From Streptosporangium carneum (GTDB lineage Bacteria > Actinomycetota > Actinomycetes > Streptosporangiales > Streptosporangiaceae), in assembly GCF_027922005.1 (NCBI RefSeq), contig NZ_BSEV01000024.1, forward strand, positions 1-64,000: a stretch of DNA of 64,000 bases, written 5' to 3'. How positions within the stretch are numbered: position 1 is the stretch's first letter; every line of letters begins with the position of its first letter. Below are positions 1-64,000 of the stretch, piece by piece. A program made the position numbers and the translations under genes. The notes under the pieces were generated by a model. The model was not told where the DNA came from, ran no database searches, and saw only the letters and a list, made by a program, of their open reading frames with translations.

Positions 1-33
1 GCCGTGGCGCGGGCGGCGTGCCCGCGCCACGGC
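1..33 (-). terminator. Hairpin downstream of the MMPL transporter
   Basis: Bases 1-14 and 20-33 are perfect reverse complements (14-bp stem, 5-base loop). The hairpin lies 16 bp past the stop codon of the minus-strand transporter gene. No clear T tract follows, so it is the T-less GC-rich type common in actinomycetes. Confidence 0.6.
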
Positions 34-49
34 GACGTCCCGGCCGGGG

Positions 50-2206
50 TCAGACCCTGACCGTCTCCGGGGAGTCCTCGTGCCGCCCCGCGGCCGGTTC
101 GCCGTCGAGGCTCGCGCCTTCGACGTCGAGGTTGGGCAGGGCACGGTCGAGAGGACGGGGCAGCCACCAGGCGGCGCGGCCGAGCAGGGACATCACCGCG
201 GGCACCAGCGTCATGCGGACGACGAAGGCGTCGACGAGCACGCCGACGGCCAGGGCGAAGCCCATGGACTTGATGATCGGGTCGTGCATGAACACGAAGC
301 CGCCGAAGACGGCGGTCATGATCAGCGCGGCGGCGGTGACGACGCGGGCGTTGTGGCCCATGCCGTTCACGGTGGCCTGCTGGGCGGTGTCGCCGTGGAC
401 GAAGTCCTCACGCATGCGCGAGACCAGGAAGACCTCGTAGTCCATGGCCAGGCCGAACAGGATGCCGATGAGAAGGATCGGCAGGAAGCTGACCAGCGGC
501 CCGGGCGTGTCGATGCCGAGCAGGTCGGCCAGGTGGCCCTGCTGGAAGATGGCCACGGTGATGCCGAACGTGGCGCCGATCGTGAGCAGGAAGCCCAGCG
601 CAGCCTTCACCGGCACCAGCAGCGACCGGAACACCAGCAGGAGCAGCAGGATCGACAGCCCGACGACGAGCAGCAGGTACACGGGCATCGCGTCGGCGAG
701 CTTGGCGGAGACGTCGATGCCGATCGCGGTCACACCCGACAGTGAGATGTCGGCGCCCTGGATGTCGCGCACCTTCTCACGGATGGCGTGCACGACGTTC
801 TCGGTGGCGACGTCGGTGGGGCCGGTCCTGGGGATGATGGTCAGCAGCGCGGTGGTGCCCTGGGCGTTGGCCTGCGGCGGGCTGACGGCCAGCACCATGC
901 TCTGGATGACGCCCATGGCCTGCTTGGCGGCGGCCGCGGTCGCCTGGGCGTCGTCGCCGGTGACGACGGCGATCAGCCGGCCGTTGAAACCGGGCCCGAA
1001 CCCCTCGCTGATCAGGTCGTAGGCCTCACGGGCCGCCGAGCCGGTCGCGGCGGTGCCCGCGTCGGGCAGCGCCAGGCGCATGTCCTGGGCGGGCAGGGTC
1101 AGCGCGCCCAGCCCGAGGACGCCGGCCACCAGCACCGGGACGCGCAGGCGGGTGACGATCCTGCCCCAGCGGAAGCCGAATCCCTCACGCTGCTCCTGGG
1201 GAGCCTGCCCGGTGCGCTGCTTGCGGGGCAGCACGCGCGGACCGGCGAAGCCGAGGATGGCGGGCAGCAGGGTGAGCGCGACGAGCACGGCGACGGCCAC
1301 CGTGGCGGCCGCGGCCAGGCCCATGACGCTCAGGAACGGGATGCCGACCACGGACAGGCCGGCCAGGGCGATCACGACGGTCGCGCCGGCGAAGACGACG
1401 GCCGAGCCAGCGGTGCCGGTCGCCCGACCGGCGGCCTCCTCGGCCTCCATGCCCTCGCTCAGGAACTGGCGGTAGCGGGAGGTGATGAACAGCGAGTAGT
1501 CGATCCCGACGGCCAGGCCCAGCATCAGCGCCAGGATGGGCGCGGTGCTGGTGAGCTCCATCACGCCGGAGAGGGCGAACAGCCCGGCCATTCCGGCCCC
1601 GACGCCGATCAGCGCGTTCAGCAGGGTCATGCCCGCCGCGACCAGGGAGCCGAAGGTGACGACGAGGACCACGGCGGCGATCAGGACGCCGAGCGCCTCG
1701 GTGGAGCCGATCTCCACCTGGGCCTTCATGACCTCGCCGCCGTGCTCGACCCGCAGGCCCTGCGCGGAGGCGCCGACCCGCTCGTAGGCCGAGCGCTGGG
1801 CGTCGGTGACCTCGTCGACGGGCGAGGCGAACTGGACCTGGACCAGCGCGTAGCGGCCGTCGCGGGAGACGGATCCGACCTGGAAGGGGTCCATGGCGGC
1901 GAGCACGCCGGGCACTGCGCCCGCCTCGCGCACGATCGGCGCGAGGGCGGCCGGGTCGAGCTTGCCCCCCTCGGGCGCGGCGACGACGATGGTGCCGGTG
2001 GTGCCGCCGGCCTGCGGGAACTGCCGCCGCAGGGAGTCCAGCGCCTGCTGGGACTCGGTGCCGGGCATGCTGAAGGTGTCGCTGGTGGAGCCGGCGAAGG
2101 CGGCAGCCGCCCCGCCGAGCAGGGCGAGCAGGAGCAGCCAGACGGCGAGCACGCGCCCGCGTCTGCGGAAGGAGAACCGGCCGAGCCGGTACAGCACAGA
2201 GGCCAT
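50..2206 (-). CDS. MMPL family (RND superfamily) membrane transporter
   Basis: This 718-residue protein is an inner-membrane transporter of the MMPL/RND type, a family that exports lipids, siderophores or drugs using the proton gradient. It has the two-fold architecture of the family: one N-terminal membrane helix, an external domain, a block of helices, then the same again. The conserved intramembrane segment occurs in both halves, as GIDYSLFITSRYRQF (about residue 240) and AMDYEVFLVSRMRE (about residue 590). The length fits the usual 700-730 residues of short actinomycete members. The gene lies 176 bp downstream of a tetR gene on the same strand, so local repression by that regulator is likely. 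The substrate cannot be read from the sequence. Confidence 0.9.
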   Translation of the reverse strand: MASVLYRLGRFSFRRRGRVLAVWLLLLALLGGAAAAFAGSTSDTFSMPGTESQQALDSLRRQFPQAGGTTGTIVVAAPEGGKLDPAALAPIVREAGAVPGVLAAMDPFQVGSVSRDGRYALVQVQFASPVDEVTDAQRSAYERVGASAQGLRVEHGGEVMKAQVEIGSTEALGVLIAAVVLVVTFGSLVAAGMTLLNALIGVGAGMAGLFALSGVMELTSTAPILALMLGLAVGIDYSLFITSRYRQFLSEGMEAEEAAGRATGTAGSAVVFAGATVVIALAGLSVVGIPFLSVMGLAAAATVAVAVLVALTLLPAILGFAGPRVLPRKQRTGQAPQEQREGFGFRWGRIVTRLRVPVLVAGVLGLGALTLPAQDMRLALPDAGTAATGSAAREAYDLISEGFGPGFNGRLIAVVTGDDAQATAAAAKQAMGVIQSMVLAVSPPQANAQGTTALLTIIPRTGPTDVATENVVHAIREKVRDIQGADISLSGVTAIGIDVSAKLADAMPVYLLLVVGLSILLLLLVFRSLLVPVKAALGFLLTIGATFGITVAIFQQGHLADLLGIDTPGPLVSFLPILLIGILFGLAMDYEVFLVSRMREDFVHGDTAQQATVNGMGHNARVVTAAALIMTAVFGGFVFMHDPIIKSMGFALAVGVLVDAFVVRMTLVPAVMSLLGRAAWWLPRPLDRALPNLDVEGASLDGEPAAGRHEDSPETVRV

Positions 2207-2308
2207 GGGAAATGGGGGTCCGTTCAGCGGAGTGCGAGGTGGTTCGGGAATCGGCGGCCAGGGCGGCAGTCCGGAAGGGATGACTCGCGGCCTGGGCCGG
2301 AGGCGGTT

Positions 2309-2363
2309 CAGGGGTTCACGGGCCGGGTTCGGGAGGGGCAGGGGTTCACGAGCCGGGTCGGGA
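2309..2363. repeat. Two imperfect 25-bp direct repeats between tetR and the transporter gene
   Basis: The block CAGGGGTTCACG followed by GGCCGGGT and CGGGA occurs at about 2309-2334 and again at 2339-2363, with one base change and one base missing. It sits in the 176-bp spacer between the two minus-strand genes. A role is not evident. Confidence 0.5.
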
Positions 2364-2382
2364 TGGTCCAGGTTCGGGTGGT

Positions 2383-2937
2383 TCAGGGGTGATCGGGGGC
2401 ACGGCCCAGGGTCCGCAACGCGCTGCGGATCATCTCGGCGCGCAGCACCTCGTCCGGCAGGTCGAGGTCGCCGAGGCCGGTGATGGGGACGGCGCCCAGG
2501 ACCATGTAGGCGGCCACCGTGTCCGCGGGCTCGGTCGAGCCGCCGGCCAGCGCCGACAGCAGCCGCTCGACGACGGCGGGAACGGCGCCCAGCGCCGGAT
2601 GGCTGGTCATCGCCAGGAGGTCCTCGAACAGGATCTTCAGCTCGCGCCGGAAGCGCATGGCCAGATCCACGTAACCGGTGACGGCCGTCCGCGCGGCCTG
2701 CTCGCCGTCCAGGCCGGTGAGCCGGGCGTCCAGCGCGGCCAGCCCCTCGCCGGCCGGGGTCAGCAGCTCGGTGAGGATCGCGTCCTTACTGGTGAAGTGG
2801 TACAGCAGCGCCGCCTTCGAGCACCCGGCCACCTGGGCGATGTCGTGCAGTGAGGTGCCCTTGTAACCGGTGACGGCGAACAGCCGCAGCGCCGACTGCA
2901 GGATGTGCTCGCGCAACGCGGAGGGAGGACGTGCCAT
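2383..2937 (-). CDS. TetR family transcriptional repressor
   Basis: Read from the ATG at 2937 this is a 184-residue TetR-type regulator. The N-terminal helix-turn-helix is clear: MARPPSALREHILQSALRLF, then TGYKGTSLHDIAQVAGCSKAALLYHFTS cut into the usual recognition-helix pattern. The rest is the variable ligand-binding and dimer domain. The 2937 start is preferred because it gives a normal TetR length and lies just downstream of a strong palindromic operator (2951-2984). The reading frame stays open upstream to 3303 and runs into a decayed ATPase-like sequence, so a longer 306-residue fusion is formally possible. The gene precedes the MMPL transporter on the same strand, a common arrangement in which the TetR protein represses itself and the pump until a ligand arrives. 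Confidence 0.9.
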   Translation of the reverse strand: MARPPSALREHILQSALRLFAVTGYKGTSLHDIAQVAGCSKAALLYHFTSKDAILTELLTPAGEGLAALDARLTGLDGEQAARTAVTGYVDLAMRFRRELKILFEDLLAMTSHPALGAVPAVVERLLSALAGGSTEPADTVAAYMVLGAVPITGLGDLDLPDEVLRAEMIRSALRTLGRAPDHP

Positions 2938-2950
2938 GCCCCAATAATAA

Positions 2951-2984
2951 CTGTCCGATCGGTCAGACCTGACCGATCGGACAG
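2951..2984. promoter_or_regulatory. Palindromic operator upstream of tetR
   Basis: The arms CTGTCCGATCGGTCA (2951-2965) and TGACCGATCGGACAG (2970-2984) are perfect inverted repeats separated by GACC. Each arm contains its own 8-bp palindrome CCGATCGG, and the two centres are 18 bp apart. The site ends 13 bp before the tetR ATG. This suits two TetR dimers bound side by side, and autoregulation is the natural inference. Confidence 0.8.
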
Positions 2985-3015
2985 CAAAGAGGCATTTCTC
3001 CTGAGTTGGGGAGAG

Positions 3016-3303
3016 TGTACGGATGAGCACCACGCCGTCCCGCGAACGGCTGTGGGTGATCGCGTTCGTGACGACCTCGCCGGTCAGCGGCCTGACCGTG
3101 TCCAGGGCGTCGGCGTGGACGCCTGGCATGTCCGTGCCGAGCCGTACGGTCACCCATGCGCGGGCGGCGCCGGCCGATGAGGGGACGCCGTCCAGCAGGC
3201 GGGTGCCCAGCCGGCGGAGACCGCGCCGGCGGGGCGTCATGAGCAGCGACACGAGCACCTCCGCCTCGACCCCGCCCCTGAGGCCTTCGGCCGCCCGCGT
3301 CAC
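3016..3303 (-). pseudogene. Fragment of an anti-sigma/RsbW-type ATP-binding protein
   Basis: The translation of this stretch contains AARAWVTVRL and LTGEVVTNAITHSRS, which match the first helix and the N-box (E..TNA..HS) of the HATPase_c_2 regulators that are abundant in actinomycetes. The later ATP-binding motifs (D-x-G-x-G and the G2 box) are missing, because homology stops about 96 residues in and the frame then runs through the TetR operator into tetR. It is best read as a gene remnant. An expressed fusion with TetR cannot be excluded because no stop codon intervenes. Confidence 0.5.
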
Positions 3304-3389
3304 CTCTTGTGAGAGGCGTGCTCCACGACGGGCTCACGGCCCTCGCGCGCCGTGCCGTGCCGCTCTGAAAGCCGGTCGGCAGGGGCCGG

Positions 3390-4838
3390 TCACCGCTCTG
3401 GATCCAGGCTTCGCAGGTACGCCGCCACGCGGTGCTTGCCGCCGTACTCGGCCCAGCCGAGCGGGGTCGAGTCGTGCTCGGTGTCCTTGATCGTTGGGTC
3501 GGCGCCGAGCTCGATCAGTGTCCTGGCGGTCTCGACGTCGTCGTTCCAGGCCGCCGCGTGCAGCGGGGTCGATCGGTGCAGGTGGTTCACGCCGAAGCCG
3601 AGACCGGCGAGCAGCCGCACCGCCGCGGGTTTGCGCTGCTCGGCCGCGATGCCGATCAACCCGGGGGATCGGGTGAGCGCTCGCGCCAGCGGTTCCGGGC
3701 CGAATCCGGCCACCGCGTCGGCGTCGGCGCGCATGCAGGCGGCGGTGAACGCCTCCGGCTCCTCCAGCACCGCCCGGGCGCCCGCCGCGGCGAGGATCTC
3801 CGCGACCTCGGTGTGCCCGTTCAGCAGGGCGAGCTCGTAGGGGGTGCGTCCGCCGTACGCCGGATGCCCGCCCAGGCCGTTGACCTCCGCGCCGTGTGCC
3901 AGGAGCAGCCGGGCCCGCCGCGGACCGCCCCGCAGCGCCGCGGTGGCCAGTTCGTCGCGCAGCATCTGCCGCGGGGACTGCAGCGTCGGCCCCAGCCGGG
4001 CATGCCACGGCCCGCCCTCGCCGCGGCCCAGGCCGAACTCCAGCAGCAGCCGGAGGTGGGCGGTGTCGTCGGAGCAGGAGCCGCCGAGCCCGAGGTTGTA
4101 CAGGGTCTGGCCGTCGTTGGGGTCAGCTCCGGCCTCCAGCAGCAGCCTGGCCAGCGCCAGGCCCTGCGGATGCGGCGGCTGGTGGTTCTCCCCGCCGCCG
4201 AACGCGCCGGTGAGTAGGGTGAACGGCGAGGTCAGCCCGTCCCACAGGTATCCGGCGTTCGGATCGGCGCCGTGCTCGATGAGGAGCCGGGCCGCCGCCA
4301 CATACCTGCCGGGAGCGGTGAGCCGCGCGTAGGCCAGGTACAGCAGTGGCTCCCACTCGAAGGGGCCGCCCTGAGCCTGGGCCAGCCCCGGATTTCCGGC
4401 CAGCGCGTCGGCGAGCGCGTCGGCCGAGCCGGTGGCCGCCATGGTGAAGACGTTCGCGGTGGACAGCCGTGGATGCCGGGCCAGCAGCAGGTCGGCCTCC
4501 CCGGGCCGGCCCGGGTGGTCCGTGCCGTAGGTGAGGCAGGCGAGCCGCAGGAACTCCTCCGGCAGCTCTTCGCTCGGCGCGACCCGGTGCGGCGACCGGG
4601 AGTACCGCTCGACGGTGCCGATGTGTTCTTTCAGCCTGGGCCAGCTCGCGAAGCCGTACATGCGGGCGGTGACGAGTTGCGCGTCGGACAGCTTGAGCGT
4701 CTCCGGCGGCCGGGGATGGAACTCGGTGACGAGCCCGAGCGCCTCGGGAACTTCTGCCCTCGCGTATCGAAGGAGTGCCTTGGCCTGCTTGCGGAGCCGT
4801 TCGATGCCGGGGTTGTCGGGCAGGCGGTGAACGGGCAT
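3390..4838 (-). CDS. Ankyrin-repeat protein
   Basis: This 482-residue cytoplasmic protein carries ankyrin repeats in two blocks. Typical units are LLIEHGADPNAGY, LARLLLEAGADPNDGQ, LLLAHGAEVNGLGGHPAYGGRTPYELALLNGHTE split over about residues 180-350, and a C-terminal pair ending in TLIELGADPTIKD. The first 120 residues (KQAKALLRYARAEVPEAL, then ARMYGFASWPRLKEHI) form a helical N-terminal domain often found on actinomycete ankyrin proteins. Ankyrin repeats bind partner proteins, and no catalytic domain is visible. A strong ribosome site, AAAGGAGG, precedes the ATG at 4838. The gene is transcribed alone, and its partner is unknown. Confidence 0.85.
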   Translation of the reverse strand: MPVHRLPDNPGIERLRKQAKALLRYARAEVPEALGLVTEFHPRPPETLKLSDAQLVTARMYGFASWPRLKEHIGTVERYSRSPHRVAPSEELPEEFLRLACLTYGTDHPGRPGEADLLLARHPRLSTANVFTMAATGSADALADALAGNPGLAQAQGGPFEWEPLLYLAYARLTAPGRYVAAARLLIEHGADPNAGYLWDGLTSPFTLLTGAFGGGENHQPPHPQGLALARLLLEAGADPNDGQTLYNLGLGGSCSDDTAHLRLLLEFGLGRGEGGPWHARLGPTLQSPRQMLRDELATAALRGGPRRARLLLAHGAEVNGLGGHPAYGGRTPYELALLNGHTEVAEILAAAGARAVLEEPEAFTAACMRADADAVAGFGPEPLARALTRSPGLIGIAAEQRKPAAVRLLAGLGFGVNHLHRSTPLHAAAWNDDVETARTLIELGADPTIKDTEHDSTPLGWAEYGGKHRVAAYLRSLDPER

Positions 4839-5218
4839 GAGAGCCTCCTTTCCGTCTGGCCTGGTGTCCGCATGATCAGGCTGGAAAAGAGGTGGGGCCG
4901 GGTCGTTCGACGAGCGTCAGGTGGGCTTGACCCTTCCCGCGGACCGGTGGCGCCCTGAGCGCGCGTCACCCAGCCTACGCCGGCGACTGCGCGTCCGCCG
5001 AGGTTCCGGACCGCATCTGAAGATCCGACCTCGGAACAGGTCCTGGCCGCGCGGGCTGCCACCGCGGGGTCGAGGGGGTGGCCGATGCCAGGGGAGGCCT
5101 GTACGGCCAGCACGCCGCTGGTGGGATGCGGCGTGCTGGGGGAGGGACCTCCGGGTCGGGAAGCCGGCGTGGGGGACAGGCTTCTCTATGGAGTGGAGGC
5201 CGGGGGCTTACGTCTGCG
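4839..5218. other. Gene-poor interval with one hairpin
   Basis: No convincing gene is seen here. A perfect 11-bp inverted repeat, CAGCACGCCGC at 5108-5118 and its complement at 5128-5138, lies 81 bp past the stop of the minus-strand dioxygenase and may terminate it. The motif GCCGGCG(T/A)GGGGGAC(A/G)GGCTTC occurs twice, near 5163 and 5227, the second copy inside the dioxygenase tail. Confidence 0.45.
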
Positions 5219-6196
5219 TCAGGGAGCCGGCGAGGGGGACGGGCTTCCCGAGGGGAACGGCGGGAACGGGCCTCCCGGCCAGTCCTGGCCGTCGTGGACG
5301 GCGTCGGGGTCGACCCCGAGGGTGATCGAGGCCTGGATCCCGTGGGCCAGACGCCTCGGGTCGTACCTCAGGTCGAGCATGCCGTCGGCCGGGGTGTCGC
5401 CGGTGTAGAGCATGTCCTGGGCGTTGGTGGTGCGGGGCCTGGTGTTGGTGGAGTACGGCTTCGTCCGGGCGACGGCCTCGATGGCCTTCTCGGGGAAGTA
5501 GAGCTGGCCGGTGTGGCAGTCGTTGCCGCCGACGTAGGCGCCGCGCTTGAAGACGCCGTTGACGTGGACCTTGGTGTGGATGTGGATCGCGCGGCCGATG
5601 TACCAGCCGGGGAAGACGGTCCTGAAGGTGACCCAGCCGTGCCGGTCGGTCATCTGGAAGCCGCGGAAGTAGGTGGTGCTGCTGTCGGGCTCGGCGTGCA
5701 TGCCGCCGCCGCCGGGTCCGCCGGTGGGGAAGGCCGTCGGGAAGCCGGTCGGGGCGCCGGTCGGCGGGGCGGTGGGGAAGGCGGTCGGGAAGCCGCCACC
5801 GTCGCCGGACGACTGCTTCTCGTAGCTGGAGTAGATGCCCAGGGCGTCGCAGTGCCAGATGTCGACGGCCACGTTGCGCAGCGGGCGGCAGTTCTCCGAG
5901 TCGACGACCCGGATGCGGAGCAGCACCGGGACGCCGGGCTTACGCTCCGTGATGTCCGAGCGGTACTTGTCGTAGTCGAGGTAGTAGGGGCCCTCGATGG
6001 TCTCCTTGGTGAGCCTCAGGCAGGCGTTGCCGGTCCCGGAGGGGGCGGGCGTGGGCGTCGGGGTGCCGCCGGTCGCCGTGCTGGCGGACGCCGAGGTCGC
6101 CAGGTAGCCGGTGCCTAAACCGGCGGCGGCGATGCCGACGCCACCTGCGATGAGGAGCTGCCGGCGGTTCGGCTTCGGTGTGGTGGTTTCTTCCAT
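5219..6196 (-). CDS. Tat-exported intradiol ring-cleavage dioxygenase
   Basis: The protein (325 residues from the ATG at 6196) belongs to the Fe(III) intradiol dioxygenases that open catechol-type rings between the two hydroxyls. The signature block LLRIRVVDSENCRPLRNVAV..IWHCDALGIYSSY is present in pieces, and the expected iron ligands are visible as Tyr122, Tyr199, His205 and His207 (PGWYIGRAIHIH). The N terminus NRRQLLIAGGVGIAAAG is a twin-arginine signal, so the enzyme probably acts outside the membrane, like other secreted actinomycete members whose substrates are largely unknown. A Pro/Thr/Gly repeat (FPTAFPTAPPTGAPT and more, residues 137-160) is inserted between the first and second Tyr ligands. 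An ATG four codons upstream, at 6208, is an alternative start. The gene is monocistronic. Confidence 0.85.
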   Translation of the reverse strand: MEETTTPKPNRRQLLIAGGVGIAAAGLGTGYLATSASASTATGGTPTPTPAPSGTGNACLRLTKETIEGPYYLDYDKYRSDITERKPGVPVLLRIRVVDSENCRPLRNVAVDIWHCDALGIYSSYEKQSSGDGGGFPTAFPTAPPTGAPTGFPTAFPTGGPGGGGMHAEPDSSTTYFRGFQMTDRHGWVTFRTVFPGWYIGRAIHIHTKVHVNGVFKRGAYVGGNDCHTGQLYFPEKAIEAVARTKPYSTNTRPRTTNAQDMLYTGDTPADGMLDLRYDPRRLAHGIQASITLGVDPDAVHDGQDWPGGPFPPFPSGSPSPSPAP

Positions 6197-6630
6197 GCGG
6201 AGGAACATTAAGGGGGGTATGTGAAAGAAACCTAAGAAAAAGGAGGGGCCTCCGATACGCCGTAATGGAACTGTGACTCGTAATGGGAAAAGTGGCCACC
6301 GAGGGGCACTAAACGGATCAAGGGCTTAAATAAGGATGTTTCCGACATGCAGAGTCAACGCGTGTAAGTATGTGAGTTTGTGAAACAGGAGGTGAACGAA
6401 GAAAGACGCAGGTCCGGAGCATGGACGACCCGGGCCGGTCGCCGGAGCCCACCCGGGTCGCGCCCCGCCCATCGGTGCCGGTCGGCTCGCTGTCGCCGCT
6501 CGCCGTACCGGCGCCGTGGGTGGAGTGAGTGGGTGGGGGGCGGAGGTCGTTCGTCGGGGTGCGTGCCGGTCGGCGCTCGGTGTCGCCGCTCGCCGTACCG
6601 GCGCCGTGGGGGTGTGCGGCGGTCGTGGGG
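6197..6630. other. Intergenic interval between eccC and the dioxygenase
   Basis: No gene is recognised. The part next to the dioxygenase (6200-6390) is less GC-rich than its surroundings and probably holds that gene's promoter. The part next to eccC carries two copies of a dispersed repeat (see 6491-6610). Confidence 0.5.
6491..6610. repeat. Duplicated intergenic repeat with a short hairpin core
   Basis: An identical 30-bp block occurs at 6491-6520 and 6581-6610 (90-bp period). Its centre, CGCCGTACCGGCG, is a 5-3-5 hairpin. The block is preceded in both copies by a diverged GTGCCGGTCGGC stretch. The 20-bp core CCGCTCGCCGTACCGGCGCC recurs at about 36942-36961, 30 kb away, so this looks like a dispersed intergenic element rather than a local duplication alone. 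Confidence 0.65.
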
Positions 6631-9600
6631 TCAGGGGGTCTCCGGAGGGGTGGGGGGCGGCAGGAAGGCGGTCTGGCCCAGGCGGGCGCCGTGCCTTCTG
6701 TCGACGAAGTAGCCCCGGCCCGGCGGGAGCGGGTGCGCGCGGACGTTGCCGAACAGGAAGCCCTCGTCCTTGTTGCCGGACAGGATCACGGCGGGGCTGG
6801 CCATGTCCTTCAGACGCTGGACGATCGGGTCGAACATCGCCCTGCCGATGCCGCCCATCGCGCGGGACATCACCAGGTGCAGTCCGATGTCCCGGGCCTG
6901 GGGGAGCAACTCGGCCAGGGGGAGCAGCGGGTTGGTCGAGGTCGCGACGAGGTCGTAGTCGTCGACGACGATGTACAGGTCGCAGCCCTGCCACCAGCTT
7001 CTCGCCCGCAACTGCTCGGGGGTGAGGTCCGCGGGAGGCAGCCGCTTGAGCAGTGCGTTGCGCGCGTCGTTGATCAGCTCGACGGCGGCGGCGCTGGAGG
7101 CGGCGTAGCCGATGCGGTGCTCGGTGGCGGCGGAGTCCAGCAGCGACCTGCGGTAGTCGATCACGATCATCATGGCCTGCTGAGGCGTCTGCCGGGCGAC
7201 CAGGCCCTCGGTGACCAGGCGCAGCAGGTTGGACTTCCCGCTCTCGGTGTCGCCGACCACGATGAAGTGCGGGTCGGCCTCGAAGTCGAGCAGGACGGGT
7301 GACAGGGCGGCCTCGTCGATGCCGATCGGGATGCGGGTGTGTCCGGTCTGCTCGGGGCCGGGCAGCGTGTGGGCGGCGAGCACCGCGGGCAGCAGCCGTA
7401 CGGCGGGAGCGGGCGGCCCCTGCCAGGCGTCCCTGATCGCGTGGACCAGGGCGCGCACGCCCGCGGCCAGGTCGTCGGCCTTCCTGACGCCGTCGATCCT
7501 GGGCAGCGCGGACAGAAAGTGCAGGCCCTCCTTGGTGAGCCCGCGCCCGGGGACGCCCTCGGGCACGGCCAGCGACGACTTGCGGTTGATCTCGGACTCG
7601 TAGGCGTCGCCGAGCTTGAGCTCGACCCGGGTGCCGAACAGGTCCCGGATGCCGGGACGGAACTCCGACCACTTGTTGGTCGCGGCCACGACGTGGATGC
7701 CGTATCCGAGGCCGCGGGCGGCCAGGTCGGTGATGACGGGTTCGAGCGACTCGAACTCCTGCCTGATCGTCAGCCAGCCGTCGACGACCAGGAAGACGTC
7801 GCCGTAGCCGTCTCCCTTGCCCCCTCCCTCCGCGAGCCGCTGGCGGTACACGGTGATCGAGTCGATGCCCTGCTCGGCGAAGTCGCGTTCCCGCCGCTGG
7901 AGCAGCGCGGCGATCTCGGCGACCGTGCGGCGCACCCGGTCGCCGTCGAGGCGGCTGGCCACCCCGCCCACGTGGGGCAGCGCCTCCAGCGAGGCGAGCG
8001 AGCCGCCGCCGAAGTCCAGGCAGTAGAACTGGACCTCGCGCGGGGTGTGGGTGAGAGCCATGCCGGTGACCAGGGTGCGCAGCACCGTGCTCTTGCCGCT
8101 CTGCGTCCCGCCCGCGACGCCGACGTGGCCCGCGGCTCCCGAGAGGTCCAGCCAGAACGGGTCGCTGCGCTGCTCGAACGGCTTGTCGATGACGCCGACG
8201 ATGGCGTGCAGCCTGCCCCGCCCGGACCAGCCGGTCGTGCTCAGGCCGAGCTCCGGGGTGATCGACAGCGGCGGGAGCAGGTGGGCCAGGGTCGGGGGGT
8301 CTCCCAGCGGCGGCAGCCAGATCCGGTGGGCGGCGGGTCCCTGCCCGGCCAGCCTGCCGACCACCAGGTCGAGCAGGCTCACCGATCCCCGGTCGATGGG
8401 AATCTCGCCCGTCGTCAGCTCCTTCTGGGGCTCCTCGACGACGGGGACCGGAGCGAAACCGGGACCGTACTCCACGATCTGGCCTGCGCCCGCCCTGCCG
8501 CCCCGCGCCGCCGAGCCGAGGGGGTCGACCTGGTGGGCGCCGGAGACGTAGGCGGCCTTGAACCTGGTCATCCCGGTGGTGTCGAACTTCAGGTAGCCGT
8601 TGCCCGGCGCGGAGGGCAGCTCGTAGGCGTCGGCGACGCCGAGCACGACCCGGCTCTCCATCGCGGAGAAGGTGCGCAGGCCGATCCGGTAGGACAGGTG
8701 GGTGTCCAGGCCGCGCAGCCGTCCCTCCTCCAGACGCTGGGAGGCCAGCAGCAGGTGCACGCCCAGGGAGCGGCCGAGCCGTCCGACCATCACGAACAGC
8801 TCGATGAACTCGGGCTTGGCCGTGAGCAGCTCGCTGAACTCGTCGATGACGACGAACAGCGTGGGCATCGGCGTCAGGGCGGCTCCCTGCTCGCGGGCGC
8901 GCTCGTAGTCGCGCAGGGAGGCGTAGTTGCCCGCGGCGCGCAGCAGCTCCTGGCGGCGGATCATCTCGCCGTGCAGCGCGTCGTACATGCGGTCGACGAG
9001 GGGGAGCTCGTCCTCGAGGTTGGTGATGACCGCCGAGACGTGGGAGAGGGTGTCGAGGCCGAGGAAGGTCGCGCCGCCCTTGAAGTCGACGAGGACGAAG
9101 TTCAGGATCTCCGAGGAGTGGGTGATCGCCAGGCCGAGCACGAGCGTCCGCAGCAGTTCGCTCTTGCCCGATCCGGTCGCGCCGATGACCAGGCCGTGCG
9201 GCCCCATGCCGCCCTGCGCCGACTCCTTGATGTCCAGCTCGACCAGCCGCCCGTCGACGCCCAGGCCGATCGGCACCCGCAGCCGGTTGCGCCCCGCCCT
9301 GGGCCGCCACGTCACCGCGGGGTCCAGGAGGGCCGGGTCGCCGACCCCCAGCAGGTCGGTCAGCGAGGTGTTGACCGCCAGCATGTCCTGCGCCTCCCCG
9401 CTCTTGGCGGTCGAGGCGCGCAGCGGGGCGAGCTGCCTCGCCAGCCCCTCGGTCCGCAGGAAGTCCAGCTGGTCGGGGTCTCCGAGGCGGGTCGAGCTCT
9501 GCTTGCCCGCGTGGTCTATCTTGATCATGAAGAAGCCGTCGGCGCGGACGTCGAGGCGCAGGGTGTTCTTCTCCTCGATCGGCCCGGCCGAGCCGGACAG

Positions 9601-10629
9601 GTCGATCACGGTGACGCCCTGGATGGCGTCCATGCCGAGCTGGGAGTCGTGCGGCACGTGCCCGCCGTCGAGGATCAGCACGTGGTACGGCAGCGCGTCG
9701 GCGGACGCGCCCGGCCTGAAGCGGGCCCTGTCCTTCAGCGTCCCGCCGAGCAGTCGGTCGAGCTCGGCCAGGTTCTCGGCCATGAGCCGTACCGGGCCCG
9801 CGGCGTCGGTCTCCTCCGGGTGCAGCGCGTGGGGCAGCCATTTGACCCACTCCCACTGGGCCATCCACTCCTCGCCCGCGCACACCATGATCCGCATGTC
9901 GTCGGGGGAGTGGAAGACGGTCATCTGGGCGAGCATCGCCCGCACCATCTCCCGTACGGCCACCGGGTCGCCGGTCAGGTTGATCCGCGCGAAGGAGTGC
10001 AGGGCGACGGCGACCGGCAGCTCGGACACCGTCGAGTGGGCTCTGACGAACCTGCGCAGCGCGCCCGAGGACAGGGCGTCGAGGTCCTCGACCGGCTTGG
10101 AGTCCGGGGGGATCAGCTGGATGGCGAGCTTCTGCACGCCGGTGCCGAGCCGTACGGTGCCGAAGTCGTCGTCGCGGGCCCGCCGCTCCCACAGGCGCGG
10201 GCCGAGGGCGACCCACCACAGGGAGTCGGGGGCCGGGCTGCTCCACTCGAGGGCCTCGCGCTGTTGCGCGGCGGCCCGCCGCACCTTCCTGCGGACCTGG
10301 GCGAGGTAGCGGAAGTAGTCCCTGCGCAGACCGTTCAACCGTTGTTTCCGCTCCCCGGCCTGGCGGCCGAGCTGGCCCGCCGTCATGCCCATCATGGAGA
10401 TCGCGAACAGGCCGCTCGCCACGTACATGATCGGGCTCGAGTTGCCGCCCGCGGTGAACATCAGGCCCATCGCGGCGGCCCCGGCGACCATCGGCAGGTA
10501 GGTGAGCATGCCGGTCAGCCCCTGCGGCTGGATCTCGGGAATCTCCGGAGGAGACTCGAGCAGAATCTCTCCCCGGGGAGGCTTGGGCGGGGGACGGCGC
10601 TCGGGGCGCCGTACGACGACGATGCTCAC
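6631..10629 (-). CDS. eccC: Type VII secretion ATPase EccC (fused EccCa-EccCb)
   Basis: EccC is the motor of ESX/type VII secretion: it binds the C-terminal signals of WXG100-type substrates and drives export at the inner membrane. This 1332-residue protein has two membrane segments near the N terminus (about residues 40-85), a linker domain, and three FtsK/SpoIIIE-type ATPase domains. The Walker A motifs are GATGSGKS (483-490), GGTQSGKST (840-848) and GDTESGKSN (1126-1134). A full Walker B, LFVVIDEF, is seen in the first domain, and VVDGW and VVDDYD stand at the matching places of the second and third. The single-chain form is the rule outside a few mycobacterial systems. The start is GTG at 10629. 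The gene is divergent from eccD across 168 bp. Confidence 0.97.
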   Translation of the reverse strand: MSIVVVRRPERRPPPKPPRGEILLESPPEIPEIQPQGLTGMLTYLPMVAGAAAMGLMFTAGGNSSPIMYVASGLFAISMMGMTAGQLGRQAGERKQRLNGLRRDYFRYLAQVRRKVRRAAAQQREALEWSSPAPDSLWWVALGPRLWERRARDDDFGTVRLGTGVQKLAIQLIPPDSKPVEDLDALSSGALRRFVRAHSTVSELPVAVALHSFARINLTGDPVAVREMVRAMLAQMTVFHSPDDMRIMVCAGEEWMAQWEWVKWLPHALHPEETDAAGPVRLMAENLAELDRLLGGTLKDRARFRPGASADALPYHVLILDGGHVPHDSQLGMDAIQGVTVIDLSGSAGPIEEKNTLRLDVRADGFFMIKIDHAGKQSSTRLGDPDQLDFLRTEGLARQLAPLRASTAKSGEAQDMLAVNTSLTDLLGVGDPALLDPAVTWRPRAGRNRLRVPIGLGVDGRLVELDIKESAQGGMGPHGLVIGATGSGKSELLRTLVLGLAITHSSEILNFVLVDFKGGATFLGLDTLSHVSAVITNLEDELPLVDRMYDALHGEMIRRQELLRAAGNYASLRDYERAREQGAALTPMPTLFVVIDEFSELLTAKPEFIELFVMVGRLGRSLGVHLLLASQRLEEGRLRGLDTHLSYRIGLRTFSAMESRVVLGVADAYELPSAPGNGYLKFDTTGMTRFKAAYVSGAHQVDPLGSAARGGRAGAGQIVEYGPGFAPVPVVEEPQKELTTGEIPIDRGSVSLLDLVVGRLAGQGPAAHRIWLPPLGDPPTLAHLLPPLSITPELGLSTTGWSGRGRLHAIVGVIDKPFEQRSDPFWLDLSGAAGHVGVAGGTQSGKSTVLRTLVTGMALTHTPREVQFYCLDFGGGSLASLEALPHVGGVASRLDGDRVRRTVAEIAALLQRRERDFAEQGIDSITVYRQRLAEGGGKGDGYGDVFLVVDGWLTIRQEFESLEPVITDLAARGLGYGIHVVAATNKWSEFRPGIRDLFGTRVELKLGDAYESEINRKSSLAVPEGVPGRGLTKEGLHFLSALPRIDGVRKADDLAAGVRALVHAIRDAWQGPPAPAVRLLPAVLAAHTLPGPEQTGHTRIPIGIDEAALSPVLLDFEADPHFIVVGDTESGKSNLLRLVTEGLVARQTPQQAMMIVIDYRRSLLDSAATEHRIGYAASSAAAVELINDARNALLKRLPPADLTPEQLRARSWWQGCDLYIVVDDYDLVATSTNPLLPLAELLPQARDIGLHLVMSRAMGGIGRAMFDPIVQRLKDMASPAVILSGNKDEGFLFGNVRAHPLPPGRGYFVDRRHGARLGQTAFLPPPTPPETP

Positions 10630-10797
10630 CCTGGAAGTGCCTTCCTGGTTAGTTCGTGCATCTTTGTGCCGGTTCTATGCCGGAAACGGTTAGCTGCGGT
10701 TGTCGCGCATGATCCCTACTCTCCCCGCTACCGTATCCGGCATATCGGTGATTTCTGTGATGCTTCGTGATGCTTGTGGTGTTAGGGAGAACGACTG
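10630..10797. promoter_or_regulatory. Divergent eccC/eccD promoter region
   Basis: This 168-bp spacer separates the two divergent secretion genes and must carry both promoters. It is AT-richer than its flanks. Two tandem copies of GTGATGCTT (near 10757-10775) lie upstream of eccD, and AGGGAGAAC precedes the eccD ATG as its ribosome site. I could not assign -10/-35 boxes with confidence. Confidence 0.5.
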
Positions 10798-12249
10798 ATG
10801 AGGTCGCTGGCTCAACCGCCCGCTCAGGGGTCCGTCGTCGCCCAGGGGCTCCCTGCCCAGACCGCAGCACCGCTGCCTCCGCTGTGCCACGTCACGATCG
10901 TCGCACCCCGCAGGAAGGCCGACCTCGCGCTGCCCGCGGACATCCCGCTGCCCCATATCCTGCCCAACCTGCTGCGCGCGATGGGCGAGGTGGGAGGCGA
11001 GTCGGCGGCCGCGCCGGGCTGGGTGCTCCAGCGACCCGGCGGCGTCCCGCTCGACATCGGCCAGAGCCTGGGCGCTCTCGAGGTGCTCGACGGAGAGGTG
11101 CTCTACCTGCGGCCCCGTGAGGCCGTGCTGCCCCCGGCCATGTTCGACGACGTGGCCGACGTCGTCGCCACCGGCTTCAAGGATGGGCCCGCCAAGTGGG
11201 GCGCGGGGCACACCCGCGTGGTCGGGGTCTCCGCCGCGACCGGCCTCCTCGTCACGGGGGCGGTGATCCTGCTGCTCGCCGGGCCGCCGTGGCGGGTCGC
11301 CGCCGTGTTCGCCGGGGTGTTCGCCGTCCTGCTGACCGTCGCGGGCGGCGTGCTGTCCAGGGCGGTCGGCGACTCGTCGGCGGGCGCGCTGATCGGCTAC
11401 GCGGCGCTGCCGTACGGCTTCCTCGCGGGACTCCTCGCGCCCGCGGGCGCCACGGGTCTGGGCGGTCTCGGCTCGGCGCACATGCTCGCCGCGTTCGCGA
11501 CCACGGGACTGGTCGCCACCGTCTGCGCGCTGGCGGTCGCCGACGGCCTGCCCGCCTTCCTCGGCGTCGCCATCGCCTCCGCGTCCGGCGCGGTCGGCGC
11601 GGCCGCCGTGCTGCTCACCTCGGCCTCCCCCGCCGGGGTCGCCGCGGTCGTCGTCGCGGTCCTGCTGGCGTGCGGCCCGCTGTTCCCGATGCTGGCCTTC
11701 AGGTTCGCGGGCCTGCCGATGCCCACGATGCCCACGAACTCGGAGGAGCTGCGGGGCGACAACCAGCGGATCGACGGCCCGTCCATCCTGGAGCGCACCC
11801 GCCTCGCGCAGCGTTACGCGACCGGGTTCGTCGCGGGGGTCGGCCTGGTCGCGCTGGCGGCCCAGCTCTACCTCGCGTTCGACGCCGGCTGGGTCGCCAC
11901 GGCCACCGCGCTGACGCTGTCGCTGACGCTCGCCCTGCGGGCCCGCGTCTTCCAGGGGACGGGCCAGCGGCTCTGGCTGCTGGTCTCCGCCCTCGTCGGG
12001 CTCGCCGTGCTGGCGATCTCGCGGACGCTGACCGCGGGCGGGGGCGGGGCGGCGCTCACGGTGGCGATGGGCCTGCTGTGCGTCGCGGTGGTCCCGGCGG
12101 GCATGGGCCTGTGGCTGCCGTCCGGCAGGCCGTCGCCGTTCTGGGGCCGGGCCGCCGACATCGTCGAGGTCATGCTGATCGTCGCGCTCTTCCCCCTCGC
12201 CCTCGGCGTGCTCGACGTCTACTCCTGGGTCAGAGGCCTGGCCGGTTAG
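10798..12249 (+). CDS. eccD: Type VII secretion integral membrane protein EccD
   Basis: EccD forms the membrane pore scaffold of type VII secretion with EccB and EccC. The 483-residue protein has the expected layout. An N-terminal ubiquitin-like domain spans about residues 28-110, starting CHVTIVAPRRKADLALPADI and ending EVLYLRPRE. It is followed by about eleven hydrophobic helices from residue 140 to the C terminus, interrupted by one hydrophilic loop (about 305-340) carrying NSEELRGDNQRID. Length and layout fit the family. It is the first gene of the rightward group. A YbaB-like gene follows after 69 bp containing a hairpin repeat. Confidence 0.95.
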   Translation: MRSLAQPPAQGSVVAQGLPAQTAAPLPPLCHVTIVAPRRKADLALPADIPLPHILPNLLRAMGEVGGESAAAPGWVLQRPGGVPLDIGQSLGALEVLDGEVLYLRPREAVLPPAMFDDVADVVATGFKDGPAKWGAGHTRVVGVSAATGLLVTGAVILLLAGPPWRVAAVFAGVFAVLLTVAGGVLSRAVGDSSAGALIGYAALPYGFLAGLLAPAGATGLGGLGSAHMLAAFATTGLVATVCALAVADGLPAFLGVAIASASGAVGAAAVLLTSASPAGVAAVVVAVLLACGPLFPMLAFRFAGLPMPTMPTNSEELRGDNQRIDGPSILERTRLAQRYATGFVAGVGLVALAAQLYLAFDAGWVATATALTLSLTLALRARVFQGTGQRLWLLVSALVGLAVLAISRTLTAGGGGAALTVAMGLLCVAVVPAGMGLWLPSGRPSPFWGRAADIVEVMLIVALFPLALGVLDVYSWVRGLAG

Positions 12250-12269
12250 CCCCGTCCGACGCCGACAGG

Positions 12270-12309
12270 CGCCCAAGCCCGCGACGCCGCCAGGCGTCGC
12301 AACAAACAG
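12270..12309. repeat. Dispersed hairpin repeat, copy 1
   Basis: The element reads GGCGCCCA, then A or G, then GCCCGCGACGCC-GCCA-GGCGTCGC followed by an AA-rich tail. The part GCGACGCC...GGCGTCGC is a perfect 8-bp stem. A nearly identical copy lies at 45707-45746, also just upstream of a start codon, and a shorter copy is at 45557-45580. Confidence 0.65.
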
Positions 12310-12318
12310 GGAGCGGTC

Positions 12319-12759
12319 ATGGATTTCGGAGACTTCGCCAACATAGACATTGAAAAGCTGCTCAGCGGAAACAGTTCACAATTCATGAAAATGGAGGAGC
12401 TGCAGAAGGACCTCTCCACGCTGGTCGGGCGCGCCCAGGACGAGGACGGCCTGGTCGCCGTCGAGTACGCCGCGGAGGGGTTGCGCGAGCTCGACCTGCA
12501 CCCCAAGGCGATGCGGCTGAGCTCGGGCGAGCTGGCGGAGAGGATCAAGCTGGTCGTCCACCAGGCGGCCGAGGATCTGCGGGAGCAGGTCGAGGCGGCC
12601 ATGGGCAGGGCCTTCGGGGAGGAGAACAACCCGATGAAGCTGCTCGGCGACCCCGAGGCGGTCCTGGGGCGGGTCAGGGAGGCGGAGGTCACCTACAACC
12701 GCACGTTCGAGGACGTGATGGGCGAGCTCGACCGCATCCGCCGCCGCCTCGAACTGTGA
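12319..12759 (+). CDS. YbaB/EbfC-like protein (EspL-like position)
   Basis: This 146-residue protein has the YbaB/EbfC fold signature in its middle: GLVAVEYAAEGLRELDLHP followed by a long helix pair LAERIKLVVHQAAEDLREQV. Classical YbaB proteins are small nucleoid-associated dimers. In mycobacterial ESX-1 a YbaB-like protein, EspL, stabilises secreted Esp proteins, so a chaperone-like role is plausible here. It carries an extra N-terminal helix (residues 1-35) and a C-terminal coiled tail. RBS CAGGGAGCGG precedes the ATG. Two further YbaB-like genes occur in this locus (23732 and 25500). Confidence 0.75.
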   Translation: MDFGDFANIDIEKLLSGNSSQFMKMEELQKDLSTLVGRAQDEDGLVAVEYAAEGLRELDLHPKAMRLSSGELAERIKLVVHQAAEDLREQVEAAMGRAFGEENNPMKLLGDPEAVLGRVREAEVTYNRTFEDVMGELDRIRRRLEL

Positions 12760-12879
12760 CCCCGCGGGAACGACGCGTGAGGGGCGCGCGGGAGGTGCGG
12801 CCGCCCCACCGTTTTCGGCCGGGTGTCACGCCGGCTTCCGTGCGTGACGATGAAGTCGGCCGGCCCTCCTGGCCTGCCT

Positions 12880-13033
12880 ATTTATGCGCTAGATGCCAAA
12901 TGTTTACTTTTCCGTAATATGAATACGTGTTATCTATGTGGCGCTTGATCGCTAGCATGCCGTCTGATGATGTTCGTCGGGGTAGTCCTTTCTGTCCGCC
13001 CATGTGGCTTCTCTGTTCGCCCATGTGGCACCG
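12880..13033 (+). promoter_or_regulatory. AT-rich promoter region with 21-bp tandem repeats before the WXG100 genes
   Basis: The 344 bp between the YbaB-like gene and the first WXG100 gene hold no gene. Bases 12880-12965 are far more AT-rich than the window. Just downstream, CTGTCCGCCCATGTGGC (12992) and CTGTTCGCCCATGTGGC (13013) repeat with a 21-bp period, i.e. two helical turns on one DNA face. This suits a regulator binding site or an early-transcript element for the esx operon. The identity of the regulator is unknown. Confidence 0.5.
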
Positions 13034-13103
13034 CGGCCGTACGGCCCGCACGGGGGTGCGACACCGCCACGGACAGGCAGTCCCTATGTCACGGAGGTGA
13101 CCG

Positions 13104-13430
13104 GTGGCGGAGTTTTTCGGTGCGAGTCCCGCACAGATCAAGAAGGCGTCCGAGCTCGTCGTGGACACCGCGCAGTACGTCGAAGGCCTGCGCAAGAGCG
13201 TCGAGTCGAAGACCGTCGAGCTGACGGCCTCAGGCTGGCTGGGGGCCGCGTCCGCCAAGTTCCTGGCCGCGATGCGCAAGTGGGACGAGCAGATGATGAT
13301 CGTCCGGGGCGACCTGGAGACGATCGCCCGCAACCTGGGTGACAGCTCCATCACCTACGACGCGGCCGACCAGGACGTGCAGGCCGGAATGGGGCGCGTC
13401 GACGCGCTCATCAACACCGGCGTGAAGTGA
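13104..13430 (+). CDS. WXG100 family secreted protein (EsxA/EsxB type)
   Basis: The 108-residue product is a short helical-hairpin protein of the WXG100 family, exported as a dimer by the EccC machine. The turn motif reads SGWLGAAS (W-L-G) near residue 48, between two long amphipathic helices. The tail DVQAGMGRVDALINTGVK is polar. The GTG start at 13104 has a good ribosome site, GGAGGT, at 13093-13098. The gene is followed after 34 bp by a second WXG100 gene. The pair is the usual EsxB/EsxA-like heterodimer, but which is which cannot be told from sequence alone. Confidence 0.93.
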   Translation: MAEFFGASPAQIKKASELVVDTAQYVEGLRKSVESKTVELTASGWLGAASAKFLAAMRKWDEQMMIVRGDLETIARNLGDSSITYDAADQDVQAGMGRVDALINTGVK

Positions 13431-13464
13431 CGTAACCCATCCCGCTGCAAGGACGGAGAACAAG

Positions 13465-13764
13465 GTGTCCGACTACACGAAGGTCAACTTCGTCGAGATG
13501 GAGAACGTCGAGCTCGGCCTTCTCCAGGTCGTCACGGCCATGGACAAGGCCACCGACGACCTCATCGTCAAGCTCCAGCAGGTGCTGGGCGAGCACTGGG
13601 CGGGCGACGCGGCGAACTTCTTCGAGGAGCACAGGAAGATCTGGGACGCCGCCGAACAGGAGATGGGACGCCAGCTCGGCGAGGCCGCCAAGGCCCTGGG
13701 CGTCGCCAACGAGAACTACAAGGCGGCGGAGGCCCGTAACAAGGCCATCTGGAGCAACCACTGA
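13465..13764 (+). CDS. WXG100 family secreted protein (partner)
   Basis: This 99-residue WXG100 protein has the motif EHWAGDA (W-A-G) near residue 46 between two helices, the second ending ANENYKAAEARNKAIWSNH. It starts with GTG at 13465. Together with the preceding gene it makes the canonical pair of substrates or co-substrates of the type VII system. The C terminus has Y-K-A-A-E, which agrees with the Y-x-x-x-D/E export signal described for ESX substrates. Confidence 0.93.
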   Translation: MSDYTKVNFVEMENVELGLLQVVTAMDKATDDLIVKLQQVLGEHWAGDAANFFEEHRKIWDAAEQEMGRQLGEAAKALGVANENYKAAEARNKAIWSNH

Positions 13765-13878
13765 CGTGGTCCACGCGTGACCAGGCGTCCCTCGGTCACC
13801 GCCGCGCGCGGTGGCCGAGCCGTTCGACCCGGGAGAGACCGAAGGACGCGTGGCTCGCAGTTCCCCCGGAGGAGAGAC

Positions 13879-14286
13879 ATGAGCGCGCCTGAGTGGCCGA
13901 GTCTGGACGACGTGGCGCACGTCACCGAGTTCGACACCTACCAGATGAGGAAGATCGCCAGTGAGCTCGAGGAGTGGGTCGCGGGCCTCACGGCTCCGGC
14001 GTTCTCCGAGGGGTACACGACGGGATCGCTGAAGAGCGTCGACACCAGCGGCAACCTGACCGAGGACCAGATCGGGACCTGGCCGACCGCGCACGGGTTC
14101 ACCCGGACCGTCGGCGCGGCCTCGGGCGCGGCCGCCTCCCTGGACGGCAGGACCGCGGTCCTCGGGCGCGTCTACGGGGAGGTCGTCGCCCAGTACCTCG
14201 AGGTCATCAAGGCGATCAGGGCGAGCGCCGACGAGTACGACAAGGCCAACCACGCCAGCGGCGGCGGGGACGGCTCGGGCGGGTAA
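13879..14286 (+). CDS. Helical type VII-associated protein (partner of next gene)
   Basis: The 135-residue protein is not a named family that I recognise. Its second half, QIGTWPTAHGFTRTVGAASG then YGEVVAQYLEVIKAIRASADEYDKANH, is clearly related to the second half of the protein at 15616 (QLGQWTTAQQFAMAIGTAYS ... EQYGAVIQSLHEIVKAYDGADQANQ). Both look like two-helix secretion-target domains, and Y-D-K-A-N near the end resembles the ESX export signal. The ATG at 13879 is chosen because of the strong GGAGGAG site in front of it; an ORF open from 13777 lacks one. Only 12 bp separate it from the next gene, suggesting a secreted pair. Confidence 0.75.
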   Translation: MSAPEWPSLDDVAHVTEFDTYQMRKIASELEEWVAGLTAPAFSEGYTTGSLKSVDTSGNLTEDQIGTWPTAHGFTRTVGAASGAAASLDGRTAVLGRVYGEVVAQYLEVIKAIRASADEYDKANHASGGGDGSGG

Positions 14287-14298
14287 GGGGGCGTCGCA

Positions 14299-15588
14299 GT
14301 GGACAGCAAGGAACGGACCGTGTGGGTCCGCTCGGCCACGGTACCCGCCAACGGCGAGGTCACCGCCTCCTACGCCGAGATCGCCGCATGGCTCAAGGAC
14401 ACCTCGCCCGCCCAGATCGGGGACGCGGGCTTCGGCTTCAGCCACGGCGCGTCCATGCTCGAACTCATCGCGAGCAGCATGCTGACCAACGCCTCGAAGC
14501 TCGCGCACGTCTGGGGCGGGCCCGCCGCGGTGGACACCCAGCGGGCCCTGCGGATGCTGCACACCACGGGCACGGAGCTGGCCGCCGAGATGCGGAAGGT
14601 CTCCCAGGTCCTGCGGACGTACGGCGAGGTCCACCTCCCCGAGGCCCTGAAGAAGCTCGACAAGCTGGAGGCGTCGCGGCCCAAGGCGGGGGAGCCGGCG
14701 ACGACGGCCTCGACCTCCCCGGACAGCGACGGCACGACGGAGGCCAGAGCGCTCCTGCGCACCCTGAACGGGCAGATCGTCGCCCTCTACCACCAAGTGC
14801 CGGAGAAGTTCACCTACACTCTGCCGGTCTCCGGGACCTCGGGGGAGAACCCGGGAGGCTACACCCCGACGGACTACTCCCCGGTCGGACAGTCCACGGG
14901 CGGCTCGCAGTGGAGCGGGCACTCCCGGCCCGGCGCCGCGGGGACCGGCTCCGGCGGCTCATCAGGCGGGTCAGGCGGCCCCGGCGGGTCGGACGGCCCC
15001 GGTGGGTCGGGCGGTCAGGGCGGTGGACAGGACGGTTCGGGGTCCGACGGCTCCGGTCCCGGCGGTTCCAACGGCGGTCAGGGCGGCCAGGGCGCGGACG
15101 GTTCGGGGACCGGCGGCACGGACGCCAAGGGGCAGACCTCCGCGAACGGGACAGGCCCCGGGCAGGGACCCGGCGGCGAGACCACGGTCCCCGCGGTGAT
15201 CGGCGGGGACGGGACCACCCTCCAGGACGGCCTCCCCAAGGACGACTCCCGGACCACAGAGGTCGCGACCTTCACCCCGAGGAACCCGGTCGTGCCGCCC
15301 ACGATCCAGCAGAACGCGGTCGTGCCCCTCGGCCCGACCACCACCACGCTCACGCCGCACACCCCGTCCGTGCTGGGCGGCCCCGGGTTCGGCGCGGGCG
15401 TCGCGTCGACGCCCGCGACCCTGGGCGGACGGAACGCGACCGGCGGCTCGCCGATGATGCCGTTCCTCCCGGGAGGCGGCGCCGGGGCCGGGGGAGAGAG
15501 CGAGGGCCAGGAGAGGTCCACCTGGCTCTCCGAGGATCACGACGTCTGGAACTCCCGCGGAGACGTCATCCCCCCGGTCATCACCTGA
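14299..15588 (+). CDS. Long low-complexity type VII substrate with PPVI tail (1 of 3)
   Basis: The 429-residue product starts with a helical domain (about 1-190) that includes a WGG turn (AHVWGGPAAVDTQRALRML), resembling a WXG100/PPE-like domain. A Gly/Ser/Asp/Gln-rich linker follows (about 195-300), then a Thr/Pro-rich stretch and a conserved tail. The tail, GGSPMMPFLPGGGAGAG then RSTWLSEDHDVWNSRGDVIPPVI, recurs in the proteins at 16113 and 17465. No signal peptide or membrane helix is visible, which fits type VII export as a complex with the small protein before it. The start is GTG at 14299. The function of the exported part is unknown. Confidence 0.8.
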   Translation: MDSKERTVWVRSATVPANGEVTASYAEIAAWLKDTSPAQIGDAGFGFSHGASMLELIASSMLTNASKLAHVWGGPAAVDTQRALRMLHTTGTELAAEMRKVSQVLRTYGEVHLPEALKKLDKLEASRPKAGEPATTASTSPDSDGTTEARALLRTLNGQIVALYHQVPEKFTYTLPVSGTSGENPGGYTPTDYSPVGQSTGGSQWSGHSRPGAAGTGSGGSSGGSGGPGGSDGPGGSGGQGGGQDGSGSDGSGPGGSNGGQGGQGADGSGTGGTDAKGQTSANGTGPGQGPGGETTVPAVIGGDGTTLQDGLPKDDSRTTEVATFTPRNPVVPPTIQQNAVVPLGPTTTTLTPHTPSVLGGPGFGAGVASTPATLGGRNATGGSPMMPFLPGGGAGAGGESEGQERSTWLSEDHDVWNSRGDVIPPVIT

Positions 15589-15615
15589 CCCACCAAGATC
15601 TTCGGAAGGTACGGC

Positions 15616-16098
15616 ATGGCGATCGAACTCGACCCTGACTGGCCCGGTCTGACCGTCAAGAACGACAGCAGCGGCAAGGGCGGCCCCGAGGTGAACCACA
15701 CCGCGATCAGGGAGATCGCCCAGCAGCTCGAGGGCGCGCTCAGGAAACTGACGACCGCCACGAAGCCGCCGCCCACCGCGATGGCCTACGCGAAGGGGAC
15801 GACCCCGCCGCCGCTGCCGGGGCCGCCCCCGGGAGCCGGGTCGCTGCCGGACCTCCAGCTCCAGTGCGCGATCGGCGACGCCCAGCTCGGCCAGTGGACC
15901 ACCGCGCAGCAGTTCGCCATGGCGATCGGCACCGCCTACTCCGTCCTCATCGGGGAGCGGGGCCACAAGGGCAGCGGCCTGTACGCGCAGACGACCGAGC
16001 AGTACGGGGCCGTCATCCAGTCGCTCCACGAGATCGTCAAGGCGTACGACGGCGCCGACCAGGCGAACCAGGGCGCCAACCCCACGTCGAACGCCTGA
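15616..16098 (+). CDS. Helical type VII-associated protein (partner of next gene)
   Basis: This 160-residue protein is a paralogue of the one at 13879, matching over its last 70 residues. It differs by a proline-rich segment in the middle (PPPTAMAYAKGTTPPPLPGP, residues 50-69). No transmembrane helix or enzyme motif is seen. It lies 14 bp upstream of the second long PPVI-tailed protein, so the pair small helical protein plus long low-complexity protein occurs twice in a row. It is likely a co-secreted partner or dedicated chaperone. Confidence 0.75.
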   Translation: MAIELDPDWPGLTVKNDSSGKGGPEVNHTAIREIAQQLEGALRKLTTATKPPPTAMAYAKGTTPPPLPGPPPGAGSLPDLQLQCAIGDAQLGQWTTAQQFAMAIGTAYSVLIGERGHKGSGLYAQTTEQYGAVIQSLHEIVKAYDGADQANQGANPTSNA

Positions 16099-16112
16099 GG
16101 AGAGAGACCACC

Positions 16113-17399
16113 ATGGCGGACACGGGCTCGACCCCGCTCAAGTACTCCAACGGCGCCCCGCAGGAGATGCCGCTCCCGATCACCCTCTTCGACAGCGTCA
16201 TGGACAAGGTCAGGGACTGGGTCGACAACACCAGCCCGGGCGCGGTGAAACGGGCGGGCGACTACTACGTCGCCGCGCACGACCTGCTCCAGGACGCCGC
16301 GGTGACCCTCAAGCAGAAAGCCGTCGAACTGGCCGCGCAGTACCAGGGCCCCGAGAGCGTGGCCGCGCAGAAGGAACTGCAGCGACTGCACGCCAGCATC
16401 CGCGAGCTCGCGGGCAAGATGAACGAGGTGGGCGTCCCGCTGCGGAAGTACGCCGAGACGCTCACCTGGGCCCAGCAGAACATCGTCACCAAACGAGGCG
16501 AGGACTCGCGCTCCGACCACGACACCGACTGGGCGGACAACATCCCGTTCTACGGCATGTACCGCGTCGAACGCAGGGCCAGGGACCGGTTCAACGAGAT
16601 CAACGAGAAGATCGTCCAGCACTACCAGGAGCTTCCCTCGGAGGTGCAGCACTCGCTGCCGACCCCGATGCAGATCGAGATTCCCGACTACCGGAACGTG
16701 GACCTCCCCTCAGGGCCCGGCGGCCTGCCCGGTGGGACCGGCGGCGACGCTTTCACCCCCACGCGCCTGGACGTCAACGGCCCCGGAGCGAACGACCTGG
16801 GACTGAACGGCCTCGACCCGGACGGCTTCGACCCGAACGGCGCCGGACCGGGCGTCATCGGCGGCCTCCCGTCCGATCCGACGGGAACCGGCCAGAACGG
16901 CTCAGGCCAGGGCGGCTGGAACCCGAACGGCTCCGGAGCGAACGGCCTGCCCGGCGGCCTCGGCCCGAACAGCGTCGACGGCTCCCTGCCAGGCCTCGAC
17001 GCCACCGCGCTGTCCGGCCCCGGCTCCGGCGAGACCGTCCTCGCGGGTCTGAACGACCACGGGCTGACCGGCCCGCAGAACGGCCTGGGCAACGGTCCCT
17101 CGTTCGGCAACACCCTGAACGGAAACCCGCTGAACGGCTCCGGCGTCGGGCCGCCGAACGGCACGGGCCAGGGCGGCCTCGGGCCGGTCTCCGGCGTCTT
17201 CGGCCCCGGCGGCGGCCCGGGCAAGGGGCTCGGCGCGGGCCAGGTCAGAGCGGGCGGCTCCCCGATGATGCCGTTCGTGCCGCCGGGCGGCGGGGCAGGC
17301 GCGAAGGAGAACCAGGACCGCGAGAACAGCACCTGGCTCATGGAGGACGACGAGGTCTGGGGCAACGGCGGCGACACGATCCCCCCGGTGATCGCCTGA
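16113..17399 (+). CDS. Long low-complexity type VII substrate with PPVI tail (2 of 3)
   Basis: The 428-residue product has a helical N-terminal region (about 35-190, with QYQGPESVAAQKELQRLHAS at the place of a WXG turn). A long Gly/Asn/Pro linker rich in NG steps (about 200-385) follows, and then the shared tail: GGSPMMPFVPPGGGAGA and NSTWLMEDDEVWGNGGDTIPPVI. The NG-rich linker is reminiscent in style of mycobacterial PE/PPE linkers but is not homologous as far as can be judged. The ATG at 16113 has a GAGGAGAGAG ribosome site. It is part of the same operon as the flanking genes. Confidence 0.8.
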   Translation: MADTGSTPLKYSNGAPQEMPLPITLFDSVMDKVRDWVDNTSPGAVKRAGDYYVAAHDLLQDAAVTLKQKAVELAAQYQGPESVAAQKELQRLHASIRELAGKMNEVGVPLRKYAETLTWAQQNIVTKRGEDSRSDHDTDWADNIPFYGMYRVERRARDRFNEINEKIVQHYQELPSEVQHSLPTPMQIEIPDYRNVDLPSGPGGLPGGTGGDAFTPTRLDVNGPGANDLGLNGLDPDGFDPNGAGPGVIGGLPSDPTGTGQNGSGQGGWNPNGSGANGLPGGLGPNSVDGSLPGLDATALSGPGSGETVLAGLNDHGLTGPQNGLGNGPSFGNTLNGNPLNGSGVGPPNGTGQGGLGPVSGVFGPGGGPGKGLGAGQVRAGGSPMMPFVPPGGGAGAKENQDRENSTWLMEDDEVWGNGGDTIPPVIA

Positions 17400-17464
17400 A
17401 CTCTCCCGTTCCCCGCGGATCATCGGTTGCGAATCGGTTTGCGAACCGGTTGTGAGGAGTGAGG

Positions 17465-18535
17465 ATGGCCGAAACGCCCTTCAACGGGCTCACGCTCGGG
17501 GGGACCGGGCCCGCCAGGGTCGTCTCCTTCACGAAGGACAAGCTGGAACAGCTCGGCACCGACTTCGGCGGCCGCGCCAACGACGTCGACGCCCTCGTGC
17601 GCCACACGGGCTCGATCGGCATCGACCCGCCCGCCTTCGGCGTGCTCGGGATCGGGCTGAACTCGGCCCACGACCAGGCCCGTGACAACGCCGTGAACGC
17701 CCTCAAGGCGGGCAAGGCGGTGATCGAGTCGTGGAACAAGGCGCTCAAGGACGCGGACGCGAACTACCAGGCCGCGGAGGGGAAGAGCACGGACGACGGC
17801 GGTGGCGGCAACCCGTGGGACGGCGGCGGCCTGGGCGGTGGTCTGGGCGGCGGTGGTCTGGGCGGTGGCGGTCTGGGTGGCGGAGGCCTCGACCTGCCCA
17901 AGCCGGACGACCTGAACGGCTCCGACCTCTCAGGGGGGGACGACCTCGATCTCGACGGGACCGGGCCGAAGTACCCCGACCCGAACGACCTCGACGGGAC
18001 CGGGCCGAAGTACCCCGACCCGAACGACCTCGACTCCGACGGGACCGGGCCGAAATTCCCCGACCCCAACGCGCTCGACCCCGGCGGGACCGGTTCGAAC
18101 CTGACCGACCCGAAGTTGCCGGACCCGAACGCGCTCGACCCGAACAGCGTCGCGAACAACCTCGCCAAGACGGGCCTCGGCCTGGACGACCCCACGCGGA
18201 CAGCCCTGTCGGGCTACGACCCGAACCAGGTGACGGCGCAGCCGAGGCTGCCCGACAGCACCACGTGGACGGGAGACTCGCAGGGGCCGGGCTCGACCCG
18301 GGGCGGGTTCTCCGGCGGAGTCAGCGGCGGCGGGGCCGTCCCGCTCGGCGGCCTGCGCGGCACGGGCGTCGGCGCGGGGGGAACGGGCGGCGTGCCGATG
18401 ATGCCGATGATGCCCCCGGGCGGCGCGGGCGGCGACCAGGAGAAGGAACGCGAGAAGACCACCTGGATGTCGGAGGACGAGGGGGTCTGGGGCGGCGACG
18501 AGGACATCGCGCCCCCGGTGATCGGCCAGGACTGA
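17465..18535 (+). CDS. EspC-like domain fused to low-complexity region and PPVI tail (3 of 3)
   Basis: The first 100 residues of this 356-residue protein look like the EspC-type (DUF2580) domain: SFTKDKLEQLGTDF, then an Asp/Pro turn and AVIESWNKALKDADANYQAAE. This part resembles the stand-alone small proteins at 22601 and 25042. A Gly run and tandem units of the type DGTGPKYPDPNDL (four copies, two of them identical at DNA level, about 17955-18110) follow. The C terminus again carries the shared tail: PMMPMMPPGGAGG, then TTWMSEDEGVWGGDEDIAPPVI. The ATG at 17465 follows GAGGAGTGAGG. It is probably a type VII substrate. The role of the exported part is unknown. Confidence 0.8.
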   Translation: MAETPFNGLTLGGTGPARVVSFTKDKLEQLGTDFGGRANDVDALVRHTGSIGIDPPAFGVLGIGLNSAHDQARDNAVNALKAGKAVIESWNKALKDADANYQAAEGKSTDDGGGGNPWDGGGLGGGLGGGGLGGGGLGGGGLDLPKPDDLNGSDLSGGDDLDLDGTGPKYPDPNDLDGTGPKYPDPNDLDSDGTGPKFPDPNALDPGGTGSNLTDPKLPDPNALDPNSVANNLAKTGLGLDDPTRTALSGYDPNQVTAQPRLPDSTTWTGDSQGPGSTRGGFSGGVSGGGAVPLGGLRGTGVGAGGTGGVPMMPMMPPGGAGGDQEKEREKTTWMSEDEGVWGGDEDIAPPVIGQD

Positions 18536-18616
18536 TGACCCCGCAGGAAAACGACGGGGCCTGCCGTCCGCGGGAGGCCCGCGCGGGACTCCGCGTCTGT
18601 GAGAAAGGTGTCCGTC

Positions 18617-19390
18617 ATGGCCTATGAGGGAGACAGGGCGGGCTACGTGCAGATGCTCGCGGCGGCGACCGTCGCCGCGGGCATCCTCAGACGCCCCTCG
18701 GCCTTCGCCCTGGTCGCGTCACTCGGCGTGCTGATCTCCAACCCCGGTGACATGTCGAAGGCGGCGGGGGAGTGGCGTGATCCGAAGCTCTCCGGCGGGG
18801 CCGACCTCGACGCGATCAAAGAACAGCTGATCACCCTGAAGGGGCGGATCAAGAACGACGGGCACTGGGAGGGGGACGCCTACAACGTCTTCAGCACCGC
18901 CGTCGACGACTTCGCCGTCCAGTTGGACAACGCCAAGAGATACCGCCAGGGCGCGGGCGACACCCTCGACCAGACCGCGTCCCTCTACCACGCGACCTTC
19001 GAGGTCGTCCGGCTGATTGTCTACTGCATGGGGATCATCGCCGCGGTGTACATCGCGAGCAAGCTCTACCCCCCGTGGGGGGCGGCCGTCGAGCTGTGGG
19101 TCACCGGCGTCCTCGAGAAGCTCGACGGCATCGTCAAGGCGATCATCAGCAGGAAGCTGAAGGCCGTCGGGGCGGTCGGGATCCTGCTGTGGATGCTCAA
19201 CGGGTTCCAGAAGGACCAGGAGAGGCTGTTCTGGGGCATGCAGGCCCTGCCGCAGCAGGAGACGGACTTCACCCAGGTCAGCCTGCAGTACGACAAGAAC
19301 GGAGGGCTCGTCCAGAAACCCGACACCTCCGCTTTCAACGTCCCGAACATGAAAGGCAGCTCGTTCATACCGGGCATTCCTGGCCTCTGA
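18617..19390 (+). CDS. Membrane-anchored WXG-like protein (family of three in this locus)
   Basis: This 257-residue protein has a hydrophobic segment near the N terminus (about 12-45), a helical-hairpin region with GHWEGDA (W-E-G) near residue 82, two closely spaced hydrophobic helices (about 132-175), and a polar C terminus. The region NPGDMSKAAGEW aligns with NVPGMGDAYNNW (protein at 22920) and NTPGMNDAKAGW (24257), and all three share the same helix and membrane order. A WXG-like domain held in the membrane suggests a component that touches the secretion apparatus, or a substrate that inserts into membranes. Neither is established. The ATG at 18617 follows GAAAGGTG. Confidence 0.75.
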   Translation: MAYEGDRAGYVQMLAAATVAAGILRRPSAFALVASLGVLISNPGDMSKAAGEWRDPKLSGGADLDAIKEQLITLKGRIKNDGHWEGDAYNVFSTAVDDFAVQLDNAKRYRQGAGDTLDQTASLYHATFEVVRLIVYCMGIIAAVYIASKLYPPWGAAVELWVTGVLEKLDGIVKAIISRKLKAVGAVGILLWMLNGFQKDQERLFWGMQALPQQETDFTQVSLQYDKNGGLVQKPDTSAFNVPNMKGSSFIPGIPGL

Positions 19391-19804
19391 GGCGCGTTTT
19401 TGGGGGTGCCTCCGGGCTGGGTTGTGCTGTGCTGGGGCTGTTCGCGTGGGTGTGGGGCTGTTCGCGCTGCCGCTTGGCGGGGGTTTGTCGTTGTTCGCGC
19501 TGCGGGTGGCTGGTGGTCCGGGCGGCTGAAGCGATCCGCCGAGGTTGAATCCCATGGCTGATTGCCGCAGCTGAAGCTGCTGTGCAGGAAGGAGCGCAGG
19601 GCTGAGATGGAAAACCCCCACCTGGGGAAGAGCCTCCCCACCCGTGGGGCGGCAGCTTCGCTGGGACGGCCGTTGCCCACCCGGGGTTGCGTCCACGGAG
19701 GTGGTGTATGAGTTTTCGCTGGTGACAGGTGTGGCGTCGTGAAATGAAGACGGCCATCGCGTGATCCTTCGAGTGCGAAGATCAAGTTCGAAGGAGAAGA
19801 AGCG
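19391..19804. other. Left flank of the IS256-type remnant
   Basis: No gene is recognised. The stretch just upstream of 19805 (from about 19720) reads like the leader of an IS256-family element, ending with GAAGGAGAAGAAGCG before the transposase ATG. The earlier part has short direct repeats (GGCTGTTCGCG at about 19438 and 19462) and several small CCCCACC...GGGG hairpins. Terminal inverted repeats could not be delimited. Confidence 0.4.
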
Positions 19805-20020
19805 ATGGCCGCAGACAACAGTGTGACGTCCGCGCAGTGGCCGGCGAAGCAGATCGAGGCCGGCGACCCGGATCTGTTGCGATCCATGGTGAAGACCATG
19901 GCCGAGGCGTTGATGTCGGCCGAGGCCAACGGCCTGTGCGGCGCCGGCTACGGCGAACGGACCGACGAGCGCACCAACCGGCGCAACGGCTACCGCAGCC
20001 GCGACTGGGACACCCGCGCC
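19805..20020 (+). pseudogene. Truncated IS256 (mutator) family transposase
   Basis: Seventy-two residues match the N terminus of IS256-type transposases: LLRSMVKTMAEALMSAEANG, LCGAGYGERTDERTNRRNGY and the following RSRDWDTRA. In intact members the sequence continues with the block that begins the catalytic domain (typically GTIELAIPKLR). Here homology stops abruptly after DTRA, and a different gene begins within 20 bp. The DDE catalytic part (normally more than 300 further residues) is absent, so the element is dead. Confidence 0.85.
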
Positions 20021-20039
20021 CACCGCATAGGAGAGACCC

Positions 20040-20645
20040 GTGGATTTCGGCACTTGGCCGCCCCTGTTCGTTGTCGATGTCGAGGGCAATGGCGCCCAGC
20101 CGCCGGACCTGGTGGAAGTCGCCGCTGTTCGTATCGACGGCGGGCAGCCGGTGCCGCAGGCCGCGCTGTGCACTCTGATCCAGCCGCCGCGGCCGATCTC
20201 CCGCTTCGCCAGCCGCGTCCACCACATCACCAACCGGGACGTGACCGACGCCCCTACCTGGCAACACGTCGCCCCGACCGTCCAGGACACCCTTCAGGGC
20301 ACGTGGATCGCGGCCCACAACGCGCACGTCGACTACACGGTGCTGCACCGCCACTTGCCCGGCTGGAAGCCCGCCGGTGTCATCGACACCCTGCGTCTGG
20401 CCCGCGCCGCCCTGCCAGAGGCACCCGGCCATGGCCTAGACGCCCTGCTGACCCACACCGGCATCGACACCGGCAACATCCCCGGCCGACGCCACCGCGC
20501 CGGATTCGACGCCCACGCCACCGCTCGGCTCCTGCTCACCCTCGCCGCCCGCTACCCCACCTGGGACGCCCTGACCGCCGTGGCCGTGCCCCCTGGCCTG
20601 CCCGGCGCCGCCACCCCCGACCATGAGGAACAAACCCTATGGTGA
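20040..20645 (+). CDS. DEDDh family 3'-5' exonuclease (DnaQ-like)
   Basis: The 201-residue protein is a DEDDh exonuclease, the fold of the DNA polymerase III epsilon subunit, which removes nucleotides from 3' ends with two metal ions. The metal-binding set is complete: Asp13 and Glu15 (VVDVEGNG), Asp98 (AAHNAHVDYTVL), His152 and Asp157 (HRAGFDAHATARL). The start is GTG at 20040 with AGGAGAG in front. The gene begins directly after the break point of the IS256 remnant and lies inside the type VII locus, so it was probably brought in with or into that element. It is unlikely to be the replicative proofreader. Stand-alone members act in repair, RNA processing or defence. Confidence 0.85.
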   Translation: MDFGTWPPLFVVDVEGNGAQPPDLVEVAAVRIDGGQPVPQAALCTLIQPPRPISRFASRVHHITNRDVTDAPTWQHVAPTVQDTLQGTWIAAHNAHVDYTVLHRHLPGWKPAGVIDTLRLARAALPEAPGHGLDALLTHTGIDTGNIPGRRHRAGFDAHATARLLLTLAARYPTWDALTAVAVPPGLPGAATPDHEEQTLW

Positions 20646-20952
20646 CCTGCCCGACCACCGCGGCGAGCAGGCCGTTCCCGGTGACCTCACCCGGCTGACG
20701 GCCCGGATCGGCCTCCACGCCACCGGTCAGGCACTGGCCATGGGACCGTCCTGGACCAGGCAGCCCTGCTCACCGGCCCTGCGGGGTTTCCGGCGTACTC
20801 CGGCCGTCCCCCGCCAGGCCGAAGGCCTGATCCTGCCAGACCTTGACTGACGACGGCCGACCGGACCATCCGCCCTCCGCAGCGCGAACCGTCCCGCAGC
20901 CCGAAGTCGACCCGATGAACACGCCCTGGCCGTGCCCGCCCAGACAGCAGGG
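20646..20952. other. Interval between the exonuclease gene and eccB
   Basis: No well-supported gene is seen. A 75-codon plus-strand frame (20623-20850) overlaps the end of the exonuclease gene but has no recognisable domain or ribosome site. The stretch may be residual mobile DNA that marks the right border of the insertion. Confidence 0.35.
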
Positions 20953-22398
20953 TCACTGCTGCTGCGGTCTGAGGGTCTGGCCGGTCTGGGCGGGCTTCCT
21001 GGCCGCCGCCGGGTCGAGCGCCGAGCCTTCGGGGATCAGGTGCACGAGGTGCGCGGGCAGCGGGGCGACGTCCTGCATGGTGTACCCCAGGCTCGACAGC
21101 GCCTCCTGGGAGGGGATGACGTGCCTGCGGCCCTGGTCGCCGACCAGGTAGAGCGACTGGAGCGCGTCCAGCCTGCCGTTGCCCGGCAGCAGCCCTATCA
21201 GAGCGCCCTTGCCGTACGGGAGCACGACCTGGTCGACCACGTCCTGGTTGAACCAGCCCTGCGGCGGTGCGGGGATCGCCACCGTGCTGCCGACCGTCAG
21301 CAGCGCCTTGGACGAGCCGCGCTCGGTTTCCGGGTAGACGGCGCAGACCGGGTGAGCGGGAGGCGGGGTGACGATCTGCGGCATGGTCTGCGGGAGGTCG
21401 CCGCCGCCCATGCGGGTCGCGGACCGCCTGGCTCCGGTGGCGGTCGCCGGGTCCAGTTCGACCGCTTTCACCGGGGATCGGCCGTACGCCTTCTTGGTCG
21501 CCGGGTTCTGCAGCAGCAGGGCGGCCTGTGCCGGGGTGAGGGGCGCCAGGCCGTCGGACAGCAGGACGTACCACTTCGCGGAGCCGCCGGCGACCGGCGG
21601 GACGGTGAACACCCTGCCGACCGTGGACTTCCCGCCGTCGGGCCCGCGCGTCTCACGGCCGAGGCCGGGAACCGAGGGGCCGCGGAAGTCGGGTCCGGCG
21701 GGCAGCGCGTTGAGCCAGGCCAGCGGGACCTGGCGGGGCCGTTCCTCCGTCAGCGCCCGCACCCCCTCCGCCGAGATCCGCATCCGCTGGTTCGACCAGA
21801 GCAGCCAGGCCTGCCCGTTCTCCTCGACGAGCATGGCCTTGTCCTGCCCGATCTGGCCGCCGCCGACGTTGAAGCCTCCGACCAGCGAGGTGTACGGCCT
21901 GCGCTCGCCGTTGGCGTCGACCCCCTCGACCACGCAGGCCGACCAGGGGGAGCGCACCAGACGGTCGGGGGCGGGCGGCGACTCGGGAGCGCCGGGGATG
22001 CCGACCAGCGTGCCCCGGGCGTACCGGGAGAGGGAGGCCGCGCTGACCACGCGCACCTTCACCTCCTGCTCTCCGACCAGCAGCCTGGCGGAGGCCATGT
22101 TGACGACCGGGATCATCTTGGCCTGAGGGGCGCTGTAGACGAAGGTCGCGCCCGTCTCCTCCTCCACGATCACGGTGCCCGGGTCGGTGAGGGCGGTGGC
22201 GTTGCCGGGGCGCAGCAGGCCGATCACGCCGAAGGTGGCCGCGACCAGCACCGCGACCAGCACCCCGCCGAACATCGCGATGTTGTGCCTGCGCATCGGC
22301 GACTCCGGCAGGTCCGGCTCGCCCTGGAGCAGGGCTGTGCCCAGACGCTGGGTCATCAGCTTGTAGGCCTGGTGGAGATCCCGCCGGGTCTGCATCAC
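20953..22398 (-). CDS. eccB: Type VII secretion protein EccB
   Basis: EccB is the bitopic membrane component that forms the external ring of the type VII membrane complex. The 481-residue product starts MMQTRRDLHQAYKLMTQRLG, a conserved cytoplasmic start. It has one membrane helix at about 38-62 (HNIAMFGGVLVAVLVAATFG) and a large external domain made of the repeated beta units of the family, with a Cys pair (WSACVVEG and HPVCAVYPE). Length is normal for the family. The gene is on the minus strand, divergent from the small EspC-like gene at 22601, and is separated from eccCD by substrate genes and the mobile remnant. Confidence 0.95.
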   Translation of the reverse strand: MMQTRRDLHQAYKLMTQRLGTALLQGEPDLPESPMRRHNIAMFGGVLVAVLVAATFGVIGLLRPGNATALTDPGTVIVEEETGATFVYSAPQAKMIPVVNMASARLLVGEQEVKVRVVSAASLSRYARGTLVGIPGAPESPPAPDRLVRSPWSACVVEGVDANGERRPYTSLVGGFNVGGGQIGQDKAMLVEENGQAWLLWSNQRMRISAEGVRALTEERPRQVPLAWLNALPAGPDFRGPSVPGLGRETRGPDGGKSTVGRVFTVPPVAGGSAKWYVLLSDGLAPLTPAQAALLLQNPATKKAYGRSPVKAVELDPATATGARRSATRMGGGDLPQTMPQIVTPPPAHPVCAVYPETERGSSKALLTVGSTVAIPAPPQGWFNQDVVDQVVLPYGKGALIGLLPGNGRLDALQSLYLVGDQGRRHVIPSQEALSSLGYTMQDVAPLPAHLVHLIPEGSALDPAAARKPAQTGQTLRPQQQ

Positions 22399-22600
22399 AC
22401 CTCCGTCTCGCCGGATGCGCGGTCCTCGACAGCATAGAAGAACGATCTTGTGAATGGGGCTTTCGGGCCGGGGTGTGAACGGTGATCGTCCACGGTGTTT
22501 CCGATCGTCGAAAGGCCGCTGAACAAGGCGTTCCGGTCTGTGAGCGGAGGGTTGCGCGGTGGTAGGAGATACGGGAACGGTCGTTGATCAAGGAGGTCGC

Positions 22601-22903
22601 GTGACGCAGGACAGGTACGTCACGTCCACGGCGATTCAGTCGATCCGCACCGAGCTCGACGACGACGTCATCCCCAAGATCGGTGAGCTGCGCGGGCTGA
22701 TCGACAGCACCGACGTGCCCTTCCCGGGGTGGGGCGGCGTCGGCGAGCTGGCGATCGGCCTGCGCTACCGCCAGGTGCAGGAGGACGCGAGGGAGAAGCT
22801 CAGCCAGGCCCTGGATGTCCTGGAGTCCTGGCAGGAGGCGCTGAACACCGCGGCGGTCAACTGGCGGACCGCCGAGTACAACAGCACCGTCGTCTACCAG
22901 TGA
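22601..22903 (+). CDS. EspC-like small helical protein (cassette A, gene 1)
   Basis: This 100-residue protein starts with GTG at 22601 behind an excellent AAGGAGGT site. It has two helices around an Asp-Val-Pro-Phe-Pro-Gly-Trp turn and ends LESWQEALNTAAVNWRTAEY, which fits the EspC-type (DUF2580) small type VII proteins. It is a paralogue of the protein at 25042: both share YVTSTxI near the start, the D-V-x-F-P-G turn and the N-W-R-x-A-E end. It is the first of three tightly spaced genes (16 bp, then a 1-bp overlap). Confidence 0.75.
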   Translation: MTQDRYVTSTAIQSIRTELDDDVIPKIGELRGLIDSTDVPFPGWGGVGELAIGLRYRQVQEDAREKLSQALDVLESWQEALNTAAVNWRTAEYNSTVVYQ

Positions 22904-22919
22904 TCTGAGAAGACCCGAC

Positions 22920-23732
22920 ATGCCGGTACCTCCGGGCAAGAAGCCCGTTCCCGCGACCGCCCTCAGGAGCGCCAGAGGCGTCGTCGTCAACTCCGCGAAG
23001 GTCATCAGCGGTCTGGAGAAGGGCGCGCGGCTCGCTCCGACCGCGTGGGCGGGGGTGGCGATCGCGGCCACCGCGGTCGCCAACGTGCCGGGGATGGGCG
23101 ACGCCTACAACAACTGGGAGTCGCTCCACTCGCGCCTGGACACCGCGAACAAGAGCTATGTGGCGGCCCTGCTGAACAAGGGGAAGGAGGGGTGGATCGC
23201 CGAGGACCGCGACGCCTTCGACGACGCCGTCCAGCACTACCAGGAGGCGCTGGAGAGCCTGCGCGCCTACATCAAGACGATCGCCGGGATCGTGGACGAG
23301 CTCGGCGACGCCTACCGCGCCTACTGGATCGCCATCGCCAAGGTCGCCGCGACCCTGCTGGCCCTCGCGGCGATCGCCGCCGCCATGCTCGCGACGCCGT
23401 ACGCGGGGTCGGCCGCGCTCAACCTGCGGATGCTCGGCACCATGGCCAGTAAGATCATCGCCGCTTCGACGGCCGCGCTGGGCAAGGTCGTCGCCGCGGG
23501 CGCGAGCAGCATGTCGGTCTACTTCTCCGGCAAGGCGTGGATGCAGTCGTTCAACCTCGCTCCGACCGACAAGGCGAAGATCGACTTCACCAAGGCCACG
23601 ATCGTCACCAGGGGCCTGCCCGCCTTCCAGCAGCCCCCGCCCCAGCAGACCGGGCAGCCGCCCCAGCTCCCGCCGCACGCGGGCTTCCAGTGGCTGTCGC
23701 CGAAAAAGGACCTTCCGGAGCCGTACAAGTGA
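22920..23732 (+). CDS. Membrane-anchored WXG-like protein (cassette A, gene 2)
   Basis: The 270-residue protein has a hydrophobic segment at about 38-57 (APTAWAGVAIAATAVANVPG), a helical hairpin with KEGWIAEDRDAF near residue 98 at the place of the WXG turn, and two hydrophobic helices (about 138-160 and 170-200). The tail ends LSPKKDLPEPYK. The paralogue at 24257 has the same order and the matching tail IAPKREIPAPYDK, so the tail is probably functional. It may be a substrate inserted in a target membrane or an accessory membrane part of the secretion complex. No enzymatic motif is seen. Confidence 0.75.
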   Translation: MPVPPGKKPVPATALRSARGVVVNSAKVISGLEKGARLAPTAWAGVAIAATAVANVPGMGDAYNNWESLHSRLDTANKSYVAALLNKGKEGWIAEDRDAFDDAVQHYQEALESLRAYIKTIAGIVDELGDAYRAYWIAIAKVAATLLALAAIAAAMLATPYAGSAALNLRMLGTMASKIIAASTAALGKVVAAGASSMSVYFSGKAWMQSFNLAPTDKAKIDFTKATIVTRGLPAFQQPPPQQTGQPPQLPPHAGFQWLSPKKDLPEPYK

Positions 23733-24151
23733 TGAACCTCGACCCCGACCACCCGCGCGCGGACGACCCGGAGGAGCTCGCGGAGTTCGTACGGCGCAGC
23801 GACGAGACGCTGCGCAGGCTCGGCGACGCGTTCGGCGAGCTGAACGCCGTCACCGGCGAGGGCTTCGGCGCCGACGGCATGGCGCGGGCGGTGGTGGACT
23901 CCACGGGACGCATCCAGCAGATCACCTTCGATCCCCGTGTGGCGCGCCTGGACACCCGGACGATCGCCGAGGCCGCCACCGAGGCGGTCCGCGCCGCGCA
24001 GGACGACGCCAGGCGGCGGAGCGAGGCGCTGCTCGGCGAGGCGACGGGCGGCGAGCCGCTCACCCTGGACATGGACCGCGCCCGCCGCCAGTTCGAGGAG
24101 ATCGGCGAGGATCTGGCCCGCACGCTGCGGGACCTGGCGGGCGGGCTCTGA
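23732..24151 (+). CDS. YbaB/EbfC-like protein (cassette A, gene 3)
   Basis: The 139-residue product has the YbaB core: GMARAVVDSTGRIQQITFDP, then an Asp-Thr-Arg-Thr step and a long helix EAATEAVRAAQDDARRRSEA. The N-terminal helix EELAEFVRRSDETLRRLGDA is typical of YbaB-like proteins in actinomycete type VII loci. Its ATG overlaps the stop of the preceding gene by one base, so the two are translated together. It is presumably a dedicated partner or chaperone of the membrane protein. DNA binding as in classical YbaB is an alternative. Confidence 0.75.
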   Translation: MNLDPDHPRADDPEELAEFVRRSDETLRRLGDAFGELNAVTGEGFGADGMARAVVDSTGRIQQITFDPRVARLDTRTIAEAATEAVRAAQDDARRRSEALLGEATGGEPLTLDMDRARRQFEEIGEDLARTLRDLAGGL

Positions 24152-24256
24152 CGGGCGGCGGTCTCTGACGGGCGGCGGGGCTGACGGGTACGCCCGCCGC
24201 GGTCCCGGAGAGGGGAGCCTTTCCCCACCGGGTCCGGCGGCGGCCGAGCCCGCCTC

Positions 24257-25045
24257 CTACTTGTCGTAGGGGGCGGGGATCTCGCGCTTGGGGGCGATCC
24301 ACGCCGAGGGCGGCCGCGTGGAGATCGTGACGCTCCTGAAGTCGATCTTCGTGCCCGCCGTCGGCATGATGTTGTTCATGTTGCCCATCGCCCCGATGAG
24401 GGAGACCAGGGCGGAGCCCGACAGGGCCAGGTAGCTGCCGAGCAGCATCGTCATCTTGGCGACGAGGCCGTTGGTGATGGCGCCGAGCCGGTGGAGCTGC
24501 AGCTGCGCCGCGGTGGCCGTCGCGGGGGAGGCGAGGCTCATGCGCCGGGCGGCCAGGGCGTAGAGCAGGACCGTCCCGGAAAGCGTCGCGATGCCCTTCC
24601 AGTAGTCGTAGTAGGCCTGCCGGACCGCGTCCAGCTTGCCCTCCATGGTGTAACAGACGCCGCTGAGCTTCTGCATCTCCCCGCCGAACAGGGCGGTCGC
24701 GTTCAGGAACTCCTCCCGGTCGTCGGCCTGCCAGTCCGCGCGGGACAGGAAGACGGCGTTGCCGATGACGGAGGGATAGGCGACCTCGAGGAGCTTGGCG
24801 AGGGCGTTCCAGCCTGCCTTGGCGTCGTTCATCCCCGGAGTGTTCGCCACGGCGGTGCCCGCGATGGCCACCGCGGTCAGCAGCCCGGGGATCAGTTTGG
24901 AACTGGCCTTGAGCGTGTCGAGGGCCTGCTTCGAGGCGGCCGTCAACTCGGCCCTGGCGGCGGCGGTCTTCGCCGCCTCGGCGGCTCTGGCCGCCTGCGC
25001 GGCCTGCCTGCGCGCGTGGACCAGGCTCACCGGTTTCGGCGTCAT
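24257..25045 (-). CDS. Membrane-anchored WXG-like protein (cassette B, gene 2)
   Basis: The 262-residue product starts with an Ala-rich coiled stretch (RRQAAQAARAAEAAKTAAAR). It continues with a hydrophobic segment ending TAVANTPGMNDAKAGW, a hairpin with RADWQADDREEF (a W-x-x-D-D turn as in the paralogue at 22920), two hydrophobic helices, and the tail PSAWIAPKREIPAPYDK. It is homologous over its whole length to the protein at 22920. Its ATG overlaps the stop of the upstream gene by 4 bp (ATGA at 25042-25045), so translation is coupled. It converges on the YbaB-like gene of cassette A across 105 bp. Confidence 0.75.
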   Translation of the reverse strand: MTPKPVSLVHARRQAAQAARAAEAAKTAAARAELTAASKQALDTLKASSKLIPGLLTAVAIAGTAVANTPGMNDAKAGWNALAKLLEVAYPSVIGNAVFLSRADWQADDREEFLNATALFGGEMQKLSGVCYTMEGKLDAVRQAYYDYWKGIATLSGTVLLYALAARRMSLASPATATAAQLQLHRLGAITNGLVAKMTMLLGSYLALSGSALVSLIGAMGNMNNIMPTAGTKIDFRSVTISTRPPSAWIAPKREIPAPYDK

Positions 25046-25341
25046 GAGTACTTGACCTTGCTCGCCTCTTCGGCGTCTCTCCAGTTCTTCTTGACGGTCT
25101 CCAGCGCGTCGACCCAGGCCGCGAGGGCGGCCACGGCGTCGTCGACGAGCTTCTTGACGTCGTCCTGGGTGCTCGAGTACTTGGCGGCGAAGGGCAGGCC
25201 GAGCGCGCCGAACCCGGGGAAGCCGACGTCGGTCGCGTCGACCTTCGTCTTGAGGTCCTTGAACTGAGGTATCGCCTGTTCGTTGAGGTTGCGCTGGATG
25301 TTGGCGATACAGGTGGAAGTGACGTACTTGTTCTGGGTCAT
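25042..25341 (-). CDS. EspC-like small helical protein (cassette B, gene 1)
   Basis: This 99-residue paralogue of the protein at 22601 reads MTQNKYVTSTCIANIQRNLN, then the DATDVGFPGFGALG turn and the end AWVDALETVKKNWRDAEEAS. It is the first gene of the second cassette and is coupled to the membrane protein gene. The ATG at 25341 is chosen by alignment to the paralogue; the frame is open to 25383. As with cassette A, no signal peptide or membrane helix is present. Confidence 0.7.
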   Translation of the reverse strand: MTQNKYVTSTCIANIQRNLNEQAIPQFKDLKTKVDATDVGFPGFGALGLPFAAKYSSTQDDVKKLVDDAVAALAAWVDALETVKKNWRDAEEASKVKYS

Positions 25342-25499
25342 GTGCCGACGTGCCCCCGTCCGGTACATCCGTCGTTCATTCATCGGTCCCCCGTAAGGGG
25401 AGCGGCGTTTATGTGATCTTTACAGTATCTTGTGTTTTTTCCTGTGTCAGGAGTGACTTGGGTTATCTGCGGTCACTCAATGTCAGAAGGGGGCGTGTG

Positions 25500-25901
25500 G
25501 TGTTCGACTCCACCGGCTTCGAGCTGGAAGACCTGGAACGCGTCGGCCGGGACGCCGAGAACGAGATACGGCGCCTCGCCGAGATAGAGGCCGAGCTCGG
25601 TGACGTGCGCGGCACGGGGACGGGGGCCGACGGGCTCATCACCGTGACCGTCGACGGCTCGGGCAGGGTGGAGGGGATCGACCTCAACCCCCGCGTCATG
25701 CGCCTGGACAGTCACACCCTGGCGGCCGAGCTCATGAAGGCGATCGGGAAGGCGGGGGAGGACGGGGAGCGCAGGGTCCGCGAGATCCTCGAAGACGCCG
25801 GGCTCTCCGCGGCCCCGCCGGACCTCGACGAGGCGCGGGAGCAGATGACGGTGGCCTACGAGTCCTTCGCCCGCGCCGTCGACGGCCTCTCCGGACGCTG
25901 A
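25500..25901 (+). CDS. YbaB/EbfC-like protein (cassette B, gene 3, divergent)
   Basis: The 133-residue protein has the YbaB core: GLITVTVDGSGRVEGIDLNP, then MRLDSHTLAAELMKAIGKAG. Its nearest visible relative is the YbaB-like protein at 23732. The GTG at 25500 is preferred because GAAGGGGG stands 6 bp in front; a GTG one codon earlier is also possible. Here the YbaB-like gene is divergent from the other two cassette genes instead of following them. An AT-rich stretch (25415-25450) between the two starts probably holds both promoters. Confidence 0.75.
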   Translation: MFDSTGFELEDLERVGRDAENEIRRLAEIEAELGDVRGTGTGADGLITVTVDGSGRVEGIDLNPRVMRLDSHTLAAELMKAIGKAGEDGERRVREILEDAGLSAAPPDLDEAREQMTVAYESFARAVDGLSGR

Positions 25902-26036
25902 GGTCCGGGCGGAACGCGGCAGGTCCCTCTCCGGCGACGCGGGGAAGGGACTCGCCTCCTCATGGAGTTCGAGATCCGGTCCCCTCAGAGGCGACGGAAG
26001 CCGACCCGTGGGCGCACGCACGCGAGCGGCTCGACT

Positions 26037-26067
26037 TTGACCTCAAGTGCGGTTGAGTTTCTAGGCT
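26037..26067 (+). promoter_or_regulatory. MerR-type promoter of the NmrA-like gene
   Basis: TTGACC (26037-26042) and TAGGCT (26062-26067) are separated by 19 bp. This is the overlong spacer typical of promoters activated by MerR-family regulators. Inside the spacer lies the inverted repeat CTCAA-N6-TTGAG (26042-26057), the style of site such proteins bind. No merR gene is recognised in the window. The promoter lies 43 bp before the GTG of the downstream gene. Confidence 0.6.
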
Positions 26068-26110
26068 CGCCGGTGACTGATCCAGGCAGGACGACCTAAG
26101 GAACTCGACT

Positions 26111-26917
26111 GTGACGACCTTGGTGACAGGCGCCACCGGGAACACCGGCCGGCACGTTGTGGCAGAGCTGGTTCGCCGAGGAGAGCGGGTGCGGGCACTG
26201 ACGCGAGACCCGGCGGCGAACGCGGGAAGGTTTCCGGCCGAGGTGGAGCTGGTGGCCGGCACGCACACGGCGCCGGAGAGGTTGGACGCCGCACTCCACG
26301 GCGTCAGCCGGTTGCACGTCACGGTGACGGCGGGGCTTGCCGAGGTCGGGCCCGAACTGGTCCGGCGGGCGGTCGCCGCGGGCGTTCGACGCATCACCGT
26401 GCTGTGGGGCGGCTGGGTGGGCCCGGTCGAGCAGGCGGTGGCGGACTCGGGCGTGGAATGGACGCGTCTGGAAGCACAGGAGTTCATGTCCAACACGTTG
26501 ACCTGGGCCGAGTCGATTCGAGCCGAGGGAGTGGTCCGAGAACCGTACGACTTTCCCAGCGCGCTGGTGCACGAGGCCGACATCGCGGCCGTGGCGGCCG
26601 TCGCGCTGCTCGATGACGGCCACGCAGGGCAGTCCTACAACCTCACCGGACCCGAACCGCTGACCCCGAGTGAGCGGATCGCGATCCTGTCCCGGACGCT
26701 CCGCCGCGACATCGCCTTCGAGCCGATAACGCACGAACAGGCGATCGACAGGCTGACGGCCACCGGAGTGTCCCAGGCGGACGCCGAGTATGTCGTCGGC
26801 TGGTACGCCGCGCCCAGTGACTCCTCCACGACCGTGGACGACACGGTCGCACGGGTGACCGGTCGTCCGGCACGTACGTTCGTACAGTGGGCGGACGAGC
26901 ACGCGGACCGTTTCTAG
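26111..26917 (+). CDS. NmrA-like NAD(P)-binding protein
   Basis: The 268-residue protein has the Rossmann start VTGATGNTGRHVVAELVRRG (G-x-x-G-x-x-G) of the atypical short-chain dehydrogenases called NmrA-like. There is no Tyr-x-x-x-Lys catalytic pair at the usual place. Such proteins act as redox sensors or as reductases of quinones and similar compounds. It carries the usual C-terminal substrate-domain helix set (LTPSERIAILSRTLRRDIAF). The gene starts with GTG after AAGGAAC, stands alone under a MerR-type promoter, and has its own terminator. It is not an obvious type VII component, so it may be a passenger. Confidence 0.85.
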   Translation: MTTLVTGATGNTGRHVVAELVRRGERVRALTRDPAANAGRFPAEVELVAGTHTAPERLDAALHGVSRLHVTVTAGLAEVGPELVRRAVAAGVRRITVLWGGWVGPVEQAVADSGVEWTRLEAQEFMSNTLTWAESIRAEGVVREPYDFPSALVHEADIAAVAAVALLDDGHAGQSYNLTGPEPLTPSERIAILSRTLRRDIAFEPITHEQAIDRLTATGVSQADAEYVVGWYAAPSDSSTTVDDTVARVTGRPARTFVQWADEHADRF

Positions 26918-27019
26918 GCTGGGAACGATCTCCATCGGCCGAACGCGCCCACGTCGGCCGATCTCCCTTTCGGGCTTCCTCCTCTTCGAGGCTCTCCGCT
27001 TTCCGAGGGCGGGCCGTCA

Positions 27020-27050
27020 GGGCCCGTACCCATGTGGGTACGGGCCCTTT
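27020..27050 (+). terminator. Terminator of the NmrA-like gene
   Basis: GGGCCCGTACCCA (27020-27032) and TGGGTACGGGCCC (27035-27047) form a perfect 13-bp stem with a two-base centre, followed by TTT. It lies 100 bp past the NmrA-like stop and 67 bp from the end of the opposite gene, so it may serve both. Confidence 0.75.
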
Positions 27051-27116
27051 CCGGGTGGGTTCCCGAACCCGGGATCCGCGGCTTTCAGGCCGCGTGCTCT
27101 CCCGGGTGCGACCGGG

Positions 27117-29360
27117 TCACCCGCAGTTGCCCCAGGCCGCCCCGGTGTTGCCCGAGGGGCCGCCGCCGGTGAAGCGCACGCACTTGCCCTTCGCGGACAG
27201 GAAGACCGGGCCGGCGTAGTACTCGTAGTTGCCCCGGTCGGTCTTGCTCTCGCCGTTCTGGACCTCCAGGGTCGCCCAGACGGAGGTGGCGGTCCCGACG
27301 TCGACGGTCTTCATGGTGACCACGCAGTTGGTGCCGCTGGAGGAGTTGTAGAGCTGGTAGGTGGTCCCTCCGTTGAAGGACGCCGAACGCTGCACGTAGA
27401 AGCCCGCTCCGCAGACCCTCTGCGGGGTGTACGGGTTGGCGCGCTGCGGCGGCGGCGTCGGCCTGCCGGTCGGCGGCTGGGTCGGCGCCTGGGTGGTCGG
27501 CCTGGCCGTCACCGGGGCGGCGGACACCTCGTTCGTCGGCTTGGCCGTGGGCCTGCTGGTCGGCGGCCAGGTCGGCGTTTCCCCGGTGGGCCGTACGGTC
27601 ACGGTGGGAGTCGGCCGCGCGGTCCGGGTCGGGGCCGGGGTCGGCCTCGCGGCCTCGGTGGGCTTGGCCGACGCGGTGGGCTTGGCGGCCTCCGTGGGCT
27701 TCGGGGTCTCGGTCGGCTTGACGGCCGGCGAGGCGGCCGAGGTCGCCGTCGGGCTGGGCGTCGAGGAGGCGGGCGCCCTGGACTGGCTCGGGCTCGGGCT
27801 GTTGCCGGTGGAGGCGGTCGGCGACGCGCTCGGCGACGCGGTCGGCGTCACGGTGACGGTCACGGTCGGCGTCGGCGTGTGGGCCGGCGTCGGCTCGACC
27901 GTCGGGATCTGGGACGGCTTCCCGGTCGGCTTGCCCGTCGGCGTGTGCGACGCCTGGGCGCTGGCCTCCGGCGTCGGCACGGCGGTCGGGACCACGGGCG
28001 CGGCCGTCGGCGCGGGAACGGTCGGCACGACGGCGGGCGGGCTGGCGAAGGAGGTCAGGGTCGGGACCGGAGGCTCGACCGTCGGCCCGTCCGTGGCCAG
28101 CCTGAGCGGGCCGACGTCGGGGACCTGCGGGTCGGGGGTGGTGCCCCACGGCACGGTCACCTTGCCCTCCGGGTCCTGCGGGTCCTGTCCCGTCCCCTGG
28201 CCGCCGCCCTGCGTCGGGTCCTGGCCGCGCTCCTGGGACTGCTCGACCAGCTCCAGCGGCCTGTTGGCGGCGCCGTTCGCCGACGCCTGCTCGACGTTGT
28301 TGAGCGAGGTGTAGTTCCCCGCCGCCCACAGGCCGAGCCCGGCCAGCAGGCCGACCACGCCGACGGAGGCGGCCAGCATGACGGGGACGCCGCCGACTCT
28401 CCTCTTCTCGCCGGAGGCCGTCACCTGCAGCACGATGGGGGCCTGCGCCGAGGGCGCCGACTCCCGGGGAAGCGGCGGCGCGCCCCAGCCGGACGGCGCC
28501 GCCGGTTGCGGAACGGCGGCGTCTGGCTGCTGCGGCACGGCCTGCGGGAGGTTGTCGCCGGTGATCCTGATCGCGGGCTGGTCGCCGAGCAGCTGGAGCA
28601 TGGCGGCCTTGGTGTCAGGTCGCCCCTGCGGCTGCTTGTCCAGGCAGGAGATCAGGAGGGAGGTGAGCGCGGGCGGCAGCCCCGACAGGTCGGGGGAGCC
28701 GTTGAGGACGGCCTGCGGGTCCCCCGAGAAGGGCGCGCGTCCCGTCGCGGCGTAGGCGATGGTCGCGGCCCAGGCGAACAGGTCGGCGGGCCTGCCCGGC
28801 CCGGGCCCCGCGCCGCCGGTGAGGTTCGCGTGGACCTGTTCGGGGGCGTGGTAGTCGGGTTCCCCGCCCGCGACGCCGAGAGCCGTGTCGCAGACGCGCG
28901 GCCCCTCGGCGCTCAGGAGCACGGTGTCGGGGTTCAGGGCGCCATGGGCCAGACCCGCCAGGTGGATGGCCGTGAGCGCGGTGAGGGTGCCGACCGCCAG
29001 GCGCTCCAGGGCGTCCGGGGCCAGCGGCCCCTCGGCCTCGACCGTCTCGCGCAGGGAACGGCCCTCGACGTGCTCGCGGACGACGTAGGGGGAGTCGTCG
29101 AACCAGCCGACCTCGATCAGCTTGGCGGTATGCGCTCCGGAGATCCGTCTCGCCGCGTGGAGCCGGTTGGTGATCTGCTCTCGTGTCTGAGGGTCGGCAT
29201 GGGGGCAGGGAGGGAGGATCCGGATGACGCGCAGAGTCTCGTTGTCGGGGAGACGCCCCAGGTAGACGGCCTGGCCGGGGTCGTGGCTCAGCCGTCCGAC
29301 AAGGAGGTAAACGCCTACGCGCTCCGGATCTTCAGGTAGTAATGGGTTGAAATCCCCCAT
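27117..29360 (-). CDS. Membrane pseudokinase with Pro/Thr stalk and SapA-like external domain
   Basis: The 747-residue protein has an N-terminal kinase fold (about 15-260) that has lost catalysis. The loop normally HRDLKPxN reads HGALNPDT (139-146, no catalytic Asp), DFG is replaced by CDTALG (157-162), the Gly-rich loop is absent, and the strand-3 Lys position reads RVIRIL. The APE motif survives (HAPEQ, 171-175). A Pro-rich linker, one membrane helix (about 325-348) and a very long Pro/Thr/Ser stalk follow. The last 100 residues, beginning NPYTPQRVCGAGFYV and containing NNCVVTMK-like SGTNCVVTMKTV, resemble Streptomyces spore-associated protein A. It lies downstream of mycP on the same strand. 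It is likely a scaffold or sensor at the secretion site rather than an enzyme. Confidence 0.8.
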   Translation of the reverse strand: MGDFNPLLPEDPERVGVYLLVGRLSHDPGQAVYLGRLPDNETLRVIRILPPCPHADPQTREQITNRLHAARRISGAHTAKLIEVGWFDDSPYVVREHVEGRSLRETVEAEGPLAPDALERLAVGTLTALTAIHLAGLAHGALNPDTVLLSAEGPRVCDTALGVAGGEPDYHAPEQVHANLTGGAGPGPGRPADLFAWAATIAYAATGRAPFSGDPQAVLNGSPDLSGLPPALTSLLISCLDKQPQGRPDTKAAMLQLLGDQPAIRITGDNLPQAVPQQPDAAVPQPAAPSGWGAPPLPRESAPSAQAPIVLQVTASGEKRRVGGVPVMLAASVGVVGLLAGLGLWAAGNYTSLNNVEQASANGAANRPLELVEQSQERGQDPTQGGGQGTGQDPQDPEGKVTVPWGTTPDPQVPDVGPLRLATDGPTVEPPVPTLTSFASPPAVVPTVPAPTAAPVVPTAVPTPEASAQASHTPTGKPTGKPSQIPTVEPTPAHTPTPTVTVTVTPTASPSASPTASTGNSPSPSQSRAPASSTPSPTATSAASPAVKPTETPKPTEAAKPTASAKPTEAARPTPAPTRTARPTPTVTVRPTGETPTWPPTSRPTAKPTNEVSAAPVTARPTTQAPTQPPTGRPTPPPQRANPYTPQRVCGAGFYVQRSASFNGGTTYQLYNSSSGTNCVVTMKTVDVGTATSVWATLEVQNGESKTDRGNYEYYAGPVFLSAKGKCVRFTGGGPSGNTGAAWGNCG

Positions 29361-29462
29361 TGCGATCCTTCCACCTCAACTTTTGATAAATCCTTCTATA
29401 AGTTGATCTAGGGACTATCAAAGCAAACTTGACCCGTGAAGTTCACTCGTTTCACATGTCTT

Positions 29463-30719
29463 TCACGGCTTGTTATCCGAAACGCCGGGCCGCCAGCCCC
29501 TGCGACGCCCCATCGGGACGGTGAACCTGCCGAGAACGACCAGGACGGCCGCGGCGAGACAGAGCAGGGCGACCCACAGCGCGATCGAGACGCTCAGGCC
29601 GTCGGCGACGGGCGTGTGCCGTATCGCGTCCCGGGGCAGCGGGACGGGCTCCTGCGGCGCGAGCGCCACCTCGTCGGAGGCCGTGATCGACGAGACCGCC
29701 ATCAGGGGGTTGACCATGCCCGAGCCGGTCCCGGCCCCCGAACCGCCGTCCGCGGTCCGCGCGATGCGCCAGCGCACCTGGTCCTTGTTCAGCTCGGGGT
29801 GACGGGCGCGGACCAGCGCGGCGACCCCCGCCACGTACGCGGAGGAGAAGCTGGTGCCCTTCTCGTCCTCCACGTAGGTCCGCCCGGGCCAGGTGCTGGT
29901 GATGTCCTGGCCGGGAGCGAGCACCGTGACGGGGGTCGTGGTGTTCGAGTAGTCGGTCCTCGCCCCGTCGCGACCGGCGGCGCCGACCGAGATGACCCCG
30001 GGGTAGGCGGCCGGATACGCGGGCGCGGGAGTGCCGTCCTCCTTCTGCACGTTGCCCGCGGCGGCGACCACGACCACGTCCTTGGCCAGCGCGTAGGCGA
30101 CCGCGTTCCGCAGGTCGGGCTGGTCGCTCGCCTGGACCGAGACGTTGATCACGTCGGCGCCGAGCTGGGCGGCCTTGACGATGCCCAGGGCCAGCCTGCC
30201 CAGGTCCCCTCTGCCGTCCGCGGTCTGCTTGATCGAGATCAGCCTGGCCTCGGGCGCGACCCCGGCGAAGGGCACCCCCTTGAGCCTGACTCCTCCGATG
30301 ATGCCCGCGACCGCGGTGCCGTGGCCGACGCAGTCGGCGGTGCCGGTGTCGGTGAGGTCGATCGCGGTGACCCGGGTCAGCTGGGGGTGCGCGGTGTCCA
30401 CGCCGCTGTCGACGATCGCGACGGTCACCCCCGCGCCCCTGGTCAGCCGCCACACCTCGGACAGGCTGAGCCGCCGCTGCGCCCACGGCTCCCCGATGCT
30501 CGTGGTGCCGCGCCCGGGGGAGCAGGGGACGGGCTCCCGCGCGCGTCCCTGGATCCGCGCGGCGGCGGGAACCGTCGCCGTGGTCGCCGCCGCGGCAGGG
30601 ACGGAGGCCAGGACGGTGGCGGGGACGCTGACAGGGGCGCTGACAGGGGCGGTGGCGGGGAGCGGAGCCGTGACCGCCGCTAGCACTGACACCGCGGCGA
30701 GCGCTCGAACGATCACCAT
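29463..30719 (-). CDS. mycP: Type VII secretion-associated serine protease mycosin
   Basis: Mycosin is a subtilisin-family protease anchored on the outer face of the membrane that stabilises and regulates the type VII complex. The 418-residue protein has a signal region (1-45), then the catalytic triad Asp104 (VAIVDSGVD), His133 (CVGHGTAVAG) and Ser290 (GTSFSSAYVAG). The oxyanion Asn sits in AAAGNV, and a membrane helix lies near the C terminus (SIALWVALLCLAAAVLVVLG). All catalytic residues are present. It is on the minus strand, upstream of the pseudokinase gene with about 100 bp between, and closes the type VII locus. Confidence 0.95.
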   Translation of the reverse strand: MVIVRALAAVSVLAAVTAPLPATAPVSAPVSVPATVLASVPAAAATTATVPAAARIQGRAREPVPCSPGRGTTSIGEPWAQRRLSLSEVWRLTRGAGVTVAIVDSGVDTAHPQLTRVTAIDLTDTGTADCVGHGTAVAGIIGGVRLKGVPFAGVAPEARLISIKQTADGRGDLGRLALGIVKAAQLGADVINVSVQASDQPDLRNAVAYALAKDVVVVAAAGNVQKEDGTPAPAYPAAYPGVISVGAAGRDGARTDYSNTTTPVTVLAPGQDITSTWPGRTYVEDEKGTSFSSAYVAGVAALVRARHPELNKDQVRWRIARTADGGSGAGTGSGMVNPLMAVSSITASDEVALAPQEPVPLPRDAIRHTPVADGLSVSIALWVALLCLAAAVLVVLGRFTVPMGRRRGWRPGVSDNKP

Positions 30720-30912
30720 GCGTCCCCCAAGCCCGGTGAATATCGGGCAGAACCCTACTCAACCCGATCAAGCGCCGTCACGGTCTCGAAGGATTTCTCA
30801 GGTGGGAGGCGGCATCTCGCGGTCCTAAGCTGGCTGCGGTGAGCGAGCGAGGTGAGCGAGTCCGCCAGCGGGGCGACCGTTCGGGTCTCGAGGAGAGTGG
30901 CGGGGAGCGGAC

Positions 30913-34346
<3,434 letters not shown>

Positions 34347-34693
34347 CCGCGGGACGACAGTCCGACCAGAGCTGTTCTGTGGATCTTCGCCCACAGTGGG
34401 GAGCGGCCGGAGGGGCGCTCCGCGAGGCGGGGAAGGAGCTCATGAAGGAGTCACGGGCGACCCGGCTCCTTCAGGGCGGACGCGGCGCCCGCGGAGCGTT
34501 TTCGCGGGCCGGGAGGCCGACGGGGCGATCGCGGCGGGCGTGAGGAACCACAGAACGGACCCAGGCAGGCGGGAGGCGGCCGTGCCGTGGCGGTTGTTTC
34601 AAATGACCGGTAACGGAACGTGCGCAATCGGTTTCGCGAAGTGGCCCAAAGGCCGTACTCTCCCATAGTGAACTAATGGGGGTTTTGTTACTC
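34347..34693. other. Spacer between ligA and the GGDEF-EAL gene
   Basis: No gene is seen. GAAGGAG (34444-34450) and CTCCTTC (34466-34472), with CGGG/CCCG inside, form a hairpin 98 bp past the ligA stop that could end its transcript. The last 80 bp before the next gene are AT-richer and probably contain its promoter. Confidence 0.5.
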
Positions 34694-36775
34694 ATGGCCG
34701 ACCCAAACGACACCCGCGACACAGGGCCGCGTGTGGGCTCACCCCTGTGGGCCTATCTCACCGCCGTCACCACGGTCGGGCTTCTCGTCCTCGCGGCGGC
34801 CCAGTGGCTGAACGGTCCGGCGCAGCTGGTCGACCTCGCGCGCAGCCCGCTGTTCTGGATGCTGGCGGTCCTGATCGTGGTGGGGGAGCTGCGTCCGGTG
34901 CTGCTGTCGTCGTCGATGACGGTCGGGGGCACCTACCCGTCGACGATGTTCACCTTCGCCGCCCTGCTCCATTACGGGCTGCCGGTCGCCGTGCTGACCC
35001 AGGCGGTCGGCATCGTCGTCAACAGGGCCGTCACCCGCAAGGCGTGGCACCGGGTCGCGTTCAACATCGCGCAGGCGACGCTGGCCTGCACCGCGGCGGG
35101 GGCGGTGCTCGCGGCCTTCGGCGGCCACGCGATCCCGGCGATCTCCTGGGTGCCCAGGGGCCCTGACATGCTAGCGATCGGGCTGGCGGGGCTGGCCTAC
35201 TTCGTGGTCAGGGCGCTGCTGGTCTCCGGCGCCGTCGCGCTGCACGAACGGCGCTCCATCCACCGGGTGATCAGGAGCACGATCGGCCACCAGAGCCTCG
35301 TCTACGCCGGGCTGCTCGGCCTGGCCCCGCTGGTCGTGGTCGTGATGAACCACTCCCCGGCGCTGGTGCCGCTGTTCCTCGCGCCGATGGTCGCCGTCTA
35401 CTTCACCGCGACCCTGTCGGTCCGTCGCGACCACCAGGCGACGCACGACGCGCTCACCGGCCTGCCCAACCGCAAGATGCTCGTGGTCAGCACGGAGGAG
35501 GCGCTCGCCGAGGCGCGGGCGGACGACAGGGTCGGTCTGTTCCTGCTCGACCTCGACCGGTTCAAGGAGGTCAACGACACCCTCGGGCACCCGGTCGGCG
35601 ACCGGCTGCTGCAGATCGTGGCGCACCGGCTCATCCACAGCGTACGGCCGGGCGACGTGGTCGCCAGGCTCGGCGGCGACGAGTTCGCGGTGCTGCTGCC
35701 CTCGATCAGGGACGCCGCCGCGGCCAGGGAGGTGGCCGCACGGCTGCGGGTCGCCCTCACCGAGCCGGTCAGGCTCGAAGGGATGACCTTCGACCTGGAC
35801 GCCTCGGTCGGCATCGCGCTCTACCCCGACCACGCGCCGGACTTCGAGATGCTGATGCAGCGCTCCGACGTGGCGATGTACCTCGCCAAGGAGGCGCGCA
35901 CCGGCGTCGAGATCTACGTCGCGGACAAGGACAGGAACAGCCCCGAACGGCTCAACCTCCTCGGCGACCTGCGTAGAGCCATCGACCGTTCCGAGCTCAG
36001 GCTCTACTACCAGCCGAAGCTCGACCTGGCCAGCGGCCAGGTGCGTGGCGTCGAGGCGCTGCTGCGCTGGCGTCACCCCGAGCGAGGGATGATCTCCCCG
36101 GGGGAGTTCGTGCCGATGGCGGAGCAGTCGTACCTGATGCGGCACCTGACCCAGTACGTCATCGACGCGGCGCTGGAGCAGACCGCCCACTGGTGGCACA
36201 CCGGCCTGCACGAGCAGGTCTCCGTCAACGTCTCCGCCCGGGACCTGCTCGACTCCGCCCTCCCCGAACGACTCGGGGCGGGCCTGGCGCAGTACCGCCT
36301 GCCGCCGAAGGCGATCCAGCTTGAGGTCACCGAGCGTGTCCTGATGACCGACCAGGCCTACACCGCCGACGCGGTCCGCGCCCTGGCCTCCCTCGGTGTG
36401 CCGCTCGCCCTCGACGACTTCGGCACCGGTTACTCCTCCCTGGTCCGCCTGCAGCGGCTCCCGGTCGCCGAGGTGAAGATCGACGCCTCGTTCGTCCGCA
36501 GGATCGGCGAGTCGAAGGACGACGAGCGGATCGTCCGCTCCATCGTCGACCTGGTCCGCTCGCTGGGGCTGCGCTCGGTCGCGGAGGGCGTCGAGTCGGC
36601 CGACGTGGCGGCCCGCCTGGTCGACATGGGCTGCGAGCTCGCCCAGGGCTGGCTGTTCGCCGAACCCATGTCCGCGGCCGACGCGACCGTCTGGCTCCGC
36701 GAGCGCCGGGACCGGGCGGAGCCGGACCTCGGCTTCCTGCGTCCCGCCGAGGTTCTCGACCCCCAGACGGCATAG
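34694..36775 (+). CDS. rmdB: Membrane GGDEF-EAL cyclic-di-GMP protein (RmdB-like)
   Basis: The product (693 residues) has about seven membrane helices (18-240), a GGDEF domain (motif 327-331, RLGGDEFAVL) and an EAL domain (Glu-Ala-Leu at 454-456, then DDFGTGYSS and AEGVES). Both motifs are intact, so it could make and break c-di-GMP, though the Streptomyces relative RmdB is mainly a phosphodiesterase that affects development. The gene symbol rests on domain layout and on position beside ligA and upstream of gatC, as I recall for S. coelicolor. The ATG at 34694 is 11 bp behind GGGGG; an ATG at 34676 (six codons earlier) is also possible. Confidence 0.85.
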   Translation: MADPNDTRDTGPRVGSPLWAYLTAVTTVGLLVLAAAQWLNGPAQLVDLARSPLFWMLAVLIVVGELRPVLLSSSMTVGGTYPSTMFTFAALLHYGLPVAVLTQAVGIVVNRAVTRKAWHRVAFNIAQATLACTAAGAVLAAFGGHAIPAISWVPRGPDMLAIGLAGLAYFVVRALLVSGAVALHERRSIHRVIRSTIGHQSLVYAGLLGLAPLVVVVMNHSPALVPLFLAPMVAVYFTATLSVRRDHQATHDALTGLPNRKMLVVSTEEALAEARADDRVGLFLLDLDRFKEVNDTLGHPVGDRLLQIVAHRLIHSVRPGDVVARLGGDEFAVLLPSIRDAAAAREVAARLRVALTEPVRLEGMTFDLDASVGIALYPDHAPDFEMLMQRSDVAMYLAKEARTGVEIYVADKDRNSPERLNLLGDLRRAIDRSELRLYYQPKLDLASGQVRGVEALLRWRHPERGMISPGEFVPMAEQSYLMRHLTQYVIDAALEQTAHWWHTGLHEQVSVNVSARDLLDSALPERLGAGLAQYRLPPKAIQLEVTERVLMTDQAYTADAVRALASLGVPLALDDFGTGYSSLVRLQRLPVAEVKIDASFVRRIGESKDDERIVRSIVDLVRSLGLRSVAEGVESADVAARLVDMGCELAQGWLFAEPMSAADATVWLRERRDRAEPDLGFLRPAEVLDPQTA

Positions 36776-36889
36776 CGCCCCGACCGGACTCGACCCTCAG
36801 ACCGCGTAGCGCCCCGACCGGACTCGACCCTCAGACCGCGTAGCGCCCCGACCGGACTCGACCTCCAGACCGCGTAGCGCCCTGACCGG
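36773..36889. repeat. Three and a half tandem 34-bp repeats at the end of the GGDEF-EAL gene
   Basis: Units start at 36773, 36807 and 36841, with a partial one at 36875. They begin TAGCGCCCCGACCGGACTCG and end CAGACCGCG. The first TAG is the stop codon of the gene. The unit's end (CTCGACCCTCAGACCGCG) resembles the last codons of the gene itself (CTCGACCCCCAGACGGCA), so the array seems to have grown by repeated duplication of the 3' end. Confidence 0.75.
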
Positions 36890-37372
36890 AGACATTCACC
36901 GGCCAGGTCGCCGCTCATCGGCGCCGGGCAGGTCCGCCCTGCCGCTCGCCGTACCGGCGCCCAGGAGGACAGCCGGTGCGACGGGAGTGGGCGAGGCTCG
37001 GTTCGGTGGGCGGCCGGGCGGAAGGGGGCGACAGGGCGGCACGAAAGGGGTGGTCGACGGGAGTGGGTGAGGCTCGGTTCGGTGGGGGGCCGGCATGCGG
37101 CCGGGTGGAAGGGGGGCGACAGGGCGGCACGGAAGCATGGAAGGGGTGGTCGACGGGGCCGGTCGACGGGGGTGGGTGGGCGATGGGGCCGGGTGAGAGG
37201 GGTGGGTGGCGAGGGCTGTCCGTTTGGTTCCGTTGCCTGTCTCCCGCCCCTGTGAGCGCGTCTCAGACGTCCCTCGCGGGCCGTCGGGGGGCTAATGAGT
37301 CGGGCACGTTAGGTCACGAGCCCTAGGATGACAGTGTCCAATTGCCATTCCACGAAACGGGTTCAACGACTC
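36890..37372. other. GC-rich spacer before gatC with dispersed repeat copy
   Basis: No gene is seen. The 20-bp core CCGCTCGCCGTACCGGCGCC at about 36942-36961 is shared with the two copies near 6500 and 6590. From 36975 to 37200 the strand is G-rich, with GGGAGTGGG(C/T)GAGGCTCGGTTCGG at about 36980 and 37058 as another internal duplication. TAGGAT at 37324-37329 is a plausible -10 box for gatC. Confidence 0.5.
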
Positions 37373-37672
37373 ATGTCCGCCATAACCCGCGACGAGGTCG
37401 CTCACCTCGCCCGGCTGTCCCGGCTGGCGCTGGCCGACGAGGAACTCGACCACTTCGCCGCGCAGCTCGATGTGATCATCGGTGCGGTCGCCCGCGTCGC
37501 CGAGGTGGCGGCCGACGACATCCCGCCGTCCTCGCACGCGCTTCCGCTCACCAACGTCTACCGTCCCGACGAGGTGCGGCCTGGCCTGGCGCCCGAACAG
37601 GCGCTCGCCGCCGCCCCGGCCGTCGAGGACGACCGCTTCCGTGTTCCGCGCATCCTCGGGGAGGAAGCATGA
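37373..37672 (+). CDS. gatC: Aspartyl/glutamyl-tRNA amidotransferase subunit C
   Basis: GatC is the small stabilising subunit of the GatCAB enzyme, which amidates Glu-tRNAGln and Asp-tRNAAsn. The 99-residue protein has the standard start [20 protein letters not shown], the helix [20 protein letters not shown] and the loop [16 protein letters not shown]. The ATG at 37373 gives the normal length. Its stop overlaps the gatA start by 4 bp (ATGA), so the subunits are made together. Confidence 0.96.
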
Positions 37673-39159
37673 GCCTCGTCCACACGTCCGCAGCCGAGCT
37701 CGGCGCGCTGATCGCGAGCGGCGAGGTCTCGGCCGTCGAGGTCGCCCAGGCGCACCTCGCCCGGATCTCCGCGGTCGAACCGCAGGTCAACGCCTTCCTG
37801 CACGTCGACGCCGAGGCGACGCTCGCCCAGGCCCGCGCCGTCGACGCGCGCAGGGCCGCGGGGGAGGCCCTCGGTCCGCTCGCGGGTGTGCCGATCGCGC
37901 ACAAGGACGTCTTCACCACCACGGACATGCCGACCACGGCCGGATCGAAGATCCTCGAGGGGTACCGCCCGCCGTACGACGCGACCGTGACCCGGCGCCT
38001 GCGCGAGGCGGGCCTGGTGATCCTCGGCAAGACCAACCTCGACGAGTTCGCGATGGGCTCCTCGACGGAGAACTCCGCCTACGGTCCCACCCGTAACCCG
38101 TGGGACCTGACCCGGATCCCCGGCGGCTCCTCCGGCGGCTCCTCGGCCGCGGTCGCCGCCTACGAGGCCCCGCTGTCCACCGGCACCGACACCGGCGGCT
38201 CGATCCGTCAGCCCGCCGCCGTCACCGGCATCGTCGGCATGAAGCCGACCTACGGCGGCTCGTCCCGCTACGGCCTGATCGCCTTCGCCAGCTCCCTGGA
38301 CACCCCCGGGCCCTTCGCCCGCAACGTGCTGGACGCCGCGCTGCTGCACGAGGCCTTCTCCGGGCACGACCCGATGGACTCCACCTCGGTCGACGCCCCG
38401 GTGCCCTCGGTCGTCGAGGCGGCGCGTCACGGCGACGTGGCGGGGCTGCGCGTCGGCGTGGTCAAGGAGTTCGGCGGCGACGGCTACCAGCCGGGGGTGC
38501 TGGCCCGCTTCCACGAGAGCGTGGAGCTGCTGGAGTCCCTCGGCGCCAAGGTCGTCGAGGTGTCCTGCCCCTCGTTCAGCACGGCCCTGCCTGCGTACTA
38601 CCTGATCGCCCCGTCCGAGGCCTCCTCCAACCTGGCCCGCTTCGACGCCATGCGGTACGGCCTGCGCGTCGGCGACGACGGTACGCGCAGCGCCGAGGAG
38701 GTCATGGCGCTGACCAGGGCGGCCGGGTTCGGTCCCGAGGTCAAGCGGCGCATCATCCTCGGCACCTACGCCCTCTCCAGCGGCTACTACGACGCCTACT
38801 ACGGCCAGGCGCAGAAGGTCCGCACGCTCATCGCGCGTGACTTCGAGGCGGCCTTCCACCAGGTGGACGTGCTCGTCTCGCCGACCACGCCGACCACGGC
38901 GTTCCCGATCGGCGAGCGCGCGGACGACCCCATGGCGATGTACCTCGCCGACCTGTGCACGATCCCGACCAACCTGGCGGGCAACGCGGCCATCTCGGTG
39001 CCGTGCGGCCTGGCCGACGAGGACGGCCTGCCGGTCGGTCTGCAGATCATGGCCCCGGTGCTCGGCGACGACCGCTGCTACCGGGTCGCCGCCGCCGTGG
39101 AGAAGGCCCTCGAGCAGCGCTGGGGCGGCAGCCTGCTGTCCAAGGCCCCGGCGCTGTAG
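37669..39159 (+). CDS. gatA: Aspartyl/glutamyl-tRNA amidotransferase subunit A
   Basis: GatA hydrolyses glutamine and passes the ammonia to GatB. The 496-residue protein is an amidase-signature enzyme with the Ser-cisSer-Lys set visible: Lys79 (PIAHKDVF), a serine in GGSSGGSSA (about 154) and the nucleophile Ser178 ([12 protein letters not shown]). The glycine-rich signature and length are normal. It is translationally coupled to gatC. Unusually, gatB does not follow directly, because two other genes (39209 and 40294) stand between. Confidence 0.97.
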
Positions 39160-39208
39160 GGCCTTTCCGGACGACAGGGCGAAGCGGGGAACAGGGGGAG
39201 ACGGCGGC

Positions 39209-40297
39209 ATGATCACTCGGATCGAGATAGACGGGTTCAAGTCCTTCTTGAACTTCGTCCTCGACGTGCCGCCCTTCCTGGTGCTGGTCGGTCCGAACGC
39301 CAGCGGCAAGTCGAACCTGTTCGACGCCGTCGGCTTCGTCGCCGACGAGATCGCCGGTCAGGGCGGGCTGCTCTCCGCGGCCAGGGGGCTGCCCGGCGAG
39401 CAGTTCCACCGGGTCGTGAAAGGGACGCCGCTGCCCGGGTTCGTCGTCTCCGTCGAGGCCCTGGTCGCCCCCGAGCCGGGGGCGCTGCTGCCGATGCGGT
39501 TCGACGTGGGCGCGGAGATGGTGCTCAAGATCCCCAGGTCCAGCGGGGCGGTCGTCAGCCACGTGGCCCACCACCTGCCCGAGGAGCTCCTGGAGCTCAT
39601 GGTGGAGGATCCCGAGCCCGAGGTCACGCCGCGCCGTACGGTCTCCTCGTGGCGTCGCTACGTCCCCTCGCCGCAGGCGATGCGCAGGCGATGGTCCCCG
39701 GCCGACCGGGGCCCGCTCGCCGCGGACGGCCGCAACCTCGCCGCGGTGCTCGGGCGGATGGCGGGCTCCGAGGCGTTCGCCGACCTCACGGTCGACCTCG
39801 CCGGCGTCGTGCCCGACGCGGTCGCGCTGCTGCCCCGCACCGAGCGGGACGAGTGCTCCTTCGAGCTGCTGGTCGACGGCCAGGGGGCGGTGCCCGCCCC
39901 GCTGCTGTCGGACGGGACGCTGCGCGTCCTCGGCCTTCTCGCCGCCCTGCACGATCCCGACCACCCGAGCACCCTGCTGGTCGAGGAGCTCGAGAGCGGC
40001 GTGCACCCCGGGCGCCTCGGCGAGCTGCTGAGGAGGATCAGGCGGCGGGTCGCGGAGCCCGGGGGCGTGACGCCGTTCCGGCAGGTGATCCTCACCAGCC
40101 ACTCCCCGGTCGTGGTCGCCGAGACCTACCGGGCCGACCCGGACGCGCTGGTCTTCCTGGACACCGTGGTCCGCGTCGACCCCGACAGGGACCGCGTGTC
40201 GCGGGTGACCGTGGCCAAGCCCGTCCAGCCGTACGGCGAGCCGGGCACCTTCGTCTCGCCCCGGCAGGTCCGCAAGTACCTGGGAGCGGCCGCGTGA
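39209..40297 (+). CDS. AAA ATPase (OLD/RecF-like, AAA_21 type)
   Basis: The 362-residue protein begins MITRIEIDGFKSFLNFVLDV and has Walker A GPNASGKSN (about 30-38), a signature-type LLSDGTLRVLGLLAAL, Walker B LLVEELESGVHP and the switch VILTSHSPVVV. This is the ABC-type head of OLD/RecF-like ATPases without a long coiled coil. The Walker B carries Glu-Glu rather than the more usual Asp-Glu. The stop overlaps the start of the next gene by 4 bp (GTGA), so the two work together. ATPase plus Toprim-like partner pairs are common in phage-defence systems of the OLD/PARIS kind, but this pair sits in the gat operon, and its function is not known. Confidence 0.85.
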   Translation: MITRIEIDGFKSFLNFVLDVPPFLVLVGPNASGKSNLFDAVGFVADEIAGQGGLLSAARGLPGEQFHRVVKGTPLPGFVVSVEALVAPEPGALLPMRFDVGAEMVLKIPRSSGAVVSHVAHHLPEELLELMVEDPEPEVTPRRTVSSWRRYVPSPQAMRRRWSPADRGPLAADGRNLAAVLGRMAGSEAFADLTVDLAGVVPDAVALLPRTERDECSFELLVDGQGAVPAPLLSDGTLRVLGLLAALHDPDHPSTLLVEELESGVHPGRLGELLRRIRRRVAEPGGVTPFRQVILTSHSPVVVAETYRADPDALVFLDTVVRVDPDRDRVSRVTVAKPVQPYGEPGTFVSPRQVRKYLGAAA

Positions 40298-40860
40298 GCC
40301 GTCCCCTGGTGCCCGGCCTCGTCGCGGGGGGAGAGACCGACGAGGGCTTCCTCGGGATCGTGATCTCCCGCCAGCTGCGCGAGCTCACCTGGATGTCGCC
40401 GCACACGGTCGACATCGAGGCGACGGAGGTCGTCACGTGCGACCGGGAGCACATGGTCACGGCCCTCGAGGAGCTGGCGGCCGACTGCCACCTGCTCTTC
40501 ACCCACGGAGACGAGCGGGAGCGCGGCAAGGCCGAGGGCGTCCGCTACCACTCGCACTACCTGGTGCCCGTCATCGGCCTGGCCGAGACCGGGACCTGGC
40601 TGCTGGCCGACCGCGGGGTGTGGGCCGGCGTCGAGGGCAGCGACCTCGGCCTGCTGCCCTCCCGTCCGCGTGACGTCGAGAAGATCACGGACCCGGGCGC
40701 GGTCCTGGCCGCCACCGTTCCCCGGCGAGGCAGACCGGTGAGCGACTACTTCGAGTACGTGGGACGCAACATCGATCTCGCCGTGCTGGCCCAGGTCCCG
40801 GGATACGCCGACTGGGTCGCCGAGACGAGGAACGCACTGAAAGGACTCGGTTACCTGTGA
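40294..40860 (+). CDS. DUF4276-like (Toprim-type) protein
   Basis: The 188-residue protein starts PLVPGLVAGGETDEGFLGIV, which fits the E-G-x-T-D/E-x-x-F-L start of DUF4276 proteins. It has an acidic motif, FTHGDERERGKAEG, near residue 70 that could be the D-x-D/E of a Toprim metal site. The end, EKITDPGAVLAA and VPGYADWVAETRNALKGLGYL, also fits that family. DUF4276 proteins are usually encoded next to AAA_21 ATPases, exactly as here (4-bp overlap). A nuclease or nucleic-acid-sensing role is likely but unproven. The assignment is by motif reading, not by search. Confidence 0.6.
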   Translation: MSRPLVPGLVAGGETDEGFLGIVISRQLRELTWMSPHTVDIEATEVVTCDREHMVTALEELAADCHLLFTHGDERERGKAEGVRYHSHYLVPVIGLAETGTWLLADRGVWAGVEGSDLGLLPSRPRDVEKITDPGAVLAATVPRRGRPVSDYFEYVGRNIDLAVLAQVPGYADWVAETRNALKGLGYL

Positions 40861-40906
40861 GCGCCGCGACGGGCGGGGCGGCGCGCGAGGTGCGGGCGGT
40901 CCATGG

Positions 40907-41025
40907 AGTGAACGAGGAGGGCGATCGGCCGATGAGCGCGCGAGAGCCCCACGCAGCGAGCGGAGTGGCGCGTGAGACACGAGCGCTCCGCGCAGTCAAC
41001 GAGGATTGGTGAACGACCGATGAGC
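40907..41025 (+). other. Short ORF and duplicated start region before gatB
   Basis: AGTGAACGAGGAGGGCGA...CCGATGAGC (40907-40937) recurs in diverged form as AGTCAACGAGGATTGGTGAACGACCGATGAGC cut at 40994-41025, where it contains the gatB start. The first copy has the better ribosome site (GGAGGG) and starts a 26-codon ORF (40932-41012) that stops 7 bp before the gatB ATG. It may be a coupling leader or only a relic of duplication. Confidence 0.45.
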
Positions 41026-42525
41026 ACGGAAACGCTGATGCCGTACGACGAGGCGCTTGAGCGCTTCGAGCCGGTGCTGGGCCTGGAGACGCACGTCGAG
41101 CTGGGCACGGCGTCGAAGATGTTCTGCGGTTGCCCGACCACGTTCGGCGCCGCGCCCAACACCCAGGTGTGCCCGGTCTGCCTGGCCCTGCCGGGGGCGC
41201 TGCCGACGGCCAACGCCGCCGCGATCGAGTCGACGATCCGCATCGGCCTGGCGCTCAACTGCTCCATCGCCGAGTGGTGCCGCTTCGCCCGGAAGAACTA
41301 CTTCTATCCGGACATGCCGAAGAACTATCAGATCAGCCAGTACGACGAGCCGCTCTGCTTCGATGGCTACCTCGACGTCGAGGTGGACGGCAAGACCGTG
41401 CGGATCGAGATCGAGCGGGTCCACCTGGAGGAGGACACCGGCAAGTCCACCCACGTGGGCGGCGCGACCGGGCGCATCCACGGAGCCGACTACTCGATCG
41501 TCGACTACAACCGGGCGGGCATCCCGCTGGTGGAGATCGTCACCAAGCCCATCCCCGGCACCGACAGGCTCGCCCCCGAGGTCGCCCGCGCGTACGCCAC
41601 CGAGCTGCGCGAGGTCATGCGCGCGCTGGGCGTCTCCGACGTGCGCATGGAGGAGGGCTCCATGCGGTGCGACGTGAACGTCTCCCTCATGCCGCGCGGG
41701 GCCTCCGAGTGGGGCACCAGGACCGAGACCAAGAACGTCAACTCGCTGCGCAGCGTCGAGCGCGCGGTCCGCAGCGAGATCGAACGTCAGGCCGGGATCC
41801 TGGCGGACGGCGGAAAGATCATCCAGGAGACCCGCCACTTCCACGAGAACACCGGCACCACCACCTCGGGCCGGTCCAAGGAGGAGGCGCAGGACTACCG
41901 CTACTTCCCCGAGCCCGACCTCGTGCCGATCGCGCCGGACACGGCGTGGGTCGCCACGCTGAAGGCCGCGCTGCCCGAGCTGCCGCGCCTGCGGCGCAAG
42001 CGGCTCCAGCAGGAGTGGGGCGTGTCCGACCTGGACATGGAGTCCATGCACAACATCGACGCCATCGAACTGGTCGAGGCGACCGTGGCCGCCGGGGCCC
42101 CGCCCGCGGACGCCCGCAAGTGGTGGATGGGCGAGCTCGCCCGCCGGGCCAACGAGGCGGCGGTGCCGCTCGGCGAGCTGCGGATCACCCCCGACCAGAT
42201 CGCCAGGGTGTGCGCGATGGTCGCCGGGGGAGCGCTGAACGACAAGCTGGCCCGCCAGGTGCTCGAGGGCGTGCTGAACGGCGAGGGCTCCCCCGACGAG
42301 GTGGTCGCCGCCCGCGGCCTGCAGATCGTGAACGACGAGGGCGAGCTGTCGGCGATCATCGACCAGGTCCTGGCCGACAACGCCGCCACGGCGGACAAGG
42401 TCCGCGGAGGCAAGATCGCCGCCGTCGGCGCCCTCGTCGGCGGTGTCATGAAGGCCAGCAGGGGCAAGGCGGACGCCGCCCGCGCCCGCGAGCTCCTGCT
42501 GGAGAAGCTCGGCGTCTCCGAGTAG
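41020..42525 (+). CDS. gatB: Aspartyl/glutamyl-tRNA amidotransferase subunit B
   Basis: GatB binds the mischarged tRNA and carries out phosphorylation and amidation. The 501-residue protein has the catalytic cradle start [23 protein letters not shown], with the zinc Cys pairs CGCP and CPVCLALPG, the block [16 protein letters not shown], and the C-terminal YqeY-like helical tail ([20 protein letters not shown]). Length is standard. It is the last gene of the gat cluster and is followed by two terminators. Confidence 0.97.
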
Positions 42526-42572
42526 TCCCCAACGGAGCCTCGAAGCCGCAGGCTCCGTGACCCTGAGCTCCA

Positions 42573-42667
42573 CCGGCTCCCTGATCGACCAGGGAGCCGG
42601 TCGGCGCAGCCCCGGCTCGTGATTCATGGAAAGGCCTCGTCGGTCATGCGATCGGCGGGGTCTTTTT
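42573..42667 (+). terminator. Two successive terminators after gatB
   Basis: CCGGCTCCCTG (42573-42583) and CAGGGAGCCGG (42590-42600) form a perfect 11-bp stem with a 6-base loop. A second, G-U-containing stem (42635-42642 with 42653-42660) is followed directly by TCTTTTTT, a true intrinsic terminator. They insulate the gat cluster from the secreted-protein gene. Confidence 0.75.
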
Positions 42668-42793
42668 TATGTGGTAATTCGGATTTTTCATATTGATCAT
42701 GTATTGACTCAATTGTTGACTCCTTGCACAGTAATCACATTCATCTCCCCCTTCTCTCTGGTGCCCGCACAGCCCTGAGATCGGAGAACCTCC

Positions 42794-43192
42794 ATGAAAA
42801 GCCATTTGGCGCTCCTGGTCGCGGCCTCGGCCGTCGTCGCCGGAACGCTGACCGCCGTCGGCCCAGCTCAGGCCGCCGTTTCCGCAGCCTTGCCCTCGTC
42901 CCCGCTCACGTCGACATCGGCGTTCGCATACCCGACCGACGCGGTCGTCACCGGGGAGGGACTTCGGCTGAGGTCGGCCCCCGGCGGCGGCTGGATTATC
43001 GGTTATCTCTACCCCGGGGATTACGGTCAGATCCTGAACACGTATTCGTCGGCATGGTGCAGGTTCCGGCTCGGCGGCAGATCGGCCTCCGGGCTGCCCG
43101 CGGGCACCACCGGATGGGCGTCCTGTTCCTATCTCGCCACCGAGGACGGCCTCCGCGTGTCGAACACGGACGTCGACCCCCTGGGGCCCTGA
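42794..43192 (+). CDS. Small secreted SH3-like protein
   Basis: The 132-residue product has a clear Sec signal (MKSHLALLVAASAVVAGTL ... PAQA, cleavage near residue 28). The mature part contains GLRLRSAPGGGWIIGYLYPG, the strand and turn pattern of bacterial SH3-like domains, with two Cys (W-C-R and S-C-S) that may form a disulphide. Such domains usually bind cell-wall peptides. Upstream DNA (42660-42790) is unusually AT-rich for this window, so the gene has its own promoter. No partner gene is evident. Confidence 0.75.
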   Translation: MKSHLALLVAASAVVAGTLTAVGPAQAAVSAALPSSPLTSTSAFAYPTDAVVTGEGLRLRSAPGGGWIIGYLYPGDYGQILNTYSSAWCRFRLGGRSASGLPAGTTGWASCSYLATEDGLRVSNTDVDPLGP

Positions 43193-43434
43193 CCGAACGC
43201 TCCAGGGCTCTGGCGTGGCCGTGGAGAGAGCCGTGGAGGGACGTGGGGAAGCGTCCTGACACGGCATGAGGAAGAAGGGGTCCGCCGTGCCTCGCGGTAC
43301 GGCGGCCCCTCCTCGCCGACGGGCTGACCTCCCATACGGAGGTGATTTGTTACCGCCCTTCGAGGGCTCCGGCTGACGGTTGTGGTTTAGGGTTGCGGGA
43401 GGTAGAAGCTGCGAGGCAAGAGGAGCCGGAGGCC

Positions 43435-45555
43435 GTGCGGAACGCCGGAGCGTCGACAGACCCGCCGACAGATCCGCCCACTGATCCGTTCGCCGCTGTG
43501 CCGCTGCCCTCGCATCCCGTTCCTCCGGGCGCCCGCGATCCCGGGCGGCCGCCGGGCGGCGGTCCCAGGGCGGGTTCCAACCTCCCCCGCGGGGTCTCGC
43601 CCCTTCCGCGCGGATTCTCACCCGACGTCTTCGGTCCCTCCGGCGCGCCCGGGCAGGCCAGGCCGGCCGGACCCGCCGGACCCGCGGGTCAGGGGCCCGC
43701 GTCGCCCGGACTGCCGCCGCCCGCCCCCAGGCCCGAGCCCTGGCGGGTGGCCGCCCCGCAGGAAAAGGCCTCCCGGCAGAGGTCGCCGCGCGAGGAGCCC
43801 TCCGTGACGCCCGGCGGTGAGGCGGGCCCCCCGTCGGGGGGATCGTCCCGCTACGAGGAGACGTCCCCGCGCCGCCGAGGGCGCGGGATCCTCGTGGGCC
43901 TCGTGCTCCTGCTGGTGATCGCCGCTCTCGCCTACACGGTGCCCGCGATCGTCATGTCCGGAAAGATACTGCCGGGAACCCGCGTCCGGGGTGTCGACAT
44001 CGGCGGGCTGACCGCGACCGAGGCCGCCGACCGGCTCAGGGACCGGCTCGCCGACGACGCGGCCAGAGCGCTGATCCTGCGGGCCGCGGGCAGGAAGTTC
44101 ACCCTCGACCCGGAGAAGGCCGGGCTCGCCTTCGACGTCGTCGCCACGATCGACCAGGCGCCCAGCGACTTCCCCGCGCCCGCGGAGGTCTGGCGGGCCC
44201 TCACCGGAACCAACGACCTGAGCCCCAGGATCTCCGTCGACTCCGGGCTGATGAGGAAGGCCGTCAAGGGCCTGGCGAAAAAGATCGACCGCGGGGTCCG
44301 CGAGGGCGCGATCACCTTCAAGGACGCCAAACCGGTGGCCGTGACGCCCAGGGACGGTCGCGAGCTGGAGCAGGAGGCCGCGGCGGGCGTCATCGCGAAG
44401 GCCTACCTCGGCCCTCCCGGCGAGGTGGAGCTGCCCGTCTCGGTGATCAAGCCCAAGGTCACGGTCGACGTGGTGGAGAAGGCCGCCGCGGGGGCGGGCA
44501 AGGCGCTGTCAGGCCCGGTGACCCTGACCCACGAGGGCAGGCAGGTCCAGCTCGCGGTCGAGACGCTCGCCGCCCACCTCTCCTACGCGCCTGACGACGC
44601 CGGAGGCATGCGTCCGCTCTTCGACGCCAAGAACGCGGTCGCGGGGGTGGAGAAGAACCTCGTCGACGCGGCCCGCGCCCCGAAGGAGCCCACCTTCGAG
44701 ATCGTGGGCGGCAAGCCGAAGCTGGTCCCCGGGCGCAGGGGCGAGGGCGTCGACCACGACAAGCTCGCCGAGGACGTGGCACGTCTGGTCGCCGAGGGCG
44801 GGAAGCGGACGATCCCGGTCGCGTTCGCCACCGTGGCTCCGAGGCTGTCGGACGCCGAGGCCCGCGGGCTCGGCGTCAAGGAGAAGATCAGCGAGTTCAC
44901 CACGCCGTACGTCTGCTGCCCGCCCCGGGTGACCAACATCCGCACGCTCGCCAAGATCATGGACGGTCACCTCGTCAAACCCGGTGAGACCTTCTCGCTC
45001 AACGGCCTCATCGGCGAGCGTGACAGAGCCAGGGGATTCGTCCCCGCCCCCATGATCCAGGGGGGCAGACTGGTCGACTCGGTCGGTGGCGGCATCTCCC
45101 AGTTCGTCACCACCATGTACAACGCGGTGTTCTTCGGCGGGCTCGAGGACGTCCAGCACATGGCGCACGAGTTCTACATCTCGCGCTACCCGGCGGGCCG
45201 CGAGTCCACGGTCTCCTGGCCCGAACCCGACTTCCGCTGGAGGAACGACTCCAAGTACGGCGTGCTGGTGAAGACCTCCTACACCGACTCCGGGGTCACC
45301 GTCGCCTTCTGGAGCACCAAGCGCTACGACATCGAGTCGATCTCCTCGGAACGTTACAACGTCACCCCCTTCAAGAGCGTGACCGAAAGCGGCCCGAACT
45401 GCATCCCGATGGACGGCCAGCAGGGCTTCACGATCGACGTCTGGCGCGTCTTCAAACAGGACGGCAAGGAGATCAGGCGCGACAAGAAGACCACGGTCTA
45501 CCGCCCCGAGCTCGACCTAAAGTGCGTCACGGGCGGCACCCCCGAGACCGAGTGA
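43435..45555 (+). CDS. VanW family protein with peptidoglycan-binding repeats
   Basis: The product (706 residues) has a Pro-rich cytoplasmic N terminus (1-140), one membrane helix (about 152-175, GILVGLVLLLVIAALAYTVP), and two external helix-strand domains of the YoaR/PG_binding_4 type (for example GVDIGGLTATEAADRLRDRL). A C-terminal VanW domain follows, with the hallmark GETFSLNGLIGERDRARGFV and GGGISQFVTTMYNAVFFGGL. VanW proteins accompany some vancomycin resistance clusters, but chromosomal copies like this act in wall metabolism by an unknown mechanism. The GTG at 43435 is preferred (AGGAG nine bases ahead). Confidence 0.88.
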   Translation: MRNAGASTDPPTDPPTDPFAAVPLPSHPVPPGARDPGRPPGGGPRAGSNLPRGVSPLPRGFSPDVFGPSGAPGQARPAGPAGPAGQGPASPGLPPPAPRPEPWRVAAPQEKASRQRSPREEPSVTPGGEAGPPSGGSSRYEETSPRRRGRGILVGLVLLLVIAALAYTVPAIVMSGKILPGTRVRGVDIGGLTATEAADRLRDRLADDAARALILRAAGRKFTLDPEKAGLAFDVVATIDQAPSDFPAPAEVWRALTGTNDLSPRISVDSGLMRKAVKGLAKKIDRGVREGAITFKDAKPVAVTPRDGRELEQEAAAGVIAKAYLGPPGEVELPVSVIKPKVTVDVVEKAAAGAGKALSGPVTLTHEGRQVQLAVETLAAHLSYAPDDAGGMRPLFDAKNAVAGVEKNLVDAARAPKEPTFEIVGGKPKLVPGRRGEGVDHDKLAEDVARLVAEGGKRTIPVAFATVAPRLSDAEARGLGVKEKISEFTTPYVCCPPRVTNIRTLAKIMDGHLVKPGETFSLNGLIGERDRARGFVPAPMIQGGRLVDSVGGGISQFVTTMYNAVFFGGLEDVQHMAHEFYISRYPAGRESTVSWPEPDFRWRNDSKYGVLVKTSYTDSGVTVAFWSTKRYDIESISSERYNVTPFKSVTESGPNCIPMDGQQGFTIDVWRVFKQDGKEIRRDKKTTVYRPELDLKCVTGGTPETE

Positions 45556-45556
45556 T

Positions 45557-45746
45557 CCCGCGACGCCGCAGGCGTCGCCATTCGACAGGTGTCCATGGCC
45601 GTTCCAGGGCTGAGTTTTTGGTTTTGGCCTGGGCGCGCCGGTGATCTGGACTGAGGAACGCAGGAGCGAAGCGACGGAGTGACGAGGGAAGACACCGGCT
45701 CGAAGGCGCCCAGGCCCGCGACGCCGCCAGGCGTCGCAAATAAACA
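45557..45746. repeat. Dispersed hairpin repeat, copies 2 and 3
   Basis: CCCGCGACGCC-GCA-GGCGTCGC at 45557-45578 follows the VanW-type stop. A longer copy at 45707-45746 is nearly identical to the one at 12270-12309, including GGCGCCCAGG in front and a CAAATAAACA tail. Between them lies GGAACGCAGGAGCGAAGCGA, another GCGAAGC-type sequence. No gene is seen in this 205-bp interval. Confidence 0.65.
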
Positions 45747-45760
45747 CAGATAATGCACCC

Positions 45761-46669
45761 ATGAAAATCTGGGTCCCCTCCGAGGCCGCTGTCGACGTTC
45801 TGTGTGATCTTCCCGATGTGGAGTGTGCCGTCTACGACGGCACGGGGCCGGTGCCCGGCGGGGTCGAGGAGGTCGAGGTCTGGGTCCCGCCGTTGATCCC
45901 GATGACACGGATTCCCGAGCTGCTCGGTGAGATGCGCGGGTTGCGGCTGCTGCAGACCGTCACGGCGGGTGTGGACGCCTACCGGCCGCATCTGCCGGAG
46001 GGCGTCGTGCTGTGCAACGCGCGAGGCGTGCACGACGCGGGCACCGCGGAGTGGGTGGTCGGAGCCATGATCGCGGTTTTGCGGGAGTTTCCCGGCTTCG
46101 CCGTCGCCCAGCGGCGGGGGGAGTGGACCTACCACCACACCGGCGTGCTGGCCGACTCGACCGTGCTGATCGTCGGTCACGGCTCGATCGGGCAGGCGCT
46201 CGAACGGCGCCTGGAGGGGTTCGAGGTGGACGTGGTGCGGGTGGCGCGGACCGCGAGAGGAGACGTCCACGGCCAGGACGAGCTGCCCGAGCTGCTGCCG
46301 ACGGCGGACGTGGTGGTGCTGCTGGTGCCCTCGACCCCCGCGACCGCCGGGCTGGTCGACGCGGGCTTCCTGGCGGCGATGAAGGACGGCGCGGTGCTGG
46401 TGAACGCCGCCAGGGGCGGGGTGGTCGACACCGCCGCGCTCCTCGCGGAGCTGGAGCGGGGGCGGCTGCTGGCCGCGCTGGACGTGACCGACCCCGAGCC
46501 GCTGCCCCCCGGTCATCCGCTCTGGACGGCGCCGGGGGTGTTCATCACCCCGCACGTCGCGGGGAGCAGTCCCGCCTCGGGGCGGCGCCTGCTGAAACTG
46601 CTCCGTTCGCAGCTTCTGCGCTATCTGGCGGGCGAGCCGCTTAAAAACGTGATCACCGGTTCGTACTGA
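45761..46669 (+). CDS. D-2-hydroxyacid dehydrogenase
   Basis: The 302-residue enzyme reduces 2-keto acids to D-2-hydroxy acids or the reverse. It has the NAD-binding GHGSIGQALERRLEGF at about 145-160 and the catalytic set Arg (VNAARGGVVD), Glu (VTDPEPLPPGHPLW) and His (ITPHVAGSSPASG). The shorter N-terminal half and 300-residue length place it near the GhrA/GhrB-like group rather than SerA. The physiological substrate is unknown. The gene is monocistronic and lies directly after a hairpin repeat. Confidence 0.9.
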   Translation: MKIWVPSEAAVDVLCDLPDVECAVYDGTGPVPGGVEEVEVWVPPLIPMTRIPELLGEMRGLRLLQTVTAGVDAYRPHLPEGVVLCNARGVHDAGTAEWVVGAMIAVLREFPGFAVAQRRGEWTYHHTGVLADSTVLIVGHGSIGQALERRLEGFEVDVVRVARTARGDVHGQDELPELLPTADVVVLLVPSTPATAGLVDAGFLAAMKDGAVLVNAARGGVVDTAALLAELERGRLLAALDVTDPEPLPPGHPLWTAPGVFITPHVAGSSPASGRRLLKLLRSQLLRYLAGEPLKNVITGSY

Positions 46670-46934
46670 CCGGGAAAGGATTCCCGACCGTGGCTGCCTC
46701 GTGACCTGGGCTGCGTACGGTGAATTACTGCGAGTCCGAATCACTCGCACGGTTATCGGATCGGTGACGACTCCGGCGTTGTCACCACCCGCGTCGGCCG
46801 GAGAGCACACACTGACCGTGTGCCGTTGCGGACGCGAAGGACGAAGGACGACGTGCTCGCGACGGCAACGCGAGCGCAGCGAGCAGAGGACCGCTGCGAG
46901 AGCGAGACGAATCGACACTGATGGGCAGACGACA

Positions 46935-49613
46935 TTGATCCGCTGGCGTGACCCCCGGGTAGCGCTGACCGCCGCCGCCGTGACGGCCGTGGTGGGGCTC
47001 GTTGCCGCCCTTCTCAGCGGTGCCTCCGCTGTGATCGTCGGTGCGGTCGCAGGGGTCACCGCCGCGGCTGCCGCCGCGGTCTCGCTGTTCGCCGCGGCCC
47101 GCAGGCCCTCGGAACGCGACAGCGCGCTCGCCTGGCGCTGGCTCGCAGGCGGCTCGGCCACCTGGCTGGTGGGGATCGGCGTGCGACCGCTGGCGGACGG
47201 GACGCCCTTCGTGGTGACCTTCGCCGATCTCGTGCTGCTCGCCGGCACCGTGATGCTCGCCGTGGGCACCGGGTTGTGCGCGGTCAGGCCCGCGCAGGGC
47301 CAGGCGCTGCTGCGGGACCTCGCCGACGCCTACGTCTGCGCCGCCTCGATCTTCGTCGTCGGCTGGGTCCTGTTACTCGGGCCCGCCTACCGCGACGCCG
47401 GTGACGCGGGCACCTTCGCCGTCACCTTCGCCTCCCCGCTGCTCTGCCTGGTCCTCACCTGCGCGGTCGGGCCCGCCGTGGTGCCGGCCCGGCGGTCCGC
47501 CTGGCCCGTGGGGGTGGCGGCGCTGGTCGTGCTGGCGGCCGTCACCGCGTCGGAGACCGTGACGTCGCTGGCCAGGCTGACCGGAGACGCGCCGCCGCTG
47601 AGCGGGGTGTGGCTGGCTCCCGCGGCCTTCCTGCTGCTCGCCGCGGTCGCGTGGAGCGACCGTGCGGCCCACGCCGGGGTCTCCGCGCGGCCGGAGGAGG
47701 CGGAAGAGGCGGAGGAGGAGCCGCTGGTAGGCCAGGCGGCCTCCTCCCTGATGGCGGCGGCGCCGCTGATCCTGGTCGTGCTGGCCGCCGTGGTCGTGCT
47801 CCTGCGGGTGCTCGGCGGCGGGGTCGAGGGGCCGGTCACCGTCCTGGCCCTCGTCTCGGTCTCGGTCGTCGTCGTGCTGGTGATGCGCCTTTTCGTGGTG
47901 CTGATGGAGAGCGGCAGGATGCGGCGCCTGGTCGACCTGGGCGAGCGGCAGCTGCACGACCTGGCGGAGAGCACCGGCGACGTGGTCCTGCTGTGCGACT
48001 ACGAGGGCGTGGTGCGCGAGATCGGCGAGGGCGTCGAGACCACGTACGGCTACCGCCCCGACGCGCTGATCGGCGGCAGGATCTTCGACTACATCCATCC
48101 TGAGGACGTGCCCGCCATCCAGGTGGCGCTGCGCGCGATGAGCCTGGAGGAGGGGCAGGGCGAGGGAGCGGGCACCTGCATGGTCGCCTGCCGCGTCAGG
48201 GCGGCGGACGGCACCTGGCGGCCGACGGAGTCGGTCGCGACCCGGCAGGTGCGCGGCGAGGAGCTGCTGCTGGTGACCACCAGGGACGTCAGCGACCAGG
48301 AGGCCCTGCGCAACCAGGTCGCCCACCTGACCTTCCACGACGGCGTCACGGGCCTGCCCAACCGGGCCTACTTCGAGGAGCGCACCCGGGAGGTGCTCGC
48401 CCGTCCCGGCGCGAGCAGCGCCGCCGTGGTCTTCCTGGACCTGGACGGCTTCACGGCGGTCAACGACTCGGTCGGCCACGCCAGCGGCGACTACCTGCTC
48501 GGCCAGGCCGCGCGCAGGCTCCGCGCCGCCGTCCGGGCGGACGACACCCTGGCGCGCTGGGGAGGCGACGAGTTCGCGGTGCTGCTGGAGGCGGCGGCGG
48601 ACGCCCAGACGGCGGTCGACCTGGCCGAACGTCTGGTCCGCACGGTCTCGTCCGAGCCGTTCAGGGTGGCCGACCGCGATGTCGCGCTGACCGCCAGCGT
48701 GGGGGTGGCCTTCGCCGACGAGGACGTCTCCTCCGCCGACCTGATCCGCAACGCGGACGTGGCGATGGCCCGCGCCAAGGAGCTGGGGGGGCGCAGGGTC
48801 GAGGTGTTCGCCGCGCACATGCACACCGACGTGGTGCGACGCCTCGAGCTGGCCGCGGACCTGCAGCGGGCGCTGCTGGAGAACCAGTTCGCGATCGAGT
48901 ACCAGCCGGTGGTCGACCTGGCCACCTCGCGTGTCACTGCCGTCGAGGCGCTGGTGCGCTGGTGGCGGGGGAGCACGTTCGTGCCGCCCGAGCAGTTCCT
49001 CGGCCCGGCCGAGGACACCGGGCTCATCGTGCCGCTGAGCGAGTGGATCCTGCGCGAGGCCTGCCGGGAGGTGGCCGCCTGGCGCGCCTCCTCGTGGGAG
49101 ATCGGCCTGTCGCTGAACCTCTCGGCCCGGCAGATCATGGCGCCGCGCTTCGTGGAGAGCGTCGAGTCGGCGCTCGCCGAGAGCGGCCTGCCGCCCAGCG
49201 CGCTGACCCTGGAGGTCATCGAGGAGATGCTGGTCGAGGACGCGGAGGAGACCGTCACCCGGCTGTCCGAGCTGCGCGAGCTCGGGGTTCGCCTGGCCAT
49301 CGACGACTTCGGCACCGGCTACGCCTCGCTGGCCTTCCTGCGTCAGCTCCCGGTGGACATGATCAAGATCGATCCGTCGTTCGTCTCAGGTCTCGGCCGT
49401 GACGAGACGCTGACGCTGCTGACCCGCACGATCGTACGGCTGGGCCACGACCTGGGCCTGATCGTGGTCGCCGAGGGCATCGAGCGTCCCGAGCAGCTGG
49501 AGCTGCTGCGTGAGATGGGCTGCACCCGGGGCCAGGGCTTCCTGGTCGCGCGGCCGATGGCCGCGCGTGGGGTCGACTCTCTCATGCGCACCAGCATGCC
49601 CAGCGGCGTCTGA
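46935..49613 (+). CDS. cdgF: Membrane PAS-GGDEF-EAL cyclic-di-GMP protein (CdgF-like)
   Basis: The protein (about 892 residues) has some ten membrane helices (10-300), a PAS domain (about 340-450, ending TTRDVSDQEALRNQVAHLTF), a GGDEF domain (motif at about 543-547, RWGGDEFAVLL) and an EAL domain (671-673, AVEALVRW, with DDFGTGYAS and AEGIERPEQ). Both active-site motifs are complete. From memory, S. coelicolor has a protein of the same layout, CdgF, directly before ilvB, so the symbol is by synteny. The start is uncertain. TTG at 46935 is chosen because the open frame upstream (to 46701) codes only for Arg/Cys-rich sequence arising from repeat-like DNA. Confidence 0.82.
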   Translation: MIRWRDPRVALTAAAVTAVVGLVAALLSGASAVIVGAVAGVTAAAAAAVSLFAAARRPSERDSALAWRWLAGGSATWLVGIGVRPLADGTPFVVTFADLVLLAGTVMLAVGTGLCAVRPAQGQALLRDLADAYVCAASIFVVGWVLLLGPAYRDAGDAGTFAVTFASPLLCLVLTCAVGPAVVPARRSAWPVGVAALVVLAAVTASETVTSLARLTGDAPPLSGVWLAPAAFLLLAAVAWSDRAAHAGVSARPEEAEEAEEEPLVGQAASSLMAAAPLILVVLAAVVVLLRVLGGGVEGPVTVLALVSVSVVVVLVMRLFVVLMESGRMRRLVDLGERQLHDLAESTGDVVLLCDYEGVVREIGEGVETTYGYRPDALIGGRIFDYIHPEDVPAIQVALRAMSLEEGQGEGAGTCMVACRVRAADGTWRPTESVATRQVRGEELLLVTTRDVSDQEALRNQVAHLTFHDGVTGLPNRAYFEERTREVLARPGASSAAVVFLDLDGFTAVNDSVGHASGDYLLGQAARRLRAAVRADDTLARWGGDEFAVLLEAAADAQTAVDLAERLVRTVSSEPFRVADRDVALTASVGVAFADEDVSSADLIRNADVAMARAKELGGRRVEVFAAHMHTDVVRRLELAADLQRALLENQFAIEYQPVVDLATSRVTAVEALVRWWRGSTFVPPEQFLGPAEDTGLIVPLSEWILREACREVAAWRASSWEIGLSLNLSARQIMAPRFVESVESALAESGLPPSALTLEVIEEMLVEDAEETVTRLSELRELGVRLAIDDFGTGYASLAFLRQLPVDMIKIDPSFVSGLGRDETLTLLTRTIVRLGHDLGLIVVAEGIERPEQLELLREMGCTRGQGFLVARPMAARGVDSLMRTSMPSGV

Positions 49614-49792
49614 CGGGCAAGCGCCGCGCGAGCGGCGGTGTCGTGCCTGGTCAGCGCCGTTTCACAGAGGTGCTCTCCGCAGGCCCCGGTGGTCGCGCGC
49701 TGTCCACGTTCCCGTGTTTTCTGTCTCGAATCATGAGACGCCCGTCCCATGAATTTGACGCGGGCACTGTCCGTCGGCCAAGGTGGATCCAT

Positions 49793-49843
49793 GCATCACC
49801 GTGGGATCCTCGTAGTACTTCGCCGGCGCGCAGGCCGATAGCG
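49793..49843 (+). CDS. ilvB leader peptide
   Basis: A 16-codon ORF with a good ribosome site (AAGGTGG) reads MHHRGILVVLRRRAGR. The run Ile-Leu-Val-Val-Leu covers exactly the three branched-chain amino acids made by the downstream ilvBNC genes. A terminator hairpin (49865-49904) follows. This is the classical layout of transcription attenuation by ribosome stalling, which has been predicted for actinobacterial ilvB genes. Confidence 0.85.
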
Positions 49844-49864
49844 AAGCACTTCGACCTGCGCGCC

Positions 49865-49905
49865 GCCCCAGCTCCGCCATCCCAGGCGGGATGGGGCATT
49901 TTTTA
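49865..49905 (+). terminator. ilvB attenuator terminator
   Basis: GCCCCA (49865-49870) pairs with TGGGGC (49892-49897), and inside it CCGCC pairs with GGCGG. The stem is followed by ATTTTTTA. It ends 58 bp before the ilvB ATG and 22 bp begin it after the leader stop. An overlapping alternative stem (CCATCCC with GGGATGG) could take part in switching. Confidence 0.8.
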
Positions 49906-49962
49906 TGCCGTTAAACACGCTCAGCCACATCAAACATGCTCAGCCACACAAGGAACGAGCCG

Positions 49963-51699
49963 ATGACCGAACAGATGACAGGAGCCCAGGCCCTCGTGAG
50001 GGCGCTGGAGCACGTCGGAGTCGACACCGTGTTCGGGATCCCGGGCGGCGCGATTCTTCCCGCCTACGATCCTCTCTACGACTCGGTCAAGGTCCGGCAC
50101 GTGCTTGTACGGCACGAGCAGGGCGCCGGGCACGCGGCCCAGGGCTACGCGCAGGCCACCGGCAAGGTCGGGGTGTGCATGGCCACCAGCGGCCCCGGTG
50201 CGACCAACCTGGTCACCCCCATCGCCGACGCCTACATGGACTCGGTCCCGATGGTCGCGATCACCGGCCAGGTGACCAGTGAGGCCATCGGCACCGACGC
50301 GTTCCAGGAAGCCGACATCTCCGGCATCACCATGCCGATCACCAAGCACAACTTCCTGGTGACCGACCCGGCCGACATCGCCAGGACCATCGCGGAGGCC
50401 TTCCACATCGCGGGGACGGGGCGGCCGGGGCCCGTGCTGGTCGACATCTCCAAGGACGCCCTCACCAACAAGACGGTCTTCCACTGGCCGCCGGTGATGC
50501 AGCTGCCCGGCTACCGTCCGGTCACCAGGCCGCACTCCAAGCAGATCCGCGAGGCGGCCAAGCTGATCGTCGAGGCCAAGCGCCCGGTGCTCTACGTGGG
50601 CGGCGGCGTGCACAAGGCGCGGGCGGCGGCGGAGCTGCTGGAGTTCGCCGAGCTGACCGGCATCCCCGTCGTCACCACGCTGATGGCGCGCGGCACCTTC
50701 CCCGACAGCCACCGCCAGCACCTGGGCATGCCCGGCATGCACGGCTCGGTGCCCGCCGTCGGCGCGCTGCAGCGCGCCGACCTGCTCATCGGGCTCGGCG
50801 TCCGGTTCGACGACCGCGTCACCGGCCACCTGCCCAGCTTCGCCCCGCACGCCAAGGTCGTCCACGCCGACATCGACCCGGCGGAGATCTCCAAGAACCG
50901 GCACGCGGACGTCCCGATCGTCGGCGACTGCAAGGAGGTCATCTCCGAGCTGATCGCCGCGGTGCGCAACGAGGAGCGCAAGGGCGACTACGGCGACTGG
51001 TGGAGGCAGCTCGACGCCTACCGGGAGACCTACCCCCTGGGCTACACCGAGTTCGAGGACGGCTCCATCGCCCCGCAGTACGTCATGCAGCGGCTGAGCG
51101 CGATCGTCGGCCCGGACGCCATCTACACCGCGGGCGTCGGCCAGCACCAGATGTGGGCCGCCCAGTTCATCGGCTACGAGAACCCCGGCTCCTTCATCAA
51201 CTCCGGCGGCGCGGGCACGATGGGCTTCGCGCTCCCCGCGGCGATGGGCGCCAAGATGGGCAGGCCGGACGCCACGGTCTGGGCCGTCGACGGCGACGGA
51301 TGCTTCCAGATGACCAACCAGGAGCTCGCCACCTGCGCCATCGAGGGCGTGCCGATCAAGGTCGCGGTCATCAACAACGGCAACCTCGGCATGGTCAGGC
51401 AGTGGCAGACGCTGTTCTACAACCAGCGCTACTCCAACACCAACCTGCAGACGGTCCGCCGCATCCCCGACTTCGTGAAGCTGGCGGAGGCGTACGGTTG
51501 TGTCGGCCTGCGGTGCGAGCGTCCCGAGGACGTGGACGCGATCATCGAGAAGGCGATGGAGATCAACGACGTCCCGGTCGTGATCGACTTCGTCGTCCAC
51601 GAGGACGCCATGGTCTGGCCGATGGTCGCGGCGGGGACCAGCAACGACGACATCAAGTTCGCCCGCGACATGGCGCCGGTCTGGGACAGCGAGGACTAG
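49963..51699 (+). CDS. ilvB: Acetolactate synthase large subunit
   Basis: This enzyme makes acetolactate and acetohydroxybutyrate from pyruvate with thiamine diphosphate, the first common step of valine, leucine and isoleucine synthesis. The 578-residue protein has the activating Glu in [15 protein letters not shown], the FAD-binding middle domain and the thiamine diphosphate motif [16 protein letters not shown]. The ATG at 49963 follows AGGAACGAG; an upstream ATG at 49936 lies in the leader region. Expression is controlled by the attenuator in front, and ilvN follows after 64 bp. Confidence 0.97.
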
Positions 51700-51763
51700 C
51701 GATGAGCGAGCGGACCGACAGGCACAGCGGCGCCCCTGCGGGCAGCAGGGCGAAGGGACAGTC

Positions 51764-52288
51764 ATGAGCAGGCACACGCTCTCCGTGCTGGTCGAGAACA
51801 AGCCCGGCGTGCTCGCGCGCGTCGCGTCGCTGTTCAGCCGTCGCGGATTCAACATAGACTCGCTGGCGGTCGGGCCGACCGAGCACGAGGACATCTCACG
51901 GATGACCATCGTGGTCAACGTCGAGGACCTCCCGCTCGAGCAGGTCACCAAGCAGCTCAACAAGCTGATCAACGTGCTCAAGATCGTGGAGCTCGACCCG
52001 GCTCAGGCCGTGCACCGCGAACTCACCCTGATCAAGGTGCGGGCCGACGCCGACAACCGTTCGAGCGTGCTGGAACTTGTGAACCTCTTCCGGGCGCGCT
52101 GCGTCGACGTCGCTCCGGACGCCGTGACGATCGAGGTCACCGGCACACCGGACAAGCTGCAGGCGTTCATCAAACTCCTGGAGCCGTTCGGCATCAAGGA
52201 GCTCGTCCAGTCGGGCATGGTGGCCATCGGCCGCGGCGCCCGTTCCATCACCGACCGTTCCCTCCGGGCCCTGGACCGGACCGCATAA
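51764..52288 (+). CDS. ilvN: Acetolactate synthase small (regulatory) subunit
   Basis: IlvN activates the large subunit and gives it valine feedback inhibition. The 174-residue protein has an N-terminal ACT domain, [20 protein letters not shown] with the [13 protein letters not shown] loop, and the usual C-terminal ACT-like half ([20 protein letters not shown]). Length is normal for the long bacterial form. The start is ATG at 51764 after GAAGGGACA. It is in one operon with ilvB and ilvC. Confidence 0.97.
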
Positions 52289-52343
52289 GCCGTACGAGCC
52301 GGACCGCACGAGCCGTACGAGAAAACCCCGAAAGGTTAAGCGA

Positions 52344-53333
52344 GTGACTGAGATCTTCTACGACGACCAGGCCGATCTGTCGATCATCCAGGGCCGGCAC
52401 GTGGCCGTCCTGGGCTACGGCAGCCAGGGCCACGCCCACGCGCTCTCCCTGCGCGACTCCGGCGTGGACGTCCGGGTCGGCCTGCCCGAGGGCTCCAAGA
52501 GCCGGGAGAAGGCGGAGGCCGACGGCCTGCGCGTCCTCTCTCCGTCGGAGGCCGTCGAAGAGGCCGACCTGACCATGATCCTCGCGCCGGACCACATCCA
52601 GCGTCACCTCTACGCCGAGCACGTGGCTCCGAACCTCGTGGAGGGCGACGCCCTCTTCTTCGGGCACGGCCTCAACATCCGCTACGGCCTCATCGAGCCC
52701 CCGCAGGGCGTCGACGTGGCCATGGTCGCCCCCAAGGGCCCGGGCCACCTCGTCCGCCGCCAGTACACCGCGGGCCGCGGCGTCCCCTGCCTCGTCGCCG
52801 TCGAGAAGGACGCCAGCGGCAACGCCTGGGACCTCGCCCTGTCCTACGCCAAGGGCATCGGCGGCACCCGCGCGGGCGCGCTGAAGACCACCTTCACCGA
52901 GGAGACCGAGACCGACCTGTTCGGTGAGCAGGCCGTCCTCTGCGGTGGCGTGTCCGAGCTGATCAAGGCCGGGTTCGAGACCCTGATCGAGGCCGGTTAC
53001 CAGCCCGAGGTCGCCTACTTCGAGTGCCTTCACGAGATGAAGCTGATCGTCGACCTGATGTACGAGGGCGGCATCCACAAGATGTACTGGTCGGTCTCCG
53101 ACACCGCCGAGTACGGCGGCTACTCCCGCGGCCCGCGCGTCGTGACGCAGGAGACCAAGAAGGAGATGCAGCGCATCCTCGCCGAGATCCAGTCGGGTGA
53201 GTTCGCCAAGGAGCTCGTCGAGGAGTTCGACAGCGGCCAGAAGAAGTTCACCGCCTACCGCGAGGAGCTGGCCGAGCACCCGATCGAGAAGACCGGCGCC
53301 AAGCTGCGTCCGATGATGAGCTGGCTGAAGTAG
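52344..53333 (+). CDS. ilvC: Ketol-acid reductoisomerase (class I)
   Basis: IlvC isomerises and reduces acetolactate with NADPH and magnesium. The 329-residue protein is the short class I form. It has the cofactor loop [19 protein letters not shown], the conserved APKGPGH block and the metal-binding helices [15 protein letters not shown] and [20 protein letters not shown]. The GTG start at 52344 follows AAAGG. It is the last gene of the ilvBNC operon and is followed by a strong terminator. In S. coelicolor serA follows directly; here about 10 kb of other genes intervene. Confidence 0.97.
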
Positions 53334-53354
53334 CGGCACCCTTTTTCCGCGGGA

Positions 53355-53401
53355 GAAGCCCGCGCCCCCGCGACGGTCGACGTCATGGGGGCGCGGGCTT
53401 C
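53355..53401. terminator. Strong two-way terminator after ilvC
   Basis: GAAGCCCGCGCCCCC (53355-53369) and its exact complement (53387-53401) form a 15-bp stem with a 17-base loop. T-rich bases lie on both outer sides. It separates ilvC from the convergent CAP-domain gene and probably ends both transcripts. Confidence 0.8.
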
Positions 53402-53447
53402 TTCCTGCGGCCTTCCAGGAGGGTTCGCGCTCTCCTCCCGGCCCGGG

Positions 53448-54338
53448 TCAGTGCTTGGCGAAGTCCTGGGTCCAGTACGGCCCGCGTGAGCTGTCGGCCA
53501 TGCCGACCCCGATGTGGGTGTAGGCGCAGTTCATGATGTTGCGCCGGTGGCCCTCGCTGTTCATCCACGCCTTGACCACGGCGGCCGGGGTCCGCTGACC
53601 CCAGGCGATGTTCTCCGCCCAGGCCGACATCGGGCGGAAGCCGGACGCCTTGATCCGGTCCGTCATGGTCCGGCCGTCCTGGGAGGTGTGGCTGAAGTAG
53701 TTCTTCGCCGCCATGTCGTCGGAGTGGCCCTGGGCGGCCGAGCGCAGCTGCGGGTCGTGCTTGAGCGGGGCGCAGCCTCCGGCCTGCCGTTCGACGTTGG
53801 TCAGCCGCACCACCTCGTCCTGGGCGGACGAGCCCTGGGAGGCGGTGGGGGTCGGCGTCGCGGCCGGCGGGAGGGTGGGGGCGGCGGTGGGTGCGACTGT
53901 GGGGGTGACGGGGGGCGTCGTCGGGGCCGGTGACGGCGTGCCCGTGGCGGAGCACGAGAGGCGGACCGCCTTCGACCGGCCCGTGTTCCCCCGGTAGTCG
54001 GTGACGACGGAGTAGTAGACGCCGGGAGCGCACCGCAGCGCGACGGTGACCCGCCCGTTGCCTCCCCTTCTGGCCGCGCTCTTGACGACGGGGTCCGTAC
54101 CGGTCACGGCACGCTTGATCCGGATGCGGACCAGGGCGGTGTCGGAGCAGCCCAGCCGGGCGGCGGAGGCCTGGATCCGCCCCGCGGGGGTGACGTAGGG
54201 GCTGGCCGCGTACACCCGGCACTCGGCCGGTTCCGCCCGTCCGGCCTGCGGGGCCGCCGCTGCCTGAGCCACGGCCGTCGGCGCGCCGAGCGCGGCCAGA
54301 CTGCCGATGCACGCAAGCACTCCTAGCGGTCTACGCAT
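53448..54338 (-). CDS. Secreted CAP (SCP/PR-1) domain protein
   Basis: The 296-residue protein has a Sec signal (MRRPLGVLACIGSLAALGAP ... AQA), a Cys-containing beta-rich region (about 35-130), a Pro/Thr stalk (about 132-165) and a C-terminal CAP domain of about 120 residues. The CAP motifs are VVRLTNVERQAGGCAPL, HSDDMAAKNYFSHTSQDG, AWAENIAWG and EGHRRNIMNCAYTHIGVG, including the His and Glu positions of the family. CAP proteins are secreted and of unknown biochemical role in bacteria. The ATG at 54338 is preferred over 54380 because GGAGG precedes it and it starts the signal peptide. Confidence 0.88.
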   Translation of the reverse strand: MRRPLGVLACIGSLAALGAPTAVAQAAAAPQAGRAEPAECRVYAASPYVTPAGRIQASAARLGCSDTALVRIRIKRAVTGTDPVVKSAARRGGNGRVTVALRCAPGVYYSVVTDYRGNTGRSKAVRLSCSATGTPSPAPTTPPVTPTVAPTAAPTLPPAATPTPTASQGSSAQDEVVRLTNVERQAGGCAPLKHDPQLRSAAQGHSDDMAAKNYFSHTSQDGRTMTDRIKASGFRPMSAWAENIAWGQRTPAAVVKAWMNSEGHRRNIMNCAYTHIGVGMADSSRGPYWTQDFAKH

Positions 54339-54647
54339 GTCGGTTCCTCCAGATTGTTGGGCGCTGGATGGATTCCGCATTCTGTCGGGGTTACATCGCC
54401 CCTGTCACTAAATTCCGGACAATAACTTTGAGTTCCAGGTAAACCAGAGTGATCCAAGAGACGTCTGTGGTGTCCGGATCAACGGGCCGCAGCCCCGGTG
54501 TCCTGCGGGCTGGGCGGCGCTTTGAGGCAGCGCTTCGACGGCGCTTCGAGGCGGCGCTTCGACGGCGCTTCGAGGCGGTGGCCCGCGGGTTTCGGACCCG
54601 GCGCCGGACGGCTCCCGGCCGACCGGCGCCGGAGAGGTCTCACCCGG
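54339..54647. repeat. Spacer with alternating 13/11-bp repeats (54515-54579)
   Basis: Between the CAP and dacB genes no gene is seen. Five copies of GCGCTTCGA (one with T for C) alternate with AGGCG and CG fillers, giving a 24-bp period at 54517-54578. The flanks are ordinary. The 5' part near 54400-54440 is AT-richer and probably holds the CAP gene promoter. Confidence 0.55.
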
Positions 54648-56204
54648 TCAGCACTGGACGGGCTTCAGCCAGGAGCACTCCAGATCGGAGGACCGCGGCG
54701 TCGACTGGCGGAGCCGGACGTCGGCCACGTCCGCCGGAGCGGTCCGGCTGAACTGGGCGAGGCGGACAGCGATCTTGTCTTCGATGTCCTTGGGAGAGCC
54801 GGACAGGAACTGGTTGAGCATCACCGAGAAGACCAGGAGCTCGCGGTCCGCGCTGGTCACGTAGCCCGACAGGGCCGTGACGCCGGTCATCGACCCCGTC
54901 TTGCCGTGGAGGTTCCCCGCGGCGGGGGTGCCGGCCATCCGGCTGCGCAGCGTGCCGCCGACCAGCCGGTCCTGAACTCCGGCGATCGGCAGCGCGTCGT
55001 ACCAGGTGGTGAACCAGGGCTTGGACCGCAGCGCGACCAGCAGGCTCGTGACGCCGTCCGGGGTGAGCCCGTCCGCCCTGGACAGTCCCGAGCCGTCCCG
55101 CAGGCGCAGCGTCGGCATGCCGTTCGCCCTGGCGAAGGAGGCGACGGCCGCGAGCCCGGCCTCCCACGTTCCCGCGCCGGAGACCTTGCGCCCGATGGAC
55201 TTGGTCAGGATCTCGGCGTGCATGTTGTTGCTGAGCTTCAGGAACGGCACGAGCAGCTCGCTCAGCGGCATCGACCGGTGGGAGGCCACGACGGCGGCGT
55301 CCCCGGGAGTCGCCTGGCGGAGCGGCTGCCGCCGTACCCGCACACCGTGCCTGGCCAGCGCCCTGCCGAAGAGCGAGAGGGCGTGGCCGGTCGGGTCGTC
55401 CACGGTGACCAGCGTGTTGTGGGGGCCCGCGACGGTCCCGGTGACGAGCACGGTGTCGCTCCCGTGCGGCCTGCGGACCGACACCTCGGTCCTGGAGCCC
55501 GTCGTCGCCTGGTTGACGATTCTCAGGTGGCCGGTCTCGGGGGTGGTCGACACCTTGGCGGGTCTGCCCTCGGCGTCTCCGGGGGCGAGCGAGACGATGA
55601 CGGAGCCGGCGTCGTAGTCGGTGTCGGGGGAGGCGGTCAGCGCGGAGATCTGTCCCGCGTAGTAGTACGGCTCGTCGTCCCAGGTCCAGTCGGTGCCGAG
55701 CCGTACCGCGTCGAACCAGGTGTCGTCGGCGACCAGGCCGCCGCGGACCACCCTGATCCCCGCGTCGGCCACGCGGGCGGCCAGCGCGTCGTAGTCGGCG
55801 GCGAGCATGGTCGGGTCGCCGGTCCCCCTGAGGTACAGGTTCCCGGTGAGCGTCGAGCCCTTCCTGTCGCCGGTGGACAGCACGTCGGTGGTGAAACGGA
55901 AGTCCAGGCCGAGGGTGTCGACCGCGGCCGCCGAGGTCACCAGCTTGGCGTTCGAGGCGGGGGTGAGGATCTTGCCGGGGTCCAGGGCGTAGAGCTGCTC
56001 GCCCGTGGCGGCGCTCCTGACCGCCACCCCCGCCCGCGCCGGGGTCAGCCGCGCGTCGGAGAGGATCCGGTCGAGGTCTTCGACCAGGTCGGCGACCCCC
56101 GGGGCGGGGCCGAGGGCGCTCGCCGGGGCCCCGGAGGGGAAGGGGGCCCAGGCGAGCGTGGCGAGCAGGAGGACGCAGATCGTGGCGCGTCGTGATGGCC
56201 GCAA
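54648..56204 (-). CDS. dacB: D-alanyl-D-alanine carboxypeptidase/endopeptidase (PBP4 type)
   Basis: This penicillin-binding protein trims or cuts peptidoglycan cross-bridges outside the membrane. The 518-residue protein has a signal peptide (1-30) and the three active-site motifs: S-x-x-K as SNAK (Ser84, Lys87), S-x-N as SNN (in KLSNNMHAEIL) and K-T-G as GKTGSM. A large inserted domain between the first two is typical of the DacB/PBP4 class. The C terminus has an extra Cys pair (ECSWLKPVQC). The gene is monocistronic and is divergent from the MFS transporter gene. Confidence 0.93.
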   Translation of the reverse strand: MRPSRRATICVLLLATLAWAPFPSGAPASALGPAPGVADLVEDLDRILSDARLTPARAGVAVRSAATGEQLYALDPGKILTPASNAKLVTSAAAVDTLGLDFRFTTDVLSTGDRKGSTLTGNLYLRGTGDPTMLAADYDALAARVADAGIRVVRGGLVADDTWFDAVRLGTDWTWDDEPYYYAGQISALTASPDTDYDAGSVIVSLAPGDAEGRPAKVSTTPETGHLRIVNQATTGSRTEVSVRRPHGSDTVLVTGTVAGPHNTLVTVDDPTGHALSLFGRALARHGVRVRRQPLRQATPGDAAVVASHRSMPLSELLVPFLKLSNNMHAEILTKSIGRKVSGAGTWEAGLAAVASFARANGMPTLRLRDGSGLSRADGLTPDGVTSLLVALRSKPWFTTWYDALPIAGVQDRLVGGTLRSRMAGTPAAGNLHGKTGSMTGVTALSGYVTSADRELLVFSVMLNQFLSGSPKDIEDKIAVRLAQFSRTAPADVADVRLRQSTPRSSDLECSWLKPVQC

Positions 56205-56324
56205 GGGTTCTCCACTGCGTAGACGTCTTTACGATCATGGATTTTCACAGGGCGGGCGCGGGCGCACAGGGATACGGAGATTTTCCTTCTTTCTGGGCGG
56301 TCGTCGGTGGGCTTGAATGTGGCC

Positions 56325-57692
56325 ATGGTCAAACCGGGGTCCGTTCCCCCCGCCTCCGCCCAGACCGTGTCCCGCTCCGTGCGCGTCGGCTACGGTGTCG
56401 GCTCGGTCTGCACCGCGACCTTCTCCACGGTCCCCGGGCTGCTGCTGTTGTTCTACATGACCAACGTGCTGGCGGTCCCCGCCTGGATCGCGGGCCTGGT
56501 GGTCTTCCTGCCCAAGCTCTGGGACATGTTCGTCAACCCCTGGGTCGGCCGGCGTTCGGACCGCACGGTCTCCCGCTTCGGCGCGCGCCGCCCCTGGATG
56601 CTCCTGGGCGTGCTGACCCTGCCGGTGACGTTCGCGCTGACGTTCGCGGGGCCGCCGCTCACCGGCGTGCCCGCCGCGCTGTACGTCGCGTTCTTCTACT
56701 TCCTCACCGCGACCGCGTACGCCTTCTACGAGGTGCCCTACAAGGCGATGCCCGCCGAGATGACCGACGACTACCACGAGCGCTCCTCGCTGCTGCAGTG
56801 GAAGATGTTCTTCGTCGGCGTCGCGATCCTGCTGTCCGGCGCGGTCGCGCCCGCGATCGCGGGCACGGAGGCCTCCGGCTACCGGCTCATGGGCCTGGCC
56901 GTCGGGGCGGTGCTGCTGGTGTCGATGCTCGTCTCCTTCCTCGGCACGGCCGCCGCCCCGACGGTGGCCAGGGCCGAGGCCGAGCCGTCGATCAGGGCGC
57001 AGTTCGCCGCGGCCCGCTCCAGCGGGACGTTCACGGTGCTGCTCGCGCTGAGCTGCGCGCAGATGTTCGCCGCGGGAGCGCTGCTGGCGGGCGCGCCGTA
57101 CTTCGCCACCTACGTCCTGGGCGACCCGGGGACGACCACCACGCTCTTCCTGTGCGTCGTCGGCCCGCTGCTGGTCACGATGCCGTTGTGGGTCCGTCTT
57201 TCCCGGCGTTACGACAAGCGGGGGGCGATGAACCTGGGGTCCGCGCTGTTCGCGGCAGGAGCGGTCGGGATGGCGTTCGCGGGGGAGTTCGGCGCCGTGT
57301 ACGCCCACCTGTGCGTGCTCGTCGTCGGCGTCGGCTACGCGGGGCTCCAGCTGCTGCAGTTCTCGATGCTGTCCGACGTGATCGCCCACGACGCCCTGGT
57401 CACCGGCAGGCGTCGCGCGGGGGTGTTCACCGGGCTCTGGACGGCCTGCGAGACCGTGGTCTTCGCTTTCGGCGCGCTCGTGCTCGGCTGGCTGCTCGCG
57501 GTGACCGGGTTCGTGGAGTCCGCCCCGGGGACGCGGGTCGCGCAGCCGGAGGCGGCGGTGACGGCCGCGCTGTACGGCGGGACGCTGCTTCCCGCGCTCT
57601 TCGCCGTGATCGGACTGCTGCTGACGACGCGCTACACCCTCACCGCGGAGACGCTCGGGGCCGCGGAGACGCTCAGATCAGCTGGGGAGTGA
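56325..57692 (+). CDS. MFS transporter of the GPH (glycoside-pentoside-hexuronide) type
   Basis: The 455-residue protein has twelve predicted membrane helices. The GPH sugar:cation symporter features are visible: GVGSVCTATFSTVPGLLLLF in helix 1, LWDMFVNPWVGRRSDRT after helix 2 and ARRPWMLLGVL. YEVPYKAMPAEMTDDYHERS before helix 5 is the best mark of this family. Substrates of the family are sugars or related glycosides, and no sugar gene is adjacent to help. The ATG at 56325 is chosen; a GTG at 56307 is also open. Its 3' end overlaps the convergent FHA gene by 20 bp. Confidence 0.88.
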   Translation: MVKPGSVPPASAQTVSRSVRVGYGVGSVCTATFSTVPGLLLLFYMTNVLAVPAWIAGLVVFLPKLWDMFVNPWVGRRSDRTVSRFGARRPWMLLGVLTLPVTFALTFAGPPLTGVPAALYVAFFYFLTATAYAFYEVPYKAMPAEMTDDYHERSSLLQWKMFFVGVAILLSGAVAPAIAGTEASGYRLMGLAVGAVLLVSMLVSFLGTAAAPTVARAEAEPSIRAQFAAARSSGTFTVLLALSCAQMFAAGALLAGAPYFATYVLGDPGTTTTLFLCVVGPLLVTMPLWVRLSRRYDKRGAMNLGSALFAAGAVGMAFAGEFGAVYAHLCVLVVGVGYAGLQLLQFSMLSDVIAHDALVTGRRRAGVFTGLWTACETVVFAFGALVLGWLLAVTGFVESAPGTRVAQPEAAVTAALYGGTLLPALFAVIGLLLTTRYTLTAETLGAAETLRSAGE

Positions 57693-58218
57693 TCACCAGG
57701 AAGACGCAGTCCCCGAAGGACAGGACGTCGCCGGGGCGGACCTTCGCCGGCCCGACCAGCCGCCAGTCGTTCAGCCGGGTGCCGTTGAGTGAGCCGAGGT
57801 CGACGACGATCCATCCCTCCCCGTCGCGGCGGAGCTCGGCGTGCACCCGGGACACGGTCAGGTCGGCCAGGACCAGGTCGCAGGCCGACCCCCTGCCGAC
57901 CACGTAACGGGTGCGGCTGTCGCCGGGCAGCGCCAGCCTGGGCAGCCTCGGACGCCGCCAGGCGGACTCCACGCGCTTGGTGAAGTCGGACGCCGAGGAG
58001 ACGATCTCGGTCACCATCCGGCGGAACCGGCCGCGTTGCGGCAGATCGGCGACCAGGTTCTCGAGCTCGCCCTGGTTCTGGGCGCGCAACGCCATGTCCA
58101 CTCGGCCGAGGAACGTGTCGTGCGAGAGGCGACCCTCGACGGCGCGGTCACGGAGCTCGCTGATCGCGCGATCGCGGTCCCCATCGGACGCGCGGGACGG
58201 GGGATGCGTCGAGCTCAT
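57673..58218 (-). CDS. DUF1707 plus FHA domain protein
   Basis: The 181-residue protein starts with a DUF1707 region (about 8-65; RDRAISELRDRAVEGRLSHD and FLGRVDMALRAQ), an actinobacterial domain of unknown function. It ends with an FHA domain (about 95-175): RYVVGRGSACDLVLADLTVSR, RVHAEL and DLGSLNGTRLND. FHA domains bind phosphothreonine, so the protein probably recognises a substrate of a Ser/Thr kinase. The ATG at 58218 is preferred by domain alignment. The gene is divergent from the PadR operon and overlaps the end of the MFS gene. Confidence 0.88.
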   Translation of the reverse strand: MSSTHPPSRASDGDRDRAISELRDRAVEGRLSHDTFLGRVDMALRAQNQGELENLVADLPQRGRFRRMVTEIVSSASDFTKRVESAWRRPRLPRLALPGDSRTRYVVGRGSACDLVLADLTVSRVHAELRRDGEGWIVVDLGSLNGTRLNDWRLVGPAKVRPGDVLSFGDCVFLVITPQLI

Positions 58219-58289
58219 CCCCTGAGTATCAGCCCCAGCGGTGGAACCTGTCCAGAATATGCGGATCTCTTGCTCCGGTTGCCGTGACC

Positions 58290-58313
58290 ATACTGAGTAT
58301 GCATACTCAGTAT
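58290..58313. promoter_or_regulatory. PadR operator
   Basis: ATACTGAGTATG (58290-58301) is followed directly by its reverse complement, a perfect 24-bp palindrome. It ends two bases before the padR ATG and thus covers the place of the ribosome site. A half site CTGAGTAT also occurs at about 58222-58229, next to the FHA gene start. Autorepression by the PadR protein is the natural reading. Confidence 0.8.
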
Positions 58314-58315
58314 CC

Positions 58316-58839
58316 ATGGCGATCAGACAAGGGCTTCTCGCTCTGCTGAGTCGGGGGTCCCGCTACGGCTACCAGTTGCGGACCGAGTTCGAGGCGTCCA
58401 CAGGGGCGACCTGGCCGCTCAACATCGGCCAGGTCTACACGACGCTCTCCCGCATGGAACGCGACGGTCTGGTGAGCCCCGGCGAGCAGGACGACCAGGG
58501 CCGGGTCGTCTACACGATCACCGAGGCCGGTCGGGCCGAGATGGAGCGATGGTTCAGCACCCCCGTCGTCCAGGCCGACCGGCCTCGGGACGAACTGGTC
58601 ATCAAGCTCGCGATGGCCGTCACCGCCGGCGCCGACGTGCGGCCCGTCATCCAGGCCCAGCGCGTGGCGACCATGCGCACGCTGCAGGAACTGACCCGCG
58701 CCAAGCGGGCGAACGTCGAAGGCCCCGCGCAACGGCTGGTGCTCGACTCGATGATCTTCCAGGCCGAGGCCGAGCAGCGCTGGCTCGACCACTGCGAGGC
58801 AGTGCTCGCGGCATCCTCCCAGACGCAGGAGAGACAAAG

Positions 58840-58843
<4 letters not shown>
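58316..58843 (+). CDS. PadR family transcriptional regulator
   Basis: The 175-residue protein has the PadR winged-helix domain: QGLLALLSRGSRYGYQLRTE, then WPLNIGQVYTTLSRMERDGL and the wing GRVVYTITEAGRAEM. A C-terminal helical dimer domain follows. PadR proteins often repress nearby efflux or ABC transporter genes until a drug binds. The ATG at 58316 directly follows the operator, so the mRNA has no normal ribosome site and may be leaderless. The stop overlaps the ATPase gene start by 4 bp. Confidence 0.92.
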
Positions 58844-59543
<700 letters not shown>

Positions 59544-59547
<4 letters not shown>

Positions 59548-62156
59548 GCGCCCTCCTCGCCGCGCTGCGGATCTCCCGCAGGGACATCGGGCGCGCCAGG
59601 GCGCGCAGCGCGCTCATCGTGGTAATGATCGGCCTGCCGGTCCTCGCCATGACCGCCGCCCTCACGCTGTTCGCCACGGATGACATCCGGCTGGAGGAAC
59701 GGCTGACCATGGAGCTCGGCGTGGCCGACGCCAGACTGGTCGACACAGGCCAGGCCAGGCCGATCCGGCAGAGCGCGAACGGCGAGTACTGGGAGCCCGG
59801 CGGCGGCGAGAGTCGGCGGAGTCCGAGGTCCAGGGCGGAGATCCAGGCCCTGGCCGGGCCCGGAGCGCGGGCCGTCCCGATGAACCTGATCACCAGTGAG
59901 TACTGGGCGGGCGACGCCTACGACTGGGTCACGGGCATGGAGCTGGACCTGCGGGACCGGGTGACGAACGGCATGTTCCCCCTGCTCCAGGGGCGTTATC
60001 CGCAGGCCGCCGACGAGGTGGTGGTCACCGCCTCCCTGAGGGCGGCCGTCGGGACGACGATCCGCTACACCCGTAAGGACACGGCGAAACGCGTGGTGGG
60101 CAGGGTGGTCGAACAGTCGACCGGCGTGGGCGCGTCGATCATCGGACTGCCCGGCTCGCTGCCCTCCGCCACGTCCGGCGACGCCGACCAGAGCTACTGG
60201 CTGCTGGACACCCCGGCCCCGGTCACCTGGGCGGAGACGCTCCGGCTCAACCGGGCGGGGGTGGCCGTGCTGTCGCCCGCGGTGCTCGCCGACCCGCCGC
60301 CGACGGGTGACGGGAACGGGCAGGCCCTCGACGACAGCCTGACGGGCAGCAGCGCGACGTCGACGATCGTCGCGGCCGTCATGGGGATCGCCCTGGCCGT
60401 CATCGAGGTCGTGCTGCTGGCGGGCCCGGCCTTCGCCGTGGGCATCCGGCGCCGCCGCAGGGAGCTCGCGCTCATCTCCGCCCAGGGCGGCTCGGGCCGC
60501 CACCTCAAGCTGGTCGTGCTGGCCGACGGGCTGACCCTGGGCCTGGTGGCCGCCGTGCTCGGCTCGGTCCTCGGCCTCGGTGTCGCCAGGGCGGTCGTGG
60601 CCTACCGGGGGAGCTGGCCCGAGGGCGACATGGGGCCGTTCGAGGTGCCCGCCGGGCAGATCGCGCTGGTCGCCGCGCTCGGCCTGTTCAGCGGAGTCGC
60701 GGCGGCCGTGGTGCCCGCCGTGCAGGCCGCGAGGGCGGACGCGGTCGTGGCGCTCGCGGGCCGTCGGGCCGAGACCCGCGACCGGGCGGGATGGCCGCTG
60801 GCCGGGCTGGTCCTGCTCGGGGCGGGGGTCGCGGCGATGCTCTACGGGACCTGGAGCACCGAGGCGATGATCTTCTTCGGCGGGGTGCTCGGGCTGCTCG
60901 GCCTGGTCATGCTGACCCCCCGGCTGGTCAGGCTGATCGGCGGACTGGCCGGAGGGCTCCCGCTGCCCCTCCGGCTGGCCGTCCGCGACGCCTCCCGCAA
61001 CCGGGGCCGCACCGCTCCCGCCGTCGTGGCGGTGCTGGCCGCCGCGGCCGCGTTCAGCACCGTCGCCGTCGGCGTGACCAGCAGTCAGGAGCTGGCGCGG
61101 CAGTACGGCTGGGAAGGCTACCCGCGGGGCGCGATGATGATCTACGGTGACGACGTCACCGAGGAGTCCTGGAAGAGGATCAGGCCGATCGTCGCCGAGG
61201 CGCTCGCCGGCGTGCCGTTGCTGGAGGCCTACCAGGCCGTCGACGACGAGGGCAGGGTGGTGGACTTCGCCTGGACGAACAACGTCTGCGAGCGATGCAC
61301 CACCCGGTTCGGGGCGCTGCGCGGCCTTCCCGCGGGCGGGCCCGACCTGCTGCGCTTCCTGATGGGCCGTACCGACCCGGCGGCCGAGGCCGCGCTGGCC
61401 GCGGGCAAAGCGGTGATCTTCCACCCGAAGGCGGTCGTGGACGGCGAGGTCAGCCTGTCCGCCGCGAGCCTGAGGCCGGACGCGCCGGACGGGCGGAAGA
61501 TCGCCGTGCCCGCGGTGACCGCCACCGTCCAGGGGCCTTCCATCGTGCTCGGCGTGATGCCGGTGAGCGCGATCACCAAGACCGGTTTCACCTCCAGACT
61601 CGGTCACCTCATCGTGGATCCGGCGGTCGCCCGCCTGACCTCCGAGCAGAGGCAGCGGCTCGGCGAATCGGTGCGCGCCGTCACCCGCAACGTCGAGATC
61701 GGGGGAGACGACCGGTCGGACAGGGTCAACCTCGTCATGTGGGTCATGGCGGCTCTGGCGTCGGTCGTGGTGCTCGGCGGCACGTTCGCCGCCGCGGGGC
61801 TGGCGGCCGCGGACGCCCGACCCGACCTGAGCACGCTCTCCGCGGTCGGGGCGCCGCCCTGGACGCGCAGGACGGTGGCGGCGGGGCAGGCGGTGTTCGT
61901 CGCCGGGCTCGGGGTGCCTCTCGGACTGCTCGTCGGGCTGGTCCCCGGATTCGCCATGGCGAGCCAGTCCGCCCTGCAGGTGAGCAGACTGCGGGAGGTC
62001 GGGCTCAACGGGATCCCCTACCCGAAGGTGGAGATGGCCCTCAGCGCGCCGTGGCTCTCGCTTGTCGCCGTCGGGGTCGGGCTGCCGCTGGCGGCGGGGC
62101 TGATCGCGCTGGTGTTCGCCAGGACCGGGGTCACGCTGACACGGCGGACGGGATAG
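59544..62156 (+). CDS. ABC transporter permease (FtsX/MacB type, duplicated core)
   Basis: The 870-residue membrane protein has an N-terminal helix, a large external domain, an FtsX core of three helices (about 275-400), two further helices (about 415-470), a second external domain and a second FtsX core (about 730-865). This ten-helix plan is typical of actinomycete permeases in antimicrobial-peptide resistance and envelope ABC systems. The second external domain has a C-x-x-C (NVCERCTTRF). It forms an operon with the ATPase and the PadR regulator. The substrate is unknown. Confidence 0.92.
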
Positions 62157-62207
62157 CCGACGCCGGGCGGCGAAGCCCCACGGGCAGGGGCGCGGACGCT
62201 CCGCGGC

Positions 62208-62243
62208 GGAGCGGCGGTCCCGCCTCGGCGGGACCGCCGCTCC
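62208..62243. terminator. Terminator between permease and SseB-like gene
   Basis: GGAGCGGCGGTCCCGC (62208-62223) and its exact complement (62228-62243) form a 16-bp stem with a CTCG loop. It lies between two convergent genes, 52 bp past the permease stop and 4 bp from the other stop, and may serve both. Confidence 0.8.
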
Positions 62244-62246
62244 GGC

Positions 62247-63101
62247 TCAGTCGGTGACGTCGGCGCAGACCACGTGGGCGCCGATCTCTATCATCCGCTG
62301 CTCGCTGCGCGCGTCCGCCACCCTGGCCATCAGGATCGGCGCCTCGCTCGCCGCGAGCTGCGGCAGCCGGGCGCGCACCCCGCGGTGTATGTCCCTGACC
62401 ACGTCCTCCGCCGCCGACATGTGCACCTTGACGTGCAGCATGATCCCCGGAGCCCCCGAGGAGGTCTTGGCCTCGGAGATCCACACGTGGTGGACGAGCG
62501 GGTAGTCGGCGAGCACGAGGGAGATCGCGGTGCGCAGCGCGGGCAGGATCGGATGGTCGCACCGCCGGTAGCCGGGGTCGACCATCTGCATCGGCCCGGA
62601 CAGGTGGGGGCGCGGCGCGGGGATCCACGGCTGGGCGGGCGCCGCGGGGGTGGGGGTCCTGCGCGGGCTCACCGTCGAGGTGCGCGGGACCGTGGCCATC
62701 GCCCCGGTCGCGTACGCCGTGGGAGCCGCGCTCGACAGCGCGGGGGTGGGCCCCGTGCGCGTCGAGAGCAGGTAGCGCTGGAGGTCCTCGATCGGCACGG
62801 CCGCCGCCGCGGGGCCCGCGGCGTCGATCACGATCTCCCGCACGCCGGTGACGCGCTGGATGTCGAGGATGGTGTCGACGTCGCAGGCCGACAGGGAGTG
62901 GCTGCCCCGATGGCGCGCGTAGGTGCTCGAGGAGGTGTATCCGAGCAGGACGCGGTCACCGGCCTGGGTCGTGCCGAGCACGACGGAGCGGTCGGGCCGT
63001 ACGGCAACCAACAGCCCCCCTTCGGCCAGCGCTGCGAGAAGCCGGTGGGGGCCTCCGTGCTGCGAGAGCACGTCGCCGAGAGCTGGGTTCCCGATGCTCA
63101 T
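62247..63101 (-). CDS. SseB-like N-terminal domain protein
   Basis: The 284-residue protein starts with a region like the SseB N-terminal domain of actinobacteria: HRLLAALAEGGLLVAVRPDR, VVLGTTQAGDRVLLGYTSSS and VREIVIDAAGP. A Pro/Thr-rich linker (about 118-170) follows, then a second alpha/beta domain (LRTAISLVLADYPLVHHVWI and IMLHVKVHMSAAEDVVRDIH). No enzyme motif or membrane helix is seen. The function of such proteins in actinomycetes is not known. The gene is divergent from serA across 209 bp. Confidence 0.65.
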   Translation of the reverse strand: MSIGNPALGDVLSQHGGPHRLLAALAEGGLLVAVRPDRSVVLGTTQAGDRVLLGYTSSSTYARHRGSHSLSACDVDTILDIQRVTGVREIVIDAAGPAAAAVPIEDLQRYLLSTRTGPTPALSSAAPTAYATGAMATVPRTSTVSPRRTPTPAAPAQPWIPAPRPHLSGPMQMVDPGYRRCDHPILPALRTAISLVLADYPLVHHVWISEAKTSSGAPGIMLHVKVHMSAAEDVVRDIHRGVRARLPQLAASEAPILMARVADARSEQRMIEIGAHVVCADVTD

Positions 63102-63234
63102 ATAAGGAACCTTAGGTAGTGAACCACGGCTTATCAGGGTAATCGTGAAGATTTCTCTGTATCAAGACCAAGATGAATTTTGTGGGCATGGAACGTGTAC
63201 GAGGTGGGTACGTGTCTCGGATCCCGGGACACTC

Positions 63235-63248
63235 GTGAACGCGTTCAC
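63235..63248. promoter_or_regulatory. Palindromic operator candidate before serA
   Basis: GTGAACGCGTTCAC is a perfect 14-bp palindrome with a central CG, the style of LacI-family sites. TAGACT (63258-63263) just downstream could be the serA -10 box, so a bound protein would block the promoter. The regulator is not in the window. Confidence 0.45.
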
Positions 63249-63310
63249 AAGCGCAGATAGACTACGTGAGGTCCATGCAGCAGCCTCCACGTCTCCAAAG
63301 GATCTAGCCT

Positions 63311-64000
63311 GTGAACAAGCCCGTCGTACTGGTCGCAGAGGAACTCTCCGAGGCCGGTCTCGCTGTCCTGGGAGCGGACTTCGAAGTCCGCCACACCGAC
63401 GGCGCCGACCGTGCCCAGTTCCTGCCCGCCCTCGCCGACGTGGACGCGCTCATCGTGCGCAGCGCCACCCAGGTGGACGCAGAGGCGATCGCCGCCGCGC
63501 CCAAGCTCCGCGTGGTCGCCCGCGCGGGTGTCGGTCTCGACAACGTGGACGTGGAGGCCGCGACCAAGGCCGGCGTCATGGTCGTCAACGCGCCCACCTC
63601 CAACATCACCAGCGCCGCCGAGCACACCGTCGCGCTGATCCTCGCCTCCGCCCGCAACGTCGCCCAGGCGCACCTGGCGCTCAAGGGCGGCGAGTGGAAG
63701 CGCTCGAAGTACACCGGCGTCGAGCTCGACGAGAAGGTCGTCGGCATCCTCGGCCTCGGCAAGATCGGCCAGCTGGTCGCCCAGCGCCTGCAGCCGTTCG
63801 GCGTCGAGCTGATCGCCTACGACCCCTACCTGCAGCCCGCCCGCGCCGCCCAGATGGGCGTCAGGCTGGCCTCGCTGGAGGAGGTCCTGCGCGAGTCCGA
63901 CTTCATCACCGTGCACCTGCCCAAGTCCAAGGAGACCGTCGGTCTCATCGGCGACCGGGAGCTCCACCAGGTCAAGCCGTCGGTGCGCCTGATCAACGTC
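63311..64000 (+). CDS. serA: D-3-phosphoglycerate dehydrogenase (5' part)
   Basis: SerA oxidises 3-phosphoglycerate, the first step of serine synthesis. The 230 residues present include the substrate loop IVRSATQVDAEAI, the block RVVARAGVGLDNVDVEAATK, NAPTSNITSAAEHTVALILA and the NAD motif ILGLGKIGQLVAQRLQPFG. The gene is cut by the window edge before the catalytic His and the C-terminal ASB and ACT domains. The GTG at 63311 is the start. Its place after ilvC, with intervening genes, matches the actinomycete order ilvBNC-serA. Confidence 0.95.
   Translation, partial: MNKPVVLVAEELSEAGLAVLGADFEVRHTDGADRAQFLPALADVDALIVRSATQVDAEAIAAAPKLRVVARAGVGLDNVDVEAATKAGVMVVNAPTSNITSAAEHTVALILASARNVAQAHLALKGGEWKRSKYTGVELDEKVVGILGLGKIGQLVAQRLQPFGVELIAYDPYLQPARAAQMGVRLASLEEVLRESDFITVHLPKSKETVGLIGDRELHQVKPSVRLINV

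Follow-up and report, generated by a model that had tools for sequence, protein, structure and literature searches.

Two paralogous three-gene cassettes with YbaB-like proteins in a type VII secretion locus of Streptosporangium carneum

Gene content of the locus and paralogy of the cassettes

We analysed a window of 64,000 nucleotides (GC 0.67-0.75) from the 9.84-Mb genome of Streptosporangium carneum, which holds type VII machine genes and two cassettes of three genes each, here called C, A and Y (Table 1). The cluster of Streptosporangium roseum is classed under ESX-4 in passages of PMC4791881, where such species are described as lacking mycolic acids. Among aligned EsxB-like neighbours, most rows have Y at the signal position, with E four residues later. 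In cassette 1 (22601-24151, forward strand), C1, A1 and Y1 all lie in line. The initial annotation had described tight overlaps in this copy, which holds for A1 and Y1 (one shared base, TGATG) but not for C1 and A1, separated by 16 nt; it was right that the YbaB-like gene of the other copy is divergent, with Y2 on the forward and C2-A2 on the reverse strand. The listed C2 reading frame extends to 25383, and alignment indicates the ATG at 25341 as its likely start. Site prediction for the region found no promoter-like sites; terminator-like sites numbered three, with 1.4 expected.

Table 1 Features of the type VII locus and its cassettes
Feature	Position	Strand	Basis or remark
EccC-type FtsK/SpoIIIE ATPase	6631..10629	-	PF01580, three stretches; name EccC from locus context
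EccD	10798..12249	+	PF19053, PF08817
Y3, third YbaB-like protein, beside EccD	12319..12759	+	PF02575, E 5.7e-7, 30.1 bits
EsxA-like WXG100 protein (WLG)	13104..13430	+	PF06013, E 1.4e-12
EsxB-like WXG100 protein (WAG, YKAAE)	13465..13764	+	PF06013, E 2.4e-5, 24.9 bits vs cut-off 27.3; alignment
C3, diverged C relative, long Gly/Pro tail, YQAAE	17465..18535	+	C profile, E 8e-9
A3, diverged A relative, WEG	18617..19390	+	A profile, E 2e-5
EccB	20953..22398	-	PF05108
C1, 100 aa, predicted Esx/PE/EspC-like helical hairpin	22601..22903	+	paralogue of C2; proposed partner subunit, cassette 1
WRTAE, WxxAE of C1 at YxxxD/E position	22862..22876	+	alignment
A1, 270 aa, WXG/PPE-like helical, hydrophobic helices, PKKDLPEPY tail	22920..23732	+	alignments, model
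WIAED, WxAxD turn of A1 at WXG position	23193..23207	+	profile aligned to WEG of 4lws_A
Y1, YbaB-like, proposed dedicated chaperone of A1/C1	23732..24151	+	PF02575, E 1.5e-8, 35.2 bits
A2, 262 aa, paralogue of A1	24257..25045	-	alignment, own-genome search
WQADD, WxAxD turn of A2	24719..24733	-	sequence, alignment
C2, paralogue of C1	25042..25341	-	alignment; ATGA overlap with A2
WRDAE, WxxAE element of C2	25069..25083	-	sequence, alignment
Y2, YbaB-like, divergent from C2-A2	25500..25901	+	PF02575, E 8.7e-11, 42.3 bits
MycP-like subtilase	29463..30719	-	PF00082; name MycP from locus context

Local alignment against 200 shuffles showed paralogy at all three genes, confirming the proposed duplication of the whole cassette. 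The scores were 204 for C1/C2 (z 42), 298 for A1/A2 (z 36) and 194 for Y1/Y2 (z 24), all far over the best shuffle, and the shared motifs quoted in the annotation are present in the sequences. A search of the own genome with A1 recovered two proteins of this locus, A2 (E 9e-25) and A3 (E 0.007), and two hits of lower score (E 0.25 and 0.77) that lie on other contigs. Among named genomes, the proteins closest to A1 come from Streptosporangium species (S. subroseum, 81%).

Conservation and joint evolution of the three genes

Of 120 family genomes, 23 have relatives of A1, its own genome included (E 1e-3), and a profile matched 7 of 394 genomes drawn from the class (E 1e-6), all of them the own genome or from the same genus or family. 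We then scanned named genomes with the pattern [GDE]W[IQ]A[DEA]D[RQH]xA[FY], which selects for the A motif and may miss others. This gave 25 loci in Streptosporangium, Sphaerisporangium, Thermocatellispora, Microtetraspora, Nonomuraea, Planomonospora, Actinomadura and two metagenome bins; one Actinomadura locus belongs to [Actinomadura] parvosata. Using non-iterated A and C profiles, we found that at 24 of the 25 loci A is preceded by C in the same orientation and Y adjoins the pair; at the exception (L084) the sequence starts 73 bases before A. The three genes are thus kept together, as had been suggested. A further sample was taken from the 120 family genomes by overall similarity to A1. Broader profiles applied to 27 further stretches, G070's place not among them, and to the window returned 58 A rows, which include WXG100 and PPE-like relatives to which the iterative A profile had drifted. 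C lay upstream in 33 of the 37 rows away from sequence ends, 29 of them also with Y within 2.5 kb; near ends, C was present in 14 of 21 rows and Y within 2.5 kb in 4 of those 14. Both neighbourhood samples are A-selected and overlap, so these counts describe co-occurrence given A.

Trees of A, C and Y were built for 28 cassettes, leaving aside L084, L085 and further pairs in L061-L065, L068, L070, L075, L076 and L078. The same 11 cassettes form a type-1 group in all three trees (A 99/98, C 96/98, Y 94/89), and the same 10 form a type-2 group in the A (100/100) and Y (100/98) trees, a group that the C tree does not resolve. Gene layout is C-A-Y in line in 11 of 11 type-1 cassettes, and Y is divergent from C-A in nine of the ten of type 2 (exception L081). 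Pairwise distances are correlated within type 1 (A-C 0.88, A-Y 0.78, C-Y 0.70) and within type 2 (A-C 0.91, A-Y 0.84, C-Y 0.87); at most 1 of 5000 permutations was as high, and shared species history contributes to these values. A recent tandem duplication was ruled out, the two cassettes of the window being 34-40% identical and grouping with other genera. Since separate trees give the same cross-genus groups, the duplication is old and not local. Co-occurrence, matching tree groups and correlated distances all favour the earlier view that the three genes work as a unit and stayed together while they were duplicated and rearranged.

The initial annotation overlooked that the locus also contains Y3, C3 and A3, and that the two cassette types occur in further genera. 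Pairings of Y3, C3 and A3 with cassette proteins gave z 7.5 to 12 in five of six cases, the exception being A2/A3, below z 4; in all three trees they group with one Sphaerisporangium cassette. Y3-C3-A3 was considered as a third cassette and dropped. Because Y3 is distant from C3 and A3 in the window, and four of five such WxG/YxxxD-E pairs are without Y within 2.5 kb, no third set is claimed.

To relate the cassettes to the secretion machine, we compared gene content across the 120 family genomes. EccB is present in 22 of the 23 A-positive genomes versus 32 of the 97 others (Fisher p 2e-8, a guide only, the genomes being related). The sole A-positive genome without EccB, G070, has a 57-residue A match at E 1.6e-4. 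With EccB in those 32 genomes, the machine occurs without the cassette. No EccB/C/D or MycP match was found in the examined flanks, some of them short, of 7 of 10 type-2 cassettes, and in the one-contig genome G100 one cassette lies ~3.46 Mb from the single EccB match. Because of these two observations, we term the cassette portable.

Family membership, predicted folds and motifs

By sequence, the Y proteins are members of the YbaB family. The PF02575 cut-off of 25.5 bits is exceeded by Y1, Y2 and Y3, so the YbaB-like label of the initial annotation stands for both cassette copies. The genome has six matches to the family, half of them in this locus; its strongest one (E 6e-26) far outscores these three.

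Weak but concordant evidence suggests that A is WXG/PPE-like and C Esx/PE-like. EspA_EspE (PF18879) had no match at the cassettes in an own-genome search to E 10, which gave two sub-threshold matches on other contigs, and it is absent among the 25 Pfam families listed for 30 A members. In an own-genome search to the same limit, EspC (PF10824) did not match C1 or C2; C3 reached 16.9 bits, under the cut-off of 23.5, and 1 of 29 C members showed the family at E 0.12. PPE (PF00823) matched neither A1 nor A2 at E 0.1, and is found in 10 of the 30 A members, A1 not among them, at E up to 1 (best 2e-4). NCBIfam returned nothing for A or C, and a sequence search of solved structures with C returned only thymidylate synthase (E 0.95). 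The folds of both proteins are predictions. The C1 model has helices at residues 7-35 and 45-94 (pLDDT 86), and the A1 model aligned to the PE-PPE entries of PPE41, PPE4 and PPE15 over 152-161 residues, with chains identified by titles and lengths. Unrelated helical proteins headed the Foldseek list for A and were set aside. A1 has hydrophobic stretches, one of them of 19 residues with mean hydropathy 2.24, and may be the membrane protein first proposed, but the A1 model also resembles PPE proteins.

Both canonical signal elements are altered. The W-x-G turn of WXG100 proteins (PF06013) is lacking in A1 (WIA) and A2 (WQA), and the YxxxD/E near the C-terminal end is lacking in C1 (WRTAE) and C2 (WRDAE). 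W, A and E of WxxAE are invariant in 29 of 29 C rows, from loci chosen through A. Near-invariance of WxAxD in the A alignment is partly by construction, as the locus scan used the motif as its pattern, and the 19 rows of the A alignment behind the motif comparison were hand-picked. A wider set of 48 pairs was not pattern-selected and counts one C twice. The A side reads WxA in 28, WxG in 15 and otherwise in 5; the C side reads W...[DE] in 32, Y...[DE] in 7 and otherwise in 9. Both changed motifs occur together in 26 pairs: WxA is joined by WxxxE in 26 and YxxxE in 2, WxG by WxxxE in 3, YxxxD/E in 5 and other ends in 7, and the remaining pairs have WxxxE in 3 and other ends in 2. This coupling is strong in counts, with exceptions, and relatedness alone may be sufficient to explain it.

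Proposed function and comparison with known systems

By analogy with ESX-1, we propose with a probability of about 0.7 that each cassette encodes two paired substrates of type VII secretion and a YbaB-like chaperone dedicated to them. The proposal draws on the paralogue homology, conserved gene unit, co-evolution, YbaB family membership and motifs observed here. C, as an Esx/PE-like hairpin, and A, as a WXG/PPE-like protein with hydrophobic helices, would pair in the cytosol in an antiparallel helical bundle. Y would keep the pair soluble and stable until it reaches EccC, a role like that of EspH towards EspE and of EspD towards EspA/EspC. A composite export signal would arise where the WxAxD turn of A lies next to the WxxAE end of C, taking the place of WXG and YxxxD/E; it would be preserved with W in place of Y and A in place of G. 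Export would proceed via the EccB/C/D machine, the pair would act outside the cell, and two cassettes would supply two separately chaperoned pairs.

This architecture resembles described systems. As stated in passages of PMC6107294 and PMC6319747, EspD stabilises EspA/EspC, and the EspE, EspF and EspH genes are paralogues of espA-espC-espD; the former source also proposes EspH as the dedicated chaperone of EspE, places espACD >260 kb from the ESX-1 machine and terms EspH-like proteins unique to the ESX-1 system. The initial annotation could not match the cassettes to a described ESX component set. That claim is unsupported, because mycobacterial EspA/EspC/EspD and EspE/EspF/EspH, two paralogous sets, are already described as each joining a substrate on the WxG side to an EspC-type partner and a YbaB-like chaperone. 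The cassettes would likewise combine a larger WxG-type substrate, a small EspC-type partner and a YbaB-like dedicated chaperone; their pair genes and YbaB-like gene are kept together in paralogous sets, and the G100 cassette, like espACD, lies far from the machine. Unlike the Esp sets, they have no PF18879 match and do not reach the PF10824 cut-off, place the small gene first (C-A), use WxAxD/WxxAE rather than WXG/YxxxD/E, and differ in host organisms and stand-alone copies. The match would thus be one of architecture and expected mechanism, not family membership, with the Esp side taken from descriptions.

Two other systems share features with the cassettes. PE/PPE pairs with EspG are similar in that the A model aligns to PE-PPE entries, Pfam PPE is found at E up to 1 in a third of the A members, and the gene order is alike, with pe before ppe and C before A; here, however, a YbaB-like protein stands in place of EspG, and A1 and A2 have no PF00823 match at E 0.1. 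A/C resembles EsxA/EsxB (WXG100) pairs in its predicted helical hairpin, W at the turn and acidic C-terminal motif, but G of WXG is replaced by A, Y of YxxxD/E by W, and A has extra hydrophobic helices and a tail. PMC9765416 describes type VII pairs as bundles of four helices in which one partner bears YxxxD/E.

PF02575 carries the name of a DNA-binding family, and Y1 and Y2 might instead regulate the neighbouring C-A genes in the classical YbaB/EbfC role, which the divergent layout of Y2 and of most type-2 cassettes would suit. We regard this as unlikely: Y varies together with A and C in both types, every type-1 Y lies in line downstream of A, and the best YbaB match of the genome is far above the locus copies. 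The authors of PMC6107294 weighed an effect of EspH on transcription and propose a dedicated chaperone. It is also rather improbable that, instead of being cargo, A and C are permanent accessory parts of the machine or envelope, such as membrane subunits. The hydrophobic stretch of A1 and the position of cassette 1 next to EccB fit such a role, but for most type-2 cassettes the examined flanks contain no Ecc or MycP match, EccB occurs in a third of genomes without an A match, and PPE-type cargo likewise has a hydrophobic region (PMC9765416). That A is an LXG/WXG polymorphic toxin whose chaperone or immunity proteins are C and Y is highly improbable: a TelA-LXG complex appears in the Foldseek list (rank 37, E 1.0), but beyond its helices A has just a short tail, rich in Pro and conserved, not polymorphic, and no catalytic domain stands out among the Pfam families listed for the 30 A members.

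Beyond the proposed chaperoned pairs, we tentatively suggest, as a possibility we hold with some doubt, a distinct Streptosporangiaceae class of type VII substrate pairs, in which the signals on both partners changed together (WXG to WxAxD, YxxxE to WxxAE) and a YbaB chaperone accompanies every pair, on portable cassettes serving an ESX-4-type machine inside or outside its locus. If this reading is true, YbaB-chaperoned substrate pairs are not limited to ESX-1. Literature searches on type VII secretion, with subscription papers mostly outside their scope, found no title or opening of an abstract that reports cassettes of this kind for these organisms, and no paper that combines YxxxD and WxxxE. 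The organisms, the stand-alone copies and the altered bipartite signal set the cassettes apart from ESX-1, for which the architecture of substrate pair and YbaB chaperone is already described. Cassettes from environmental actinomycetes would provide harmless organisms for tests of how YbaB-like chaperones work, and their natural signal variants on both partners would allow tests of how the export signal is read.

Gly/Pro-rich proteins with a common tail

We observed that three long Gly/Pro-rich proteins in the window, including C3, a diverged relative of the cassette protein C, have the C-terminal block TW.xEDxxVW...PPVI in common. Alignments among them scored well over shuffled sequences (z of 14 to 28). 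The three proteins resemble a group of substrates that share one tail.

Features and their locations
Feature	Location	Basis
Gly/Pro-rich protein	window 14299-15588	C-terminal block, alignment
Gly/Pro-rich protein	window 15864-17399	C-terminal block, alignment
C3, Gly/Pro-rich	window 17465-18535 (+)	C-terminal block, alignment
Mutator-family transposase, N-terminal fragment	window 19805-20038	PF00872, 3.7e-13
Protein-kinase-like protein	window 27117-29360	PF00069
Tandem YbaB-family genes	G000:C1:655838-656494 (own genome)	
Extra C-A pair	L034:13678-14750 (stretch from another genome)	

Further YbaB genes

Two YbaB-family genes stand in tandem away from the type VII locus, and a search of the S. 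carneum genome with A1, the cassette 1 copy of A, gave no match on their contig. In L034, an additional C-A pair with WQNMG adjoins a YbaB gene. This pair carries neither WxxxE nor YxxxE, EccD lies nearby, and pair and YbaB gene are perhaps a decaying set. Profile searches with A, C and Y found no counterpart of the pair next to Y3, the third YbaB-like protein of the window.

Other genes of the type VII locus

The transposase fragment lies within the locus and is followed by an RNase_T exonuclease family gene. The protein-kinase-like protein, which has a long Pro/Thr-rich linker, adjoins the MycP-like gene; several cassette loci hold its relatives.
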